DNA of 64,000 bases from the NCBI GenBank assembly GCA_020441905.1, contig JAGRLG010000035.1:1-64000 (forward strand). The letters run 5' to 3'. The notes under the pieces are model-generated. The model saw nothing but the letters and a program-made list of their open reading frames with translations, did no database searches and was not told the origin of the DNA. Positions 1 through 64,000 of the stretch are shown here, in pieces (the stretch's first letter is position 1; each line of letters opens with the position of its first letter). This DNA comes from Rhodobiaceae bacterium (GTDB taxonomy: Bacteria; Pseudomonadota; Alphaproteobacteria; Rhizobiales; NORP267). Both the position numbers and the translations under genes were made by a program.

Positions 1-2
1 CC

Positions 3-518
3 TCGTTCACCTTCCAGGTGGCCTTCGGCGTGGCGCAGGCCGCGACGATCCGGGTCGGCTATTACTATGGCGCTGGCGACCACGCCGGGATCGCGCGGGC
101 AGGCCGCGCCGGCCTGATGATTGCCGTTGGCTTCATGACCGCGGCGGCAATCGTGCTTTTCGCGTTCCCCACGCCGTTCCTTGCCATTTACATCGACGCG
201 GCGAATCCGGCCAACGCGGGATTGCTGGCAATTGGCACGCAATACCTGTTCATCGCGGCGGCCTTCCAGATCTTCGACGGCACGCAGGCGGTGGCGTCGG
301 GCTTGCTGCGCGGCCTGCGCGATACGCGCGCGCCAATGCTGATCGCCATCGGCGGATACTGGGCGATCGGCTTCGTCATGGCCATCGGTCTGGGCTTCGC
401 CAGCCCGCTCGGCGGCCTTGGCGTGTGGATCGGCCTCGCGGCGGGACTGGTCGTGGTCGCGCTATTGCTGGTGTGGCGCTGGTCGCGCCGCGCGGCCCAC
501 GGGCTGCTTCCCGCATAG
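3..518 (+). CDS. MATE family multidrug efflux transporter, C-terminal part
   Basis: This is the C-terminal end of an inner-membrane MATE (NorM/DinF-type) cation-coupled drug exporter. The open frame runs in from the left edge without a stop, so the start lies outside the window. The visible 170 or so residues hold alternating hydrophobic helices and the signature-like stretch GVAQAATIRVGYYYGAGD, which matches the conserved A-R-G-AG-G region that opens the second half of MATE proteins. It ends in a basic tail (WRWSRRAAHG). No partner gene is visible. The family call is firm. The substrate cannot be told from sequence, and the protein may be annotated as NorM or only as MATE. Confidence 0.85.
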   Translation, partial: SFTFQVAFGVAQAATIRVGYYYGAGDHAGIARAGRAGLMIAVGFMTAAAIVLFAFPTPFLAIYIDAANPANAGLLAIGTQYLFIAAAFQIFDGTQAVASGLLRGLRDTRAPMLIAIGGYWAIGFVMAIGLGFASPLGGLGVWIGLAAGLVVVALLLVWRWSRRAAHGLLPA

Positions 519-549
519 GGACAAACTTGAATCTTTTTGCGCGGAATCG

Positions 550-578
550 CTTGACGCACGAAGGTCTCAAACCCATAT
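550..578 (+). promoter_or_regulatory. Heat-shock (RpoH-type) promoter of groESL
   Basis: CTTGAC at 550-555 and CCCATAT at 572-578, 16 nt apart, resemble the alphaproteobacterial RpoH consensus (CTTG, then CCCATNT). The pair lies directly upstream of the CIRCE operator and groES. The assignment is from motif likeness only. Confidence 0.6.
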
Positions 579-587
579 GCGCGCCCG

Positions 588-614
588 CTGGCACTCCTGC
601 TGTGAGAGTGCCAA
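588..614 (+). promoter_or_regulatory. CIRCE operator (HrcA site) of groESL
   Basis: CTGGCACTC at 588-596 and GAGTGCCAA at 606-614 form the classic inverted repeat with a 9-nt spacer. Eight of nine positions pair. CIRCE is the binding site of the HrcA repressor, so groESL is likely under double control by HrcA and RpoH. No hrcA gene is present in the window. Confidence 0.93.
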
Positions 615-647
615 AAGTTTAAAATCCCTTTGGAGGAGGAATACCCC

Positions 648-935
648 ATGAGTTTTCGTCCGCTGCACGACCGTGTTCTCGTGCGCCGCGTCGAGGCCGA
701 AGAAAAGACGGCCGGCGGCATCATCATTCCCGACAGCGCCAAGGAAAAGCCCGCCGAGGGCGAGATCGTCTCCGTTGGCGAAGGCCTGCGCGACGATGAC
801 GGCGACCGCATTCCGCTCGACGTCAAGGCTGGCGACCGCGTGCTGTTCGGCAAGTGGTCGGGCACCGAAGTGACCGTCGATGGCGAAGAGCTGCTCATCA
901 TGAAGGAAAGCGACATTCTGGGAATTGTTGGCTGA
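648..935 (+). CDS. groES: Co-chaperonin GroES (Hsp10)
   Basis: GroES is the heptameric lid of the GroEL folding chamber in the cytoplasm. The 95-residue product has the normal family length and opens with [12 protein letters not shown]. It has the mobile-loop region ([17 protein letters not shown]) and the C-terminal strand ([17 protein letters not shown]). The ATG at 648 is preferred over an in-frame TTG at 630, because a strong Shine-Dalgarno (GGAGGAGG, 632-639) lies 8 nt before it. The gene is followed after 82 bp by groEL and preceded by CIRCE and a heat-shock promoter, so the two form the usual heat-induced operon. Confidence 0.98.
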
Positions 936-963
936 CGCCGACGGGCTGGGCCTCATCGGCTGA

Positions 964-2658
<1,695 letters not shown>

Positions 2659-2707
2659 GCCAACGGGAACCTTAAGTTCCAAGCATAGATCCAGCTTTTG
2701 GATAGGG

Positions 2708-2737
2708 GGGTCCGGCCGCAAGGCCGGGCCCTTTTTT
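2708..2737 (+). terminator. Intrinsic terminator of groESL
   Basis: GGTCCGGCC (2709-2717) pairs with GGCCGGGCC (2722-2730), including one G-T pair, around a GCAA tetraloop. A C and six Ts follow (2731-2737). It lies 50 bp after the groEL stop. Confidence 0.92.
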
Positions 2738-3001
2738 GGTACGCCTGGGACGATTTGCCGAACACGCGAAACAGGGCGGCATGACGCAAGACCGAGCCTC
2801 CGGCAGCCGGCCCTACGCTCGACCGGTCTGTAGGTCTTTTTTATGGACTTAGCAGATCCGCCCATCGACCGGGCCCGGGCCGTGGCCACGGCGGCCTCAC
2901 TCCACTTCGTGGACTTAATGTTGCACCGCTGCTAGGATTGTCCCGCGGCGCAGGCCAGATGCGGGGAGCGTCCGGCGGCCCTTGCGCGGCATGTCTATCG
3001 C
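2738..3001. other. Gene-free stretch between groEL terminator and HxlR regulator
   Basis: No convincing gene is seen in this part of the 463-bp gap between groEL and the HxlR regulator. Open frames here lack recognisable family sequence and run into the downstream tandem repeat. The promoter of the regulator presumably lies here, but no clear -35/-10 pair was recognised. Confidence 0.5.
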
Positions 3002-3086
3002 GCGCCAGGTATTTCGCGCGCCGGGTTTTTCGGGCGCCGGGTTTTTCGGGCGCCGGGTTTTTCGGGCGCCGGGTTTTTCGGGCGCC
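3002..3086 (+). repeat. 16-bp tandem repeat upstream of the HxlR-type regulator gene
   Basis: Four perfect copies of GCGCCGGGTTTTTCGG lie at 3018-3033, 3034-3049, 3050-3065 and 3066-3081. A degenerate copy precedes them (3002-3017) and a partial one follows (3082-3086). The unit is not a multiple of three, so it is not a coding repeat. The array ends 35 bp before the start codon of the regulator. Confidence 0.95.
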
Positions 3087-3121
3087 AGGCAACAAGATTG
3101 GTTTCGATTGGAACGCGGACT

Positions 3122-3685
3122 ATGGCGGATAAGGACAACGGCGGCGGCCAGAACGGGCGCAAGAACGCGCGCAAGAACAGGCGGGCGGACGGACGGGAGG
3201 ACGGGGCGCCGAAGGGACTGGCGCCCTTTTCACCGCTGGCGATCGATGCCTGCGCCCTGGCCCGCACCGTGGGGCTGATCGGCGATCGCTGGACGCTGCT
3301 CATCCTGCGCGAGATCTTTTTCGGCGTGCACCGCTTCGACCAGTTGCAACACGACACCGGGGCGCCGAGAACCATCCTGAGCCGCCGCCTGACGGCGCTG
3401 GTCGAGGACCGCATCCTGGTCAAGATCCCGTATCGCGAGCAGGGGCGGCGGCCGCGCCATGAATATCGCCTTTCGGGGCGCGGGCGCGACCTGATGACGG
3501 TATTCGTCGCCATGATGGAATGGGGCGAGACCTATCTGATGGCCGACCGGCGCGCGCCGGTGAGCCTGCACGACACCTTGAGCGGCGAGCGAGTCGGCGT
3601 GCGCTTCATCACCGCCAGCGGCGAGGTCATTTCCGATATCGGCCGCATCCGCGCCCATTTCGCCCGCGAAAGCCCGCGCCGCTAG
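3122..3685 (+). CDS. HxlR family winged-helix transcriptional regulator
   Basis: This is a 187-residue DNA-binding protein. The HxlR core begins near residue 38 (ACALARTVGLIGDRWTLLIL), followed by the recognition-helix region (FDQLQHDTGAPRTILSRRL) and the wing (RPRHEYRLSGRGRDL). HxlR proteins usually act as dimers that sense metabolites or redox signals. The start chosen is ATG 3122; an in-frame TTG at 3098 touches the tandem repeat. The first 36 residues are an unusual basic Asn/Gly/Arg-rich tail that most family members lack. Nothing next to it shows what it controls; it may regulate itself or the BcsS-like gene downstream. Confidence 0.9.
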   Translation: MADKDNGGGQNGRKNARKNRRADGREDGAPKGLAPFSPLAIDACALARTVGLIGDRWTLLILREIFFGVHRFDQLQHDTGAPRTILSRRLTALVEDRILVKIPYREQGRRPRHEYRLSGRGRDLMTVFVAMMEWGETYLMADRRAPVSLHDTLSGERVGVRFITASGEVISDIGRIRAHFARESPRR

Positions 3686-3812
3686 GCGGCAGATGCCCCC
3701 ACCCGGCGCCGCCAACAAGCCCGGCGCCGTCAACAAGCCGCGGGCCGCGAGCGGCCGGCATATGGACTGACGGCTGCTGCCATTCTAGTCTTGCCGGCAA
3801 CAAGGGGGGCGA

Positions 3813-4610
3813 ATGGGGGCGCACCGTCTGACACAGGCTCGGCGCAGATTTGCGGCCATGCTGGCGCTTGGCGGCACGCTCGCTGCCGGGCTGGCTGCCG
3901 GGCTGGCTGCCGGCATGGCGGCGGCAAACGGCGGCGAGGCGGCCGCCGGTCCCGCCGACACCCAGACCTTGCTCCTGTTTTCGGGCGCCGATGTCACGCC
4001 TTCGGGCTGGTTCGCCCATTCCGGCGCCCGCTTTTCACCCTTCTCGCCGATCACCCGGTCGGGACCGCTGCTCGCCGTCTTCGCCGGTGGCGGCGGCTAT
4101 CGCTATGCCGGCCCGGCAGGCGCGAAAGTGAACGGCACATTCGCCACCGGCGAAGCGATGGCGGGGTATCAGATCGTCACCCCGAAGCTGGGCGCGGCGC
4201 TGCTTGGCGGCGTGCGCCGCGAACGTCACCGCCTCGATTTGCCCGACCCCGGCAATCCGGTTCAGGGCGCGCGCACCGGATTTGCCGCCGCCTTCGATGC
4301 CTGGGCCAAGCCAGCGGACGGCATTCTCGTGACGCTGGCGGGCAACGCCACCACCGTATTTGGCGGATATTACCTGCGGGCCTCGGCGGGCCATGCACTG
4401 CCCCTTGGCGAAGACCTCTTTGCCGGCATCGAGGGCGTCGTTCTCGGCAACCGCCAGTTTCGCCAATACCGTATCGGCGGCCAGATCAGCGGGTACCGGG
4501 TCGGCGCGGCGCAGATGGGCGTTTCGGCAGGGTGGCTTGGCGATGACGGGCGAAGCGGGAGGCGCGGCGACGGGTTTTATGCCGCCGCCAGCCTGTGGCA
4601 CCGCCGCTAG
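3813..4610 (+). CDS. Probable BcsS-like cellulose biosynthesis outer-surface protein
   Basis: This 265-residue exported protein has a long N-terminal signal region (basic RLTQARRRFAAM, then Ala/Gly-rich LGGTLAAGLAAGLAAGMAA). The mature part is rich in Gly and aromatic residues in alternating beta-strand pattern (LLLFSGADVTPSGWFAHSGA, then GGGGYRYAGPAG). This resembles the BcsS family found in cellulose-producing Hyphomicrobiales, thought to be a small outer-membrane barrel. No bcsA, bcsB or other cellulose gene lies in the window, so the role is inferred from family likeness only. A generic outer-membrane beta-barrel is the alternative. Confidence 0.6.
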   Translation: MGAHRLTQARRRFAAMLALGGTLAAGLAAGLAAGMAAANGGEAAAGPADTQTLLLFSGADVTPSGWFAHSGARFSPFSPITRSGPLLAVFAGGGGYRYAGPAGAKVNGTFATGEAMAGYQIVTPKLGAALLGGVRRERHRLDLPDPGNPVQGARTGFAAAFDAWAKPADGILVTLAGNATTVFGGYYLRASAGHALPLGEDLFAGIEGVVLGNRQFRQYRIGGQISGYRVGAAQMGVSAGWLGDDGRSGRRGDGFYAAASLWHRR

Positions 4611-4652
4611 CGCCGGTCCGTCATTGTTGCCCGTTGCGGCGGCAGGCGAGGC

Positions 4653-5630
4653 TCAGCGCCAGCCGAATCTGGAAACCAGCTTGCCGTAAAGCGCGTTGTC
4701 AGCCTCGAACACCATCTCCAACCCGGCCACTGAAATGGTGCCGGCGCCGGCGCCCTTCAGCGCGGCGATAAGGTCATAGAGGCTGGCCGACGGGCAGTGG
4801 ATGCTGGCAACCGCGCCGGGGCGGATGCCGAAAGGAGCCTCGGCGGAAAATTCGCCGAGGATCTTTTCAAGCGCGGCGGCGCCGCCCTCCGGCGCGAGAA
4901 ACCTTACTTCGTGGATGATGCGGCCGCGCTGGCGGGCGGCAACCCGCGACAGCACCTCGGCAAGCGCCGCGCGCACCGGCGGGCTCCAGTCGGCCGCACA
5001 TGACGCAACAAGATTGGCCTCGCTGCGCAGCATGACGCCATCATCGAGGATCTTGAGCGAATTGGCCGCCAGCGTCGCCCCGGTGGTGGTGATGTCGACG
5101 ATGAGCTCGGCGCTGCCGCCACCCGGCGCGCCCTCGGTGGCGCCGGGACTCTCGACAATGCGGTAATCGGCGATGCCGTGGGCGGCAAAGAACGATCGGG
5201 TCAGATTGACATATTTGGTCGCCACCCGCATACGCGCGCGGCTGCGGGCATAAAAGGCGGCGGCAACATCGTCGAGATCGGCCATGGTCGAAACATCGAT
5301 CCAGGACTGCGGCACCGCGACCACCACATTGGCGTAGCCAAAGCCCAGCGGGGCGATGAACTCGACCGCCTTGTCGGTATCGGGGATCGATTCGCGCAGC
5401 AGATCCTCGCCGGTGACGCCAAGGTGAATGGCACCGTCGGAAAGCTTACGGGCGATATCAGCCGCCGACAGGAAGGCAATCTCGATATTGCCCAGACCGG
5501 CTATGGTGCCGGTATAGCCGCGCGCGCCGCCGGTCTGGCGCACCGGCATTCCGGCGGCGGCAAAAAAGGCGTTGGTATTTTCCTGCAGGCGGCCCTTGGA
5601 CGGCACGCCGATGACGAGGGTTGCGGTCAT
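4653..5630 (-). CDS. hisG: ATP phosphoribosyltransferase, catalytic subunit HisG
   Basis: HisG catalyses the first and feedback-controlled step of histidine synthesis, joining ATP and PRPP. The 325-residue protein opens with [14 protein letters not shown] and has the family patterns [21 protein letters not shown] and [16 protein letters not shown] (PRPP-loop region). The length exceeds the short HisG form (about 210-230) that normally pairs with HisZ. The extra C-terminal 100 residues follow the second catalytic lobe. It overlaps the hisZ stop by 4 bp (ATGA), so the two are translationally coupled. The order hisS-hisZ-hisG is transcribed on the minus strand. Confidence 0.96.
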
Positions 5631-6811
5631 GCCTCAGCTCCCGTTACGGGCAGGCGGTCGACATAGATGGCGCAGCCGACGGCGGGAATGGGCGCTCCGG
5701 CGCCAAGATCGGCAAGCAACTGGTCGTAGCGTCCGCCGCCGGCAAGCTGCCCGGTTTCGGGGCGCGCGGGATCGCGAATTTCAAAAACGAGGCCGGTGTA
5801 ATATTCCAGCCGCCGTCCGAATTCGGTCTGAAAGCTCAGTTCGACATCTGCCCCAAGTTCGCCAAGTAGCGCCTCGATGGTGGCAAAGCGGTGATCGAGT
5901 GCTCCGATGCGCTGGCCGAGGTCCAGCCCTTCGTCGCTGGCCAGCGCGGCAAGCTGGGCCATGGCGCCGCGCGGCGAACCGGCGATCTCCAGATAGCGTT
6001 TGACGATGCCGACCGCCCGGTCGGAGGCCGCCGGCGCCGCTTCGCCCGAGCATTCCATGAAGCGCAGGGCGATCTCCTCTGCGCTGCGCCCGCCGACCGG
6101 AACAATGCCGGCCAGCGCCAGCACTTCCTCGATGAGGTTGGCCGCCGCCGCCTTGTCGAGGCCGGCGAGGGCCTGGGCCAGCGCCTCGCGGCTGCCATTG
6201 CCGGAGCGCGCCGAAACGGAACGGGCAAGGTCCTCGGCCAGATCGCGGCGCCAGAAGTGGCGGCGCAGGCGGCGCTTCATGGTTTCGGGAAGATCGAGCG
6301 CGGTCAGCAGATCGGCAAAAAGCCCCGGGTCTCCGAGGCGCAGCTCAAACCGGTTCAGCCCCTGCGCGATGACCGTTTCCAGCGCCAGGCGCAGCACTTC
6401 CGCTTCGGCTTGTTCGCTGTCCCGGGCGCCGAAGATCTCGATGCCGGCCTGCTGGAATTCGCCATAGCCGGCGGCGCCGGCGGCGCTGCGGCGAAAGCGA
6501 AAAGCGGGGCCGGCATAGCAGTAGCGCGCCTCGGCGGGCGCGGCCTCGTCGAGATAGGCGCGGGCCACCGGAATGGTGAAATCGGGGCGCAGGCAGAGCT
6601 CGACCCCGGTGGGATCGGAAACGGTATAGACGCGGCGGCGGATATCCTCGCCCGACAGGCCGATGAACAGCTCGGCCGGTTGCAGGATCGCCGGCTCGGC
6701 GCGCGCGAAGCCGGCATCGGCATAGCGCGCGCATATCTCGCGGGCGCGCGCGCAAGCGTCGGACGCCGCCCCGGCACTGGTGTCCCTGCCCATGGTTTTT
6801 CCGGCAGCCAT
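5627..6811 (-). CDS. hisZ: ATP phosphoribosyltransferase regulatory subunit HisZ
   Basis: HisZ is a paralogue of histidyl-tRNA synthetase without aminoacylation activity; it binds HisG and makes it sensitive to histidine. The 394-residue product has class II synthetase-like parts: [21 protein letters not shown], then [13 protein letters not shown], and the [17 protein letters not shown] motif near the C terminus. It starts at ATG 6811, sharing one base with the hisS stop, and ends in a 4-bp overlap with hisG. An internal ATG at 6793 is a second start option. Being wedged between hisS and hisG fits duplication of hisS in place, though this is inference. Confidence 0.95.
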
Positions 6812-8415
6812 TACCTGCCCTCCCCCGCCTGTTCGCCCGCGGCGGCGGCAAGCCGGGCCGCCAGCATGTCCTTTACGCAGGCCACCAGATTCTCCTGCGG
6901 GACCGCGACCTGGGCCGGGCGCGCGGCGGTCCAGCTTTCGCGATCCTCGATATCGCGCGACAGCCGCAGCCCTTCGTCGAGATCCTTGACCGTGACCTGG
7001 CCCCCGGCGCGCTCGTCCTCGCCCTGGATGACAACCAGCGGCGCGGCGCGGCGGTCGGCATATTTCATCTGCGCGCGCATGCCGCTGGTGCCGACATAGA
7101 TTTCGGCGCGGATGCCGGCGGAGCGCAGGCTTGCCGCCATGGCGAGGTAATCGGCGATATATTCGCGGTCCATGACCAGCACCACGACCGGCCCGTCCGG
7201 CGCGCTCGCCTTCTGGCGGCCGAGGGCGGCCAGGGCGGCCTGAAGGCGCGAGACGCCGATCGACATGCCGGTTGCCGGGACTTCCTGGCCGCGGAAACGG
7301 GCCACCAGCCCGTCATAGCGCCCGCCGCCGGCCACCGATCCGAAGCGCGCCTTCTCGCCCTTTTCGTTGACGGTCTCGAACGTCAGTTCCACCTCGTAGA
7401 CCGGGCCGGTGTAATATTCGAGGCCGCGCACCACCGAGGGGTCGATGCGGATGCGCTTGGTGCCATAGCCGCAGGCGGCCACCAGCGAGGCCAGTTCGCC
7501 AAGCTCGTCGAGGGCCTCGCGGCCCGACGGGCTGGTCGCCAGCAATTGCCCAAGGCCCTCCAGCTGAAGCGCGTTGGCGAAGACCCTGGTGCCGTCGGCG
7601 CTCAGTTCGCCATCGGCTATTTCGGCCGCGCCCGCCTCTTTCAGCGGCTTGTAGCTGAAGGCATCGGAAGCGCCGACGAAACGCATGATGGCGTCGATCT
7701 GGGTGTCCTCCAGTTCGGCGCCCCGGGTGAAGTCACCGCTGTCGTCGCGCCGCCCCTTGCCGAGCAGGGCGCGCACACCCTCGGGCCCCAGGCGGTCGAG
7801 CTTGTCGATGGCGCGCAGGGCGGTGAGGCGGCGGGCGGTTTGGTCCTCGCCGCCAAGACCGACGGTTTCCAGCAGCGCATCGAGAACCTTGCGGCTCGAC
7901 ACCCGCACCACATAGTCGCCGCGGGCGATGCCCAGTTCCTCCATGCAATCGGCGGCCATCATACAGATCTCGGCATCGGCGACCATCGACTCGGTGCCGA
8001 CGGTATCGGCGTCGAACTGCATGAACTGGCGGAAGCGGCCGGGGCCCGGCTTTTCGTTGCGAAACACATAGCCGGCACGGTAGCTGCGGAAGGGCTTGGC
8101 CAGCTGGTCGTAGTTCTGCGCCACATATCGGGCCAGCGGCGCGGTGAGGTCGTAGCGCAGGCTCAGCCACTGCTCGTCATCGTCCTGGAACGAGAACACG
8201 CCCTCGTTGGGCCGGTCCTCGTCGGGCAGGAATTTTCCCAGCGCCTCGGTGTATTCGATCGCCGGCGTTTCCAGCGGGTCGAAGCCGTAACGCTCATAGA
8301 CCGCCTCGATGGATTCCAGCATGGCGCGCTGGGCGGCAAGGTCGCCCGCGGCGCGGTCGATGAAACCGCGCGGCAAACGAGCGGCGACGCGCGCCGGCTT
8401 TTTGTCCTTGCCCAT
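6811..8415 (-). CDS. hisS: Histidyl-tRNA synthetase HisS
   Basis: This class II aminoacyl-tRNA synthetase charges tRNA-His. The 534-residue enzyme has motif 2 ([20 protein letters not shown]), the histidine-binding motif around [14 protein letters not shown], motif 3 (GGGRYDGLV and the following [11 protein letters not shown]), and a C-terminal anticodon-binding domain ([20 protein letters not shown]). It is longer than the 420-residue E. coli enzyme and of the alphaproteobacterial type. This matters because the tRNA-His at 19.3 kb lacks the usual G-1 identity base. The gene heads the hisS-hisZ-hisG unit. The strand switches to the pirin gene upstream of it. Confidence 0.96.
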
Positions 8416-8592
8416 GGGAACGCCTCAATGAAGCTGCCAATTGCCGCCGGCGCGGCCAGTATCATCCGTGATTTGCGGCGGTTCTAACCCATGGCGGCCT
8501 CATGAACAAGACGGTGGCGGGCGGCGATCTTTGCGCGGCGGCGGCGCGATCCTATCTAAGGGCTGGCAGAAGCTTCAGGAGAGGGCCAGGGC

Positions 8593-9300
8593 ATGATCGA
8601 AATCAGACCGTCGAACCAACGCGGCGCCGGCGACCACGGCTGGCTGCAGACGCGCCACAGCTTTTCCTTCGCCGATTATTACGACCCCGCCTTTATGGGG
8701 TTCGGACCGCTGCGGGTCATCAATGAGGACCATATCGCGCCAGGCGCCGGATTTGGCGCCCACCCCCATGCCGATATGGAAATCATTACCTATGTGCTCT
8801 CCGGCGCCCTCTCCCATCGCGATTCGCTGGGAAACGGTTCGGTAATCCGCCCCGGAGAAGTGCAGCGCATGAGCGCGGGCACCGGCATTACCCACAGCGA
8901 ATTTAACGGCTCGGAAACCGACCCCGTGCACCTGCTCCAGATCTGGCTGCTACCGGAACGCGGCGGCATCGCGCCCGGCTACGAGCAGAAGGCATTCTCG
9001 AAAAGACAGCGCCAGGATCAATTGTGCCTGGTGGCGGACCGCGACGGGCGCGGCGGCGCCTTGACGATCCACCAGGACGTTGCGCTCCATGCCTGCCTGC
9101 TGGGCAGGGGAAAAACCGTGACGCACCGCTTCGGCCCGGGCCGGATCGGCTGGCTGCAAATCGCCAGCGGGCGAATTGGCGCCGGCGGCAAGACACTCAA
9201 GGCCGGCGACGGCGCGGCGATCGCCGGCGAGGATGCCGTGACACTGAGCGCCGAGGAAGACAGCGAGTTCCTGCTGTTCGACATGACCGGCGGGGGCTGA
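8593..9300 (+). CDS. Pirin family protein (YhhW-type, cupin)
   Basis: This 235-residue bicupin resembles E. coli YhhW, a quercetin 2,3-dioxygenase in vitro. The N-terminal cupin holds the likely metal ligands in GFGAHPHADMEIITYVLSG (two His) and GTGITHSEFN (His and Glu). The C-terminal half (residues 130-235) is the second, degenerate cupin. The physiological role in bacteria is unknown; pirins have been linked to redox sensing. The ATG at 8593 follows AGGAGAGGGCCAGGGC. The gene stands alone between hisS (divergent) and the CheZ-like gene (convergent, across a long hairpin). Confidence 0.93.
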   Translation: MIEIRPSNQRGAGDHGWLQTRHSFSFADYYDPAFMGFGPLRVINEDHIAPGAGFGAHPHADMEIITYVLSGALSHRDSLGNGSVIRPGEVQRMSAGTGITHSEFNGSETDPVHLLQIWLLPERGGIAPGYEQKAFSKRQRQDQLCLVADRDGRGGALTIHQDVALHACLLGRGKTVTHRFGPGRIGWLQIASGRIGAGGKTLKAGDGAAIAGEDAVTLSAEEDSEFLLFDMTGGG

Positions 9301-9334
9301 GGCGTCCTCACCCGGAAACGATTAGCCTATCCCG

Positions 9335-9383
9335 GCGCGTTTCCTTACCGAAAAACCGGTGCCCACTTTTTCGGGAAACGCGC
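9335..9383. repeat. Long hairpin between convergent genes (dispersed-repeat type)
   Basis: GCGCGTTTCC (9335-9344) pairs with its exact reverse complement at 9374-9383. Inside, CCGAAAAA (9348-9355) pairs with TTTTTCGG (9367-9374). The result is a stem of about 17 bp with a small bulge. The last base is also the first base of the CheZ-like gene stop signal. The A5/T5 edges allow it to end transcription from both sides. Its look resembles palindromic repeat families common in Hyphomicrobiales genomes; only one copy was noticed here. Confidence 0.8.
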
Positions 9384-10162
9384 TAGCCAAACATGGCGTC
9401 GATATCGTCCTGGCTGGCCTGGTCTTCCTCGTCCGCCAGGGCCGGGCCGTTGAGCAGGGCGCGCTCGCCGCTGGGCACCGGCATATCGTCCGGTTCGAAA
9501 CCGGAAAAAGCTTCGATGCCTCCCCACAGCTCGGTCATGCGCCCGATGCGCTCTTCGATGAAGCCGAGGGTGGCAACCACCTTGGAGATGCGCTGTCCGG
9601 CCAGATCCTGGAAGTTGCAGGCCTCGAAGATACGCACCACCTGAAGCTGGATATCCTCGGCCAGGGCCTTGTCCTGGGGATCCCCGAGATTGACCTGCAA
9701 CATGGCCGCCATCTGGTCGATTTCCTCGGCGGCGCCAAGAATGGCCGAGGTCGCCTGCTCGGTGCCATCGACAACGGCGTCGAGATGATCGGAGGCGTGG
9801 CCTACATTGGTGTTCTGAATGCCCTTGGCATGAAGGGCCGCGATTTCCTTCTTGGTGCGCGTGATCGCCGCCTTCATTTCGTCCAGTTCGGCCTTGAGCT
9901 GGCGCACATCGCTGATGGAAGGCGCGTGGTCGCCGGTTTCGGGCATATGGACCGGGGCGGCGCTTTTGGCGGAGGGCTGCGCCGCGGCCTGGCGCAAAAG
10001 CCTGGCCTGGAGGCTGGCGATGGCGTCCATCAACTCATTGTGGCGGATCCGCGCGGCGTCGGCGTCAGCGCCCTCCAGGAGAACCGGGCGCGGTTCGGCC
10101 GAAGCGCGGCCGCCATGGGCGGGATGGGATTCAATGCGAAAGCGCTTGCGCTGGGCAACCAT
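9383..10162 (-). CDS. cheZ: CheZ-like protein phosphatase
   Basis: CheZ removes phosphate from CheY-type response regulators. This 259-residue protein keeps the catalytic motif as FQDLAGQ at residues 184-190, with D186 and Q190 matching the essential Asp and Gln of E. coli CheZ. It sits in a predicted long helical bundle (residues 85-210). The extreme C terminus, SQDDIDAMFG, resembles the CheY-docking tail. The start is ATG 10162, because GGAG lies 6 nt before it; an in-frame TTG at 10168 would leave no spacing. No flagellar or chemotaxis genes are nearby, so the target response regulator is unknown. Confidence 0.82.
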   Translation of the reverse strand: MVAQRKRFRIESHPAHGGRASAEPRPVLLEGADADAARIRHNELMDAIASLQARLLRQAAAQPSAKSAAPVHMPETGDHAPSISDVRQLKAELDEMKAAITRTKKEIAALHAKGIQNTNVGHASDHLDAVVDGTEQATSAILGAAEEIDQMAAMLQVNLGDPQDKALAEDIQLQVVRIFEACNFQDLAGQRISKVVATLGFIEERIGRMTELWGGIEAFSGFEPDDMPVPSGERALLNGPALADEEDQASQDDIDAMFG

Positions 10163-10327
10163 TGACAACTCCAGATATATTGCGCCTGGCGCAAAAACCG
10201 AATGTCTACAAATATCAAGATGATGGTTAAGGAATTCTTGTGGGCCGGCGGCATGCGAGGGCCTGCTGACTGCCGGAAAATGACGGCAATGTGCTATCAG
10301 TAGGCCATGCTGCCGATGGGCCGGTAT

Positions 10328-10359
10328 ACCCGGTTCTTCGACCGGATCCGAGACCGGGT
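10328..10359 (+). other. Inverted repeat upstream of a small exported protein gene
   Basis: ACCCGGT (10328-10334) and ACCGGGT (10353-10359) form perfect 7-bp arms 40 bp before the start of the next gene. It may be an operator or a leader hairpin. No regulator is assigned. Confidence 0.45.
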
Positions 10360-10398
10360 GCGCTTTTGCGCTGCCGGAACCAAGTTGAGGGAGATGCC

Positions 10399-10755
10399 AT
10401 GACGGGATTTGCTGTTTGCCGCCTTAAGGCCGCCGGGGCGATAATCGCCCTGGCCTTGCCCTGCCTTCTTGCGCCGGCTCAGGCCAGCGCCGAAGACATG
10501 ATGAAGAGCGCGCGCGATCTTGGCGAGCTGCATGGCGCCGCCATCTATTGCCGGCAGAAGAACACCGACAGCTTTGGCCGCCTGGCAATGGGCTGGCTAC
10601 AGCGCCACGGCGGCGGACAGTTCGAGAAACTGCGCGACACCTATGGCTTGCGGGTGATCGAAACCGCGCACCAGCCGCCGACCTACGCGGCGGGGGGCAG
10701 TTGCGCCGGCTTTGCCGAAAAATACCGCGACGCCTGGATTCGCCTCAAAGGTTAG
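10399..10755 (+). CDS. Hypothetical exported protein with conserved-looking cysteines
   Basis: No family was recognised. The 118-residue product begins with a typical Sec signal peptide (basic CRLKAAG, hydrophobic IIALALPCLLAP, then AQASA as a likely cleavage site). The mature part of about 88 residues is mostly helical by composition and holds two Cys that could form a disulphide. The start is ATG 10399, after GAGGGAGATGCC; the frame stays open further upstream, but without a signal peptide placed at the N terminus. It precedes an exported L,D-transpeptidase by 147 bp on the same strand. A joint envelope role is possible but unproven. Confidence 0.75.
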   Translation: MTGFAVCRLKAAGAIIALALPCLLAPAQASAEDMMKSARDLGELHGAAIYCRQKNTDSFGRLAMGWLQRHGGGQFEKLRDTYGLRVIETAHQPPTYAAGGSCAGFAEKYRDAWIRLKG

Positions 10756-10902
10756 TCGCCGCCCGATCCCGCGGCGGCAATAATTTGCTAACCTAAGAAT
10801 CAACAAAATCAGAGTCTTGCCGAGCTTTTCACGCTTTCCTTTTGCTTGCCTGCGACACTCATCGCCAGTTTTGGGCAATAGGGAGCCGCCGGAGACAAGG
10901 CG

Positions 10903-11592
10903 GTGAGGGCAATGGAAATCAGGTTAGGCAAGTTCAGGTGCAAGGGGCGGGCCGGCTGGAAGGCGGCGCTGGCGGGATTCGGCGCGCTGCTGGCCCTGTC
11001 GGCGGTGCATGGACCGGCGCAAGCCGCGCAGGACGGCCGGGTTTCGATATTCGGCGGCTGGGGCAACCGGCAGGTCGCCATCGGCGGCGAGCGTCATGGC
11101 GCGCAAATGGCGGTCCGGGATACCGGAGCGCGACGCAGCCAGGGCGCGGACCCCGCCTTCGCGCGCCGCACGGTCAAGGTGCGCACGCCGCATGCGCCCG
11201 GCACCATCATCATCGATACCAACCGGCGCTATCTCTATCTGGTCAAGGGCGACGGCACCGCGGTGCGCTATGGCGTCGGCGTCGGCCGGCCAGGCTTCGA
11301 ATGGGCCGGCACCCATACGGTAACGCGCAAGGCGGAATGGCCGGACTGGCGCCCGCCGGAAGAGATGCGGGCCCGCCAGCCCTATCTGCCGGAAATGATG
11401 CCCGGCGGCCCGAGAAATCCTCTCGGCGCGCGCGCGCTCTATCTCGGATCTACGCTCTACCGAATCCACGGCACCAATGAAGCGACGACCATCGGACAGG
11501 CGGTTTCGTCCGGCTGCATCCGCATGCTCAACGAGGATGTCATCGACCTTTACCAGCAGGTCGATATCGGCACCAAGGTTGTGGTCTTCTAG
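10903..11592 (+). CDS. L,D-transpeptidase (ErfK/YbiS/YcfS/YnhG, YkuD domain)
   Basis: YkuD enzymes crosslink peptidoglycan (3-3 links) or attach proteins to it in the periplasm. The 229-residue protein has an N-terminal signal (WKAALAGFGALLALSAVHG) and a catalytic domain from residue 100 (GTIIIDTNRRYLYLVKGDG). The active-site His is H189 (in RIHGTNE) and the nucleophile C205 (in SSGCIRMLNEDV). GTG 10903 was chosen because GGAG lies 8 nt before it; ATG 10912 would sit too close to its nearest purine run. A strong terminator follows. Hyphomicrobiales typically carry many such paralogues. Confidence 0.93.
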   Translation: MRAMEIRLGKFRCKGRAGWKAALAGFGALLALSAVHGPAQAAQDGRVSIFGGWGNRQVAIGGERHGAQMAVRDTGARRSQGADPAFARRTVKVRTPHAPGTIIIDTNRRYLYLVKGDGTAVRYGVGVGRPGFEWAGTHTVTRKAEWPDWRPPEEMRARQPYLPEMMPGGPRNPLGARALYLGSTLYRIHGTNEATTIGQAVSSGCIRMLNEDVIDLYQQVDIGTKVVVF

Positions 11593-11640
11593 GCGGCGGC
11601 GGCAAAAGGCAGACTGGCTCAGTGAAAGCCAGGGAGGCGG

Positions 11641-11674
11641 AAGGGGCGGTCCACGGGGCCGCCCCTTTGTTCTT
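11641..11674 (+). terminator. Intrinsic terminator after the L,D-transpeptidase
   Basis: AAGGGGCGG (11641-11649) pairs perfectly with CCGCCCCTT (11659-11667) around a 9-nt loop, followed by TGTTCTT. It lies between convergent genes and may serve both. Confidence 0.85.
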
Positions 11675-11713
11675 GCGTTCCGGCAGATCCGGCCCGCTCG
11701 GCGCGGCGCGCCG

Positions 11714-12634
11714 TCAGCCCTGGGAGGGGTTGAAGCCCTGCCAATGGGGATCGGAGCGGGCATGGGCGGCCAGCAGCGCGCCGAAGACGCGGACCTTGGC
11801 GGCGAGGTGGCGGGCATGGGGATAGACCAGGAAGATGCCGAAGGGCTCGACCTCGAAGTCCGACAGCACGATTTCGAGGCGGCCGGCGGCAATGTCGTCG
11901 GCAACGACAAAGCTGGGCAGGCGGGCGATGCCGCCGAGCGCGAACAGGCCCTCGCGCACCGTGACGGCGCTGTTGACCCTGAGCCGGCCATCAACATGGA
12001 CAAACTGGCGCCGGCCATCGATGGTGAAGGCCCAGTTGGGACCGGTCTTGTAATTGAGATCGAGCAGGCACTGGTGCGCGGCAAGATCGCGGGGATGGGT
12101 TGGCCGGCCGGCGCGCTCAAGATAGCCGGGCGCCGCGCACAACAGAGTGCGGATTTCGGCAACGCGGCGCGCGATCAGGGTCGAGTCCTCCAGCTCGCCG
12201 ATGCGGATGGCGGCGTCGAAACCTTCCTCGATGAGGTCAACCACGCGGTCGGTGAGCTTCAACTCGATTTGCAATTCGGGATATTGCGCCAGCATGGCGG
12301 CAACGACAGCGCCAAGATGGGATTCACCGAAACTGGTGGGCGCCGACAGCCGCAGCAAGCCGCGCACTTTGGCATGGCTTTCCTGAACCAGGGCTTCCAT
12401 GGCCTCGAACTCGCCGAGAAGGTTCTGGCACGCGGCAAGGTAGCTGCGGCCTATTTCGGTGAGGGCGAGGGAGCGCGTGGTGCGGTTGAGCAGGCGGGCG
12501 CCGAGGCGCTTCTCGAGGCCGGCGATCTGCTTGCTGGCCAGGGCCTTTGAAATACCGAGACGGTCGGCGGCGGCGGTGAAGCTGCCGCTCTCGACGACGG
12601 AGACGAAAACCTGCATAGCGTCGATGCGATCCAT
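11714..12634 (-). CDS. LysR family transcriptional regulator
   Basis: This 306-residue LysR protein has an N-terminal winged helix-turn-helix (MDRIDAMQVFVSVVESGSFT, then AAADRLGISKALASKQIAGLE and LNRTTRSLALTEIG). A periplasmic-binding-protein-like effector domain follows from about residue 90 (LRLSAPTSFGESHL). Its branch is the CrgA/AaeR-type group. It is divergent from lutABC with a 240-bp gap that holds a perfect 7-9-7 inverted repeat 16 bp before its start codon. It therefore probably regulates itself and the lactate operon, but the inducer is not known. GntR-type LldR/LutR regulators are more usual for lut genes, which makes this pairing slightly unusual. Confidence 0.93.
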   Translation of the reverse strand: MDRIDAMQVFVSVVESGSFTAAADRLGISKALASKQIAGLEKRLGARLLNRTTRSLALTEIGRSYLAACQNLLGEFEAMEALVQESHAKVRGLLRLSAPTSFGESHLGAVVAAMLAQYPELQIELKLTDRVVDLIEEGFDAAIRIGELEDSTLIARRVAEIRTLLCAAPGYLERAGRPTHPRDLAAHQCLLDLNYKTGPNWAFTIDGRRQFVHVDGRLRVNSAVTVREGLFALGGIARLPSFVVADDIAAGRLEIVLSDFEVEPFGIFLVYPHARHLAAKVRVFGALLAAHARSDPHWQGFNPSQG

Positions 12635-12649
12635 GATTGTATCAGTTCC

Positions 12650-12672
12650 ATTGACAATATGGTTATGTCAAT
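12650..12672. promoter_or_regulatory. Inverted-repeat operator between lysR and lutABC
   Basis: ATTGACA (12650-12656) and TGTCAAT (12666-12672) are perfect arms 9 nt apart in the divergent gap, 16 bp before the LysR start. This is the right place for LysR autoregulation. The left arm also contains TTGACA, a possible plus-strand -35 box. Confidence 0.6.
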
Positions 12673-12769
12673 CGTCATTGTTCATCACCGCAGTGGCGGC
12701 CGATTGGCGCCTTGCGCTTTAGGCCCGGTTGACCGGCCCGGCCTTCGGTGCTCCGATATCGCAAGGACG

Positions 12770-12830
12770 ACAGGCCAGAACGGACAGGCTAGAACGGACA
12801 GGCCAGACCGGACAGGCCAGACCGGACAGG
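12770..12830 (+). repeat. 14-bp tandem repeat in the lutA leader
   Basis: Four copies of a 14-bp unit (ACAGGCCAGAMCGG with small changes) lie at 12770-12783, 12784-12797, 12798-12811 and 12812-12825. A partial copy ACAGG follows (12826-12830). The third and fourth copies are identical. The array ends 44 bp before the lutA start. Confidence 0.92.
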
Positions 12831-12874
12831 ACGTGCCAGCCGGTGCGGACCGGCAATTGCGGAGAAATCGCCAC

Positions 12875-13651
12875 ATGCCAGACAGCCAGCCCCGGGTCGG
12901 ACTGTTCGTGACCTGCCTTGTCGACCTGTTCCGGCCGAGCGTCGGCTTTGCCGCCGTCCGACTGCTCGAGGCGGCGGGCTGCCGGGTGGAGGTTCCCGAA
13001 CTGCAAAGCTGCTGCGGCCAGCCGGCCTATAACTCCGGCGACAAATCCGGCGCCGCGGTGCTGGCGCGCCAGGTGATCGCCGCCTTCGCCGCTTTCGATT
13101 ATGTGGTCGCGCCATCCGGCTCCTGCGCCGCCATGGTCAAGCTCCATTACCCGGCGCTTTTTGCGGGCGACCCGAAGATGCGCGCCGAGGCCGAGGCGCT
13201 GGCGGCCAGGACTCACGAATTGCTGTCATTTCTGGTCGATGTGCGGGGCATGCGCGACACCGGCGCCAGCCTTGCCGCGGCGGCGACCTATCATGATTCC
13301 TGCTCCGGCCTGCGCGAACTCGGCATCAAGGCACAGCCGCGCGCCCTGATGTCGTCGGTCAAGGGGCTTGAGCTTACGGAAATGGAAAACGGCGAAGCCT
13401 GCTGCGGCTTCGGCGGCACCTTCTGCGTAAAATATGACGGGATCTCCGATTCCATGGTGAGCCGCAAATGCGCCGATGCCGAGGCCAGTGGCGCGGAGCT
13501 GCTGCTGGGCGGCGATCTTGGCTGCCTGCTGAATATCGCCGGAAAATTGCGCCGCCAGGGCAGCGCCATCGAGGCGCGCCACGTCGCCGAAGTGCTGGCG
13601 GGCATGACCGGCCAGCCGCCGATCGGCGGCCATGCGGAGCGCAAGAAGTGA
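12875..13651 (+). CDS. lutA: L-lactate utilization protein LutA (Fe-S oxidoreductase subunit)
   Basis: LutA is one of three subunits of the LutABC iron-sulfur L-lactate oxidising complex. The 258-residue protein has two CCG (cysteine-rich) domains. The first has LQSCCGQPAYNSGD and VVAPSGSC (residues 40-90), and the second has YHDSCSGLRELG and GEACCGFGGTFC (residues 140-185). These pairs bind a 4Fe-4S cluster in heterodisulfide-reductase-like proteins. The start is ATG 12875, with GGAG 10 nt upstream; the open frame continues upstream through the tandem repeat, but as non-family sequence. It overlaps lutB by 4 bp (GTGA). Confidence 0.95.
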   Translation: MPDSQPRVGLFVTCLVDLFRPSVGFAAVRLLEAAGCRVEVPELQSCCGQPAYNSGDKSGAAVLARQVIAAFAAFDYVVAPSGSCAAMVKLHYPALFAGDPKMRAEAEALAARTHELLSFLVDVRGMRDTGASLAAAATYHDSCSGLRELGIKAQPRALMSSVKGLELTEMENGEACCGFGGTFCVKYDGISDSMVSRKCADAEASGAELLLGGDLGCLLNIAGKLRRQGSAIEARHVAEVLAGMTGQPPIGGHAERKK

Positions 13652-15072
13652 AGGTCACCACGCAGAGTTTTGTCGACAACGCGCGCGAGGCTCTCAGCGA
13701 CGCCCGCCTTGGCGAGGCGATCCGCTTTGCCGGCCGCGGCTCGGTGGCCCGGCGCCAGGCCGTTGTCGACCGGCTGCCGGAGTTCGACGCGCTGCGCGAC
13801 GCGGCGCGCGATATCAAGACCCACACCCTGCAATATCTCGACGTCTATTACGAACAATACGAAGCCAAGATGCGCGAAGCCGGCGGCCATCTCCATTTCG
13901 CGCCGACGGCGCAGGACGCCTGCGACATCGTGCTCGACATCTGCCGCAAGGCGGGGGCAAAGAACGTCACCAAGGGCAAGTCGATGATCACCGAGGAGAT
14001 CGGCCTCAATGCCTATCTCGAGGCCCACGGCCTCAATCCGGTGGAGACGGATCTTGGCGAATATATCGTGCAGATCCGCGACGAGGGGCCGAGCCACATC
14101 ATCACCCCTGCGATCCACCTGACCCCGGAGCAGGTGGCGGAGGATTTCCGCCGCGTCCATACCGACCTGCCGGCCGATCGCGACCTGAGCGAGGCGGTGA
14201 CCATGGTGCACGAGGCGCGCGCGGTGCTGCGCGAGCGTTTCCTCGCCGCCGATGTCGGCATCACCGGCGCCAACTTCCTCATCGCCGAAACCGGCTCCTC
14301 GGTGATCGTGACCAATGAGGGCAATGGCGATCTCACCCAGTCGCTGCCACGCGTCCATGTCGTCGTCACCAGCATCGAGAAGATGGTGCCGACGCTGGAG
14401 GACGTTTCGGTGCTGCTGCGGGTTCTGGCGCGCTCGGCAACGGGCCAGGAGCTTTCGGTTTACACCACCTTTTCGACCGGGCCGCGGCGGGAAAACGACG
14501 GCGACGGGCCGCAGGACTATCATGTCGTGGTGCTCGACAACGGGCGCAGCGCCATGCTGGGCGGCGAGCAGAGCGAGATGTTGCGCTGCATCAAGTGCGG
14601 CGCCTGCATGAACCATTGTCCGGTCTACCAGTCGGTGGGCGGCCATGCTTATGGCTGGGTCTATCCCGGCCCCATGGGCGCGGTTCTGGATCCGCAATTG
14701 CTGGGCATCGAGGCCGCCGGACACCTGCCCAATGCCTCGACCTTGTGCGGGCGCTGCGAAGAAATCTGCCCGGTCCGCATCCCGCTGCCGCGCCTGATGC
14801 GCAACTGGCGCACCGAGCAGCATGAGCGCGGGCTGGACAGCGCGCGGGCGCGCCTCGCCCTTGTCCTGTGGCTGGCGCTGGCGCGCCGGCCCAGGCTCTA
14901 CCAGGCGGCAACGCGCATCGCCGCCCGCTTGCTGGCTTTGCTCGGAGGCAAGACGAGGCGCCTCGGCCGGCTGCCCCTCGCCGGCGGATGGACCGCCCAC
15001 CGCGACCTGCCGGCGCCGGAGGGGCGGAGCTTTCACAGCCAGTGGCGGGCACAACGGGACAAACGGCAATGA
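13648..15072 (+). CDS. lutB: L-lactate utilization protein LutB (4Fe-4S ferredoxin-type subunit)
   Basis: This 474-residue subunit has an N-terminal DUF162/LUD-type domain (KGKSMITEEIGLNAYLEAHG and GITGANFLIAETGS). A two-cluster ferredoxin domain follows from about residue 313, with CIKCGACMNHCP and CGRCEEICP. A C-terminal basic amphipathic region comes last. It is expected to pass electrons from lactate toward the respiratory chain. The start is GTG 13648 overlapping the lutA stop. The family begins its homologous region here (VTTQSFVDNAREAL), so the open frame upstream is read-through only. It overlaps lutC by 4 bp (ATGA). Confidence 0.95.
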   Translation: MKVTTQSFVDNAREALSDARLGEAIRFAGRGSVARRQAVVDRLPEFDALRDAARDIKTHTLQYLDVYYEQYEAKMREAGGHLHFAPTAQDACDIVLDICRKAGAKNVTKGKSMITEEIGLNAYLEAHGLNPVETDLGEYIVQIRDEGPSHIITPAIHLTPEQVAEDFRRVHTDLPADRDLSEAVTMVHEARAVLRERFLAADVGITGANFLIAETGSSVIVTNEGNGDLTQSLPRVHVVVTSIEKMVPTLEDVSVLLRVLARSATGQELSVYTTFSTGPRRENDGDGPQDYHVVVLDNGRSAMLGGEQSEMLRCIKCGACMNHCPVYQSVGGHAYGWVYPGPMGAVLDPQLLGIEAAGHLPNASTLCGRCEEICPVRIPLPRLMRNWRTEQHERGLDSARARLALVLWLALARRPRLYQAATRIAARLLALLGGKTRRLGRLPLAGGWTAHRDLPAPEGRSFHSQWRAQRDKRQ

Positions 15073-15761
15073 GCGGCGGCAAGAGCGACAACAAGGCCCG
15101 CGAACGTGTCCTTGGCGCGGTGCGCCGGGCGCTTGGCGTGCGGGGCGGCGAGAATGCCCGCCTCGCCATCGTGCGGGGACGGCTGGAGAACCGGCCGCGC
15201 GGGCCGGTGCCGGCGCGCGGCAACCTCGCCGCGCCGGGGCGGGTGCGCCTGTTCATGCAGATGGCGGCGGGTGCCGACGCCACCACCGAGCGCGTGAAAA
15301 GGAACGAGGATATCCTGCCGGCGGTCGAAAAGTTCCTGGCTGCCCATGACCTGCGGCACGAATTGGTGCACGGCGCCGATGCCTTTATCGCGGCGCTGGA
15401 CTGGGGCGGGCACAAGAACATCCGCCGCCGCGAGGGCGTGGCGCGGGGCAGCGACGAGGTTTCGCTGACAAGGGCCTTTGCCGGCGTGGCGGAAACCGGA
15501 ACGCTGGTGATGCTTTCGGGACCCGACAATCCGGTGACGCTGAATTTCCTGCCCTTCAGCCAGATCGCCATTGTCGAGGCGGGCGATATCGCCGGCGACT
15601 ACGAGACGGTGTGGCAGAGACTGCGCCAGCACTTGGGCGATGGCACCATGCCGCGCACCGTGAACTGGATCACCGGGCCGTCGCGCACCGCCGATATCGG
15701 CCAGATGCTGCTGCTCGGCGCCCACGGCCCGGCGCGGCTGCACATCATCGTCGTCGGCTAG
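15069..15761 (+). CDS. lutC: L-lactate utilization protein LutC (LUD domain)
   Basis: LutC is the third subunit of the lactate-oxidising LutABC complex. The 230-residue protein has an Arg-rich N terminus and a LUD domain. Its conserved stretches are SLTRAFAGVAETGTLVMLSG and the C-terminal PSRTADIGQMLLLGAHGPARL, the latter being the ligand-binding signature of the family. It is translationally coupled to lutB by ATGA. Together with the divergent LysR gene it forms a complete lut module, giving growth on L-lactate without LldD. No lactate permease (LldP/LctP) is adjacent. Confidence 0.95.
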   Translation: MSGGKSDNKARERVLGAVRRALGVRGGENARLAIVRGRLENRPRGPVPARGNLAAPGRVRLFMQMAAGADATTERVKRNEDILPAVEKFLAAHDLRHELVHGADAFIAALDWGGHKNIRRREGVARGSDEVSLTRAFAGVAETGTLVMLSGPDNPVTLNFLPFSQIAIVEAGDIAGDYETVWQRLRQHLGDGTMPRTVNWITGPSRTADIGQMLLLGAHGPARLHIIVVG

Positions 15762-15853
15762 GCCGCCCTGTTCGGTTTCGTATCCGAAACGGATTTCGTG
15801 ACCCATCACGCACAGCTTTTCCACAGGATGGCCACAAGGTTTTCAACCGGCTT

Positions 15854-15873
15854 TTCCGGACAATTTGCCGGAA
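15854..15873. terminator. Weak bidirectional hairpin between lutC and the MFS exporter
   Basis: TTCCGG (15854-15859) pairs with CCGGAA (15868-15873) around an 8-nt loop, with short T and A runs on the two sides. It lies between convergent genes and is a plausible but weak terminator. Confidence 0.4.
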
Positions 15874-15889
15874 TTTGAACCCGCGCCAA

Positions 15890-17101
15890 TCAGGCCGCGG
15901 CGCGGTTCGCCCATTCGGCATAGACCAGCAGCACGACCGAGGCCGCGCCGCACACCAGCATGACGGCGAGCACCGGCAGATAGCTGCCGTCATGGAACAG
16001 CGAAACCGCCGCGCTGGCCAGCGCGCCCATGCCGATCTGCAGGAAACCGGCGATACCGGCGCCGGACCCGGCAATATCCGGGCGCACCGATATGGCGCTG
16101 GCGGTGCCGGCGGGAATGATCAGGCCGTTGGAAATGGTGACCAGCGTCATCGGCGCGAACAGCGTCATCATCGTCAGCTGGCCGACAAGGGGAAACAGGG
16201 CCGTCAGGGCAAGGCCGGCAATGAGCAGCACAATGCCGGCGGCGAACATGCGGCCTGCGGAGAGACGGCGCGACAGCAGCCCGGAGAGGTAATTTCCAAG
16301 CATGTAGCCGCCGGAAACGAAGATGAAATAGATGCCGTATTCGCCGGGGCTGCGCCCGAGAACCTCGGTCACGATAAATGGCGCGCCGGCGAGAAAGGCG
16401 AAGAATATGGCGGTGGAAAAGGCGACCGCGAGGGAATAGCCGAGAAAGACCGGCTCGCGGATGAGGGCACCGGAGGTGCGGGCGAGGCGGAGAAATCCGC
16501 CGCCTGAGTCATGGCCGGGATGGTGGGTTTCGCCAAATCCGCTCCAGGCCAGGGCGAGCACCGCGATTCCGAGCGCGGAAACGGCATGGAAGCCGAGGCG
16601 CCAGCCGCCGATCTCGTCGAGATAGCCGCCGAGCGCGGGCGCCGCCATCGGCACGGCGATCATGGCCACGGTGATGTAGCCGAACTTGCTTGCCGCCTCG
16701 TCGCGATCATAGCGGTCGCGGATGGCGGCGCGGGCAATGACGATGCCGGCGCAGCCGCCAATGGCCTGAACGATGCGGCCGAGGATGAGTTGCTCGATCG
16801 ACAGGGCAAAGGCACAACCGATGCTGGCCACGACAAACAGCGCCGTGCCGCCGAGCAGGGCGGGACGGCGGCCGAAACGGTCCGAGAGCGGGCCGACAAT
16901 GAGCTGCGCGGTGGCAAGGGCGGCCAGATAGAGGCTCAAGGTAAGCTGCGCCGTCGAATAGTCGATATCGAAAGCGGCCTGCAATCCCGGCATCGACGGC
17001 ACGAAGAGGTTGAGCGAAACCGGCCCCAGCGCGGTTACCGCAACGAGTATGGCAAGGCTCGGCGCCCTGGGCTTTTCGCTTGGCGCGTCGTACGAAATCA
17101 T
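15890..17101 (-). CDS. Bcr/CflA family MFS multidrug exporter
   Basis: This 403-residue protein has twelve predicted membrane helices. It carries the drug:H+ antiporter-1 marks of Bcr/CflA proteins: LNLFVPSMPGLQAAFDIDYS in helix 1, GPLSDRFGRRPALLGG (motif A) between helices 2 and 3, and QAIGGCAGIVIARAAIRD in helix 4. The start is ATG 17101 (MISYDAPSEK); the frame stays open well upstream but does not resemble the family there. Such pumps export bicyclomycin, chloramphenicol or other compounds, and the real substrate is unknown. It lies downstream of hsp20 on the same strand, separated by a GC-rich hairpin. Confidence 0.93.
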   Translation of the reverse strand: MISYDAPSEKPRAPSLAILVAVTALGPVSLNLFVPSMPGLQAAFDIDYSTAQLTLSLYLAALATAQLIVGPLSDRFGRRPALLGGTALFVVASIGCAFALSIEQLILGRIVQAIGGCAGIVIARAAIRDRYDRDEAASKFGYITVAMIAVPMAAPALGGYLDEIGGWRLGFHAVSALGIAVLALAWSGFGETHHPGHDSGGGFLRLARTSGALIREPVFLGYSLAVAFSTAIFFAFLAGAPFIVTEVLGRSPGEYGIYFIFVSGGYMLGNYLSGLLSRRLSAGRMFAAGIVLLIAGLALTALFPLVGQLTMMTLFAPMTLVTISNGLIIPAGTASAISVRPDIAGSGAGIAGFLQIGMGALASAAVSLFHDGSYLPVLAVMLVCGAASVVLLVYAEWANRAAA

Positions 17102-17231
17102 GACTGGATCTTGGAGCCTTGCGGTTTGCTTGACTGAACGGCGCGCAAGGGTCCGCTGCCGGTGGCAATTTTGCAAGGCCGAAGGGGCATCTTCGCTTCC
17201 ACCGCATAGCAGCCATGCGCTGGGCGCAATT

Positions 17232-17269
17232 GCGCCCGCCCCGGGCAAGACGGGCACCGGGGCGGGCGC
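17232..17269 (-). terminator. GC-rich hairpin downstream of hsp20
   Basis: A perfect 13-bp stem pairs 17232-17244 with 17257-17269 around a 12-nt loop, 26 bp past the hsp20 stop. There is no real T-run on the minus strand, so termination strength is uncertain. Confidence 0.55.
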
Positions 17270-17294
17270 GGGGGCGCCTTCGATCGGGGGCGGG

Positions 17295-17774
17295 CTAGGC
17301 GCCCTTGATCTTGATATTGCGGCCCTTGCGGTCCGCTTCCGGCGGTTTGGGCAGGGTGATCCTGAGTACGCCCTTGTCGAACTTGGCCTCGACCTTGTCG
17401 GGATCGATGGAGAACGGAATGCCGATGGTACGCCGAACCGACCCATAGCTGCGTTCAACCATGTGCCAGGTCTTGTCCTTGCTTTCCTTTTCGGCCTTTT
17501 TCTCGGCCTTGATCGTCAACACATCGTCATGGAGGGAAACGTCGATGTCCTTTTCCTCGACACCGGGCAGTTCGGCGCTGACCTCGATCGCCTTGTCGGT
17601 CTCGGAAACATCGATGCTCAGGGCCATCTGCCCGTTTTGAGCGAGAGACCAGCGGCCCGCCGGCATGGCCCGCGAAAAGTCGCCGAACAGGCGATCGACC
17701 TCATTTTGAAGCTGGGTGAACGGATCGCTCTTGACGGTATCACGCGACCCAAAAAGCGGCATTAGAGAGCGCAT
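17295..17774 (-). CDS. Hsp20/alpha-crystallin small heat shock protein
   Basis: This ATP-independent holdase has 159 residues. The N terminus (MRSLMPLFGSRDTVKSDPFT) is typical of class A small heat shock proteins. The alpha-crystallin domain runs from about residue 50 (MALSIDVSETDKAIEVSAEL, then PGVEEKDIDVSLHDDVLTI) to the GVLRITLPKP motif, and a short C-terminal extension ends in NIKIKGA, holding the I-x-I anchor. The upstream region carries a heat-shock-type promoter and a short leader in which the ribosome site could be paired. It is likely induced by heat together with groESL. Confidence 0.96.
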   Translation of the reverse strand: MRSLMPLFGSRDTVKSDPFTQLQNEVDRLFGDFSRAMPAGRWSLAQNGQMALSIDVSETDKAIEVSAELPGVEEKDIDVSLHDDVLTIKAEKKAEKESKDKTWHMVERSYGSVRRTIGIPFSIDPDKVEAKFDKGVLRITLPKPPEADRKGRNIKIKGA

Positions 17775-17831
17775 TGTTCTTCTCCCCTAAAAGCAACCAT
17801 AGACCCGGCGCCGGATGGCGCACTGAATTTG

Positions 17832-17859
17832 ATTTGGGGCGCGCAGAGGCGGCTTCAAG
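17832..17859 (-). promoter_or_regulatory. Heat-shock (RpoH-type) promoter of hsp20
   Basis: On the minus strand, CTTGAA (17859-17854) and CCCCAAAT (17839-17832) are spaced 14 nt apart, close to the RpoH consensus. The expected transcript has a leader of roughly 50 nt. Confidence 0.6.
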
Positions 17860-17921
17860 ACACCTTCCTCTAGGTCAAGTTGTCACACCCGCTGGCCAGG
17901 CACCATTTCCGGCAAGCGGTT

Positions 17922-19172
17922 TCAGGACATCAGCAGGCGGACGACTTCGAAGGCGAAGACCAGGCCGGAGAGCGCGGCACCGACCACCGGAACCGCCAGG
18001 GGGACGGTAAAGGACGGGGTTGAGACGGGCGGCGGCGCGCCGGCGAGCTTGAGCCGCAGCAGGGCCAGATTGACCAGAATAAAGACAAACAGCACCATGG
18101 CCGAGGTGGCGCGGGCGAGGACCGAAATCGGCGCCGCTACCGCCAGCACGATGACGACAACCAGGACGAGGCCGGTTGCCAGCAGCGGCGTGCGGGTAAG
18201 GGGACTGACGCGGCCGAGCGGCTCGGGAAGCGCGCCTTCGCGCGACAGGCCGTAAAGCACGCGGGTGGCCATGACGATCTGGATCAGGATGGTGTTGAGC
18301 GTCGATGCCACGGCTATGGCGCTGATAAGCGCCGGGTCGCCGCCGGTGAGGCGGGCATAGAGATGGGCCAGTGGCGCCTCCTGCCCGGCCAGCCCTGGGG
18401 CGCCGATGGTGGCGACTGCGACGAAGGCTATGGCGAGATAGAGAACGGTGGTGGCGAGCAGGGTAAGGCCGATCGCGGCGGGAAGGGCGCGCTCCGGCCT
18501 TTTGACCTCCTCGGCCATATTGACGATATCCTCAAAACCGACAAAGGCGAAAAAGGCGAGCAGCAGGCCGGAGCCGACGCCGAGCCAGGGCGCGGCGGCA
18601 AGGCCGGGCCATGAGGCGTGCAAGGCGGCCCAGGGCGCGGAGATCTCAGGCACCGCGATGGCAATGATCCAGACCAGGGCGCCGACCTCGAACAGGCTGA
18701 CGGCGATGGCGAAGGCCACGGATTGCACCACGCCCCAGGCCGCGACGGCGCCAAGGGCAAGGACGATGGCAAGGGCAAGCATGAGCGGCGGCAGGTCGAT
18801 AAAGGAACGCAGATAGCCCGCGGCGCCGATGGCCACGGCGGCCGAAGAGACCACGCCGGCCGCGGCGACCAGCAGGCCGGCAAGGCGCACCATGAAAAGG
18901 CTGGAGAAGGCGGCGCCGACATAGACCGCTTCGCCGGCAGCGCGCGGAAAACGCGCCGACAATTCGCAATAACTGTAGGCGGTGGGCGCGATGACCAGCG
19001 CCGCGAGCAGAAAGGACAGCGGCGCCGCGGCGCCAGCATTGGCCGCAACCTCGCCGACCAGAACATAGATGCCGGCGCCGACGGTGACACCGATGCCATA
19101 CAGGGCGAGCGGCAGGGTGGTGATGGAGCGCCGCAGCGCCGGCCCGCCGCTATCGTTCGACAGCTCGCTCAA
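17922..19172 (-). CDS. APC superfamily amino acid permease
   Basis: This inner-membrane amino acid transporter has 416 residues and about twelve predicted helices. Helix 1 carries the APC unwound motif (GIGVTVGAGIYVLVGE). Helix 6 has FFAFVGFEDIVNMAEEVKRP, the classic signature with Glu/Lys/Pro after the substrate helix, and the helix 8 region has STLNTILIQIVMATRVLYGL. The TTG at 19172 was chosen because GGAGG lies 7 nt before it. An ATG at 19217 has no ribosome site and adds a proline/glycine tail foreign to the family. The substrate is unknown. No enzyme genes are linked, so the pathway is open. Confidence 0.9.
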   Translation of the reverse strand: MSELSNDSGGPALRRSITTLPLALYGIGVTVGAGIYVLVGEVAANAGAAAPLSFLLAALVIAPTAYSYCELSARFPRAAGEAVYVGAAFSSLFMVRLAGLLVAAAGVVSSAAVAIGAAGYLRSFIDLPPLMLALAIVLALGAVAAWGVVQSVAFAIAVSLFEVGALVWIIAIAVPEISAPWAALHASWPGLAAAPWLGVGSGLLLAFFAFVGFEDIVNMAEEVKRPERALPAAIGLTLLATTVLYLAIAFVAVATIGAPGLAGQEAPLAHLYARLTGGDPALISAIAVASTLNTILIQIVMATRVLYGLSREGALPEPLGRVSPLTRTPLLATGLVLVVVIVLAVAAPISVLARATSAMVLFVFILVNLALLRLKLAGAPPPVSTPSFTVPLAVPVVGAALSGLVFAFEVVRLLMS

Positions 19173-19290
19173 GATCCAGCCTCCCCGCCCTTGGCCCGGC
19201 GGCGCCAACGGCGCCATGAAGGGAAGGTAAGGGCGATGCGGACGGAATGGGAGGGCGGGGGATGAAAAAACAAATCACGAAAGGCGGGAA

Positions 19291-19367
19291 TGGTACAGCT
19301 GGCTGGATTCGAACCAGCGACCTCTTGATCCACAATCAAGCGCTCTAACCAACTGAGCTACAGCTGC
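19291..19367 (-). tRNA. tRNA-His (anticodon GTG), CCA encoded
   Basis: The 77-nt minus-strand gene folds into a full cloverleaf: acceptor GCAGCTG with CAGCTGT, D-arm, anticodon stem CTTGA/TCAAG with anticodon GTG, T-arm GCTGG-TTCGAAT-CCAGC, and encoded CCA. The first acceptor pair is G1:U72 and the discriminator is A73. A bacterial tRNA-His normally has G-1 paired with C73. G1-U72 with A73 is the exception known for alphaproteobacteria, where HisRS has changed to match. Confidence 0.97.
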
Positions 19368-19446
19368 ACGGGGCCGCCAATCGTGCGGCGCAAACTAAGG
19401 CCTAGCCCGCGCCTTGGCAAGAGGAAGAGACGGCCTTGCCAACAGC

Positions 19447-19475
19447 AAACGGCCCGGCGCGGGGCCGGGCCGTTT
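19447..19475 (-). terminator. Strong bidirectional hairpin downstream of the phasin gene
   Basis: AAACGGCCCGGC (19447-19458) pairs perfectly with its reverse complement at 19464-19475 around a 5-nt loop. On the minus strand it ends the phasin transcript (TTTGCTGTT follows). On the plus strand TCTGGTCTTTT follows. Confidence 0.8.
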
Positions 19476-19545
19476 CTGGTCTTTTCAAGGGCGGCAAAGC
19501 GCCGCCGCTGCGCCTCATTTGAAGGCGCAAACCGGCAGGATCACC

Positions 19546-20040
19546 TTAGCGCGCGTCGGCAATGACGTCGAAGGTGCGGGCCGCGTTCTCGCGAATCGGC
19601 TTGGCGGCCTCGATGGTGATTTCGCCAACGAGACGGGCGATCGCCTGGCTGCGCGAGGTCAGGGCATCCATGCGGGCGCGCATGAACCTGTTGTGCAGTT
19701 CAATGGCCTCGGCGGGGGTGCGGACACCGGCAAGATCGCTGACGAGATCGAACTGGGCCGTGGCGGTGTCCTTGATGGCTCCGATGATCTGGCGGTTGAG
19801 GGCCGTCGCGCCCTTGCTCGCCGAAGTGACGCTGTCTTCAATGGCGCCGCTGGCGTTCTCGGCGGCAGTCTTGAACACCTCGTAGGTGTCCTTGGCCTTG
19901 GTAACGCTCTGTTCCGCCAGCTTGCGGACCACCTGCGGCACTTCCGCGGTCACGAATTTCAACTCGGGCACCGCCTTGGGGGCAGGAGCTGCCTTGGCGG
20001 GAACCGCTTCAACCGAAACCTTTTTCTCGTTCTCGGACAT
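19546..20040 (-). CDS. Phasin family protein
   Basis: Phasins coat polyhydroxybutyrate granules and control their number and size. The 164-residue protein has an Ala/Pro/Lys-rich N terminus (VPAKAAPAPKAVPELK). A helical Phasin_2-type domain follows (VVRKLAEQSVTKAKDTYEVF, then LNRQIIGAIKDTATAQFDLV and LHNRFMRARMDALTSRSQAI). The ATG at 20040 has AAGGA 7 nt upstream; the frame upstream is non-family sequence. Two palindromes lie 113-145 bp before the start and could be sites for a PHB-responsive repressor such as PhaR. No pha synthase gene is in the window. Confidence 0.9.
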   Translation of the reverse strand: MSENEKKVSVEAVPAKAAPAPKAVPELKFVTAEVPQVVRKLAEQSVTKAKDTYEVFKTAAENASGAIEDSVTSASKGATALNRQIIGAIKDTATAQFDLVSDLAGVRTPAEAIELHNRFMRARMDALTSRSQAIARLVGEITIEAAKPIRENAARTFDVIADAR

Positions 20041-20152
20041 CCTGATATCCTTCCATCTGGTCCTGAGGCGGTGGATCGGGGTGCTGACACCGCCGCCAAT
20101 CTCCGGTGCTGCACCGGCTAATATCTTCACATCAAGATTAGCGACTTTTATT

Positions 20153-20185
20153 TTGCACTGCAATATGTTTTTTGTGCAGCGCACA
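20153..20185. promoter_or_regulatory. Pair of TGCA-type palindromes upstream of the phasin gene
   Basis: TTGCACTGCAA (20153-20163) and TGTGCAGCGCACA (20173-20185) are both perfect inverted repeats. The position and TGCA core fit a PhaR-like repressor site, but the regulator is inferred, not seen. Confidence 0.5.
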
Positions 20186-20420
20186 TATCGCATGGTGGCG
20201 AGGCCGGAATCCTCGAGCCGCCGATTAACCATTGGCCGGATCTGCGGTGAATCGGCGGCCGCGCTTTGTGGACGCACCGGGCAAATGGCTATATCAATTG
20301 ATCGATCGGGGATCCGGCGTTTTCTTGGGGAAATGTGCCGGGATTTCATGCGTTTCGCCGCGGCGGGACGCCGGGACAGTCAAATGCGGGCACCCCTTCC
20401 GCATTCGGGATCGGACGCGC
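20186..20420. other. Rest of the gene-free gap between phasin and sensor kinase
   Basis: The total gap is 380 bp. Apart from the two palindromes, no gene, tRNA or clear terminator was seen. The kinase frame is open upstream to 20232, but that part has no kinase-family sequence. Confidence 0.45.
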
Positions 20421-23237
20421 ATGACCAGCAGCGGCAGATCGATTTTTGATGTCGTGACCAACCCGCCGGCAAACTGGCACGGTTCGGGCGCGGTCTGGCT
20501 GTGGGATACCGGCCGCCGGCGCCTTGCCTGGGCCAATGGGGAAGCCCTGGCGCTTTGGGAGGCAAAGGATTTCGCGCAAGCGGAGGCCCGAATGGACGTT
20601 GCCCAGCAGCCGGGACTGGCCAATCTGGCGCGGCTGTCGGGGACATTGCCGGAAAATGGCGGGCGGATTGAACGGCTGCGCCTGTTTATCGGCGGCTCGA
20701 ATGCCAATCTGACCTGCCAATGCGCCTGGCACCCTTGCGGACGCGGGCGGCTGCTGGCGGTGCGCGTGCTCGACGCCGGAGCGCGGCGCAGCGGCGGGCG
20801 GGGCGGTCATCGGGCCGCCGATTCGGCGGGCGGCGACCTTGCGGCCGGCATGCTGGCCGGGCTGGGCGAACCGGCGCTGGCCATCGGCAAGGGCGGAGAT
20901 TTGCTCTACGCCAACCCGCCCGGCGCCAGCCTGTTTTTCAATGTCGCGCCCGACGGCACCCATCGCCACGCCATCCGCGGCCTCGATGCGCTGGCGCGGC
21001 GGGCGGGCGAAACCGGGCGCTGCGAGGGCCGGCTGCGCTGCGGCGACATGGTGGTCAATGTCGAGGCGGTCGAAGTAAGGCCGGCGGACGGCGGGCAGGG
21101 TTTTGTCGCCGTGCGCGGACTTGGCGCGGCGGCAGCGGAAAGCGCGCCGGCACGGCCCGATGACGGCGCCCCCGGCGCCAGGATCGAGGCCGCGATCAGC
21201 TCGGCGGCGGCGGCAGAGCAAGGCGAAAAGAGCGGCGAAGGCCGACCGCACCCTGAATTGCCGCTCGGTCCCGGCACGGCGGCGGGCCGGGAAAGCGCGG
21301 CCGGGCAACCGGCAAGGGAAGCGCCCGGCCCCCAGGAGGGAAGCGGCGATCTCGCATGGCAGGCCCGCAGCGCGCCGGAAGCGGAATTCGGCGCCGATGA
21401 CGGCGACGCTACGGATGTCATTTTCAAGACCGACTGGGATGGCCCGGGCGAGAGCGCGGGGCTGCGGACGGGCGGGCAGCGCGGACGCCACGGCGAGGTC
21501 GTTCCCTTCCGGGGCGGCGGACGGGCGACCGAGCGCATCAATCCGCTGGATCCTCATGAGCATGATGCGTTCCGTGCGCTGGCCAAGGCCCTGGGCGCCC
21601 GAATCGAGGGCGACGAGGCGGATGATGGCGGAACTCCGGCGCAACAGGACCTCGCGCCGGAGGGATCGAAATTCCTGCCTCCGGTCGGAAATGACCCGGA
21701 GGATGCTGGCCGGGGCGGCAAAAAGGCGGCCGGGATATCGCCGCCGCTGAGCGCGCAACCGGCGATCAAGCGCGACGATCTGGCCGAACTCCTGGTCCGG
21801 CTTCCGGTCGGAGTCCTGATCTACCGCGATGGCGAGCCGCTTTTTGCCAACCGGGCCTTTCTCGACCTGTTCGGATTTGCCGATATCGGCGAATTGGCGG
21901 CGCGGGGCGACGTGACCCGGCTGCTGCCCCGCAGCGGGGAGCCGCAATCACGGTCCGGCGGCGAAACCGGCCGCAGCGGCGCCCTCACCGCCTATGACCG
22001 CCATGGCCGCCCGGTGCCGGTCATGGCCCGGCTTCAGGCCGTCAATTGGGGCGAGAGCACGGCAATGGCGCTCAGTGTCCAGCCCGCCGGCGAAGCGGTA
22101 TCGCCGGCGCCCGGCGCCAGGGAAGAGGAATGGGCGAAGATCGCCGGGCTGGCGACATCCGGGCTGGCCATCCTCTCCCAGCAAGGCGCAATCACCAGCC
22201 TCAGCGCGGCGGCCCAAAGCCTGCTCGGCCGCTCCAGCGAGGACTGCGCCGGCGCGCCCTTCGAAACCCTGTTCTGCCCCGCCAGCCGGGAGGTGGTGCG
22301 CGACTATCTGGACGGCTTGCGGACCCATGGCGTCGCCTCCATCCTCGGCGACGGGCGCAGTGTCGCGGCCGCCGTGCCCGGCGCCGCCGACCTGCCGCTT
22401 TTCGTCACGCTCGGCATATTGGGTGATGATCCCGAGCGGCGTTTCTGCGCAATTTTCCGTGATATCAGCGCATCGGCGCGCAAGGAAGCCGAACTGGTCA
22501 AGGCCCGCGACCTGGCGGAAGAGACAAGCCGGCAGAAATCCGAGTTCATCACCCGCATGAGCCATGAAATGCGCACGCCGCTCAACTCGATCATCGGATT
22601 TGCCGAGGTGATCATGGGCGAGCATATCGGCAATATCGGCTCGGAACGCTACCGCGACTATATCCGCGACATCCATGCCAGCGGGCGACATCTGCTCGGT
22701 CTGGTCAATGACCTGCTCGACCTGTCGAAAGTGGAAGCGGGCAAGATGGAACTCGACTTCGCCAGTGTCGATATCAACGAAATCGCCGTCCAGGCCATCC
22801 GCCTGATGCTGCCGGAAGCCAATCGCGGCCGTGTCGTCCTGCGCTCCAGCCTGGCGCGCAAGCTGCCGGCGGTGGTGGCCGACGCCCGCAGCCTGAAGCA
22901 GATCCTGCTCAACCTGCTGTCCAACGCCGTCAAGTTCACCCTGCCCGGCGGGCAGGTGGCGCTGGCGACGGTGCTGACTCCGGCCGGCGAGGTGCAGATC
23001 CGGGTCCGCGATACCGGCATCGGCATGGAGGAACAGGACCTGGCGCTGGCGATGGAACCCTATGGCCAGGCGGCCCGCACGGCGAAATTGCCACGCACCC
23101 CCGGCACCGGGCTGGGCCTGCCTCTGACCAAGGCCCTGGCGGAAGCAAACCGGGCGCGGTTCCATATCGAGAGCGAGGATGGCCGCGGCACGCTGACCGA
23201 GATCACCTTCCCTTCCCAGCGCGTGCTCGACGAATAG
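20421..23237 (+). CDS. pdhS: PdhS-like PAS-domain sensor histidine kinase
   Basis: This 938-residue kinase resembles the PleC/DivJ homologues of the PdhS group, which control cell polarity and division in Hyphomicrobiales through DivK and CtrA. There is no transmembrane segment. PAS-like segments lie in the N-terminal 250 residues and at about 455-680 (VLIYRDGEPLFANRAFLDLF). They flank a long acidic, low-complexity linker (residues 250-440). The HisKA box has phospho-acceptor H715 (SHEMRTPLNSIIGF). The ATPase domain has LLNLLSNAVKFT (N box), RDTGIGM (G1) and TGLGLPLTKAL (G2). The match to PdhS is strongest in the kinase core; no partner regulator is adjacent. Confidence 0.85.
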   Translation: MTSSGRSIFDVVTNPPANWHGSGAVWLWDTGRRRLAWANGEALALWEAKDFAQAEARMDVAQQPGLANLARLSGTLPENGGRIERLRLFIGGSNANLTCQCAWHPCGRGRLLAVRVLDAGARRSGGRGGHRAADSAGGDLAAGMLAGLGEPALAIGKGGDLLYANPPGASLFFNVAPDGTHRHAIRGLDALARRAGETGRCEGRLRCGDMVVNVEAVEVRPADGGQGFVAVRGLGAAAAESAPARPDDGAPGARIEAAISSAAAAEQGEKSGEGRPHPELPLGPGTAAGRESAAGQPAREAPGPQEGSGDLAWQARSAPEAEFGADDGDATDVIFKTDWDGPGESAGLRTGGQRGRHGEVVPFRGGGRATERINPLDPHEHDAFRALAKALGARIEGDEADDGGTPAQQDLAPEGSKFLPPVGNDPEDAGRGGKKAAGISPPLSAQPAIKRDDLAELLVRLPVGVLIYRDGEPLFANRAFLDLFGFADIGELAARGDVTRLLPRSGEPQSRSGGETGRSGALTAYDRHGRPVPVMARLQAVNWGESTAMALSVQPAGEAVSPAPGAREEEWAKIAGLATSGLAILSQQGAITSLSAAAQSLLGRSSEDCAGAPFETLFCPASREVVRDYLDGLRTHGVASILGDGRSVAAAVPGAADLPLFVTLGILGDDPERRFCAIFRDISASARKEAELVKARDLAEETSRQKSEFITRMSHEMRTPLNSIIGFAEVIMGEHIGNIGSERYRDYIRDIHASGRHLLGLVNDLLDLSKVEAGKMELDFASVDINEIAVQAIRLMLPEANRGRVVLRSSLARKLPAVVADARSLKQILLNLLSNAVKFTLPGGQVALATVLTPAGEVQIRVRDTGIGMEEQDLALAMEPYGQAARTAKLPRTPGTGLGLPLTKALAEANRARFHIESEDGRGTLTEITFPSQRVLDE

Positions 23238-23405
23238 GCATTGGCGCCGCGGGACCCCGCCAAACGCCGCACTGCGGCACTTGGGCGCGCTGGCAAACCT
23301 CATTTCCAGCTGCCAATGGCTCGCAAAATCCACGCGGCGCGGCTAGTTTGAATGTCGCCCCGGGGCACCCATATATCTGACGGTTCAAAAAGGCGGAGAA
23401 TGTGC

Positions 23406-23870
23406 ATGCCGACCAACAACAAAGTCATGAAGCACCTGACCGAAGCGCTGGCGATGGAGCTGACCGCAATCAACCAGTACTTCCTGCATGCCCATATTTT
23501 CAACGACTGGGGATTCAAGAAGCTGTCGGCCAAAATGCGCGAGGAAATGGCCGAGGAGCAGGCCCATGCCGACCAGCTGATGGCACGGATCATCTTTCTC
23601 GACGGCATGCCCGATACCGGAAAGCTGAACAAGGTCTATACCGCCAAGACCGTAGTCGATCTGTTCAAGGCCGACCTGAAGGAAGAACTCCGGGCGCTGG
23701 AATTCTATTCCATGGCTGCGGGCGACTGCGACCAGGCCAGGGACTATGTCAGCCGCGATCTCTTCGTTTCCCTGCTGACCGAGGAAGAAGGCCATGTCGA
23801 GTGGCTCAAGGAGCAGCTCAACCTCATCGAGCGCATGGGCGAAGGCAATTACCTGCAAACCCAGATGTAG
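23406..23870 (+). CDS. bfr: Bacterioferritin without the heme-ligand methionine
   Basis: This 24-mer iron-storage protein has 154 residues. The ferroxidase ligands are all present with E. coli numbering: E18, E51, H54, E94, E127 and H130. The heme-binding position 52 is Gln, where standard bacterioferritin has Met (segment EEMAEEQAHAD). It therefore probably stores iron without heme, or forms mixed shells with a heme-binding partner. The start is ATG 23406, with GGAG 7 nt upstream; an ATG at 23400 is too close to that site. It is followed by an iron-type ABC permease on the same strand. No bacterioferritin-associated ferredoxin (Bfd) gene was seen next to it. Confidence 0.93.
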   Translation: MPTNNKVMKHLTEALAMELTAINQYFLHAHIFNDWGFKKLSAKMREEMAEEQAHADQLMARIIFLDGMPDTGKLNKVYTAKTVVDLFKADLKEELRALEFYSMAAGDCDQARDYVSRDLFVSLLTEEEGHVEWLKEQLNLIERMGEGNYLQTQM

Positions 23871-24070
23871 GACCAGATGCCGCCCAGGAGGCGGCAGCGG
23901 CGCTTCGCCCGCATGCACGCGGAGGCAAGCCGCGTATCGACATGGCCATTGCTTGCCTGCTAGGCAGTTGAAGGCGCGGCGTGGCGGCGAGAGCTGCGCG
24001 CCGCCCGGCGCCTGGTGAATAGTGAGTGTGCAGCGTGCGCGGGCCCCCAAAGAACACTACCCAGATCTAC

Positions 24071-25774
24071 ATGGCGGCCGCCTCGCCGGTAGCCCGCAAC
24101 CTGTCGGACCTGCGCTGGGCACTGGCGGTGTTCGCGATTTCGGCGGTGGCGGTGGCGCCGATGCTGGCGCTGGCGGTCATGGCTTTCGGCCCCTCGACGG
24201 GCGCCGGGGCCAATATATGGCCGCATCTGCTGGCGACGGTGCTGCCGGGGGCGGTGCGCGACACCCTGGTCCTGATGGCCGGCGTCGGCGTGCTGACCCT
24301 GGTTACCGGAACCGGAACCGCCTGGCTGGTGACGATGTGCCGCTTTCCCGGCCGCGCTGTCTTCGAGTGGCTGCTGCTGGTTCCGCTGGCGATGCCGACT
24401 TACATCATCGCCTATTGCTGGGTCGAGGTTCTCGACTATTCGGGGCCGGCTCAGACCGCCCTGCGCGCCGTGTTCGGGTGGAAAAATGCGACCGAGTACT
24501 GGTTTCCCGAAATCCGCTCGCGCGGCGGCGCGGTCTTTGTCATGGGAAGCGTACTCTACCCTTATGTCTATCTGACCGCCCGCAGTTCCTTCCTGGCGCA
24601 GTCGGTCTGCGTGCTCGACGTGGCGCGCACCCTCGGGCGCAATGCCTGGGGCACTTTCCGCGAGGTCGGCCTGCCGCTGGCCCGCCCGGCGCTGGTCGCC
24701 GGGGTGACGCTGGTGCTGATGGAAACCGTCAACGACATCGGCGCGGTCGAGTTTTTCGGCGTCAAGACGCTGACGGTGGCGATCTATTCGACCTGGCTCG
24801 GGCGCGGCAATCTGGCCGGCGCGGCGCAGCTTTCGGCGGTTCTCCTGGTGGTGGTGCTGTTCCTGATCTGGCTCGAACGCCACAGCCGCCGCAACCAGCG
24901 TTTTCATCATACCTCCAGCAAGGTCCACCCGCTGCCCCATGCCCGGCTTTCCGGCTGGCGCGGCCTGCTCGCCGCCTTTGTCTGCCTGGCGCCGGTGCTG
25001 GCCGGCTTCTTCATTCCTGTCGCGGTGCTGGCCGGCTATGCCAGCCTGCGCCTTGAGGGTGCCCTGAGCAGCGATTTTCTCGGCCTGGTCCGCAACAGCC
25101 TCACCCTGGCGGCGCTGGCGGCGGCAATCACGGTCGGCGCCGGCATCGTCCTCGTCTATGCGCGGCGCCTGTCGCGCTCGCGCGCCGTCCATCTGATGAC
25201 GCGGGTTGCCAGCATCGGCTATGCAATTCCCGGAACGGTGCTGGCGATCGGCATCCTGGTGCCGCTGGCCAGCCTCGACAATGCGGTCGACGGCTGGATG
25301 AGGGACAGCTTCGGCATATCCACCGGCCTGATGCTGTCGGGAAGCGCCTTCGCCATCGTCCTTGCCTATTCCATACGCTTCCTTGCCGTTTCCCATGGCG
25401 CGATCGACGCCGGCACCGGCAAGGTGAGCCCGCATCTGGGCATGGCGGCACGCACGCTGGGACTGAGCGCCGGCGGCGCCCTGCGGCTGATCCACCTGCC
25501 CCTGATCCGGCCGGCGGTGATCACCGCGGCGCTGCTGGTGTTTGTCGATTCGATGAAGGAACTGCCGGCAACCATACTGCTCAGGCCCTTCAATTTCGAA
25601 ACGCTGGCGACCAATGTCTATTCCTATGCCTCGCTGGAGCGTTTCGAGGATGCGGCGCTGGCGGCGCTGACCATCGTGCTCGCGGGCCTGGTGCCGGTGG
25701 CACTGCTCAACCGCGCCGCCAAGCTCAGTTTCCGCGCCAGGGCCTCGGTCGACGGACCGGCGGCCGCCCTGTGA
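24071..25774 (+). CDS. Iron(III)-type ABC transporter permease (FbpB/SfuB-like, fused double permease)
   Basis: This 567-residue inner-membrane protein has two tandem BPD_transp_1 modules. Each has about six helices and an EAA loop: DVARTLGRNAWGTFREVGLP near residue 190, and MAARTLGLSAGGALRLIHLP near residue 460. This double layout is typical of ferric iron permeases (FbpB, SfuB, FutB). The protein needs an ATPase and a periplasmic binding protein, and neither is adjacent, so it is an orphan here. ATG 24071 is taken as start; an upstream GTG at 24026 is possible, and neither has a clear ribosome site. Its neighbour bfr supports an iron role. Thiamine or putrescine permeases are alternatives. 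Confidence 0.85.
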   Translation: MAAASPVARNLSDLRWALAVFAISAVAVAPMLALAVMAFGPSTGAGANIWPHLLATVLPGAVRDTLVLMAGVGVLTLVTGTGTAWLVTMCRFPGRAVFEWLLLVPLAMPTYIIAYCWVEVLDYSGPAQTALRAVFGWKNATEYWFPEIRSRGGAVFVMGSVLYPYVYLTARSSFLAQSVCVLDVARTLGRNAWGTFREVGLPLARPALVAGVTLVLMETVNDIGAVEFFGVKTLTVAIYSTWLGRGNLAGAAQLSAVLLVVVLFLIWLERHSRRNQRFHHTSSKVHPLPHARLSGWRGLLAAFVCLAPVLAGFFIPVAVLAGYASLRLEGALSSDFLGLVRNSLTLAALAAAITVGAGIVLVYARRLSRSRAVHLMTRVASIGYAIPGTVLAIGILVPLASLDNAVDGWMRDSFGISTGLMLSGSAFAIVLAYSIRFLAVSHGAIDAGTGKVSPHLGMAARTLGLSAGGALRLIHLPLIRPAVITAALLVFVDSMKELPATILLRPFNFETLATNVYSYASLERFEDAALAALTIVLAGLVPVALLNRAAKLSFRARASVDGPAAAL

Positions 25775-25958
25775 CCGGCAGCGGCCAGGAGCCGCGCCGC
25801 GCCGTGGCGGGGCCGGGCCCTGTGGACAGGCGGGCAAGACGGCGGCGGGATGGCGGCGGGATGGCGGAAATCGGCACTTTTGCCTTTGAAGCATCCGGGG
25901 CGCCGCCTAAGATGGCCCTGCCCCGCGCCCGAATCGCCAGCGCATCGGTTTTCAGAAC

Positions 25959-28088
25959 ATGAAGCGGCTCATTTCTCTTTTTGGATTCATCGCCGTTGCC
26001 GCGATTGGCACCTTCCTGCTGTTGCCCGTTGTCCTTTCGACCGACACCATTCGCGAGTCCATCGCCGCGCAGCTTGAAAGCTGGACCGGGCGCAAGGTCA
26101 CAATCGCCGGCCAGGCCCAGCTTTCGGTATTTCCCACCGTCTCGATGCGGCTGTCCGGGGTCAGCGTCGGCGGCCCGTCGGGCAGCGACAGCGCCGATGT
26201 CCTGGTGGCGATGGATGAACTCGACGCCAGCGTGCGGCTGATGCCGCTGCTTAGCGGCAGGGTCGAGGTCGACCGTTTTGCCCTGGTGCGTCCGCGCATC
26301 AATCTGGTGGTGGGCCGGGATGGCCAGCCAAACTGGCGCCTTGCCGCCCGGCCGGCCGCGGCGGGCAGCGCGGCGCCCGCGGCAGCGCCGGCAAATGCGC
26401 CCGGCGGCGCAGCGCCGCAGGGACAAGGCGGCGCGCCCACGCCCTCCCGCCAGTCCGACACCGCCAGCAAGACCAGCACCTTCGCCGTCACGGCGGTGCA
26501 GATCGGCAAGTTCGACGTCCGCGACGGACAGGTCAGCTACCGCAATGCCCAGACCGGCGCCAAGATTGAAGCCAGCAGCATCAGCGCCAGCATGGCCTGG
26601 CCCTCGCTGACCAGCGCCCTGAGCAGCAATGGCACACTGGTCTGGCGCGGCGAGGTCGTGACCTTCGCGCTGCGCTTCGACGATCCGGTTGCGCTGGCCA
26701 CCGCCGGTGCCAGCAACAGCGAGGTCATGGTTTCGAGCAGCCGCGGAACCCTCAATATGAAGGGAATCGTCAGCACCGCGGTCGATTTTGCCGTCGATGG
26801 CAGTGTCGAAACCCGCATACCCTCGGTGCGCGCCCTGGCCCGCTGGTTCGATGTCGATCTGCCCGCCGGCGGCGGCCTCAACGAGTTGTCGCTGAAGTCG
26901 AAGTTCCTCGCCGGCGGAACCAAATTTTCCTTCCCCGACGCCTTGCTCAATCTGGACGGAAATGCCGCCGAAGGCGCCATCGTCGTCAAGATGGTGTCGC
27001 CGCGGCCCTTGATCCAGGCGACGCTCGCCACCTCGACCTTGAACCTGACGCCCTATCTGCCGGCACCCGGCGCAGCCGGCGCCGCATCTGGCGCGGCTGT
27101 GCCGGGGCGAACGGCTGGCGCTTCGCAGCCGCCGCAATCGGGCGCGGCGCAATCGGGTGCGGCGGCGGTCAATGGGAGCGGGAGCGCTGGTCCGGAGGCG
27201 GGCATCGACCTTTCGGGCTTGCGGGTTCTCGATGCCGATTTGCGGCTTTCGGCGGCGAAGACCATCGCCGGCAGTTTTGAATTCGGCTCCGGCGCGGTGA
27301 CAGCGGCGCTGATGAATGGCGTGCTGACCGCGCAGCTGGCGGATATCAAGGGCTTTGGCGGCAGCATCAATGCCACGGTCGGCGTCGATGGGCGCGGACG
27401 GGTACCGCTGCTGACCGTCAATGCCGTGGCCAAGGGCGTCAATCTACAGTTCCTGCTGGCGCAGGCCGCCGGCTATGGCGGGCTGAGCGGAACCGGCAAC
27501 ATTGCCGCCAATCTCAATTCCAGGGGCGCGACGCGCCAGGCCGAGATCGCCAATCTCGATGGCACGGTGCAAGTCGCCGCCGCCGACGGCGCCATTCGCG
27601 GCATCAATCTGGTCGAGGCAATCCGCTCCTTGCGCGCCGGGCAGATTACCGGGTGGCTTGCCGGCAATGGCGCCCAGACCGCCTACAAGACGATGAGCGC
27701 CGACTACCGCGTCGAGAAGGGCATTGCCCGCACCAACAATCTCACCATCGACGGGCCGGGGCTGAACCTGACCGGGGCCGGGCATGCCGACCTGACGACG
27801 GCCAGCCTCGACTTGCGGATGCGGGCGCGCATATTCGACGGGACCAAGGTCACGCCGGCGGGCGATCCCGTCGCCCTGTTCGACCTGCCGATCATCATCC
27901 GCGGCCCGTGGGAAAAACCGTCCATTCTGCCCGGCGGCTTCGGTCTCGACATGGCCTCTCCGGAAGTGGAGAAGGTGATACGCGATGTCGGCGAGAAACT
28001 GCAGGACGGCGATCTGGGGAAAATTGGCGACGCCATCCGCAAAGGCAATATCAACGACGTTCTCAATGCGTTGACCGGCAACAAATAG
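25959..28088 (+). CDS. AsmA family protein
   Basis: AsmA-like proteins are large inner-membrane-anchored periplasmic proteins related to bridge-like lipid transfer proteins and linked to outer-membrane homeostasis. The 709-residue product has one N-terminal anchor (LISLFGFIAVAAIGTFLLLP). The AsmA start motif RESIAAQLESWTGRKVTIAG, with LSVFPTVSMRLSGVSVGGPS, follows. An Ala/Gly/Pro-rich spacer covers about residues 125-165 and another about 365-410. The conserved AsmA C-terminal domain contains DGAIRGINLVEAIRSLRAG and GPGLNLTGAGHADLTTASLD. It stands alone, with a short DUF6460-like gene 170 bp downstream on the same strand. Confidence 0.92.
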   Translation: MKRLISLFGFIAVAAIGTFLLLPVVLSTDTIRESIAAQLESWTGRKVTIAGQAQLSVFPTVSMRLSGVSVGGPSGSDSADVLVAMDELDASVRLMPLLSGRVEVDRFALVRPRINLVVGRDGQPNWRLAARPAAAGSAAPAAAPANAPGGAAPQGQGGAPTPSRQSDTASKTSTFAVTAVQIGKFDVRDGQVSYRNAQTGAKIEASSISASMAWPSLTSALSSNGTLVWRGEVVTFALRFDDPVALATAGASNSEVMVSSSRGTLNMKGIVSTAVDFAVDGSVETRIPSVRALARWFDVDLPAGGGLNELSLKSKFLAGGTKFSFPDALLNLDGNAAEGAIVVKMVSPRPLIQATLATSTLNLTPYLPAPGAAGAASGAAVPGRTAGASQPPQSGAAQSGAAAVNGSGSAGPEAGIDLSGLRVLDADLRLSAAKTIAGSFEFGSGAVTAALMNGVLTAQLADIKGFGGSINATVGVDGRGRVPLLTVNAVAKGVNLQFLLAQAAGYGGLSGTGNIAANLNSRGATRQAEIANLDGTVQVAAADGAIRGINLVEAIRSLRAGQITGWLAGNGAQTAYKTMSADYRVEKGIARTNNLTIDGPGLNLTGAGHADLTTASLDLRMRARIFDGTKVTPAGDPVALFDLPIIIRGPWEKPSILPGGFGLDMASPEVEKVIRDVGEKLQDGDLGKIGDAIRKGNINDVLNALTGNK

Positions 28089-28258
28089 CCCCACCGCCGA
28101 CAGGCCGCCGCTAACCATACGTTCAGACGGAAACACCGCCACGGCCCGCCACGGCTTGTATTTTCCCCGCCCACGCGATTGGATAAGCGGCTGGCGCGAC
28201 GCTGCTGTCCGATTTTTCAAGCGACGCAGCGGCGCGGCGGCGGGGAACGGAACTGGCG

Positions 28259-28504
28259 ATGATGCTGCGCTTCATATCGACGATCTTCAAAATCCTGCTC
28301 GCCTCGCTTCTGGTCGGAGTGATCCTGGCTTATCTGGATATTTCGCCGGAAGAGGTGCTCAAGGATTTCGGCCTGACGCCGCAGGATCTGATTTCCTATC
28401 TCGACCGTTCGATGCGCTGGGCGGTGCCGCATATCATCATCGGCGCCATCGTGACCGTGCCGGTATGGCTGGTCATCTATCTGTTCCGACCGCCGCGCGG
28501 CTGA
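28259..28504 (+). CDS. Small integral membrane protein (DUF6460-like)
   Basis: This 81-residue protein has two predicted membrane helices (ISTIFKILLASLLVGVILAY and VPHIIIGAIVTVPVWLVIYL), joined by an acidic loop with the phrase DISPEEVLKDFGLTPQDLI. The layout resembles a small domain of unknown function common in Hyphomicrobiales (DUF6460). The function is unknown. Two adjacent ATG codons (28259, 28262) are both possible starts. Its position after asmA suggests an envelope link, but there is no direct evidence. Confidence 0.75.
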   Translation: MMLRFISTIFKILLASLLVGVILAYLDISPEEVLKDFGLTPQDLISYLDRSMRWAVPHIIIGAIVTVPVWLVIYLFRPPRG

Positions 28505-28600
28505 CGGGCGCCATCGGCCGGAGGCAGCGCGGGCGGGTCCGTAAACTCCAAAATTGCTTTACCAACAATTAGATTTAACCGGCCGCACCAGCGCGTTTGG

Positions 28601-28625
28601 CCACGAATTGCGTGACAATTCGTGG
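28601..28625. promoter_or_regulatory. Perfect palindrome, likely operator
   Basis: CCACGAATTG (28601-28610) and its exact reverse complement (28616-28625) flank the 5-nt centre CGTGA. The palindrome overlaps the -35 region of the promoter-like pair at 28612-28641 and has no T-run, so an operator is more likely than a terminator. Confidence 0.65.
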
Positions 28626-28641
28626 CGCAGCCCCCTATAGT
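28612..28641 (+). promoter_or_regulatory. Candidate sigma-70-type promoter
   Basis: GTGACA (28612-28617) and TATAGT (28636-28641) are 18 nt apart, giving one of the better-looking promoter pairs in the window. A transcript would begin near 28648, about 195 nt before the GntR start. Confidence 0.5.
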
Positions 28642-28842
28642 GCCCAGGCATGCGGGTCCGAAGGGAGAGACACCCAGTATTTCAGGGTGCTAAGGCCTCG
28701 CAGGCGAGGAAACGAACAAAAATCATATGCGCTCATTTGCGCAACGAATGAGGGATTATTGCGGGTCGCCATAGTATCCAAATATTTCACAACGTTGTTC
28801 AATTGAGCGCGCATATTTAGGGGGGCAGTTCGCTGCTGGAGT

Positions 28843-29580
28843 ATGCGCAAGAGTGACAAGTCGAATACCGGTCTGCCGGCGGCGGCGAAAAAGCTGTGCC
28901 GGCATAACGTCAACGAAAAAGTCTACAACAAGCTGCGCAAGGCGATCGCCATGGGACGCATAATCCCCGGCGACGGCGTTTCGTTGCGCAGCCTGGCCAG
29001 GGAAATGCGGGTCAGCCCGATGCCGGTGCGTGAGGCCATTCAGCGCCTGACCGCCGAAAGGGCCCTGGAAATGAATTCCAGCCGGCGTTATTTCGTGCCG
29101 GAAATGACACCCGGCCGCTTCGAGGAACTGGTCAAGGTGCGCTTGCAGCTAGAGCCGGAAGCGGCGGCCCGCGCCCTTCCTCATCTTGGCGAAGACGATA
29201 TTCTGGCGCTGGAGGAACTTGACGGCCATATCGCCGACAGCCTGCGCACGGGAAATGTCGATTCTTACGTGCGCGACGACTACGCGTTTCACTTCCGCAT
29301 CTACCGCGCCGCCGCCTCCGATGTCCTGGTGCCGATGATCGAAAGCCTGTGGTTGCAGTCGGGCCCCTTCATGAGGGCGGTCTATGGCCGGGTCGGCACT
29401 TCGGAACTGATCGGCCAGCGCGCGGCGACCCTGGCGGCGATCAAGTCCGGCGATGAAGCCGGACTGCGCATGGCAATCCGCTTTCACATCATCGATTCGA
29501 TGGAACTGACCGGGCGCGCGGTTCTCGAACAGAACCGCCGGCAAGGCGCCGACGGCGCGCTGGCGGCGGCCGCGGTCTGA
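28843..29580 (+). CDS. GntR family regulator, FadR/FCD subfamily
   Basis: This 245-residue protein has an N-terminal GntR winged helix (residues 22-88; VYNKLRKAIAMGRIIPGDGV, then LAREMRVSPMPVREAIQRLT) and a C-terminal all-helical FCD effector domain. The usual FCD metal-site pattern is partly present (D at DDYAFHFRIYRAA, then H at FHIIDSMEL). FCD regulators usually sense carboxylic acids. It has a long leader with palindromes. The downstream gene is on the other strand, so its target is most likely itself or a distant operon. Confidence 0.92.
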   Translation: MRKSDKSNTGLPAAAKKLCRHNVNEKVYNKLRKAIAMGRIIPGDGVSLRSLAREMRVSPMPVREAIQRLTAERALEMNSSRRYFVPEMTPGRFEELVKVRLQLEPEAAARALPHLGEDDILALEELDGHIADSLRTGNVDSYVRDDYAFHFRIYRAAASDVLVPMIESLWLQSGPFMRAVYGRVGTSELIGQRAATLAAIKSGDEAGLRMAIRFHIIDSMELTGRAVLEQNRRQGADGALAAAAV

Positions 29581-29640
29581 CCGCCTGCTCCTGCCGGCGG
29601 CGTGCGAGAACCGGAGCTGGCAGGGCGGCAAGACAAGAAC

Positions 29641-29661
29641 GGCCGGGCGAATAGCCCGGCC
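29641..29661 (-). terminator. Terminator of the TorF-like porin gene
   Basis: GGCCGGGC (29641-29648) and GCCCGGCC (29654-29661) form a perfect 8-bp stem with a 5-nt loop. On the minus strand GTTCTTGTCTT follows, consistent with intrinsic termination 46 bp after the porin stop. Confidence 0.7.
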
Positions 29662-29706
29662 GCCAATGGGTTGGCCGATAACAGGCCTATTGGCCAGTGA
29701 CCGGCC

Positions 29707-30498
29707 CTACTTGGTCGCGATATCCATCGAAACCGTCGCCATGAAGCGGGCGTCGCAATTGTTCGAGCCGCAGGTGGCGCGCGAAATATCGGTGTCGCGA
29801 TAGCGCAGATCGATGGTGATCAGGTCGTTATAGGTCCAGGAAATACCGGCATTCCAGTTGAGGTAGTCGATCTGGGTCGGGTTGTTGAACCACTGATAGC
29901 CAAAGCCACCGCTCACCGAAAAGTCGTGAGGCAGTTCCACGGTAAGGTTGGTTTCGGCGTAATAGGCGTTGCCCACCGAGCCGAAGAAGTCCGGCGAGTA
30001 ATAGAAGCCGCCGTCCAGCGTCACCTTGTCCATGACCGGGGCGCTGGCCGCCGCCTTGATCTCGACATAGTTGAACTCGCCGGCCGGGTCGATGGCGCTG
30101 GGATAGACGTAGTAGATAACGCCGAAATCGAAATCGACATTGTTCCAGCTCGGCCGCACGCCGGCGGTGAAATCGACTTCGACCTCGGCGATCTTGCGCC
30201 CGGTCGCGGTCCTGCCGAAATCGATATTGGATCCCCAGATCCCGGCATAGAACATGTCGTAATTGACCTCTCCCCATGCCTGGAAGGCCGCTTCGCCGCC
30301 GGTCTGGGAAATGCCGCGGAAGGTGTAGTCGTTCGACACCGAGATACCGGCGGACGCGCCGAAGGGCGACGAATTGGCAGCGACGCCGTTATTATCCGCC
30401 GCGCCGGCCGGCACCGGCGCCATGGCCAAGGCGCCGGCGCAGGCCGCGGCACCGGCAAACAGTTTCAGGCGCGAGATCAGATCGCGGTTCATGGTCAT
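29707..30498 (-). CDS. TorF family putative outer-membrane porin
   Basis: This 263-residue protein has a Sec signal peptide (LISRLKLFAGAAACAGALAM, cleavage near PAGAA). It has an amphipathic beta pattern typical of the TorF family: SAGISVSNDYTFRGISQTGG at the start and WGSNIDFGRTATGRKIAEVE in the middle. TorF proteins are predicted outer-membrane barrels of unknown solute. Two Cys near the C terminus (ATCGSNNCDAR) could form a disulphide in a loop. The start is ATG 30498 with AGAGGA 8 nt upstream; longer frames upstream are non-family. A 12-bp palindrome lies 190 bp upstream. Confidence 0.9.
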   Translation of the reverse strand: MTMNRDLISRLKLFAGAAACAGALAMAPVPAGAADNNGVAANSSPFGASAGISVSNDYTFRGISQTGGEAAFQAWGEVNYDMFYAGIWGSNIDFGRTATGRKIAEVEVDFTAGVRPSWNNVDFDFGVIYYVYPSAIDPAGEFNYVEIKAAASAPVMDKVTLDGGFYYSPDFFGSVGNAYYAETNLTVELPHDFSVSGGFGYQWFNNPTQIDYLNWNAGISWTYNDLITIDLRYRDTDISRATCGSNNCDARFMATVSMDIATK

Positions 30499-30687
30499 GA
30501 CATAAATCCTCTTGCCGACTGCGCGCCGGCCGCGGCCGCCATACAGACATCGGGGCTCCGCAGGTGCCGTTGCGCATGTTGGCGCCCTTGAACGGCGCCG
30601 CTCACTGAGGCAATAACTAGCGCGGATCTTAGGACCGGCAAGGTCATTTTGTGTGCAACGCGGCCGATTTCCGATCAATAATTGTGC

Positions 30688-30699
30688 ATTGCATGCAAT
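30688..30699. promoter_or_regulatory. 12-bp palindrome in the torF/cobU divergent gap
   Basis: ATTGCATGCAAT is a perfect palindrome in the 243-bp divergent gap, 43 bp before the cobU start. It shares the TTGCA/TGCAA arms with the palindrome upstream of the phasin gene. Confidence 0.4.
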
Positions 30700-30741
30700 T
30701 ACTTGCAGCTGTGGCAAATGTGACACAGGCTGCCTGACGCG

Positions 30742-31320
30742 ATGGCGGCAAACTCGGGGGCGCAGCAAACGATGGAAGCGGACACCAGCGGCGAGGCGCG
30801 GCGCAAACTGATCCTGGGCGGCGCCCGCTCGGGCAAGAGCGCGCTGGCCGAGACTCTGGCGGCAGGACATGACCGGCGCATCTATATCGCCACCGCGGCC
30901 GCGGGAGACGACGAAATGGCGGCGCGCATCGCCGGCCACCGCCAGCGCCGCGGCCCGTCCTGGCACACCGTGGAGGCCCCGCTCGATCTTGCCGGCGCGC
31001 TTGGCGCCCATGACGGCGCAAAATGCTTCATCCTGGTCGATTGCATCACCTTGTGGCTGTCCAACCTGATGACGGCACAGGGCGACATCGAAGCAGAAAT
31101 CGGCCAACTGGCCAGCGCGGTCCAGGGGGTCGAGGGCACGCTGGCGCTGGTCGCCAATGAGGTCGGGCTCGGCATCGTGCCCGACAATGCCCTGGCGCGG
31201 CGCTTTCGCGACCATGCCGGGCTGGCCAACCAGGCGCTGGCGCGGGTATGCGACCAGGTGGTTCTGGTCGCCGCCGGACTGCCGCTGGTGCTCAAGGGTC
31301 CGCCGCTGCCGCCCGCCTAG
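30742..31320 (+). CDS. cobU: Adenosylcobinamide kinase / adenosylcobinamide-phosphate guanylyltransferase (CobU/CobP)
   Basis: This bifunctional enzyme phosphorylates adenosylcobinamide and transfers GMP to it, in the nucleotide-loop stage of B12 synthesis. The 192-residue protein has the P-loop GGARSGKS (26-33), the GMP-acceptor His region (IAGHRQRRGPSWHTVEAP), DCITLWLSNLM and NEVGLGIVPDN. The start at ATG 30742 is by length; ATG 30772 would also keep the whole fold. It is convergent with cobD, and the two stop codons share the bases CTAG (31317-31320). Confidence 0.96.
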   Translation: MAANSGAQQTMEADTSGEARRKLILGGARSGKSALAETLAAGHDRRIYIATAAAGDDEMAARIAGHRQRRGPSWHTVEAPLDLAGALGAHDGAKCFILVDCITLWLSNLMTAQGDIEAEIGQLASAVQGVEGTLALVANEVGLGIVPDNALARRFRDHAGLANQALARVCDQVVLVAAGLPLVLKGPPLPPA

Positions 31321-32312
31321 AACCAGGCGGGCGCAAGGCCCGCCAGCACCGTCAGGCAGGCCAGAGCAACCAGCGCCAAAACGCCATCGAGCATGCGGCG
31401 GTAGAGCGCCAGGGCACGCAGGATGTCGGCCGGGCCAAGCTCGGCTCGGCCCTCGCCAAGCCAGGCGCCGGCAAGCGCTGTCTCGCCATAGCGGCGCGGG
31501 CCACCGAGGCGAAAGCCCAGCGCGCCGGCCATGGCCGCCTCCGGCCAGCCGGCATTGGGCGAGGCATGGGCCGGCGCATCGCGGACCATGGCTCTCAGCG
31601 CGGCGCGGGTCCCGCCGCCGGAAAAGGGCGCGGCGAAAGCAAGGGCCAGGCCGGTCAGGCGGGCGGGAATCCAGTTGACCGCATCGTCGAGGCGGGCGGC
31701 GGCGAAGCCGAAATCGCGATAGCGCTCGGAACGGTAGCCGATCATGCTGTCGGCGGTATTGACGGCCTTGTAGAGCGCGATGCCGGGAAGGCCGGCGACC
31801 AGCAGCCAGAACAGCGGCGCGGTCACGCCGTCGGCGGAATTCTCGGCAAGGCTTTCGACAGCGGCCCGTGCGATGGCGTGGTCGTCGAGCTGCGCGGTGT
31901 CGCGGCCGACAATATGGCCAACGGCGGCGCGGGCCTCTTCGGTTCCCCGGTGCAGGGCGAAGGCGACGGCGCCAACCCGGGCGCCGAGCTCCTTCTGCGC
32001 TATCAGGCTTGCCGCCGCGATGGCTTCCAGGACGAAACCGCCGGGAAAGGATCGCAGCGCCAGCGCCGACGGCACGGTGACGATCGCCACCACCACCAGC
32101 ACCAGGGCGAGCGTGAGGCCGCCGCGCAATCTCAGGTCGCGGCGGCCGGCGCGGTTAAGCTGTTTTTCCAGATCGGAAATGATGGCGCCGATCCACACCA
32201 CCGGATGCCTGATGGCGCGGTAAAGGCGCGGCGGGTAGCCAAAGCGGCGCTCAAGGCCAAGGGCGATCAGGGCAACAAAAAGCGATGTGGCGGAGAAGAA
32301 GAGGGCGCTCAC
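31317..32312 (-). CDS. cobD: Adenosylcobinamide-phosphate synthase CobD (CbiB)
   Basis: This membrane enzyme joins the aminopropanol phosphate arm to adenosylcobyric acid. The 331-residue protein has several hydrophobic helices and the CbiB motifs HPVVWIGAIISDLE, LAENSADGVTAPLFWLLVAG, KAVNTADSMIGYRSERYRDF and the helical C terminus. The start is GTG 32312 (VSALFFSATS), which overlaps the cobC stop by 4 bp (GTGA). The frame upstream of it is the out-of-frame end of cobC. It is last in the cobA-cobB-cobQ-cobC-cobD run. Confidence 0.94.
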   Translation of the reverse strand: MSALFFSATSLFVALIALGLERRFGYPPRLYRAIRHPVVWIGAIISDLEKQLNRAGRRDLRLRGGLTLALVLVVVAIVTVPSALALRSFPGGFVLEAIAAASLIAQKELGARVGAVAFALHRGTEEARAAVGHIVGRDTAQLDDHAIARAAVESLAENSADGVTAPLFWLLVAGLPGIALYKAVNTADSMIGYRSERYRDFGFAAARLDDAVNWIPARLTGLALAFAAPFSGGGTRAALRAMVRDAPAHASPNAGWPEAAMAGALGFRLGGPRRYGETALAGAWLGEGRAELGPADILRALALYRRMLDGVLALVALACLTVLAGLAPAWF

Positions 32313-33385
32313 CGGCGCGCTCCGGCGGCAAAACCGGCTAGCACGGCGCCTAGCCGGGCCGAATCTGCGGCGCAAGCGGGAAGACCGAAACGCAGCCAAC
32401 GCGGATCGTGAGCGAAGCGGCGCACATAGATGCGGGCGGCAAGCAGATCGGCGAACAGTTCGGCGGCCCGCTCATGTGCGGCAAGGCGGAACAGCGCGGT
32501 TCCGCCGATAATCTCCAGCCCGCCGGCCTCGAGGAGACGGTCGAGGCGGGCCGCCTCCGCTTCCAGGCGATCGCGAGTCAGGCGCTGCCAGTTGACATCG
32601 CCGAGCGCGGCGCGCGCCACCGCGATCGCCGGTCCCGAAACCGCCCAGGAGCCGAGGCGGGCCTCGATCCGCGCGGCAAGGTCGCGTGGCGCAATGGCAA
32701 AGCCGAGGCGCAGGCCGGCAAGGCCGAAGAACTTGCCGAAGGAGCGCAGCACCACCAACCCGTCCGGCGCGGCGCTGGCCAGCGCGCCGGCATGGGGGTC
32801 AAGATCGCCGAAGGCTTCGTCGACGATAAGCCAGCGGCCCGCCTTTGCCAGCCGCTCCGCCAGGGCGGCGATCTCTTCGGGCGCAAGGCGCCGGCCATCG
32901 GGGTTGTTGGGATTGACCAGGACCACGTTGCCGGCGGCGGCCAGGGCGGCGCCGATATTGTCCACGGCGCGAACGTCGTGGCCGGCTTGCGCCCAGGAGC
33001 GCTCGTGCTCGCCATAGGTGGGCGAGACTATCGCTGCCGGGGCCGGATCAAACAGGGTTGGCAGCAAGTGGATCAGGGCTTCCGAGCCAGGCGCGGCGAC
33101 AATTCGCAGTTTGCTCGGCACGCGGTAGCAGGCGCGGGCGGCATCGAGCAACGCGTCGAGTTCGCGGCGCGACGGCAGGGCGCGCCAGGCATCGGCGCCG
33201 ATCTCGGGCAGCGGGTGGGGCCAGGGATTGATTCCGGTGGAAAGGTCGAGCCATGGCGCGTGGGGGTCGGCCGCTTCGCCGGTCAGGCCGGCGCGCAAGG
33301 CTTCGGCCTCGGCCAGGTCGCCGCCATGGACCGGCAGGTCCGCAGCCAGCATACCCTTGTGCCTTGCCTCGCTTTTCCTGGCCAT
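32309..33385 (-). CDS. cobC: Threonine-phosphate decarboxylase CobC
   Basis: This PLP enzyme makes (R)-1-amino-2-propanol phosphate, the arm used by CobD. The 358-residue protein is a class I/II aminotransferase fold with WLDLSTGINPWPHPLP, NPNNPDGRRLAPEEI, the Asp region VDEAFGDLDP, and the PLP lysine in VLRSFGKFFGLAGLRLGF. The start is ATG 33385, 4 bp after the cobQ stop; an upstream extension would overlap cobQ in another frame. In enteric nomenclature this gene is called cobD, so names differ between systems. Confidence 0.95.
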   Translation of the reverse strand: MARKSEARHKGMLAADLPVHGGDLAEAEALRAGLTGEAADPHAPWLDLSTGINPWPHPLPEIGADAWRALPSRRELDALLDAARACYRVPSKLRIVAAPGSEALIHLLPTLFDPAPAAIVSPTYGEHERSWAQAGHDVRAVDNIGAALAAAGNVVLVNPNNPDGRRLAPEEIAALAERLAKAGRWLIVDEAFGDLDPHAGALASAAPDGLVVLRSFGKFFGLAGLRLGFAIAPRDLAARIEARLGSWAVSGPAIAVARAALGDVNWQRLTRDRLEAEAARLDRLLEAGGLEIIGGTALFRLAAHERAAELFADLLAARIYVRRFAHDPRWLRFGLPACAADSARLGAVLAGFAAGARR

Positions 33386-33389
33386 GGCG

Positions 33390-34853
33390 TCAGGCTCCCG
33401 CGCGCGCAAGGGCCAACAGGCGGTCGAGATCGAGGCAGGATTCCAGATGGTCGGCAAGCCGGTCCAGCGTTTCCTCGACACGCGGCTCGAAAGCCAGCTC
33501 CGATGGCGAAGCGCCGAGGGCGGAGAGAAAGGCCTGGCGGAAGCCGTCGGAGGAGAACAGCCCGTGCAGATAGGTGCCGCATATGCGGCCGTCGCGCGAC
33601 GTCGCGCCTTCTTCCCGCCCGCCGATCAGGGCGAAGGGACGCGACCGGTCGGCGCCCTCGCTGCGGCCGAGATGGATTTCGTAGCCGGACACGGCCATCC
33701 GGCTGGCGCAGTGGGTCCCGCTGACCTGCGCCAGCATCTTGTCACCGCCAAGCTCGGTGACGATGTCGAGCAGACCAAGCCCCGGAACCGCGGACGGCGC
33801 GCCCTCGATGCCGCCGGGATCGCTGATCTCGCGCCCCAGCAACTGGTAACCGCCGCACAGGCCAAGCACATGGCCGCCGCGCCGCACATGGGCCGCAATG
33901 TCGACATCCCAGCCCTGGGCGGCAAGGAAGCGCATGTCGGCGATGGTCGATTTGGTGCCGGGCAGGATGATGAGCCGGGCATCGGCGGGAATGGGATGGC
34001 CGGGCTGGACGATGGTCAGCTTGACCCCCTCTTCCAGACGCAGCGGATCGAGATCGTCGAAATTTGCGATGCGCGACAGGCGCGGCACGGCGATATGCAG
34101 CGCGCCGGTGCCCTCGCTCGATGCCCGTTCCAGCGCCACGGCGTCTTCCTGCGGCAGGTTTCGCGCCGGCGCGAAATGCGGCACCACGCCAAGGCAGGCA
34201 AGGCCGGTGCGCTGCCGAAGAAAGCGCACGCCGTCGTCGAACAGGGACGGGTCACCATGGAAGTTATTGATGATGAACGCCTTTATACGCGCGGCGTCCT
34301 GCGGATCGATGACCTCCATCGTGCCGACAATGGAAGCGATGACGCCGCCGCGATGGATGTCGCCGATCAGCGCCACCGGCATCCGGGCGGCGGCGGCAAA
34401 ACCCATATTGGCGATGTCGCGTTCGCGCAGGTTGATCTCGGCCGGGCTGCCCGCCCCCTCGGCGATGACGAGATCGGCCTCGCCGGCAAGGGCATGATAG
34501 CTCTCCAATACCGCGGGCAGATAGGTGAGCCGCTCATGGGCCCAGGCGCGGGCGCTCAGCGTCGCCACCCTTTTGCCGCGCACGATGACCTGGGCGCCGA
34601 TATCGGTTTCCGGTTTCAGAAGCACCGGATTCATGGCCACGGTGGCGGGCACGCCGCAGGCGCGGGCCTGAAGGGCCTGGGCGCGGCCGATCTCGCCGCC
34701 ATCCACGGTCACCGCGGCATTGTTGGACATGTTCTGCGGCTTGAAAGGACGCACCTTCAGTCCGCGGCGCGTATAGGCGCGGCACAGGCCGGCGGAAAGA
34801 AGCGACTTGCCGACATCCGAACCGGTGCCCTGCAACATCACCGCGGCGCTCAT
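33390..34853 (-). CDS. cobQ: Cobyric acid synthase CobQ
   Basis: CobQ amidates four side chains of adenosylcobyrinate a,c-diamide using glutamine and ATP. The 487-residue enzyme has the N-terminal synthetase P-loop-like motif QGTGSDVGKSLLSAGL and the FKPQNMSNNAAVT segment. The C-terminal class I amidotransferase domain has nucleophile C333 (VLGLCGGYQLLG) and H430 (GTYLHGLF). The start overlaps the cobB stop by 4 bp, showing coupling. The length is standard for the family. Confidence 0.97.
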   Translation of the reverse strand: MSAAVMLQGTGSDVGKSLLSAGLCRAYTRRGLKVRPFKPQNMSNNAAVTVDGGEIGRAQALQARACGVPATVAMNPVLLKPETDIGAQVIVRGKRVATLSARAWAHERLTYLPAVLESYHALAGEADLVIAEGAGSPAEINLRERDIANMGFAAAARMPVALIGDIHRGGVIASIVGTMEVIDPQDAARIKAFIINNFHGDPSLFDDGVRFLRQRTGLACLGVVPHFAPARNLPQEDAVALERASSEGTGALHIAVPRLSRIANFDDLDPLRLEEGVKLTIVQPGHPIPADARLIILPGTKSTIADMRFLAAQGWDVDIAAHVRRGGHVLGLCGGYQLLGREISDPGGIEGAPSAVPGLGLLDIVTELGGDKMLAQVSGTHCASRMAVSGYEIHLGRSEGADRSRPFALIGGREEGATSRDGRICGTYLHGLFSSDGFRQAFLSALGASPSELAFEPRVEETLDRLADHLESCLDLDRLLALARAGA

Positions 34854-36154
34854 GGCGCGGCCTCCGGCGCGATGACGTGGATATAGGATCCCATGGCGGA
34901 GCCAAGCCTCAGGCCCGCCGCGCCGAGGTCGCGCCCGGCCGAATCGGCAACCTCGAACAGGGCCTCGCCCTGGCCCTGGCGGGCCAGGCTCGAATAATGG
35001 AATTCATGACCGCGCAAGGCCGGTGCCCAGGGCAGCGGCGAGGCATGGCGCAGGCGGCGATAGCCCAGATGCAGGGAACGGCGCGAGAAGTCGGTTTCGA
35101 CCGGCAGCAGTCCGGCCATGGCGTGGCGGCCGCCTTCGGCATCGATAAGGCCGCGGCCGAGCACCATGAAGCCGCCGCACTCGCCATAAACCAGGACACC
35201 GCGAGCCGCCGCCTCCCGCAGGTCGGCGAGAAAGCGACCGCTGGCCGCCAGCCGGCCGGCGTGAAGTTCCGGGTAGCCGCCGGGAAGGAATATGGCATCG
35301 GCCGCAGGGTCCGGGGCCTCGCCGGCAAGCGGGGAAAAGGGCGCCAGTTCAGCGCCGGCATGGCGCCAGCCGGCGAGCAGATGGGGGTAGGCGAACGAGA
35401 AAGCGGCATCGGAGGCAATGGCGATGCGGGAGCCAAGGGGCGCCAGGGCGGGCGCGGAAGCCGGCATGGGCAGCGGCGCGGCAAGGGCGGCGAAGCGCTC
35501 AAGATCGATGCCGGCGGCGGCGATCCGAGCCGCCTCGCTCAGGAACTGCTCCAGATCCTCGTGCTCGCCGGCCTGTACCAGGCCGAGATGGCGCGAGGGG
35601 ATATTGAGAGAAGGGTCCTCGCCGACAGCGCCCAGTACCGGAATTTGAAGCGGCGCCAGCGCAGCCTCGAGGATAGCGCGGTGGCGGGGGCTGGAAACGC
35701 GGTTGAGAATGATGCCGGCGACATTGCAATCGGCGCGGAACCCGGCGAAGCCCGATACCAGGGCCGCCACGGACTGGGCCTGACGGCGGGCATCGATAAC
35801 CAGCACCACCGGCAGTCCCAGCAGCGCGGCAAGATCGGCGCTGGAGCCGCCGCCCGATTCGGCGCCGTCAAACAGGCCCATGACGCCTTCGATCACCATG
35901 AGGTCGGCGCCGCCGCCGCTTTGCGCCGCCAGGGCGCGCAACTGCGCCGGCGCCATGGCCCAGGGGTCGAGATTGGGACAGGGGGCGCCGGTGGCGGCCT
36001 CGTGAAACCTGGGGTCGATATAGTCCGGTCCGGCCTTGGCCGATGCCACCTTGACGCCGGCGGCGCGCAGTGCCCGCAGCAGGGCAAGGGTGAGAAAGGT
36101 CTTGCCGCTGCCGGAAGCCGGAGCGGCGATGAGAAGACCGCGCGGCTCAGCCAA
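34850..36154 (-). CDS. cobB: Cobyrinate a,c-diamide synthase CobB
   Basis: This ATP- and glutamine-dependent enzyme amidates the a and c carboxylates of the corrin ring (hydrogenobyrinate in the aerobic route). The 434-residue protein has the P-loop APASGSGKTFLTLALLRAL, the substrate motif KAGPDYIDPRFHEAATG, DRRQAQ-type switch (IDARRQAQSVAALV), and a C-terminal amidotransferase domain with Cys in VYGECGGFMVLGRGL. The start is TTG 36154, overlapping the cobA stop by 8 bp. Domains and order match CobB/CbiA. Confidence 0.96.
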   Translation of the reverse strand: MAEPRGLLIAAPASGSGKTFLTLALLRALRAAGVKVASAKAGPDYIDPRFHEAATGAPCPNLDPWAMAPAQLRALAAQSGGGADLMVIEGVMGLFDGAESGGGSSADLAALLGLPVVLVIDARRQAQSVAALVSGFAGFRADCNVAGIILNRVSSPRHRAILEAALAPLQIPVLGAVGEDPSLNIPSRHLGLVQAGEHEDLEQFLSEAARIAAAGIDLERFAALAAPLPMPASAPALAPLGSRIAIASDAAFSFAYPHLLAGWRHAGAELAPFSPLAGEAPDPAADAIFLPGGYPELHAGRLAASGRFLADLREAAARGVLVYGECGGFMVLGRGLIDAEGGRHAMAGLLPVETDFSRRSLHLGYRRLRHASPLPWAPALRGHEFHYSSLARQGQGEALFEVADSAGRDLGAAGLRLGSAMGSYIHVIAPEAAP

Positions 36155-37016
36155 GCCCGTTCTCCTTTAGGGCGTCGCGGTACCAGTCCAGCGAGCCGCG
36201 CAGCGACACCACCTTGCCGATGACGACGATGGCGGGTGTCGGCACCTGGGAAAGGTCCTCGCCCGAGGCCAGGGCGGCAAGGGAGGTCTGGTGGACGGAC
36301 TGATGCGGCAGGGTGGCATTGGAGACGATGGCCACCGGCTCGGCGGCGGCGCGCCCGCCAGCGACCAGCTTTCCGGCGATCTGGCCAAGATTGCGCACCG
36401 CCATGAACATGACGATGACCTGGGTGGCGGTGGCGAGCTTGCTCCAGTCCAGCAGGCTGGGCACCGCGCCGCTGGAATCATGCCCGGTCAGGAACAGGAC
36501 GCTCTGATTGGTTTCGCGGTGGGTCGCCGGAATTCCGGCATAGCCGAGGCCGCCAATGCCGGCCGAGATGCCGGGCACGATGCGGAAGGGAATGCCGGCG
36601 CCGGCCAGCACCTGGCACTCCTCGCCGCCGCGTCCGAAGATCAGCGGGTCGCCGCCCTTGAGGCGCAGCACGCGCTTGCCTTCGCGCGCCAGGTCGACCA
36701 GGCGCAACGAGATGTCGCGCTGCTTGGCGGAGGGCTTGCCGCCGCGCTTGCCGGCATATTCGACCTTGGCCCCAGCGCGCACCCAGCCCAGCACTTCTTC
36801 ATTGACCAGGGCGTCATAAACCACGGCGTCGGCGTTTTGCAGGGCGTGATAGCCAAGCAGGGTCATCAGCGCCGGGGCGCCGGGACCGGCGCCGACCAGC
36901 CATACGGTGCCGGGGGCAAATTGCGGGAAGGCCAGGCCGTCGAGGCGCGCAAAACCGCTGTTATCGCCCTTTGCCGCCATGGTCCTGTTTCCCTTCCGGT
37001 CCAGCTTCGCGCTCAT
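36147..37016 (-). CDS. cobA: Uroporphyrinogen-III C-methyltransferase CobA (SUMT)
   Basis: This SAM-dependent enzyme makes precorrin-2, the branch point to B12 and siroheme. The 289-residue protein has the methyltransferase motifs VWLVGAGPGAPALMTLLGYH, LRLKGGDPLIFGRGGEE and VPGISAGIGGLGYAGIPATH. It is not fused to a dehydrogenase/chelatase (CysG) part. The first 30 residues are an extension before the fold; ATG 36980 is another start option. It heads the cobA-B-Q-C-D run and is divergent from cbiD with only 44 bp between them, so both promoters must be very close or lie within the genes. Confidence 0.96.
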   Translation of the reverse strand: MSAKLDRKGNRTMAAKGDNSGFARLDGLAFPQFAPGTVWLVGAGPGAPALMTLLGYHALQNADAVVYDALVNEEVLGWVRAGAKVEYAGKRGGKPSAKQRDISLRLVDLAREGKRVLRLKGGDPLIFGRGGEECQVLAGAGIPFRIVPGISAGIGGLGYAGIPATHRETNQSVLFLTGHDSSGAVPSLLDWSKLATATQVIVMFMAVRNLGQIAGKLVAGGRAAAEPVAIVSNATLPHQSVHQTSLAALASGEDLSQVPTPAIVVIGKVVSLRGSLDWYRDALKENGLG

Positions 37017-37060
37017 GTGCCGGGAACCTTCCTGTTGCCAGTCCCCAAGGCGATGTATAG

Positions 37061-38173
37061 ATGCCGATCATGGCCAGTACCAGTGACGAGAATAGCAGCG
37101 CCCTGCGCCGCGGCTGGACCACCGGCGCCTGTGCGGCGGCGGCGGCCAAATCGGCCTATGGCGCCCTGCTCACCGGCAGTTTCGCCGATCCGGTGTCGAT
37201 CCGCCTGCCCAAGGGCGAGGAACCGGCCTTCGCCCTTGCCATGCAAGAACGCGGGAGCGGCTTTGCCCGCGCCGGAATCGTCAAGGATGCGGGCGATGAC
37301 CCAGATGTCACCCATGGCGCGCTGATCATGGCCACGGTGCGCGCCGGCGCCGCCGGATCGGGCGTGACCTTTCGCGCCGGAAAGGGCGTCGGCACCGTCA
37401 CCAAGCCGGGCCTGCCGGTTGCGGTGGGCGAGCCGGCGATCAATCCGGCGCCGCGCGCGATGATGCGCGAGGTTGTCGGCGAAGTGGCGGCGGCCCATGG
37501 CGCCAGCGGTGATGTCGAGATCGAGATCTCGGTCAAGGACGGCGAGAGGATCGCGGCACGGACCTGGAACCCGCGCCTTGGCATCCTTGGCGGCCTCTCC
37601 ATCCTTGGCACGACGGGGATCGTCCACCCCTTCTCCTGCTCGGCCTGGATCCATGCCATCCAGCGCGGCATAGACGTCGCCCGCGCCGCCGGAATAGACC
37701 ATATCGCCGGAGCCACCGGCTCGCGCTCGGAAGATGCGGTGCGCAAGCTCCACGGCCTCCCGGAAGCCGCCCTTATCGATATGGGAGATTTCGTCGGCGG
37801 CATGCTGAAATATGTCCGTTCGCATCCGGTGCCCCGCGTTTCGATCGCCGGCGGGTTCGCCAAGATGTGCAAGCTCGGCCAGGGCCTGCTCGACCTGCAT
37901 TCGGCGCGCGGCGAGGTATCCTTCGACTGGCTGGCGGAGCAAGTCGCGGCGGCGGGCGGCAGCAATGCCGTTGCGGAAAAGGTGCGCGGCGCCAATACCG
38001 CCGCCGAGGCGCTGGAACTGTGCGGCGGCGGCGGGCCCGACCTTGCGGCGCACATCGCCGAACTGGCGCTGGCCACTGCGCGCAGGGTCATGCGCGATGC
38101 GCCGGTCGAAATCGACATTGTCGTCATTGACCGGGAGGGCGGAATCATCGGCCGCGCCGGACATGGCGGCTAG
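37061..38173 (+). CDS. cbiD: Cobalt-precorrin-5B C1-methyltransferase CbiD
   Basis: CbiD methylates C1 of the corrin precursor after loss of the acetaldehyde fragment. It belongs to the early-cobalt route and is used by some aerobic-type bacteria in place of CobF. The 370-residue protein has RRGWTTGACAAAAAKSAYGA, PGLPVAVGEPAINPAPRAM, LGIVHPFS-like TTGIVHPFSCSAWIHAIQRG and DMGDFVGGMLKY. No cobF was seen in the window, so CbiD is the likely C1 methylase here. It overlaps cobK by 11 bp. Confidence 0.96.
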   Translation: MPIMASTSDENSSALRRGWTTGACAAAAAKSAYGALLTGSFADPVSIRLPKGEEPAFALAMQERGSGFARAGIVKDAGDDPDVTHGALIMATVRAGAAGSGVTFRAGKGVGTVTKPGLPVAVGEPAINPAPRAMMREVVGEVAAAHGASGDVEIEISVKDGERIAARTWNPRLGILGGLSILGTTGIVHPFSCSAWIHAIQRGIDVARAAGIDHIAGATGSRSEDAVRKLHGLPEAALIDMGDFVGGMLKYVRSHPVPRVSIAGGFAKMCKLGQGLLDLHSARGEVSFDWLAEQVAAAGGSNAVAEKVRGANTAAEALELCGGGGPDLAAHIAELALATARRVMRDAPVEIDIVVIDREGGIIGRAGHGG

Positions 38174-38906
38174 AGCGCGGCGCATTCTCATTCTTGGCGG
38201 AACGGCGGAGGGCCGCGCGCTGGCGAGCCTGCTTTCCGCCGTGCCCGGCGTCACGGCAATCAGTTCGCTGGCCGGACGCACCAAGGAGCCGCTGATGCCG
38301 GAAGGCGAAACGCGCAGCGGCGGCTTTGGCGGCGTGGCCGGGCTGGCGGCATATCTGCGCGAAAAAGCGGTCGATCTTGTCGCCGATGCCACCCACCCCT
38401 TTGCCGCCCGGATATCCACCAATGCGGCGACCGCCTGCGCGCAAACCGGCGTGCCGTATCTGCGCCTGGAACGCCCGGCCTGGGAACAGCTGGACGGCGA
38501 TGACTGGCACAAGGTGGGCGACAGCGCCGCGGCGGCGGCGGCCCTGGATAGCGGCGCGCGGGTGCTGGCGGCGGTGGGCGGCGGCGAGTTGGACCCGTTC
38601 CTCGCCCGCGGCGATATTTTCCTGGTGGCGCGGATGATCGAACCGCCGCAAGCGCCGGTTCCGGCCAATTGCGAGATCGTGCTGGCCCGGCCGCCCTTCG
38701 CGCTGGAAGAGGAACTTGAGCTGATGCGCGAAAAATCGATTACCGTGCTGGTGGCCAAGAACAGCGGCGGCGCCGGATATGCCAAGCTCGTCGCGGCGCG
38801 GATGCTCAAGGTGCCGGTGGTTATGATCGCGCGGCCGCCAAAGCCGGCGGCGCCGATGGCGGCCACGGCCGAAGGCATGCGCAATCTCATCCTCGCCTCC
38901 CGCTAG
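38163..38906 (+). CDS. cobK: Precorrin-6A reductase CobK
   Basis: This NADPH enzyme reduces the macrocycle of precorrin-6A. The 247-residue protein has the N-terminal nucleotide motif RILILGGTAEGRALASLLS, the DATHPFAARISTNAATAC signature, and VLVAKNSGGAGYAKLVAARM near the C terminus. The start is ATG 38163 inside the end of cbiD, so translation is probably coupled. Its stop shares the CTAG tetranucleotide 38903-38906 with the stop of convergent cobM. Confidence 0.95.
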   Translation: MAARARRILILGGTAEGRALASLLSAVPGVTAISSLAGRTKEPLMPEGETRSGGFGGVAGLAAYLREKAVDLVADATHPFAARISTNAATACAQTGVPYLRLERPAWEQLDGDDWHKVGDSAAAAAALDSGARVLAAVGGGELDPFLARGDIFLVARMIEPPQAPVPANCEIVLARPPFALEEELELMREKSITVLVAKNSGGAGYAKLVAARMLKVPVVMIARPPKPAAPMAATAEGMRNLILASR

Positions 38907-39685
38907 GTCCGGGCCGCGCCGGCGGCCTTTTTGCGCGGGCGCAGCACATGCTCATGGGCGGCATCATAGAGCGCCGAATCGCGATAGCCCTCCGCCGCCA
39001 GCACCGGGCCGACGAGAACCAGCGCGGTGCGGGTGATCTTGGCGGCGCGCACCTTTTCGCCGATGTCGCCAAGGGTGCCGCGCAGGATCTGCTGGTCGGG
39101 CCAGCTGGCGCGGTAGATCACCACCGCCGGGCAGTCCAGCCCATAATGGGGCTCCAGCGCCTCGCGCACATGGCGCAGGTTGCGCACCGAGAGGTGGATG
39201 GCCAGCGTCGCGCCGGAGCGGCCGAGGATCTGAAGGCTTTCGCGCTCGGGCATGGCCGAGGCCTTCATGGTGGTGCGGGTCAGAATCACCGTCTGGGCGA
39301 TCTCGGGAAGGGTGAGCTCGCATTTCAGCGCCGCGGCGGCGGCGGCAAAGGCGGGCACGCCGGGCACGATGTCATAGTCTATGCCCAGGGCGTCGAGGCG
39401 GCGCATCTGCTCGCCGATGGCGCCATAAAGCGAGGGATCGCCGGAATGAACCCGGGCGACATCCTGGCCTCTTGCCTCGGCGGCCTCCATTTCGGCGATG
39501 ATCTCGTCCAGCGTCATCGGCGCGGTGTCGCGCACAAGGGCGCCTTCGGGCGCGGCGGAGACAATCTGCGCCGGAACCAGCGAGCCGGCATAGAGGCAGA
39601 CCGGGCAGCGGCGGATGAGATCAAGGCCGCGCACGGTGATGAGATCGGGGGCGCCGGGGCCGGCGCCGATAAAGAAGACAGTCAT
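38903..39685 (-). CDS. cobM: Precorrin-4 C11-methyltransferase CobM
   Basis: This SAM-dependent enzyme methylates C11 in B12 synthesis. The 260-residue protein starts with MTVFFIGAGPGAPDLITVRG, and has CLYAGSLVPAQIVSAAPEGA, VARVHSGDPSLYGAIGEQM and VPGVPAFAAAAAALKCELTL. The start is ATG 39685, one base after the cobJ stop; a longer frame upstream overlaps cobJ and is non-family. It ends the cbiX-cobH-cobL-cobI-cobJ-cobM run. Confidence 0.96.
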   Translation of the reverse strand: MTVFFIGAGPGAPDLITVRGLDLIRRCPVCLYAGSLVPAQIVSAAPEGALVRDTAPMTLDEIIAEMEAAEARGQDVARVHSGDPSLYGAIGEQMRRLDALGIDYDIVPGVPAFAAAAAALKCELTLPEIAQTVILTRTTMKASAMPERESLQILGRSGATLAIHLSVRNLRHVREALEPHYGLDCPAVVIYRASWPDQQILRGTLGDIGEKVRAAKITRTALVLVGPVLAAEGYRDSALYDAAHEHVLRPRKKAAGAART

Positions 39686-39686
39686 T

Positions 39687-41498
39687 TCAGTTCTCCCGCT
39701 TGGCGGCATAGCCGCGCGGCGTATAGGCATGGGTGCGGCCATCGCCGCGGGTGAAGGCACGGGTCGCCGAGGAGCCGACGATGACGATGGTCAGCATGTC
39801 GACCACCTCGGGGTCAAAGTCGCGCAAGGGGCAAATCGCCAGCGTCTCCTTCGGCCGGCCGAGATTGGAGGCCATGATGACCGGGGTGTCGCCGGGGCGA
39901 TGGTTCTTGAGGATCTCCAGCGCCTTCGACAAATGCTCGGTGCGGCGCATCGAACGCGGATTGTAGAAGGCGACGGCGAAATCGCCTTCAGCGGCGGCAT
40001 GGAGGCGCTTTTCGATCGCCGCCCAGGGGGTGAGCAGGTCGGAAAGCGAGATCAGGCAGAAGTCATGGCCGAAGGGGGCGCCGGCGCGGGCGGCGGCGGC
40101 CTGGAAGGCGGAAATGCCCGGCGCCACCTCGATCTCGACGCGGCGCGCGCCCTCGCTCAAGGGCGGGCTTGTCTCGGGGTCGAGCAATTCAAAGGCCAGC
40201 GCCGCCATGGCGTAGATGCCGGGATCGCCGGAGGAAATCAGCGCCACCTCCCTGCCCTGCCCGGCAAGTTCGAGGGCGTGACGCACCCGCGCCTCCTCCT
40301 CGCCAAGCGGAAAACGGTGCTGCTCTTTCCCGGCGGCATATTTTGCGACAAGGTCGAGATAGAGGCCATAGCCGACCCAGTCGCTGGCCGATCTGAGCAG
40401 CGCCACCGCCTGCGGGCTGAGCCACTCGGCGCTGCCCGGCCCAGTGCCGATGATGGAGAGCTTGCCGCGCGGACGCCCGATTCGTTCAGCCGAGAGCGGC
40501 GCGGCGGCGCGGGCTATGGCGCATGTCGCGCGGCGCGACTTGGTCTTTTCGACAATCAGGCTGCCTTTCTCGCCAATGGCGGCCAACGCCGCGCCTTCGG
40601 CAACGCCGGCAACGCCAACCTCGGCGCGCACCTTCTCGGAAGGATTGGCCAGCCTTGGCTCCTGCGCCGCCAGTTGATCGCGCGAAAAGAAGCGCGCCGG
40701 CACATCCAGATGGGCGGCAAGGGCGTGGATCGCCGCTTCGTCGGCTTTCAGGTCGATGGAACAGACACAGGCCACCGCGCCGGCGGCAAGGCCATGGGCA
40801 GCGAGAGTTTCCTCGACCAGCGCGATCAGCTCTTCCGCCGGGCAACCGCGCTCGCAGCCGACGCCAAGGGCCAGCAGCGGCGGGTGATAGACGAGCTTCG
40901 TTTCGCTGCCCTCGACCTGCCGCTCGCTGGCGATCAGCGCAACCTCGCTGTCCTCGGCCAGGTTCAGGCTGGCGGCGGCAAGCCAGCCGGCCTCGCCGTC
41001 AAGGCGCGCCGAGGCGCCGGCCAGCAGGGCGGCCATGACCGGCTTGGCATGTTGCGGATTGGCAAGGCGCCAGCCTGGCGGCGGTGCATCGAGGGCGACC
41101 GAAAAACGCGCATCGCCGGCGGTGGTGATGGCGGGCGCGATGCCGAGGACGGCGCCGAGCCGGCGCGCCATCTCGTTGGCGCCGCGATGGCCGCCGATGA
41201 GCGGCACCACCGCCGAGCCGTCCTCGGCAACCGCGAGCACCGGCGGCTCGGCCGCCTTGTCGGACAGCAGCGGAGCGATGGCGCGCATCAGGATTCCGGC
41301 GGCGCAGATGCCGATGACGGGGCGCCCGCCAGCGAACAGTTCACGCAGGTGGCCCATGGTGTCGGCAAAGGCGGCATCGGCGCCTGGCGCCCGCCCGGCA
41401 AGGCCGTGGATCTCGGCGTTGCCGAACTCGCCGGATAGGCGGCGCGCCATGGCAAGGCCGGAGGCCGACAGACAGACGAAAACGGGCGCGGCTACCAT
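39687..41498 (-). CDS. cobJ: CbiG-CobJ fusion: cobalt-precorrin-5A hydrolase / precorrin-3B C17-methyltransferase
   Basis: This is a 603-residue two-part protein. Residues 1-340 are CbiG-like: an N-terminal part (LVGICAAGIL-type VIGICAAGILMRAIAPLLSD, VVPLIGGHRGANEMARRLG) and the CbiG C domain (LLALGVGCERGCPAEELIAL). Residues 346-603 are CobJ (KLSIIGTGPGSAEWLSPQAV, ALISSGDPGIYAMAALAFEL, EVAPGISAFQAAAARAGAPF). CobJ contracts the ring while methylating C17. CbiG opens the resulting lactone and releases acetaldehyde in the cobalt-early route. Such fusions are known in other bacteria. It overlaps cobI by 7 bp. Confidence 0.95.
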   Translation of the reverse strand: MVAAPVFVCLSASGLAMARRLSGEFGNAEIHGLAGRAPGADAAFADTMGHLRELFAGGRPVIGICAAGILMRAIAPLLSDKAAEPPVLAVAEDGSAVVPLIGGHRGANEMARRLGAVLGIAPAITTAGDARFSVALDAPPPGWRLANPQHAKPVMAALLAGASARLDGEAGWLAAASLNLAEDSEVALIASERQVEGSETKLVYHPPLLALGVGCERGCPAEELIALVEETLAAHGLAAGAVACVCSIDLKADEAAIHALAAHLDVPARFFSRDQLAAQEPRLANPSEKVRAEVGVAGVAEGAALAAIGEKGSLIVEKTKSRRATCAIARAAAPLSAERIGRPRGKLSIIGTGPGSAEWLSPQAVALLRSASDWVGYGLYLDLVAKYAAGKEQHRFPLGEEEARVRHALELAGQGREVALISSGDPGIYAMAALAFELLDPETSPPLSEGARRVEIEVAPGISAFQAAAARAGAPFGHDFCLISLSDLLTPWAAIEKRLHAAAEGDFAVAFYNPRSMRRTEHLSKALEILKNHRPGDTPVIMASNLGRPKETLAICPLRDFDPEVVDMLTIVIVGSSATRAFTRGDGRTHAYTPRGYAAKREN

Positions 41499-42196
41499 TG
41501 TTCAGCCCCCGCATAGATGAGGATGGTGGAAAAGTAAGGCCGCGCGCCAGCGGGCACCTCGCTCAAGGGCCCGGCGCGCTCGTCGCCGAGGCTGGCATCG
41601 GTGACGATGGCGGCGCGCGCAGTGAGGTCCAGATCGTCGAGAATGGCGCGCACCTTGTCGAAATGGCGCCCGACCTTGATGATCGCCGCTGCCTGCGCGG
41701 TCTTCAGTTCCTCGCGCAGCCGCGCTTCGGGCAGCGTCGCCGGAAGCACCTTGAGGACGTCGCTGCGGGCGGCGAGCGGACGGGCGAGGCGCGCCGCCAC
41801 GGCGGTGAGCGAGGTGACACCGGGCACGATCTCGACCTCAAAACGGGAGCCAAGGCGGGCGAGCAGATACATGAAGCTGGCATAGAACAGCGGGTCGCCG
41901 GCACACAGGAAGACGACATCCTCGCCTTTTTCGAGGCGAGCGGCGATGGCCTCGGCACCCTTGTCATAGGCACGGCGCGCCGGGTCGCGCTCGACGCGCA
42001 TCGGGATCGGAACCGGCATTTCCTCGGCGCCCGGCGAGATCTGCGCCGCGGCGATGCGGCGGGCAAAACTTGCGCCATTCTCATCGGCCGGATAGGCAAT
42101 CAGTTTCGCTGCCGAAACGATGCGCGCGGCCTTCAGCGTCATCAATTCCTGATCGCCTGGCCCGAGGCCGACGCCATATAGTATTCCCTGCTTCAT
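41492..42196 (-). CDS. cobI: Precorrin-2 C20-methyltransferase CobI
   Basis: This SAM enzyme methylates C20 of precorrin-2. The 234-residue protein opens with MKQGILYGVGLGPGDQELMT and has LIAYPADENGASFARRIAA, VVFLCAGDPLFYASFMYLLA and EIVPGVTSLTAVAARLARPL. The start lies directly against the cobL stop, without a spacer. The motif set matches CobI/CbiL; whether it prefers the cobalt-free or the cobalt form cannot be read from sequence. Confidence 0.95.
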   Translation of the reverse strand: MKQGILYGVGLGPGDQELMTLKAARIVSAAKLIAYPADENGASFARRIAAAQISPGAEEMPVPIPMRVERDPARRAYDKGAEAIAARLEKGEDVVFLCAGDPLFYASFMYLLARLGSRFEVEIVPGVTSLTAVAARLARPLAARSDVLKVLPATLPEARLREELKTAQAAAIIKVGRHFDKVRAILDDLDLTARAAIVTDASLGDERAGPLSEVPAGARPYFSTILIYAGAEQW

Positions 42197-43417
42197 TCAG
42201 CCTTCCGCGTGTTTGACGGCGCGCCATTGCAGCACCGAACGGCGCGGGCTCATCGCCCGGCTTGATCCGATATTTTCAATCCTGGAGATATCGATGCGCA
42301 CCAGCTCGCCGCCATGGCGGGCGTGGCGGGCGAGCAATGCCGCCTCGCCTTCCAGCGTTACCGCATTGGCGACAAGCCTGCCGCCGGCGTGAAGCGCGCG
42401 CCAGCAGGCGGCGAAGATTTCCTCGTCCGCCACTGCGCCGCCGATAAAGACAGCATCGGGCACGGGCGCCCCCACAAGACTTTGCGGCGCATCGCCGGAG
42501 ACGATTTCCAGCCCCGGCACGCCGAGCGCCAGGGCATTGGCGGCAATCATTTCGCGGCGCGCCTCTTCGCGCTCGAATGCTATGGCGCGGCAGCCACGCG
42601 CGGCGCGCATCCATTCGACGGATATGGAGCCGCAGCCTGCCCCGACATCCCACAACAGCGCGCCGGGAGTTGGCGCCAGAGCCGACAGGGTGACGGCCCG
42701 CACCTCGGCTTTCGTCAGCTGGCCGTCATGGGCAAAGGCGGCATCGGGCAGGCCGGGAAGGCGGGAGAGAATGCGCGCACCGGGACCGCAGACGCATTCG
42801 ACGGCGAGCAGGTTGAGTTCGGCGAAATCCTGCCTCCCCACTTCGTCGGCGCGAAGGGTGACGAGGCGCTCGGCCTCACCGCCCATATGCTCCAGCACGG
42901 TGAGGACACTGGCGCCGAAACCGCGCGCTGCGAGCAATCCGGCGGCCTCGGCGACCGTCGCCGCGCCCGAGGTCAGGGCCAGGATGCGGACACGCGGCGC
43001 GATGAAGGGGATGAGAAGTTGCGCGGCGCGGCCATGGAGCGATATCTGCTCGACATCTTGCAGCGGCCAGGCGAGGCGGGCGGCGGCAAGGCTGAAAGCG
43101 GAAGGCGCGGGAACGATCGTCATTTCCTCAGCCGGAAAGCGACGCGCCAGGGTGCAGCCAATGCCGAAATACATGGGATCGCCGCTTGCCAACACCGCGA
43201 CCTCGCGCCCCCGCCAGGCGCCGATACGATCCAGGGTTTGGCCCAAGGGCGACGCCCAGGGCACCAGGTCCTTGCCGGAAAGCGCGGCGCCGTCCCTTTC
43301 CAGCAGGCGTTTTGATCCAACGACGATTTCGGCCCTTTCGAGCAGGGCGCGCGCCGCCGGCGCGAGGCCGCCAAGCCCGTCGTCGCCGGCGCCGATAATG
43401 GACAGCCAGCGGTTCAT
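42197..43417 (-). CDS. cobL: Precorrin-6Y C5,15-methyltransferase (decarboxylating) CobL
   Basis: CobL methylates C5 and C15 and removes the C12 acetate carboxyl. The 406-residue protein is the fused form. The CbiE-type methylase is N-terminal (LSIIGAGDDGLGGLAPAARA, VLASGDPMYFGIGCTLARRF). The CbiT-type class I methylase is C-terminal (LTKAEVRAVTLSALAPTPGA, LLWDVGAGCGSISVEWMRAA). It overlaps the cobH stop by 4 bp (ATGA). Confidence 0.96.
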   Translation of the reverse strand: MNRWLSIIGAGDDGLGGLAPAARALLERAEIVVGSKRLLERDGAALSGKDLVPWASPLGQTLDRIGAWRGREVAVLASGDPMYFGIGCTLARRFPAEEMTIVPAPSAFSLAAARLAWPLQDVEQISLHGRAAQLLIPFIAPRVRILALTSGAATVAEAAGLLAARGFGASVLTVLEHMGGEAERLVTLRADEVGRQDFAELNLLAVECVCGPGARILSRLPGLPDAAFAHDGQLTKAEVRAVTLSALAPTPGALLWDVGAGCGSISVEWMRAARGCRAIAFEREEARREMIAANALALGVPGLEIVSGDAPQSLVGAPVPDAVFIGGAVADEEIFAACWRALHAGGRLVANAVTLEGEAALLARHARHGGELVRIDISRIENIGSSRAMSPRRSVLQWRAVKHAEG

Positions 43418-44049
43418 GGTCTTTCGCCGGCGCCGAGCGCGTTGACCGCGGCGCCGGCCATGGCCGATCCGCCGCGCCGTCCGGCAAGGGTGAGGAAGGG
43501 CACGCCGCGCGGATTGGCGGCGAGCTCCGCCTTCGATTCCACGGCGCCGACAAAGCCGACCGGAAAGGCGAGGATGGCGGCCGGCCTGGGCGCGCCGGCA
43601 TCGAGCATTTCAAGCAGGGCGAAGAGTGCCGTCGGGGCGTTGCCGATGGCAACCACCGCGCCCTCGAGCCGGTCGCGCCAAAGGGAGAGCGCGGCGGCGG
43701 AGCGGGTGGTGCCCAGTTCTTTCGCGCGCGCCGGAACCGAGGGATCGTTAAGGGTGCAGACGAGGTCGCAAGCTGACGGCAGGCGGCTCCTGATCACCGC
43801 ATGGGCGGTCATCTCGGTATCGACCAGGACCGGGGCACCCCTGGCCAAAGCGGCGCGGGCGGCGTCAGCGACATCGGGGGAAAACTTGAGATCGGCGGCA
43901 AGGTCGGTCATGCCGCAGGCATGGATGAGGCGCACGGCGACGCTTTCCAGCGAAGGTGGCAGGGCGGCAAGATCGGTTTCGGCACGGATGGCGGCGAAGG
44001 AAGCCGCATAGATCGCCGCCGGGTCTTTTTCGTAATTCATGCCAGCCAT
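43414..44049 (-). CDS. cobH: Precorrin-8X methylmutase CobH
   Basis: CobH moves the C11 methyl to C12, giving hydrogenobyrinate. The 211-residue protein has the catalytic His H43 in VRLIHACGMTDLAADLKFSP, then VLVDTEMTAHAVIRSRLPSA, AVVAIGNAPTALFALLEMLD and FPVGFVGAVESKAELAANP. The length is standard. It lies 25 bp after the cbiX stop on the same strand, in one run with cobL and cobI. Confidence 0.97.
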   Translation of the reverse strand: MAGMNYEKDPAAIYAASFAAIRAETDLAALPPSLESVAVRLIHACGMTDLAADLKFSPDVADAARAALARGAPVLVDTEMTAHAVIRSRLPSACDLVCTLNDPSVPARAKELGTTRSAAALSLWRDRLEGAVVAIGNAPTALFALLEMLDAGAPRPAAILAFPVGFVGAVESKAELAANPRGVPFLTLAGRRGGSAMAGAAVNALGAGERP

Positions 44050-44074
44050 TGCCGCGCACTTCCCTCAAGCTTGC

Positions 44075-45145
44075 CTAGTCGTGCCCTTTGAGGCTCTTCG
44101 GCCCCAGCGGGTGATCGGCATGGGGATAGGGATGGTGCCCGTGGTCATGACCGTGATCGTGGCCGTGTCCGTGGTCATGTCCGTATCCGTGGTCATGTCC
44201 GTGGCCGTGGCCGTGGTCATGGTCGTGGTCGTGGTCGTGGTGATGATCTCCGCCAGCGGTGCCGATGCCCTCGACATGATGATGGTGGCTGGCCTGGGCG
44301 AGGCCGACCTCGCCCTCGAAGCCCAGCACCTGCTCGCGATACTTGCACAGCGCGCAGTTCATCAGATTGGCGCCGTTCAGGATCTCGTCGATGCGCTCGA
44401 GGAAGGTTTCGACCACCAGCGGGTGGTCGTTGAGATAGCCGGCCTTGACAAATTCGATCTGCGGATGGCGGGCGGCGACGCGGTCGGTGTGCTCGTAGAT
44501 GCGGTCGACCAGAATGCCGGTGAAGAGGAAATAGGGAAAGACGATGATGCGCCTGAAGCCGAGGCGCACCGCGCGCTCCAGCGCCGGTTCGACCAGCGGG
44601 AAGGTGACCCCGGAATAAGCGGTTTCGCCCCAGCCGAAGCCGAAGCCCTCCCAGAGCATGCGCATGACCTTCGCGACATTGGAATTGGCATCGGGGTCCG
44701 AGGCGCCGCGCCCGACCACCATGAGCAGGGTGTCGTGGCGGGCCACGCCGTCCCCCGCTTGCGCCAGCGCCTCCTCGATGCGGGCGGCGGCGGCGCGCAT
44801 CATGCGGGTGTCGGTGCCAAGCTCGCGGCCGTAATCGATGCGCAATCCGGCATGTCCGGCGGCATAGGTATTGAGCACCGAGGGGATGTCGTTCTTGGCG
44901 TGGCCGGCGGCAAACAACATGCCGGGCACGGCGAGAATGCGGGTGACGCCGGCGGCGCGCAGGGCATCGAGGCCGGTGCGGATGACGGGCGTGGCGAATT
45001 CCAGATAGCCATATTCGACCGGCATGTCGCCAAGGCGTGTTTTCAGCCCCTTGGCGAGATTGGCGAATTCAGCCACCGCGTTGTCGTCGCGGCTGCCATG
45101 GCCGCAGACCATGACGCCGAGCTTTTCATCCCTGCGCTCCGCCAT
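44075..45145 (-). CDS. cbiX: Sirohydrochlorin cobaltochelatase CbiX, long form with His-rich tail
   Basis: CbiX inserts cobalt into sirohydrochlorin early in the cobalt-early B12 route. The 356-residue protein has two class II chelatase halves (LGVMVCGHGSRDDNAVAEFA at the N terminus, TLLMVVGRGASDPDANSN in the second half). It has an M-x-C-x-x-C motif (M262, C264, C267), which holds an Fe-S cluster in CbiX-long proteins. The last 70 residues (287-356) hold about 27 His in HD/HG alternation, a strong metal-binding tail. The start is ATG 45145; the frame upstream is non-family. It is in one run with cobH-cobL-cobI-cobJ-cobM. Confidence 0.94.
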   Translation of the reverse strand: MAERRDEKLGVMVCGHGSRDDNAVAEFANLAKGLKTRLGDMPVEYGYLEFATPVIRTGLDALRAAGVTRILAVPGMLFAAGHAKNDIPSVLNTYAAGHAGLRIDYGRELGTDTRMMRAAAARIEEALAQAGDGVARHDTLLMVVGRGASDPDANSNVAKVMRMLWEGFGFGWGETAYSGVTFPLVEPALERAVRLGFRRIIVFPYFLFTGILVDRIYEHTDRVAARHPQIEFVKAGYLNDHPLVVETFLERIDEILNGANLMNCALCKYREQVLGFEGEVGLAQASHHHHVEGIGTAGGDHHHDHDHDHDHGHGHGHDHGYGHDHGHGHDHGHDHGHHPYPHADHPLGPKSLKGHD

Positions 45146-45161
45146 CCCCTCGGCCAATATC

Positions 45162-45380
45162 TTAAACGGTTTCGCGGCGGGCGGCGGCGCGGGCCTTGCT
45201 GCGGCGCTGTATGACGTAGTAGGCAGCCGCGCCGCCGGCGGCGGCGAGCGCGAGAGCAAGGCCGATCCAGTGCGAATGGGTTTCGCCGGCGGCATCGATA
45301 TGGCCCGGATGGGCATGCGCCATCATCGGGAACGCCGAAAGCCAAACGGCGGAAACGGAAATTTTTGCCAGAGAATTCAT
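45162..45380 (-). CDS. Small exported His-containing membrane protein
   Basis: This 72-residue protein has a signal-like first helix (LAKISVSAVWLSAFPMMAHA) and a short His-rich segment (HAHPGHIDAAGETHSHW). A membrane helix (IGLALALAAAGGAAAYYVI) and a basic tail (QRRSKARAAARRE) follow. The ATG at 45380 has a strong AAAAGGAGG 7 nt upstream. The HPGH start of the mature part recalls nickel/cobalt permeases of the HupE/CbtB kind, but the protein is too short to be one. It sits 16 bp upstream of cbiX, so a cobalt-handling accessory role is likely but inferred. It may belong to DUF6732. Confidence 0.8.
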   Translation of the reverse strand: MNSLAKISVSAVWLSAFPMMAHAHPGHIDAAGETHSHWIGLALALAAAGGAAAYYVIQRRSKARAAARRETV

Positions 45381-45555
45381 CAAGTGCCTCCTTTTGATGG
45401 CCTGTCGCGGACAGAATTCGCAACCCAAGGAGGCAGGCGTCGCCAAAGGATGGCGGCTTGCTTGACTTCCAGCAGCTCCGGGCTTGGCCCCCTGATTGGG
45501 TCGACCGCACCGGAATAGCTTTCAGTTCCTTGGGGTGGAACGCTGCTCGTTCTAT

Positions 45556-45570
45556 CGGGGAAATTCCCCG
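45556..45570. other. Perfect inverted repeat upstream of the cbiX run
   Basis: CGGGGAA (45556-45562) and TTCCCCG (45564-45570) flank one A, within the 249-bp gap between cobO and the small membrane protein gene. It could be an operator or the terminator of the cobO transcript on the minus strand, but there is no T-run. No riboswitch-like core was recognised in this gap. Confidence 0.4.
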
Positions 45571-45629
45571 CTCCTGTCTGTAGCGGATCGGCGCGGCACC
45601 GGCAACCGGCATCGCGGCGATTTCGGCAC

Positions 45630-46259
45630 CTAAAACTCGATGCCGACCTGGGCCTTGACCCCGGCGCGGAAGGGATGCTTGACCTGGGTCATGTCGGTGA
45701 CGAGGTCGGCGGCTTCGATCAGCTCATCCTTGGCATTGCGCCCGGTGACGATGACATGCATGCCCTCGGGCCGGTTCTTCAGCACCTCGACCACCTCGTC
45801 GATATCGAGATAGCCATAGCGCAGCACGATGTTGAGTTCGTCGAGCAGCACCATCTGGTAGTCGGGATCGGCGATCATGGCCCTGGCCTTGTCCCAAGCG
45901 GCCCTGGCGGCGGCGATGTCGCGCTCGCGGTCCTGGGTTTCCCAGGTGAAGCCCTCGCCCATGGCCTGGATGGTGACGAGATCCGGGAATCTGTCGAGGA
46001 CGAAGCGCTCGCCGGTTTCCCAGGCGCCCTTGACGAACTGGACGATGCCGATCCGGAAGCCGTGGCCCAGCGCCCGCATGACGAGGCCGAAAGCGGCCGT
46101 CGACTTGCCCTTGCCCTTGCCGGTATGGACGATCAGCAGTCCCTTCTCGATGGTCTTGGTGGCGAGGATCTTGGCCCGCGCTTCCTTCTTGCGCCGCATC
46201 TTTTCGGCGTGGCGGGCATTGAGTTCCTCTTCGCTCAGGTCGGCATGCTTTTCGTTCAT
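45630..46259 (-). CDS. cobO: Cob(I)yrinic acid a,c-diamide adenosyltransferase CobO
   Basis: CobO (BtuR/CobA type) adds the 5-prime-deoxyadenosyl group to cobalt. The 209-residue protein has the P-loop LLIVHTGKGKGKSTAAFGLV and the substrate-site phrases IGIVQFVKGAWETGERFVLD, MVLLDELNIVLRYGYLD and HVIVTGRNAKDELIEAADLV. The first 40 residues are a charged helix (EEELNARHAEKMRRKKEARA). Its start overlaps the cobN stop by 4 bp (ATGA), so it is the last gene of the riboswitch-led cbtB-cbtA-cobW-cobN-cobO run. Confidence 0.97.
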   Translation of the reverse strand: MNEKHADLSEEELNARHAEKMRRKKEARAKILATKTIEKGLLIVHTGKGKGKSTAAFGLVMRALGHGFRIGIVQFVKGAWETGERFVLDRFPDLVTIQAMGEGFTWETQDRERDIAAARAAWDKARAMIADPDYQMVLLDELNIVLRYGYLDIDEVVEVLKNRPEGMHVIVTGRNAKDELIEAADLVTDMTQVKHPFRAGVKAQVGIEF

Positions 46260-49200
46260 GGCTCCATCTCCTCGCGCGCGCCGGCGGCCAGCGCGCTCAG
46301 TTCATGGTAGGCGGCATTGGATTTCGGGGTCCAGAGATTGCGCGACAGCGCCTCGAGAAAGCGCTGCGATATTTCCCGCAATGCCGCCGGGTTGTTCGCC
46401 TCGAGGAAATCGCGCACTTCCTCCCCGGCGATGAAAGCCTCATAGGCGAGGTCGAAATGATCAGAGCGCACGGCGCCGGTGGTGGCGGCGAAGGCGAACA
46501 TATAGTCGAGCGTCGCCGCGATCTCGAAGGCGCCCTTGTAGCCATGGCGCATGACGCCGGCGATCCATTTGGGATTGACGACGCGCGATCGCATCACCCG
46601 GCCGACCTCTTCCTCCAGGGTTCGCACCACCGGGCGCTCGGGGCGCGAATGGTCATTGTGATAGACCGCCGGCCTTTGCCCTGAAAGGTGCTCGACAGCC
46701 GCGCTCATGCCGCCCTCGAACTGGTAGTAATCGTCGCTGTCGAGCAGGTCGTGCTCGCGGTTGTCCTGGTTGTGGACCACGGCCTCGATCTGCCCCAGGC
46801 GGCGGCGGAAGCCGTCCTCGTCGCGGGCACCGGCGGCGCCCGAGCCATAGGCATAGGCGCCCCAGTTGACATAGGAAGCGGCGAGATCGTCTCGGCTGTC
46901 CCACAGCTTCTCGTCGATCAAAGCCTGGAGGCCGGCGCCATAGGCCCCGGGGCGCGAGCCGAAAACGCGAAAGCCGGCGCGCCGGCGCGCATCCTCCGCG
47001 CTCAAGCCGCCGCGCTCAAGTTCCGCCGCTTCAGAGGCAATGCGCGCGGCAATGGGATTGTCGGCCTCGTCTTCCTCGAGGGCGGCGATGGCGCGAACGG
47101 CGGAATCGAAGAGGTCTATCTGGGCCGGAAAGGCATCGCGGAAAAAACCGGAGACGCGCAAGGTAACGTCGACGCGCGGACGGGCGAGCTTTGCCAGCGG
47201 CAGGATCTCGAAGCCGGTGACGCGCCAGCTTGCGCGGTCCCATTTGGGCGCCGCGCCGATCAGCGCCAGGCCTTGCGCGATATCGTCGCCGCCGGTGCGC
47301 ATGTTTGAGGTGCCCCAGACCGACAGGCCGAGGGATTTCGGGTAGGACCCGTGATCCTGGAAATGGCGCTCGACAAGGCGCTCGGCGGACTTGCGCCCCA
47401 GTGTCCATGCCGCCGGCGTCGGCACGGCGCGGTTATCGACGGAGAAGAAATTGCGCCCGGTGGGGAGCACGTCGAGGCGGCCGCGCGTCGGCGCGCCGGA
47501 GGGTCCCGGCGCCACGAAACGGCCATCCAGACCTTTGAGCACGGCGGCGATTTCATCAGGACCGCACTGGCGCAAGGCGGGGCGGATCTTTTCCTCGATT
47601 TCCGCCAGCACGGCGGCGCTGGCGGCCCAGCCCGGATCGGCGGCGGCCGATCCATCCACCAGCGCGGACGCCAGCGCCTCGAGGCGCTCGACGGTATCGC
47701 CCGCGGTGCGCCACGGACCGTCGGCCAGCGCGACGAGAATTTCCGGCCGCGGCCCCGGCCAGGGTGCGCCCAAGTCGCAGTCTAGGGGATCGAAGCCGTC
47801 GCATCCCAGGTCGGCGGCAAGCGCGCGGATAAGCGAGGCGTCGCCGTTCTCGTCAACCCCGCGCGGAACGCGGGTGAGCGCCACCAGAAGATCGGTCTCG
47901 AGGCGGTCTTGCGGCGCCTCGCCCAGAACATGCAGCCCGTTGCGGATCTGGGATTCCTTCAACTCGCAAATATAAGTATCGAGCCGCTGCAAAGCGGCAT
48001 CCTCGTCGGCCAGGCCGGAAATACCGGCATCCATGTCAAGGCCGGAGGAGCGGGTGAGGTCGAGGATTTCCTTGCGCAGCAGGTCTCGCCGGCGCGGGTC
48101 GAGGCCGGAGGCGAGATAATATTCGTCAATCAGCGCCTCGAGATCCTTCAGCGGGCCGTAGCTCTCGGCGCGGGTCAGCGGCGGGGTGAGGTGATCGACG
48201 ATGACAGCGCTATTGCGCCGCTTGGCCTGGGTGCCTTCGCCCGGATCGTTGACAATGAAGGGGTAGAGGTTGGGCAGCGGGCCGAGCACGGCCTCGGGGA
48301 AACAGTCTTGCGACAGCGCCACCGCCTTGCCCGGCAGCCATTCCAGATTGCCGTGCTTGCCATTGTGGACGACCGCCTGGGCGCCGAACTCATGGCGCAG
48401 CCAGAAGTAGAAGGCGAGGTAGCCATGGGGCGGCACCAGGGCGGGGTCGTGATAGGTTTCCTTCGGGTCGATATTGTAGCCGCGCGCCGGCTGCACCCCG
48501 ACCACCACATTGCCGAAACGGATGACAGCGAGGCGGAAGGCATCATCAGTGACGAAGGGATCGTTTTCCGGCGCGCCCCAGCGGGCGGCGATCTCATCGC
48601 GCACCCTTTGCGGCAAGCCTTCGAAATGGCGGCGATAATCGGCAAGCGGAAGGGTTTCGCCGCCGGCCCGCGCGCCGCCTGGCGCATTGGTCGGCCCGGC
48701 GGAGATGCGCGCCATGAGGGCCTTGGCATCGGCGGGAAGAGCGCCAAGGGCATAGCCGGCGCCGGCCAGCGCGTGCAGGATATTGACCGTGCTCGCCGGC
48801 GTGTCGTAGCCGACGCCATTGCCGATGCGGCCATCGCGATTGGGATAATTGGCGAGCACGATGGCGATGCGCCGCCGCTCCGGCGCGGCCAGCCGCAGCC
48901 TTGCCCATGACGCGGCCAGACCGGCGACAAAGGCGACGCGGTCCGGTTCCGGCGCATAGGTGACGATGCTGCTCTGGGTCGCCTCGTGGCGCACGGCATC
49001 GGCCTTGAAGGAGACGGCGCGGGAGAGAATGCGGCCGTCAAGTTCGGGCAGCACTACATTCATTGCCAGATCGCGCGCCGACAGCCCCTGCGTGCCCTTG
49101 GCCCAGGCCGCGCGGGAGGAGCCGGAAAAAACCGCCTGGAGCACCGGCGCATCGGGAATGCAGAGCGGGTTGTCGGCTGGATTCGTGCTGCCGACGGCAA

Positions 49201-50002
49201 AGCCGGTGGCGTTGAGAATGACTGAAGGCGCAGCCTCATCGAACAGGCGGGCCAGGGTCGCCGCGACCACATCGTCCTTGAGGCTGGTGACATAGAGCGG
49301 CAGGGCGTTGAGGCCCTGCCCGGCCAAGGCGGCGACAAGGGCGTCGACCGGGGCGGTGTTGCCGCCTTCGATCAGGGCCCGGTAGAAGGTCAATGCCGCC
49401 AGCGGGCGGCCCTCGCGCCAATAGGTCCGGATATCCCCGAGCGAGGGGCTGGACAGGCCGGGCCAGTAGATACCGGCCTTGAGCAAGGCCCGCGCCTCGG
49501 GCGGCGCCTCGCCGCGGCCAACAAGGTGGCCGCAGAATTTGAGAAAATTGCGGACGTTTTCCGGCCCCGGTTCGGCGAGATAGCAGCGCAGGATCTCGAC
49601 ATCTTCGCCGGCTAGCGTCGAGCGCGCCTGAAGCGCGGGATCCGCCTCGCCGCCGCCGGGCAGCACGGCGAGCCCGATGCCGTTATCACGGCAGGTATAT
49701 TCCAGCTGTTCGAGGCCATAGGCCCAATAGGCGGCGCCGCCGAGCAGACGCACCACCACCAGTTTCGCGCCCGAGACGGGGCTGCGCATGTAAAGATCGA
49801 CCGACAGATTGTGGCCCAGCGCCATGATATTGGCGAGGCGCAGCGAGGGGGCATCCGCCCCCAGCAAATCCTGCGCGCGGGCCAGGGCGGCAAGCTCGGA
49901 ATCGGCCGCCGAAAGAACGACGATGTCGCCCGCGCTCTGGGCAAGATCGACGGCTTCCGATCCATCGGCAATGACACCGCTCTGGGCGGCCAGGATATGC
50001 AT
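46256..50002 (-). CDS. cobN: Cobaltochelatase large subunit CobN
   Basis: CobN is the big subunit of the ATP-dependent CobNST chelatase, which inserts cobalt into hydrogenobyrinic acid a,c-diamide late in the aerobic route. The 1,248-residue length fits the family (about 1,275). Family phrases include NGVGYDTPASTVNILHALAG, HGKHGNLEWLPGKAVALSQD, FPEAVLGPLPNLYPFIVNDP and, near the C terminus, VVNPKWIAGVMRHGYKGAFE. The AAA+ partners CobS and CobT are not in the window and must be elsewhere if this works as CobNST. Upstream is cobW, 17 bp away. Confidence 0.97.
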   Translation of the reverse strand: MHILAAQSGVIADGSEAVDLAQSAGDIVVLSAADSELAALARAQDLLGADAPSLRLANIMALGHNLSVDLYMRSPVSGAKLVVVRLLGGAAYWAYGLEQLEYTCRDNGIGLAVLPGGGEADPALQARSTLAGEDVEILRCYLAEPGPENVRNFLKFCGHLVGRGEAPPEARALLKAGIYWPGLSSPSLGDIRTYWREGRPLAALTFYRALIEGGNTAPVDALVAALAGQGLNALPLYVTSLKDDVVAATLARLFDEAAPSVILNATGFAVGSTNPADNPLCIPDAPVLQAVFSGSSRAAWAKGTQGLSARDLAMNVVLPELDGRILSRAVSFKADAVRHEATQSSIVTYAPEPDRVAFVAGLAASWARLRLAAPERRRIAIVLANYPNRDGRIGNGVGYDTPASTVNILHALAGAGYALGALPADAKALMARISAGPTNAPGGARAGGETLPLADYRRHFEGLPQRVRDEIAARWGAPENDPFVTDDAFRLAVIRFGNVVVGVQPARGYNIDPKETYHDPALVPPHGYLAFYFWLRHEFGAQAVVHNGKHGNLEWLPGKAVALSQDCFPEAVLGPLPNLYPFIVNDPGEGTQAKRRNSAVIVDHLTPPLTRAESYGPLKDLEALIDEYYLASGLDPRRRDLLRKEILDLTRSSGLDMDAGISGLADEDAALQRLDTYICELKESQIRNGLHVLGEAPQDRLETDLLVALTRVPRGVDENGDASLIRALAADLGCDGFDPLDCDLGAPWPGPRPEILVALADGPWRTAGDTVERLEALASALVDGSAAADPGWAASAAVLAEIEEKIRPALRQCGPDEIAAVLKGLDGRFVAPGPSGAPTRGRLDVLPTGRNFFSVDNRAVPTPAAWTLGRKSAERLVERHFQDHGSYPKSLGLSVWGTSNMRTGGDDIAQGLALIGAAPKWDRASWRVTGFEILPLAKLARPRVDVTLRVSGFFRDAFPAQIDLFDSAVRAIAALEEDEADNPIAARIASEAAELERGGLSAEDARRRAGFRVFGSRPGAYGAGLQALIDEKLWDSRDDLAASYVNWGAYAYGSGAAGARDEDGFRRRLGQIEAVVHNQDNREHDLLDSDDYYQFEGGMSAAVEHLSGQRPAVYHNDHSRPERPVVRTLEEEVGRVMRSRVVNPKWIAGVMRHGYKGAFEIAATLDYMFAFAATTGAVRSDHFDLAYEAFIAGEEVRDFLEANNPAALREISQRFLEALSRNLWTPKSNAAYHELSALAAGAREEMEP

Positions 50003-50019
50003 CTTTCAAGCCTGTTCGG

Positions 50020-51060
50020 TCAGCCCGCAAGCCGGGCGGTGATCGCGGCGGAGTCGAGGCCCTTTTCGCCGATGACGACGAGCGAGGAGGTGCGCTCCTC
50101 GCCTCCCGCCCATGGCCGGTCGAAATAGGCCGACAGGCGCGGGCCGACGGCCTGGACGACGAGACGGGCATCGGCGCCGTCGAGGGCGACGAAGCCCTTG
50201 AGACGCAGGATATCATGATCGCGGATGGTGGCGGCGATGCGCGCCAGCAGTGCCTTACGGTCGTTCTGGAGGCCGAGCGCGACGACGAAGCTTTCAAAAT
50301 CGTCGTGATCGTGCTCCTCCTCGCCTTCCAGCTCGTGATGGGACTTGCGGTGTTCCAGGTCATCCTCGGCAGCGGCGGCGAGTCCGAGCAAGATATTGGC
50401 GTCTATGCGGCCGTTCTCGGCATGGACAAAGCGCACGCCGGGGCGGACCTCTTTCTTCAGGTCGGCCTCGATGCGGGCCAGCGACGGGGCATCGACCAGA
50501 TCGGCCTTGTTGAGCAGGACCATGTCGGCGGAGATGAGCTGGTCCTCGAACAGTTCATGCAGCGGGCTTTCATGGTCGAGGCTGTCGTCGGCGCGGCGCT
50601 GTGCATCGATGGCGCCTTCATCGGCGGCAAACCGGCCCTCGGCGACGGCCGCCGCGTCGACCACCGCCACCACGCCGTCGACGGTGACGCGGGCGCGGAT
50701 TTCCGGCCAGCCGAAGGCCTTGACCAGCGGCTGGGGCAGCGCCAGGCCGGACGTCTCGATGACGATGTGATCGGGGGCATGGTCGCGCTCGATCAGTTTT
50801 GTCATGGTGGGCAGGAAATCGTCGGCCACGGTGCAGCAGATGCAGCCATTGGCCAGTTCGACGATATCCTCGTCGCGGCACAGTTCTTCGCCGCAGCCCC
50901 TGAGCAGGCCGCCGTCGATGCCGACATCGCCAAACTCGTTGATGATCAGCGCGATGCGCCGCCCGCCGGCATTCTCCAGCAGGTGGCGCACAAGGGTCGT
51001 CTTGCCGGCGCCGAGAAAGCCGGTGATGACCGTTGCCGAAATCTTGGCGCCATTGGCCAT
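50020..51060 (-). CDS. cobW: Cobalamin biosynthesis GTPase CobW (metal chaperone)
   Basis: CobW belongs to the COG0523 G3E GTPases and is thought to deliver cobalt to the CobN chelatase. The 346-residue protein has the Walker A VITGFLGAGKTTLVRHLL (G14-T22), the metal-site motif GCICC in ELANGCICCTVADDFLP, ETSGLALPQP and the NKADLVD guanine motif. A CobW C-terminal domain (DILRLKGFVALDGADARLVV) and an acidic/His patch (EGEEEHDHDDFE) follow. It is directly upstream of cobN in one run with the cbtAB transporter. Confidence 0.97.
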   Translation of the reverse strand: MANGAKISATVITGFLGAGKTTLVRHLLENAGGRRIALIINEFGDVGIDGGLLRGCGEELCRDEDIVELANGCICCTVADDFLPTMTKLIERDHAPDHIVIETSGLALPQPLVKAFGWPEIRARVTVDGVVAVVDAAAVAEGRFAADEGAIDAQRRADDSLDHESPLHELFEDQLISADMVLLNKADLVDAPSLARIEADLKKEVRPGVRFVHAENGRIDANILLGLAAAAEDDLEHRKSHHELEGEEEHDHDDFESFVVALGLQNDRKALLARIAATIRDHDILRLKGFVALDGADARLVVQAVGPRLSAYFDRPWAGGEERTSSLVVIGEKGLDSAAITARLAG

Positions 51061-51079
51061 GGGGCGGAAAATTCCTCTG

Positions 51080-51763
51080 TTACGCGGGTTCAGACGGCGC
51101 GCAGCGGCTCAGTGTCCAACCGGTTGCGGCGCCGAGTACGAGCCAGAATATGGCGGCGGCGGCGAGCGAGGCGGCGGCATAATCGGCGGCGAGGCCAGCG
51201 GGAAAGAAGGCGGTGTGGCTTTCCGGCTGAGGGGCGCCGATGACATGGGGCAGGGCAATGAGGGCGATGCCGAGGGCGGAGAAAACCGGACCGCCCTTCA
51301 GGACCGTCAGCGCTCCGCCGGCGGCGGTCGCCAGCACCGTGCCACCCCACCATAGCTGGCGGCTCGCCAGATCGATTTCCGGCGCGCCGGGCAATTCCGG
51401 AGCCAGGCCGAGCGCCGGCGCCAGCGCCACGACAAGGAAGCCGGCAAGGCCCCATACCGCGCCGGAGCGCAACGTAACCGCCCGCCCCGAGAACAGGATC
51501 GCTGAAGCCAGCACAAGGGCAAAGCCCATGCCGGTGATCAGGTTGGCGCCGAGAGTCATGGCGGCGCGTTCCATGTCATCGAACACGCCCTGGGCGGCCG
51601 GCGCGGTTTCTGGCGCCGCGGCGGCCGCAGAACCCGGCACCGCGACCTCAAAAACCTCGGCCTGAAGGATAAGCGGCGTGACCTTGGCGAACTGAACCAG
51701 TGTGACCACCAGGCCAGCAAGAAGCCCGGCGAGAATCGCCGCAGACAGGACCCGCGATATCAT
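51080..51763 (-). CDS. cbtA: CbtA family cobalt transporter subunit
   Basis: CbtA is a predicted five-helix membrane protein that works with CbtB in cobalt uptake. The 227-residue product has the CbtA N terminus (SAAILAGLLAGLVVTLVQFA, then KVTPLILQAEVFE). Further helices include LITGMGFALVLASAILFSGR, AVWGLAGFLVVALAPALGLA and the last one near AIFWLVLGAATGW. An Ala/Pro-rich periplasmic-looking loop with AAAPETAPAAQG lies after helix 1. It is 9 bp after cbtB and behind a cobalamin riboswitch, as expected for B12-repressed cobalt uptake. Confidence 0.94.
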   Translation of the reverse strand: MISRVLSAAILAGLLAGLVVTLVQFAKVTPLILQAEVFEVAVPGSAAAAAPETAPAAQGVFDDMERAAMTLGANLITGMGFALVLASAILFSGRAVTLRSGAVWGLAGFLVVALAPALGLAPELPGAPEIDLASRQLWWGGTVLATAAGGALTVLKGGPVFSALGIALIALPHVIGAPQPESHTAFFPAGLAADYAAASLAAAAIFWLVLGAATGWTLSRCAPSEPA

Positions 51764-51772
51764 CGACCTGCC

Positions 51773-51952
51773 TCAGTGGCAGGGAAATGTGAAAGCGTGG
51801 CGCGTATCGTGGGCGGCGTCGTGGATGGCTTGCGGGCTGGCAAAGCCGACACCGACAATGAAGAACATGCCGAGCAGGCCGGACAAAAGGGCCGCGGCAT
51901 AGCGCTCGTTGATACGGGTAAGGGAAGAACCGGCGATATTCGACTTGAGCAT
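51773..51952 (-). CDS. cbtB: CbtB family cobalt transporter subunit (short gene)
   Basis: This 59-residue protein has one membrane helix (ALLSGLLGMFFIVGVGFA) and the His-rich CbtB C-terminal signature (AIHDAAHDTRHAFTFPCH). The five His and one Cys are taken as the cobalt-binding end. The ATG at 51952 has GGAGG shortly upstream. The gene is first in the riboswitch-led run, followed by cbtA after 9 bp. CbtB plus CbtA form a known B12-regulated cobalt uptake pair; transport has been inferred mainly from genome context. Confidence 0.93.
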   Translation of the reverse strand: MLKSNIAGSSLTRINERYAAALLSGLLGMFFIVGVGFASPQAIHDAAHDTRHAFTFPCH

Positions 51953-51971
51953 TACACCCTCCGTGTGCGCT

Positions 51972-51996
51972 CGTTCATGGGCCGGTCACATGAACG
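51972..51996 (-). promoter_or_regulatory. Hairpin between the cobalamin riboswitch and cbtB
   Basis: CGTTCATG (51972-51979) pairs perfectly with CATGAACG (51989-51996) 20 bp before the cbtB start. It lacks a T-run. It could be an expression-platform element acting on the ribosome site, but this is inferred. Confidence 0.5.
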
Positions 51997-52023
51997 CCGA
52001 TGGCGCCATGGGGCCGGAGGTGA

Positions 52024-52175
52024 CAGGTCTCCTGGCTTACGGGTCATCGATTTCGCGCCGGCCTTCCCGGTTGCCCAGTGGCGGTTGGGCGCGCATCTCG
52101 CCGTTCACAGTTGCGGGGGCAGCCACGGTCTTGGTCCCTGATGGGTACGCCGCACCGTGTTCCCTTTTAAGCCTT
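52024..52175 (-). promoter_or_regulatory. Cobalamin (AdoCbl) riboswitch of the cbtB-cbtA-cobW-cobN-cobO run
   Basis: On the minus strand the conserved elements appear in order: AAAAGGGAA-type start, GGTG, CCCGCAACTGTGA-like core (about 52105-52118), GCCACTG (the B12 box core, 52082-52076), CCGGGAAGGC (52070-52061) and GTAAGCCAGGAGACCTG (52040-52024). This is the standard order for B12 riboswitches. It lies 72 bp before the cbtB start, so expression of cobalt uptake and late chelation genes should fall when adenosylcobalamin is high. Confidence 0.95.
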
Positions 52176-52368
52176 CGAGCCGCTTGGCCCTCCGGCGCCA
52201 CCTAGGGGCCAGTGCTACACTATTGGACAAATCAGTCAATGGATTTGGTCAGAAAATAGCCATAGGCTGGGGGAAGATAGCCGGTGCGGACGGCAGGAAT
52301 GCAGCGGCGCGCAGACAGGCAAGCCCCGGTTCTCACCGCAAATCGGGGGGCGCAAGGCGGGAGAAGGG
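52176..52368. other. Divergent gap holding the promoters of the cbt/cob run and the Lon-like gene
   Basis: No gene is seen here. The stretch around 52215-52260 is A/T-richer and probably carries the minus-strand promoter of the riboswitch transcript (for example TTGACTGA-type bases near 52238). No clear pair could be fixed. The Lon-like gene starts at 52369 after GGCGGGAGAAGGG. Confidence 0.4.
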
Positions 52369-54831
52369 ATGGCCATGACGACGTCGCGCCGCGGAGCGGC
52401 CAAGGGGGACAAGGCGGGAGACAATCCGCTCAGGCTGGCGCCCGGGCAACTGCTGCGGCGCTGCGACCTTTCGAAGCTCGCTTTCAGGACCACGGCGGAG
52501 CTTGCCGACGGCGATCTCATTGCCGGCCAGCAGCGGGCCATCGAGGCGCTGCGCTTTGCCGCCGCGATCGAACGTCCCGGGTTCAACCTGTTCGTTATCG
52601 GCCCCCCTGGCACCGGCAAGCGCAGCCTGGTGCGCGACTATCTCAAGGCGCGCGCCAAGGCGCTGCCGGCGCCGTCCGACTGGGTCTATGTCAATAATTT
52701 CGCCGATGCCTACAAGCCGAAGGCGGTGCAACTGCCGGCGGGCCAGGCGACGGCCTTTCGCGACGCGATGGCCGAACTGATAGAGGATCTTGGCACCATA
52801 TTGCCGGCGGCTTTCGAGAGCGAGAACTACCAGAACCGCCACGGCGCCATCGACGAGCAATTCCGCCACCGCCAGGAAGAGGGCTTCGAAGCGCTGAAGA
52901 GCGAGGCCGAAAAGAACCACATCGCCATCATGCGCACGCCGATGGGGTTTGCCATGGCGCCGGCCACCGAGGACGGCGATGTGATGAAGCCGGACGCCTT
53001 CAACGCCCTGCCGGAGGAGAAGCGCAAGGCAACCGAAGAAGTGATCGGCCAATTGCAGGACCGGCTCGGCACGATTTTGAAATCGATCCCCAAATGGGAC
53101 AAGGAACGCCGCCAGGCGGTGCGCGAACTCAACCGTGAAACCGCCAAGGCCGCGGTCGCCCAGCCGCTCGACGAGTTGAAATCCCGCTTTGCCGGCGTCG
53201 CGCCGATTCAGGAACATCTCCAGGTCGTGCAGAAGGATCTGATCGACAATGCCGGGCTGTTCATCGCCGAGCGGCGCGAGGATGACAGCGGCATTGTCGC
53301 CATTTCCAGCTCCGATACCCGCTTCGACCGCTATCAGGTCAATGTGCTGGTGAGCCACGAGGACGGCGGCGGGGCGCCGGTGATCGAGGAGACCCACCCC
53401 TCGCTGGGCAATCTGGTCGGACGCATCGAGCACATAGCCCAGCAGGGCACGCTGACGACCAATTTCCGCCTCATCAAGGGCGGGGCGCTGCACCGGGCCA
53501 ATGGCGGGTTCCTGCTCGTGGACATCCGCCAGATCCTGCTGGAGCCCTTGTCGTGGATCGCGCTCAAAAGGGCGCTGCGCAATGCCTGCATCACCATCGA
53601 ATCGGTCAGCGACTACCTGGGTGCGATGTCGACGATCTCGCTGGAGCCGGACCCGGTGCCGCTCAAGGTCAAGGTGGCGCTGCTTGCCGACCGCATGACC
53701 TATTACCTGCTCAGCGAATACGACCCCGACATGCGCGAGCTGTTCAAGGTCGTCGCCGACTTCGACGATTCGCAACCCTGGTCGCAGGACGCCGCGCCCG
53801 GTTATGCCCACATGATCGCGGTGCTGGCGCGGCGCGAGAGCCTGCGTCCGCTGACGCGCGACGCGGTGGCACGGGTGATCGAGCAGGCGGGCAAGCAGGT
53901 CGAGGACAGCCAGCGTCTTTCGCTTGTGCTCGAGCCGGTGGCCGATCTCTTGCGCGAGGCCGATTTCCTTGCCGGCGAAGCCGGGCGCAAGGCTATCGGG
54001 GCGGACGACGTCGCCGCCGCGGTCTTGGCGCGAAGGCGCCGCGCCGGGCGCCTGGAGGAGCGCGCGCGCGAGCACATTACGCGCGGCATCGCCCTGGTCG
54101 ATACCGCCGGGGAGGCAGTCGGCCAGGTCAATGGCCTCAGCGTGCTGTCGCTGGCCGGTTTCTCCTTCGGCCGGCCAAGCCGCATCACCGCGCGGGTGCG
54201 CCTTGGCGCCGGCAAGGTGGTGGATATCGAACGCGAGGTCGACCTTGGCGGACCGATCCATTCCAAGGGGGTATTGATCCTGTCCGGCTATCTGGCCGCC
54301 AATTACGCCCCCGACACGCCGATGTCGCTTTCGGCCTCGCTGGTGTTCGAGCAATCCTATGGCGGGGTGGATGGCGACAGCGCCTCGGCGGCGGAGCTTT
54401 TCGCCCTGCTGTCGGCTCTGGCCGAGGTGCCGCTGCGCCAGGATCTTGCCATCACCGGCTCGATAAATCAGATGGGACAGATCCAGGCCATTGGCGGCGT
54501 CAACGAGAAGATCGAGGGGTTTTTCGACCTGTGCGCCGAGCGCGGGCTGACTGCCAGCCAGGGTGTGATCATTCCGGCCGCCAATGTCCAGCACCTGATG
54601 CTGCGCGAGGATGTCGTCGAAGCCTGCGCCGCAGGCAAGTTCTCGGTCTACGCCATCGAAACCGCGGAGCAGGGCATCGAGTTGCTGACCGGGAAGACGG
54701 CGGGGCGGCGCGGGCCCGACGGCGCTTATGAGGCGGGTTCGGTCAATTCGAAGGTCGAGGAACGGCTGGTCGGCTTTGCCATGGCGCGCAAACGTTTTGG
54801 CGCCGGCAAGGATGGCGGGACGGCGCAATGA
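52369..54831 (+). CDS. Lon-like AAA+ ATP-dependent protease (AAA_32/Lon C domain)
   Basis: This 820-residue protein has a Walker A (GPPGTGKR, residues 78-85). A long helical insert with EAEKNHIAIMRTPMGFAMAP (residues 160-300) follows, then an AAA_32-type middle (GALHRANGGFLLVDIRQILL) and a C-terminal Lon peptidase domain. The catalytic dyad is S671 (VDGDSASAAE) and K714 (IGGVNEKIEGF), so the protease should be active. It lacks the N-terminal substrate domain of Lon and resembles the LonB-like/YcbZ group. Substrates are unknown. It is translationally coupled (ATGA) to an unrecognised gene and faces away from the B12 run. Confidence 0.94.
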   Translation: MAMTTSRRGAAKGDKAGDNPLRLAPGQLLRRCDLSKLAFRTTAELADGDLIAGQQRAIEALRFAAAIERPGFNLFVIGPPGTGKRSLVRDYLKARAKALPAPSDWVYVNNFADAYKPKAVQLPAGQATAFRDAMAELIEDLGTILPAAFESENYQNRHGAIDEQFRHRQEEGFEALKSEAEKNHIAIMRTPMGFAMAPATEDGDVMKPDAFNALPEEKRKATEEVIGQLQDRLGTILKSIPKWDKERRQAVRELNRETAKAAVAQPLDELKSRFAGVAPIQEHLQVVQKDLIDNAGLFIAERREDDSGIVAISSSDTRFDRYQVNVLVSHEDGGGAPVIEETHPSLGNLVGRIEHIAQQGTLTTNFRLIKGGALHRANGGFLLVDIRQILLEPLSWIALKRALRNACITIESVSDYLGAMSTISLEPDPVPLKVKVALLADRMTYYLLSEYDPDMRELFKVVADFDDSQPWSQDAAPGYAHMIAVLARRESLRPLTRDAVARVIEQAGKQVEDSQRLSLVLEPVADLLREADFLAGEAGRKAIGADDVAAAVLARRRRAGRLEERAREHITRGIALVDTAGEAVGQVNGLSVLSLAGFSFGRPSRITARVRLGAGKVVDIEREVDLGGPIHSKGVLILSGYLAANYAPDTPMSLSASLVFEQSYGGVDGDSASAAELFALLSALAEVPLRQDLAITGSINQMGQIQAIGGVNEKIEGFFDLCAERGLTASQGVIIPAANVQHLMLREDVVEACAAGKFSVYAIETAEQGIELLTGKTAGRRGPDGAYEAGSVNSKVEERLVGFAMARKRFGAGKDGGTAQ

Positions 54832-55694
54832 ACCCGGCGCGGAAGTCAGGCAAACAGATCAACCGCATGGTCATCGGCCTGTGTGCCGGCGGCGGCGGTG
54901 GCGGCATGGCCGCAGCGGCCCATATTGCGGCGGCGATGGGTCTGGATATCGAAGGTCTGTTCATCGAGGACGAAGACCTGTTCGGCCTTGCCGCCCTGCC
55001 CTTCGTCACCGAATTGCAGTCCGGCACCTTGACCGCCCGGCCCGTCGACCGGACACGGCTGGAGCACGAGATGCGGGCCGCCGCGAGCGCGCTGCAACGG
55101 GCGCTGGCGGCGGCGGCGCAGCCGGCGCGGGCGTCCTGGCGCTTCGCCAGCGTGCGCGGCCATATCGAAAGCGTGGTCGCCACCGCCACCGCGCCGGGCG
55201 ACGTGGTGGCGGTGCTGGAGCCGGCCGGTCCATTCAGCCAGGCCGCCCATGCCGCGGTGAAACTGCGCCGCGCCGCGATGCGCTCGCCAGCCTCGGTGCT
55301 CTATATTCCCGAAGCCGCGCGCTGGCGCCCCGGCGCCGTGGTGGCGGTCCTCGACGGCGGCAGCGAAAGCCATGGCGAGGTGCTGCGCAAGGCGGTGGCG
55401 ATTGCCGCCGCCAGCAGGCAGCAACTGGTGGTGCTGGAGGCGATTTCCGGCAGCGCCGGAAAGGCTGGGCTTTCAAGCCTGCTCGAGGCCTATGCCCTCG
55501 GCCCCGCCCATCTGCTGGTTCGCGGCCTTGAGGCCGACAGCCCCGAAGCGCTCGAACACGCCCTGCATCCGATCGCGCAAAGCCTGATCATCCTGGCGCG
55601 CGGCGCGCTGGGTCTTGACGAGGAAGGCGAACTGATGCGCCTGGCGGCGCGCCATCAGGTGCCGGTTCTGGCGCTTGAGCCGAAGGCGGGCTGA
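54828..55694 (+). CDS. Unrecognised protein coupled to the Lon-like protease (USP-like fold suspected)
   Basis: No family is named with certainty. The 288-residue protein is Ala-rich and soluble. The N-terminal pattern (HIAAAMGLDIEGLFIEDEDL, then FGLAALPFVTELQSG) and the later VVAVLEPAGPFSQAAHAAVK, ASVLYIPEAARWRPGAVVAV and QQLVVLEAISGSAGKAG suggest two alternating alpha/beta lobes. These are like those of universal stress proteins. The ATG overlaps the Lon-like stop by 4 bp, and only 4 bp separate it from the next chelatase-like gene. It is probably an adaptor, sensor or regulator in the same process as the protease, but this is inference from the operon. Confidence 0.8.
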   Translation: MNPARKSGKQINRMVIGLCAGGGGGGMAAAAHIAAAMGLDIEGLFIEDEDLFGLAALPFVTELQSGTLTARPVDRTRLEHEMRAAASALQRALAAAAQPARASWRFASVRGHIESVVATATAPGDVVAVLEPAGPFSQAAHAAVKLRRAAMRSPASVLYIPEAARWRPGAVVAVLDGGSESHGEVLRKAVAIAAASRQQLVVLEAISGSAGKAGLSSLLEAYALGPAHLLVRGLEADSPEALEHALHPIAQSLIILARGALGLDEEGELMRLAARHQVPVLALEPKAG

Positions 55695-55698
55695 CGCG

Positions 55699-56493
55699 AT
55701 GAGCGCTCCCGCCAAGCCGGATCTGCCCCTGGCAGTCCGTCCCACCCGGAGCGGGGCGGGGCTGCTCATCATCGCCCATGGCGAGCGCGGCGGGGCGGCC
55801 GAGAACAGCCTGGTGCACGACCTGGTGACGCGGCTGCGCGCATCGTCCCGCTTTGCCCGCGTCGAGGCCGGTTTCATTCGCTCCGAGCCCCCGCTCGAGG
55901 AGGCGGCAGCGCGCCTTTCCGGCACCAGGATGACGGTCTATCCGCTGTTCATGAGCGATGGCTATTACGTGCGCCGCGCGATCCCCGAACGGCTGGCGGC
56001 ATCCGGGCATGCGGGTACCGGCGCGCCATCCATCCTGCCGCCGCTCGGCCTCGATCCGGGCCTCGTGCCGCTGGGCGAGGAAATAGCGCTGGAAGCGGTT
56101 GCCGCCGCCGGTCTTGAAAGCGCAGGGACCCATCTGCTCGCGGTCGCCCATGGCTCTTCGAAAAGCGGGGAATCGGCGGCCTGCGCGCGCTCCGTGGCGG
56201 CGCAGATCGAGGCGCGCGGGCAGTTTGCGTCCGTATCGGTCGCCTTTCTGGAGGAACACCCCTTCCTCGAGGCGGCATTGAAAACGCAGCCTGGTCCGGC
56301 GGCACTGCTGGGGCTTTTCGCCGGCGACGGGCTGCATGCCGCCGAAGACCTGCCCGGCGCGCTGGCGGCAAGCGGGCGCCGCGACATCGTTCTGGCCGGA
56401 TCGCTGGGAGGCGACCGGCGCCTTGCCGACCTCGTCGCCGCCGCGATAACGGCGCCGGGCGAGCTAATCGAGGAAGACCCGCACCGCGCTTGA
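55699..56493 (+). CDS. CbiX/SirB-like chelatase paralogue (two-domain)
   Basis: This 264-residue protein has two CbiX-type halves. The first begins GAGLLIIAHGERGGAAENSL (residues 24-43) and the second begins THLLAVAHGSSKSGESAACA (around 142-161). Each has the HG signature of class II chelatases. Other phrases are MTVYPLFMSDGYYVRRAIPE and VSVAFLEEHPFLEAALK. It has no Fe-S motif and no His tail, unlike the cbiX at 44.1-45.1 kb. The metal and porphyrinoid are unknown. It is the last gene of the Lon-like operon and overlaps the end of convergent pbpC by 30 bp. Confidence 0.88.
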   Translation: MSAPAKPDLPLAVRPTRSGAGLLIIAHGERGGAAENSLVHDLVTRLRASSRFARVEAGFIRSEPPLEEAAARLSGTRMTVYPLFMSDGYYVRRAIPERLAASGHAGTGAPSILPPLGLDPGLVPLGEEIALEAVAAAGLESAGTHLLAVAHGSSKSGESAACARSVAAQIEARGQFASVSVAFLEEHPFLEAALKTQPGPAALLGLFAGDGLHAAEDLPGALAASGRRDIVLAGSLGGDRRLADLVAAAITAPGELIEEDPHRA

Positions 56494-58557
56494 CCGCCCT
56501 TCGGCGTCGATAACGGTGAGGGTCGAGAATCCGCGCTCGGCGCCAGGCCAGAACAGCTGGCGGCGGTGCGCCGGAAGGTCGAGGGGGTGGCCATTGGCGA
56601 GCCAGCGGAAGGGCAGCGCCCCGCCCTGGACCTTAAGCGCCAGCGCGGCGCCGCGCTCAAGACCAAGATCGACATGGGCGCCATCGGGCGGGAAGGAAAT
56701 CTTCGGCCCGCCGGCCCCGCCATTCGCCGAAAGGGCCGAGGGAGACGCAAAATAGCGCAGCGGCGGCGGCAATTCGCCGGTCGAGCGCAGCGCCGCGCCG
56801 GCGGGCGCGGGGGCGAGGGGCATGCGGCGCAGCGCGATCCTGGTAAAGGCCTCGAACAGGACCGGCGCGGCATGACTGATCCCGGTGAGGCCGGGAACGG
56901 CGGTGCCGTCGGGGCGGCCAACCCAGACGCCGATGGTATAGGCGCCGTCAAAGCCGATGGCCCAGGCGTCGCGATAGCCATAAGAGGTGCCGGTCTTGTA
57001 GGCGATGCCGGCGCCCCGCGCGCCGCGCGGCGGCGCCACCCCGGCAAGGATGCTGGCGACATACCAGCTGGCGGCGGGTTCGAGCAGGCGCACCGGCGCC
57101 GCGCCGTCTGGGCTGGCGCCAATCGCATGCAAGGGCACCATCTCGCCGCCGCCGGCAAAAGCGCCATAGAGCTGGACCAGGTCTTTCAGCGACAGGCCGA
57201 GCCCGCCCAGCGCGATGGCGAGGCCGGGGGCATCGGCGCCAGGCAGGCGCGGCGCTATTCCGGCGCGGCGCAGGCGCGAAATCAGGCGCACCGGACCAAC
57301 TGCATCTAGCAGACGCACAGCAGGCACGTTGAGCGACAATTGCAGCGCCTCGGCGACAGTGACGCTGCCCTGATAGGCCTGATCGAAATTGTGCGGCCGG
57401 TAGCCGGAAAAATCGGCGGGCCGGTCATCGATCATGGTCGCCGGGCGGACCAGCCCGGTTTCGAAGGCAAGTCCGTAGATCAGCGGCTTGAGGGTGGAGC
57501 CGGGCGAGCGCGCGGCATTGGCCATATCGATCTGGCCGCCTGGCCCGCCGTCGAAAAAGCCGGTCGAGCCGACATGGGCGAGGATCTCGCCGCTGCGGTG
57601 ATCGGCGGCCAGGATGGCAACCGAAAGCCCGGAGCGCGAGGCGCCGGCATGGTCCTTTGCCAGTTGCTCGAGCGCGCGCTGAATGCGGAGCGAAATCGTC
57701 AGCCGCACCTCGCCGCGCGCATCAGCCGGCGCCAGCCTTGCGGCAAGGGCAGCGTGGGCGGCGTGGGCTGGAAATTCGCGCCGCCTGGCGGAGAGCGGCT
57801 GCGCGGCGGCGCTCTTTGCCTCGCGCCAGGAGAGCACCCCGGCCCTCGCCATACGGGCCAGCACCTGGTCGCGGGCCGCCCTTGCCGCCTGCGGCGCGCG
57901 GTCGGGGCGGCGCGCCTCCGGAGCCTGGGGCAGGGAGACCAGCAGGGCGGCCTGGGACGGCTCGAGGCGGCGCGGCTCGCGGCCGAAGTAAGCGAGCGAC
58001 GCCGCCCGCACCCCTTCCAGATTGCCGCCATAGGGCGCCAGGGTCAGGTAGAGCGAGAGAATTTCATCCTTGGACAGCCGGCGTTCGATCTGGAGGGCCC
58101 GCGCCATCTGCCGCAGCTTGGCGGAAAGACCGCGGCCATGGCCCGGCTCCAGCAGGCGAGCAAGCTGCATGGTGATGGTGGACGCGCCGGAAACGACGCG
58201 GCCATGGCCGATGAACTGGCCGATGGCGCGCAGCAGGGCCAGCACATCGACGCCGTGATGGGAGAGAAACCGGCGGTCCTCATAGGCGATGAGCATGGCG
58301 AGAAAGCGCGGATCGACCTCGCTCGCCTGGGTCCGCAGGCGCCAGCGGCCATCGGCAATGGCGAAGGGGCGCAGCAGGGCGCCGTCGCGGTCGGTCACCG
58401 CCCTGGAGGTTTCGACCGCACCAAGCGGCGGGGGAAAGCCGCGGTCGAGCAGGAGCAGCGCGGGAAAAACGAGCGCGGCGAAAAACCCGAGGAGCGCGGC
58501 AGCGGCAAGCAGGCGCCGCCGCTTCAGTGCAGCCCTCGCGCGTCGCTCAAGGTTCAA
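56464..58557 (-). CDS. pbpC: Penicillin-binding protein 1C PbpC
   Basis: This class A penicillin-binding protein makes and crosslinks glycan strands. The 697-residue protein has an N-terminal membrane anchor (LLAAAALLGFFAALVFPALL). The GT51 glycosyltransferase has catalytic E93 (LIAYEDRRFLSHHG) and VVSGASTITMQLARLLEP. The transpeptidase has S354-T-L-K357 (SPGSTLKPL), SLN in LSLNVPAVRLLD and KTG in IAYKTGTSYGYRDAWA. The C-terminal BiPBP_C domain begins around residue 610. Its start overlaps the macroglobulin gene by 11 bp, the usual coupling of this pair. Confidence 0.96.
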   Translation of the reverse strand: MNLERRARAALKRRRLLAAAALLGFFAALVFPALLLLDRGFPPPLGAVETSRAVTDRDGALLRPFAIADGRWRLRTQASEVDPRFLAMLIAYEDRRFLSHHGVDVLALLRAIGQFIGHGRVVSGASTITMQLARLLEPGHGRGLSAKLRQMARALQIERRLSKDEILSLYLTLAPYGGNLEGVRAASLAYFGREPRRLEPSQAALLVSLPQAPEARRPDRAPQAARAARDQVLARMARAGVLSWREAKSAAAQPLSARRREFPAHAAHAALAARLAPADARGEVRLTISLRIQRALEQLAKDHAGASRSGLSVAILAADHRSGEILAHVGSTGFFDGGPGGQIDMANAARSPGSTLKPLIYGLAFETGLVRPATMIDDRPADFSGYRPHNFDQAYQGSVTVAEALQLSLNVPAVRLLDAVGPVRLISRLRRAGIAPRLPGADAPGLAIALGGLGLSLKDLVQLYGAFAGGGEMVPLHAIGASPDGAAPVRLLEPAASWYVASILAGVAPPRGARGAGIAYKTGTSYGYRDAWAIGFDGAYTIGVWVGRPDGTAVPGLTGISHAAPVLFEAFTRIALRRMPLAPAPAGAALRSTGELPPPLRYFASPSALSANGGAGGPKISFPPDGAHVDLGLERGAALALKVQGGALPFRWLANGHPLDLPAHRRQLFWPGAERGFSTLTVIDAEGRSSAVRVFLD

Positions 58558-61500
58558 TGCCGATCACCTCGCTCCGGCCGCTTGCGGTGCGCGCATTGAG
58601 ATGCGGCCGGTACATATCCTCGACCAGCGCCGGCGGCAGGGCGAAACGGCCCGGCGTCACCGCGCGCACCATATAGGCCAGGGTGAAGCCGCGCGCCTCG
58701 TTGCCGCTGCGTTCGAGCGCGGCGACGAAACGGTCGTCGCGGAATTCGAGCCGCGCCGCCTCTACCTTTTCCGGCAGCCAGGACAGGGCGGCCAGATCGG
58801 CGCTGTCAACGAGCGCCGGATTGGCGATTTCGAACCCGGCGGGCAGCATGTCAACGACCAGAAGGTGCGAGGGCAACTCGCCGGCCTCGGTTACCTCCAG
58901 GGTAACCACCAGGCGCTGGTTCTGGTTGACCAGCGCCGGGTCGGCCGGGGCGCCGTCCAGGGTGTAATAGCTGCGGCGGATCTCGAAGCCCTCGCCGCCG
59001 GACGGAGCGGCCTTTTCCGGCACTCCGCTCACCGTCAGTACCAGTTCGAGCGGCTGCCCGCCCTCATTGACCAGTTCGGCGGCGCCCTGTTCGAGCCGGG
59101 CAGCGGAAAAGCGGCGCAGCAGATTGCCGCTCACCGCCTCACCGTCGATGCTGACTTTCGCCGTCGCGGCGCTGCCCAGCAGGCCGTTGGCGGCCATCAG
59201 CAGCCAGGCATTCTCCTGGGTGCTGGTATAGCGCCTGGCATCGCGCTGTTCGGCAACGAAATCGACCAGCCGGGAAAGGGGGGCCAGCGGCGGGCTGGCC
59301 TCGGCGGCAAGTGTGAGCATGGCAGCGCCGTCGCGCAGGGGCGAGCCATAGTCGCGGCGGGTATCGGGGTTGCCATCCTCGCCGGCGAGGCCGGAAAGGC
59401 CGGCGGCGAATGTGGCGCTGGCACGCCCGCGCTCGCCGTAAAGGGCCAGCGCGGCGGCGAGCTGGGCGCGGGCCAGGGGCGAGGAAAATGCGTCCAGCTT
59501 GCTGTCGGCATAGTAGCGCAAGTCGCCGATGGCGGCGCGCCGGTTGCGGGCCAGGACATAGAGCGCATAGGCGGTGTCGGCGCCGCCATTGGCGGCAACG
59601 TCGGTGTAGGCCAGCGAATTGGCGAGATTGTCGAGGGCCTGGGCGAGAGCGCGTTCGGGCACGGCGAAACCGAGCGCGGCGGCGCGGGAGAGGAAGTCGG
59701 AAACATAGGAATCGAGCCACAGATCGCCCTCGCCCGGCCCCCATAACCCGAAGCTGCCATTTGACGCCTGATAGGACATCAGGGCGCCAATGGCCTGCTG
59801 CACCCGGTCCCTGATCGCGGCGTCGTCGCCAAGCCCGGCGGCGGCGGCAACGGCGGAGAGATAAAGCAGCGGCAGGGCGCGGCTGGTGGTCTGCTCGGCG
59901 CAGCCATAGGGGTAGCGGTCGAGCGCCTGGAGCAGCGAGGGCAGGTCGAGGCGGGCAGCCGGCGAGATCGACAGCGTAACGGCGCCGCTGCCGGCGGAAT
60001 AACCCGCCAGCAAGCCGGAATCGATGCTGAACTTTTCGCCTGGCGCCAGGGTCACCAGCCGCCTTTCGCTCACCGGCGGCCGGGACGGGCGGACACTCAT
60101 CGTCAGGTCGCGCCCGATCCTTGTGCCGTCCGGGCCACTCAACGCGATGGCGATATGGCCGGCGCCGAGCGAAGCGGCGGCGACCGGAATATCAAGGCTC
60201 ATGCGCTGCCCCGCGGCCAGGGTCAGGTCGCGCCCCTCGCCGCCGACCGCAAGGGCGCCGTCGCCCGTGGTTTCGAGATGATAGGCGCCCGCCTGGCCAT
60301 CGGTGTTGGCGATGTCAAGGCGCAGCCTGGCGCTGTCGCCGGCGGCAAGAAAACGCGGCAGCGAGGCGGTGAGCACGACGGGATCGCGCACGGTGACATC
60401 GGCAACGCCGTGGCCGACGCGGTCCCTGCTCCAGGCGACCGCCATCAGGCGCAAGGTGCCGTTGAACTGCGGCACAGCGAAACTGACCGTGGCGCCGCCC
60501 TTCTCGTCAACGGTGACGACGCCGGAAAACAGTGCCACCGGATCGCCTTCGGGCGGGCTGGCGGCGAGCGCCACGGGCGCGAAATCGCCGCCGGAGCGGA
60601 TCCGGCCGGCGGTGGCCGCACCTTCGACCAGACGGCCGAAAAGATCCCGGATCTCGACGCCAAGGCGGCGCTGGCCGAAATACCAGCCCGCCGGATCGGG
60701 TGGCTCATAGGCGGTGACATTGAGGATACCGACATCGACGGCGGCGACGACGACGCGGGCCTCCTCGCCCGGCGCCAGCCCGGCAATGCGCAGCGGCAGA
60801 TCGAGGCTCTGCGCCGGGCGCGCGATTTCCGGCGCCTCGAAGCTGACGGCGAGGCGCCGGGCGCCTGGATCGACTCCGGCCCAGGCCAGGCCGATGGCTC
60901 GCGCCGGCTGGTGGCCGGTGGCGGCTGAGCCGCGCATCAGGGTCACCGAGACATAGGCGCCGGCGCCCCAGTCGCCGCTGACTGTCAGATCGACATCGAC
61001 GCGGCCCGCCGTCACCGCGATCTCGCGGGTTTCGATCAGTCTTTCGCCCATGACCGCAATCAGGGCCTGGCCGTTGCCGGCGGCTTCGAAGGACAGGCGC
61101 GCGGTATCGCCCGGTGCGTAAGCCTCCTTGTCGAGGCCGATCTGGAGATTGTCCGGCGTTTCTGCCGAAGCGTCGGCGACATGCCAGCCGGCGGCAAAGG
61201 AATAGCTCGACGACACGCCGCCGGCGCCGGAAACGACGAGGCGGTAGTCGCCCCATTCAACTCCGGCGGAAAGGGTGGCGGACGCGTCGGCGGCTATGTC
61301 GAGCGTGCCGTCGCCAACGCGGCTGGTGGCCTCGACCGGCTCGTAGGACCAGGAGCCGTTGACGCGGTACCACTGATAGGATCGGTTGACCTTGAGCAAC
61401 TGCCAGCGCAAGCCGGACAGGGCGATGCGGCGGCCCTGGCCATCGACCGCGATCAGTTCAAAACCGGCGGTTTGCTTTTCGCCGATATGGCCATCGGCGA

Positions 61501-64000
61501 AGAGTGGACGGATGCCGACAAAGGGTCCGCCGCCGGAAACCGGCAGGGTGAGCACGCGCTCGACGGCACGCCCGCCGCTTTCCTGCATGCGCAAGGCGAG
61601 TGCGGCTTCCAGCGGCCCGGCGCTGTCCGGCAATTCGCCAGCGCTGAGGGCGAAGCTGGCCTCGCCCCTGGCATCGGTTGCCGGCAAATCATAAAGCGGG
61701 CTGCGCTGCGGCGGCGCCTCCTCCTCGGCAAGGCCGAAGTGGAAGCCGGGAAACGCGCCAATGTTCTTCGTCGGCCTGATTGTGACCTCGCCGGCAAGCT
61801 TGAGCCCGGCGGCCGGAGCGCCGTAGAGAAAGCGTCCCTCGACGGAGGCGGTGACGGCGCCGTCGCGGGGCAGGCTTTCGGCGTCGGCGGCGAGATCGAA
61901 CTCGATGCGGTCGGGAATGAAGTCCTCGACCATGAAGCGGGTTTCGGCCAGCGCCGGCTTGCCGGTGTCGGCATGAGCCGCCAGCTGCCAGGTGCCGCGC
62001 ATGGCATTGGCGGGCAATTGCAGCGCCAGATGGTGACCGCCAAGGCCGGAATCGGAAACGACGACGCGGCGGTATTCGACCCCGTCGGGGCGGCGGACGA
62101 TGAGGCTCAGCGGCACATCGCCCACCGCTTGGACGCTGGCGTCGCGCAGCAGGGTCAGGGCATGAACGGTTTCGCCGGGGCGGTAGATGCCGCGCTCGGT
62201 ATAGAGAAAGGCATCGATCGGCGCCGGAGCGGGACGGCCGGCGACGCCGCGGTCGGACAGATCGAATGCCGGGCCGGTGAGGTCGAGAAAGGCATAGTCG
62301 CCGTCGGCGCCCATGGCGGTGACGAGCGCCGGGGCGGCGCCACCTTGGCCACGGGCAAGGCCGGGCGCGAACAGCGCATGGCCGGCGCCATCGCTGACCG
62401 CCTCGCCGAGCACCTCATTGTTGCGCGCCACCAGCGCCAGGCGGGCGCCCGGAACAGGCCTGGCGCTGGTCAGCGAGCGCACGAAGGCATGGATACCGTC
62501 GCTGCCGGCAAGGCTGGTCAGGGCAAGATCGGAAACGATAAACCACTGGGTGGCGCGTGCCTCCCAGGCATCCAGGCGCGCGCCCCCGGGGCGGGCAATC
62601 ATGACATAGACGCCGGGAGCGGGATCCTTGACCACATCATCGACGGGAAAGCCGGTGGTCACTTCCTCGTTGAGCCGGGTTTCGACGGCAAGGCTGCCGC
62701 GCCACAGGCGGCGGCCGAGCTGCTGCTCAAGCTTCTCGGCGGAAAATCCGTCTAGCTGGCTGAGAAAATCGCCGGCGGCAACCGATTGCGCGAGCGCGCG
62801 GTCGGCAATGCGGTAGAGGTCGATCTCGATGCTTTCGGCATTGACCGAAACCAGGGGAATGGCATGGGCGCCGCTGCGCGGCAGGATGTAGTTGGAGCCG
62901 GTGAAGCGCACCGCGGAGGAGCGATCGCGGACATAGACATTGAGCAGCAGCGGCGCGGTCAGCGCTTCGCCGATGCGCGAGGGAAGGCCGGCGCGCAGGC
63001 CGACGCGGTAGCGCGCGCCATGGGAAACACCTTCGATGCAGAGCTGCTGTTCCTCGGCCTCGAGCGCGGGCGCCGGCTTTTCATCGAGGGTGACGAAGGA
63101 CGCGTAATCGGAATTTCGGCCGGCCAGCGGCTCGGAAAACTGGACGCAGATGCGGGGGCTGGCGGCGTCGGCATCGACCGAATAGTCGGTGACACGGAAG
63201 CCGCGCTCGGCGCGCAGGCGCTCATAGGCCGCGCGCACCAGCGCCGAGTCGGCCGCCGCCAGGCTGGCCTTGTAGGCTTCCAGCGCCGGACGGAACAGCT
63301 GCTGGCGCTCAAGCGCTGCGGCCAGCAGAGCCAGCGGCTCGGCGCGCTGCGGCGGCTGCGCCGCGGCCGAATATCCGTTGAGCGCCGCCAGCGCGGCATC
63401 GGCGAGCAACTGCGACTGTTCCTGGTAGTTGGCGGCCTGGGTGGCCAGCAGGGCGCGGGCCAGCGCGCTCCAGGCCGGCGCCTCGCCGCCGCCGGCAAGA
63501 ATGGCGCGGTAGCGCTCGGCGGCAAGGCGGGCATCGCCGGCGCGTACGGCACCGGCTGCCTCGGCCTCGAGGCGGCGGCGCGAAGCCGGGGAAGGCGCCC
63601 CGGCGGCGCGCAGCATGAGGGCGAAGCGGCGGGCTTCCGGCTCCAAATTGCCGGGCAGGAAGGTGAGGCGCGGCGGCGGCGGCGCCTTGACCGGCCGGTC
63701 CGCCGCGGCGCGCACGATGCTCCCGGCAATGGCGCCCGGCTCGGCCTTGAGCTGGCCATAGTCGGATTTGAGAAAACACCATTTGGCGCTGGAATTATAG
63801 GTGAAGGCGCCGCAGGCGCTGTCGGCGAGACAAGCCTGCTTGCAGGTGTCCAGGCTGACATCCTTCAGCGTCCGCAAGTCGTAGCCGAAGTAATCGGCAT
63901 CCTTGGTCAGGACAATGCGGGCGCCGCCCGGGTCGACGGCCGGATCCTGCGCCTGCGCCGGCGCCGCCAGCGCCAGGAAACACAGGGCGATCAAGTGCGG
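58547..64000 (-). CDS. Alpha-2-macroglobulin-like protein with PAN domain (5-prime end cut by window edge)
   Basis: This is a very large periplasmic protease-trap protein, at least 1,815 residues. The frame runs past the right edge, with a hydrophobic signal (LIALCFLALAAPAQAQ) at the very end, so only a few N-terminal residues seem missing. An apple/PAN-like Cys domain (TLKDVSLDTCKQACLADSAC) comes first, then MG domains. The bait and thioester region has YPYGCAEQTTSRALPLLY, with the Cys-Gln thioester pair intact around residue 1,363. It is coupled to pbpC (11-bp overlap). The pair is thought to guard peptidoglycan synthesis against foreign proteases. Confidence 0.93.
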   Translation of the reverse strand, partial: PHLIALCFLALAAPAQAQDPAVDPGGARIVLTKDADYFGYDLRTLKDVSLDTCKQACLADSACGAFTYNSSAKWCFLKSDYGQLKAEPGAIAGSIVRAAADRPVKAPPPPRLTFLPGNLEPEARRFALMLRAAGAPSPASRRRLEAEAAGAVRAGDARLAAERYRAILAGGGEAPAWSALARALLATQAANYQEQSQLLADAALAALNGYSAAAQPPQRAEPLALLAAALERQQLFRPALEAYKASLAAADSALVRAAYERLRAERGFRVTDYSVDADAASPRICVQFSEPLAGRNSDYASFVTLDEKPAPALEAEEQQLCIEGVSHGARYRVGLRAGLPSRIGEALTAPLLLNVYVRDRSSAVRFTGSNYILPRSGAHAIPLVSVNAESIEIDLYRIADRALAQSVAAGDFLSQLDGFSAEKLEQQLGRRLWRGSLAVETRLNEEVTTGFPVDDVVKDPAPGVYVMIARPGGARLDAWEARATQWFIVSDLALTSLAGSDGIHAFVRSLTSARPVPGARLALVARNNEVLGEAVSDGAGHALFAPGLARGQGGAAPALVTAMGADGDYAFLDLTGPAFDLSDRGVAGRPAPAPIDAFLYTERGIYRPGETVHALTLLRDASVQAVGDVPLSLIVRRPDGVEYRRVVVSDSGLGGHHLALQLPANAMRGTWQLAAHADTGKPALAETRFMVEDFIPDRIEFDLAADAESLPRDGAVTASVEGRFLYGAPAAGLKLAGEVTIRPTKNIGAFPGFHFGLAEEEAPPQRSPLYDLPATDARGEASFALSAGELPDSAGPLEAALALRMQESGGRAVERVLTLPVSGGGPFVGIRPLFADGHIGEKQTAGFELIAVDGQGRRIALSGLRWQLLKVNRSYQWYRVNGSWSYEPVEATSRVGDGTLDIAADASATLSAGVEWGDYRLVVSGAGGVSSSYSFAAGWHVADASAETPDNLQIGLDKEAYAPGDTARLSFEAAGNGQALIAVMGERLIETREIAVTAGRVDVDLTVSGDWGAGAYVSVTLMRGSAATGHQPARAIGLAWAGVDPGARRLAVSFEAPEIARPAQSLDLPLRIAGLAPGEEARVVVAAVDVGILNVTAYEPPDPAGWYFGQRRLGVEIRDLFGRLVEGAATAGRIRSGGDFAPVALAASPPEGDPVALFSGVVTVDEKGGATVSFAVPQFNGTLRLMAVAWSRDRVGHGVADVTVRDPVVLTASLPRFLAAGDSARLRLDIANTDGQAGAYHLETTGDGALAVGGEGRDLTLAAGQRMSLDIPVAAASLGAGHIAIALSGPDGTRIGRDLTMSVRPSRPPVSERRLVTLAPGEKFSIDSGLLAGYSAGSGAVTLSISPAARLDLPSLLQALDRYPYGCAEQTTSRALPLLYLSAVAAAAGLGDDAAIRDRVQQAIGALMSYQASNGSFGLWGPGEGDLWLDSYVSDFLSRAAALGFAVPERALAQALDNLANSLAYTDVAANGGADTAYALYVLARNRRAAIGDLRYYADSKLDAFSSPLARAQLAAALALYGERGRASATFAAGLSGLAGEDGNPDTRRDYGSPLRDGAAMLTLAAEASPPLAPLSRLVDFVAEQRDARRYTSTQENAWLLMAANGLLGSAATAKVSIDGEAVSGNLLRRFSAARLEQGAAELVNEGGQPLELVLTVSGVPEKAAPSGGEGFEIRRSYYTLDGAPADPALVNQNQRLVVTLEVTEAGELPSHLLVVDMLPAGFEIANPALVDSADLAALSWLPEKVEAARLEFRDDRFVAALERSGNEARGFTLAYMVRAVTPGRFALPPALVEDMYRPHLNARTASGRSEVIGIEP

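Follow-up and report, generated by a model that had tools for sequence, protein, structure and literature searches.

The conserved unit in this stretch of DNA, the 64,000-nucleotide window from a Rhodobiaceae bacterium, is a pair of genes, one for a LonC-like protease (gene 1) and the other for a protein predicted to be of the universal stress type (USP, gene 2), which together are a recurrent bacterial pair that is usually joined by an NTGA overlap. A CbiX-family gene (gene 3, cbiX3) follows the pair and probably encodes a siroheme ferrochelatase, and the three-gene operon described by the first-pass annotation is here corrected to a two-gene unit. No published report of a LonC-USP pairing was found in the literature searched. 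The pair bears on two questions, the molecular function of USPs and the way in which an ATPase-dead LonC is controlled and fed, and as its two genes stay adjoined in several phyla, with overlapping reading frames, and the pair is missing in the sister clade, it offers a direct test of both. It is possibly a new way of controlling a protease.

Table 1. Features of the pair and its surroundings (positions in the window)
Feature	Position	Strand	Basis or remark
Cobalamin riboswitch, divergent B12 locus	52005-52217	-	boundary of the unit, not a member
LonC-like protease gene (gene 1)	52369-54831	+	820 aa; ORF and Pfam families
ATGA overlap, start of USP-like gene over lonC stop	54828-54831	+	ORF boundaries; recurrent in relatives
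Predicted diverged tandem universal-stress-type protein (gene 2)	54828-55694	+	288 aa; fold prediction and profile comparison
FIED...LPF loop, residues 45-63 of the USP-like protein	54960-55016	+	recurrent in LonC-adjacent USPs
CbiX, Paracoccus-type (gene 3, cbiX3), predicted siroheme ferrochelatase	55699-56493	+	264 aa; family and 4CCS match

Conservation of the LonC-USP pair

The three open reading frames were found where they had been described, overlapping or nearly touching, with the ATG of gene 3 (55699) 4 bases past the stop of gene 2; as listed, the gene 3 frame has an earlier TTG start at 55675. The neighbouring B12 locus does face away, opening with cbtA (51763, minus strand) behind its riboswitch (52217-52005). 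No signal of RNA structure was found across the ATGA junction (z -0.24).

A search of 385 genomes of the class, the window's included, gave 55 matches to the middle protein at E<=1e-10, and 54 of these lie about 1.1 kb past an AAA_32 domain, directly downstream of a Lon gene, the remaining one being at a contig end. Among 105 Lon loci fetched from the class a USP partner is present in 71 and absent in 31, with two Lon genes running off the contig and one locus (L171) holding no lonC. The partner starts within a 4-bp NTGA overlap in 47 of the 71, and ATGA is found at the lonC stop in 34/71 loci with a partner against 0/31 without one. On the Lon tree, from which 6 rows under 600 aa were omitted, a USP adjoins 69 of the 101 Lon genes of the window's clade. 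In the sister AAA_32 clade it adjoins none of 52, a figure that includes 4 loci not scorable for a downstream USP. A further 30 of the 101 were scored as being without an adjacent USP, including one mislabelled locus (L141) that does have it.

The pair is also found beyond the class. Several phyla are represented in a set of 80 named LonC loci, of which 44 have an adjoining USP, 33 have none and 3 could not be scored, with Chloroflexota, Trueperaceae, Chlorobiaceae, Rhodopirellula and Salinivenus among those that have it, and it is present in 8 of 9 further LonC-proper loci from the class to which the Trueperaceae genome belongs. Two loci served as seeds of the USP profile, and their USP identity was checked later with Pfam; alignment A1, of relatives of the gene 2 protein, includes order-level relatives and profile matches there are by construction, which does not apply to the class and phylum counts except for the A1 rows. 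The link between genes 1 and 2, being class-wide and found across phyla, is thus more than chance, and the coupling claimed for them from the sequence of the window proves to be real, with the overlap itself recurrent.

No fused LonC-USP reading frame was found in the 105 loci scanned, nor was there a third conserved neighbour of the pair that would name a pathway. Of 89 non-alpha or Deinococcota loci 57 were considered for their neighbours, the Pfam scan covering 109 neighbouring proteins of the loci that have a USP (30 of them named), among which Usp (5), response regulators (5), CBS (3) and Crp-like proteins (3) were found.

The LonC-like protease

Gene 1 looks to encode a pseudo-AAA LonC-like protease that is unable to hydrolyse ATP. 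A Pfam/NCBIfam scan found AAA_32 (1.2e-48), LonB_AAA-LID, LonC_helical and Lon_C, the Pfam scan found no LonA-type N-terminal domain, and the match to the LonC of Meiothermus taiwanensis (MtaLonC; PDB 4fwd and others) is 1.4e-96. Alignment to MtaLonC places the catalytic dyad at Ser671 (codon 54379-54381) and Lys714 (codon 54508-54510), which agrees with the description of the protease as active-looking and with the choice of S671 as its catalytic residue, K714 being the partner. Both columns are kept in 99/101 members of the clade. The Walker A motif is degenerate (GPPGTGKRS), with R instead of Ser/Thr next to the Lys; as the Lys itself is retained the protein may still bind nucleotide. In Walker B a Glu follows the Asp in 0/101 members of the clade. 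The LonC insertion reads CAERGLTA, ending in A, where the published consensus is CX3GLX(G/E) and 95/101 of the clade have G.

MtaLonC likewise combines a pseudo-AAA domain having degenerate Walker motifs with a Lon protease domain having a Ser-Lys dyad, and it is reported to be heat-induced and to degrade unfolded protein without ATPase activity (PMC3391209). It differs from the window's protease, in which the Walker A Lys is kept, and it is placed on the other side in the tree described below, with a USP adjoining in 0/11 loci of its type within the stretch covered (type assignment checked on one of them, L403); on the same count the idea of a TTC1975-type Thermus LonC beside the tandem USP TTHA0350 found no support. 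In a midpoint-rooted tree of sampled sequences (22 from the USP set, 12 from the no-USP set, 14 from the sister set and 14 of the 80 named loci) the MtaLonC-type rows group with the sister clade. Since the type is without USP in these loci and is placed apart from the window's clade on that tree, its biochemistry can be transferred by homology only. The sister AAA_32 clade of the same class has the same dyad, whereas its Walker A mostly has GR for GK and its Walker B Asp is mostly Arg. An RpoH-like heat-shock motif is not enriched upstream (1 of 57 regions, 1.8 expected).

The universal-stress-type product of gene 2

The product of gene 2 matched no Pfam or NCBIfam family, PF00582 (Usp) included, yet it is predicted to have a tandem USP fold over its whole length, in keeping with the earlier description of the middle protein as USP-like. 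The predicted structure (pLDDT 86.3, pTM 0.86) has UspE (4r2j) as its top Foldseek match (6.8e-10), and comparison by VIA with Rv2623 (3cis) gave Z 20.4 with an rmsd of 3.5 over 247. As a non-circular check, the Pfam Usp model was run on relatives and matches 4 of the 14 proteins of A1 and 21 of 33 LonC-adjacent proteins; a profile-profile comparison of A1 with alignment A4 gave 1.6e-36. The protein shares its tandem fold with UspE, TTHA0350 (3ab8) and Rv2623, but has 8-19% identity to them, no Pfam Usp match, no ATP motif, and a gene that overlaps lonC.

Many USPs carry the ATP-binding motif G2xG9xG(S/T). That motif is missing from the gene 2 protein and is found in 8 of 71 relatives, in several of them apparently by accident, and therefore a role in nucleotide sensing is not supported. 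The FIED...LPF loop is present in 24/47 LonC-adjacent USPs against 1/14 other USP reading frames, and it is a candidate site of contact with LonC.

How the two proteins may act together

The chances are about even that genes 1 and 2 form a module in which an ATP-independent LonC-like protease has its own tandem USP as an adaptor or gate, with gene 3 a separate passenger. The overlap of the genes would let both proteins be produced together. The protease would form a Lon-like hexamer that breaks down unfolded or damaged protein with no need to hydrolyse ATP, whilst the USP-like protein would bind it as an adaptor or gate that, under stress, selects substrates or lets them in; the siroheme ferrochelatase gene would be a passenger of this lineage, outside the module. 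It is a more tentative extension that in several phyla a fuel-free Lon-type protease may have a USP as its dedicated adaptor or gate, with substrate choice through the FIED...LPF loop replacing ATP-driven unfolding. If true, this would be a new kind of regulated proteolysis and would give one branch of the USPs a concrete molecular job.

The two proteins might instead be co-expressed and act in parallel, one as a protease and the other as a separate chaperone or survival factor, with no binding between them and the overlap only setting their ratio, which is possible though the less probable account. Adjacency alone is no proof of contact, about a third of clade members are without an adjacent USP, and further USP-family genes at some loci (L121, L125, L145, L146, L130 and L311) are as would be seen in a stress island. 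However, the link is confined to one Lon clade and missing from all 52 of the sister clade, nearly all strong relatives of the window's USP adjoin a lonC, and the FIED...LPF loop is concentrated in the LonC-adjacent proteins. The LonC genes without a USP, both in the window's clade and among the named loci (33 of 80), indicate that LonC can function with no partner gene beside it, and the 33 named ones suggest that it is not toxic alone. The latter also count against the USP being a substrate or inhibitor of LonC, which would be held off until stress freed or destroyed the USP. Co-translation would let such an inhibitor be made in step with the protease, and an ATP-independent protease would be expected to need some brake, but this reading is unlikely.

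For the module, an adaptor or sensor role of the middle protein, which the first-pass annotation had also put forward, is plausible; the part of that proposal in which it presents mis-metalated tetrapyrrole enzymes to the protease, as quality control of metal insertion, is not, and is very improbable indeed. Its basis was the layout of the window, and in both the window and one other genome of the family (G002) the chelatase does follow the pair, and cbtA lies on the other side of the pair. These are the only places in which it follows the pair, and the link of the three genes to cob genes recurs in only that one other genome. Conservation of the three-gene order had been set beforehand as the refuting test, and the order is not conserved: a relative of the chelatase is found in 1/105 class Lon loci and in the same-strand reading frames of 0/80 named LonC loci. 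Among the 105 class loci cbtA too is near lonC in one (L031), and queries with cobW, cobN, cobO, cobH and CbiX-413 gave no match. The middle gene, which lies beside Lon in 54 of 55 cases, goes with the protease and not with the chelatase. As the order is not conserved and an ordinary siroheme role suffices to explain the chelatase, quality control of metal insertion is not supported.

The chelatase gene and siroheme

Gene 3 belongs to the CbiX family (5e-20) and its best match is the CbiX of Paracoccus pantotrophus (4CCS; E 2.7e-24), a siroheme ferrochelatase, of a kind known in alpha-proteobacteria, in which His127 and His187 are reported to be both essential (PMC4063343). His151 (codon 56149-56151) and His213 (codon 56335-56337) of the window's protein align with these, and by this likeness gene 3 is probably a siroheme ferrochelatase of the Paracoccus type. 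The two also share a need for siroheme and a genome in which no CysG was found, although the window's gene differs in being located downstream of the LonC-USP pair.

It is improbable that gene 3 is instead a cobaltochelatase for the adjoining B12 locus. Its family would allow this, and the locus has CbiD and a CbiG-CobJ fusion, which are genes of the early-cobalt route, but it already has a CbiX of its own (44075-45316) as well as CobN, whereas cbiX3 is closest to 4CCS and keeps both essential histidines. The distribution of cbiX3 also argues for siroheme. A siroheme-type reductase domain is present in five genomes of the family. Of these, the window's genome and G002, both without detectable CysG, carry cbiX3, and it is absent from the other three (G003-G005), all of which have strong PF13241 matches, the gene in G004 being CysG. 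The best PF13241 match in the window's genome is TrkA, though as this genome is 94.46% complete the absence of CysG/Met8 from it is not certain. A gap in the case for siroheme is that no candidate precorrin-2 dehydrogenase was found in the window's genome; the same gap is reported for Paracoccus (PMC4063343).

A probable siroheme ferrochelatase can thus be assigned in a lineage without detectable CysG. Genes for siroheme reductases are present in the window's genome, as NirB and a two-domain sulfite/nitrite reductase, and in G002 too, and gene 3 is probably a local addition to the pair that serves sulfite/nitrite reductases.

Conservation of the lonC-USP pair

The conserved unit is the pair formed by lonC and the middle gene, whose product resembles the universal stress proteins (USPs). 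Among nearer relatives of the window the middle gene adjoins lonC in all 9 other genomes with a match to the middle protein. In a set of 385 genomes of the class, 136 genomes have AAA_32, at 142 places in all, and 65 match the middle-protein profile, at 75 places. Of the 55 profile matches at E<=1e-10, the window included, 54 have an AAA_32 gene immediately upstream; the remaining match (G243:C8) stops at the end of its contig. At the weaker cut-off of E<=1e-3 this holds for 62 of the 75. Within a phylum set of 398 genomes, 19 had a match at E<=1e-3 and all 12 with a match at E<=1e-10 have it adjacent to lonC, the adjacency in the window's genome and in G029 being taken from separate searches of those genomes.

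The Lon loci that were fetched (n=105) carry a partner, a USP-type gene directly downstream of lonC, in 71 cases and none in 31, with the Lon gene off the contig end in 2 and no lonC in 1. A start codon giving a 4-bp overlap is possible in 47 of the 71 partnered loci and a 1-bp overlap in 7 further ones, and the lonC stop lies within ATGA in 34 of the 71, compared with none of the 31 that lack a partner.

After 6 short rows were left out, 153 Lon proteins gave a midpoint-rooted tree that splits into the window's clade (n=101), with a USP next door in 69, none in 30 and 2 not determinable, and a sister clade of AAA_32 Lon proteins from the same class (n=52), where the figures are 0, 48 and 4. 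One locus of the window's clade (L141) is tallied as having none though its partner is present. The clustering of the USP-neighbour label on this tree exceeds every one of 500 shuffles.

Positions of features in the window and in the middle protein
Feature	Position	Strand	Basis or remark
lonC (gene 1)	52369-54831	+	ORF
Middle gene (gene 2)	54828-55694	+	ORF, ATGA overlap with lonC
Chelatase-like gene (gene 3)	55699-56493	+	ORF, 4 bases past gene 2
Cobalamin riboswitch	52217-52005	-	Ahead of cbtA, first gene of the cobalamin locus
F(I/V)ED...LPF loop of the middle protein	residues 45-63		Pattern match

How widely the pair occurs

Named LonC loci from a genome collection (n=80) have a USP-type gene directly downstream in 44, none in 33 and 3 not determinable, the partnered ones including Nitrosovibrio, Neoroseomonas, Leisingera and Marinobacter. 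Partnered strains and MAGs are also titled Anaerolineae, Thermoflexales, Trueperaceae, Chlorobiaceae, Rhodopirellula, Salinivenus and Latescibacterota, MAG labels being possibly wrong. Among loci fetched from the class of the Trueperaceae genome the partner is present at 8 of 9 loci of LonC proper and at none of 11 of the type of Meiothermus taiwanensis LonC (MtaLonC), of which L403 is near the crystallised protein (1307 bits). The Pfam Usp model, which is independent of the USP profile built here, matches 21 of 33 LonC-adjacent proteins (30 from named or Deinococcota loci and 3 from the class), and the alignment of the middle protein with its relatives matches a second alignment of LonC-adjacent USPs at 1.6e-36 in profile-profile comparison.

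In the Trueperaceae MAG (L311, 6584-10206) an ordinary single USP, a protein of the baeRF family and one more USP come after lonC and its tandem USP, an arrangement that looks like a stress operon. A second USP-family gene lies immediately past the pair in L121, L125, L145 and L146, and one lies directly after lonC in L179, L190, L300 and L301. Genome G839 holds both a USP-paired LonC and an MtaLonC-type gene that has no USP (L391 and L402, on contigs C21 and C4), and is well suited to telling the roles of the two types apart.

A protease with degenerate ATPase motifs

The lonC product has the Pfam domains AAA_32, LonB_AAA-LID, LonC_helical and Lon_C, and its nearest solved structures are chains of MtaLonC (1.3e-96 and 1.4e-96), alignment to which gives Ser671 and Lys714 as the catalytic pair. 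Both columns are conserved in 99 of the 101 members of the window's clade. The ATPase motifs of this clade are, as read from the alignment, degenerate: the Walker A Lys is present in 55 of 101, Ser/Thr follows it in 18, and none has Glu following the Walker B Asp; in the window's own protein the Walker A Lys is retained with Arg directly after it. MtaLonC is described as induced by heat, without ATPase activity and acting on unfolded proteins only (PMC3391209). An RpoH-like heat-shock promoter motif showed no enrichment upstream of lonC, occurring in 1 of 57 regions where 1.8 were expected.

The middle protein and its possible role

Pfam and NCBIfam searches found no family match for the window's middle protein, and 4 of the 14 sequences in its alignment match Pfam Usp (best 3.2e-8). 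Its predicted structure (pLDDT 86.3, pTM 0.86) matches tandem USPs over the full length (UspE 4r2j, 6.8e-10; TTHA0350 3ab8, 1.7e-9), with Z 20.4 to the tandem USP Rv2623, and on this model it is a diverged tandem USP. The usual ATP motif of USPs was not found in it by motif search and is absent from most relatives, where a regular expression matches 8 of 71, several apparently by accident.

Judged by sequence, then, a protease bearing its active site, with degenerate ATPase motifs, has a tandem-USP partner and a gene overlap maintained across phyla. It is proposed that the USP would bind the LonC hexamer and may gate or feed it under stress. A loop in the N-domain, F(I/V)ED...LPF as a loose pattern, occurs in 24 of 47 LonC-adjacent USPs compared with a single one of the 14 USP ORFs found elsewhere in those loci, and is a candidate contact site with LonC, no more. 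The main rival, that the two proteins act in parallel and make no contact, is somewhat unlikely, and it is quite improbable that the USP is a substrate or inhibitor of LonC. LonC and USPs are each known separately; a literature search, with most subscription papers outside its reach, found no account of the pair, and a scan of genes neighbouring LonC-USP loci found no third conserved neighbour.

The chelatase-like gene and its surroundings

The first-pass annotation had described three coupled genes facing away from the cobalamin locus, and the ORFs bear out their positions, the overlap and near-touch, and their orientation, with cbtA leading that locus behind its riboswitch. The gene 3 product matches Paracoccus CbiX (4CCS) at 2.7e-24, its His151 and His213 aligning to His127 and His187, both of them required there for siroheme synthesis (PMC4063343). 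Among six genomes of the family (G000, the window's own, to G005) the gene 3 family occurs in G000 and G002 only. CysG was not found in these two, where the top PF13241 matches are 7.1e-5 and 3.7e-4, that of G000 being TrkA; G003, G004 and G005 have matches of 2.1e-22 or better, the G004 gene being CysG, and in G001 neither a CbiX nor a NIR_SIR match was found. G000 encodes NirB as well as a sulfite/nitrite reductase of two domains, both siroheme-type enzymes. The simplest reading of gene 3 is as the siroheme ferrochelatase of this lineage, because the 4CCS-type His residues are kept, it occurs in the genomes without a detected CysG, and G000 has the reductases.

The B12 locus has a CbiX and a CobN of its own; within 37061-50002 of the window its early-cobalt-route genes (CbiD, a CbiG-CobJ fusion and a CbiX whose tail is rich in His) stand together with CobN, the late chelatase. 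In G002 (contig C15) a cbtA-like stretch lies about 5 kb from lonC and divergent from it, with other genes between. On the minus strand of the window (56464-63994), convergent with the operon, Pfam identifies a PbpC-like penicillin-binding protein, and also a bacterial alpha-2-macroglobulin that contains a PAN domain.
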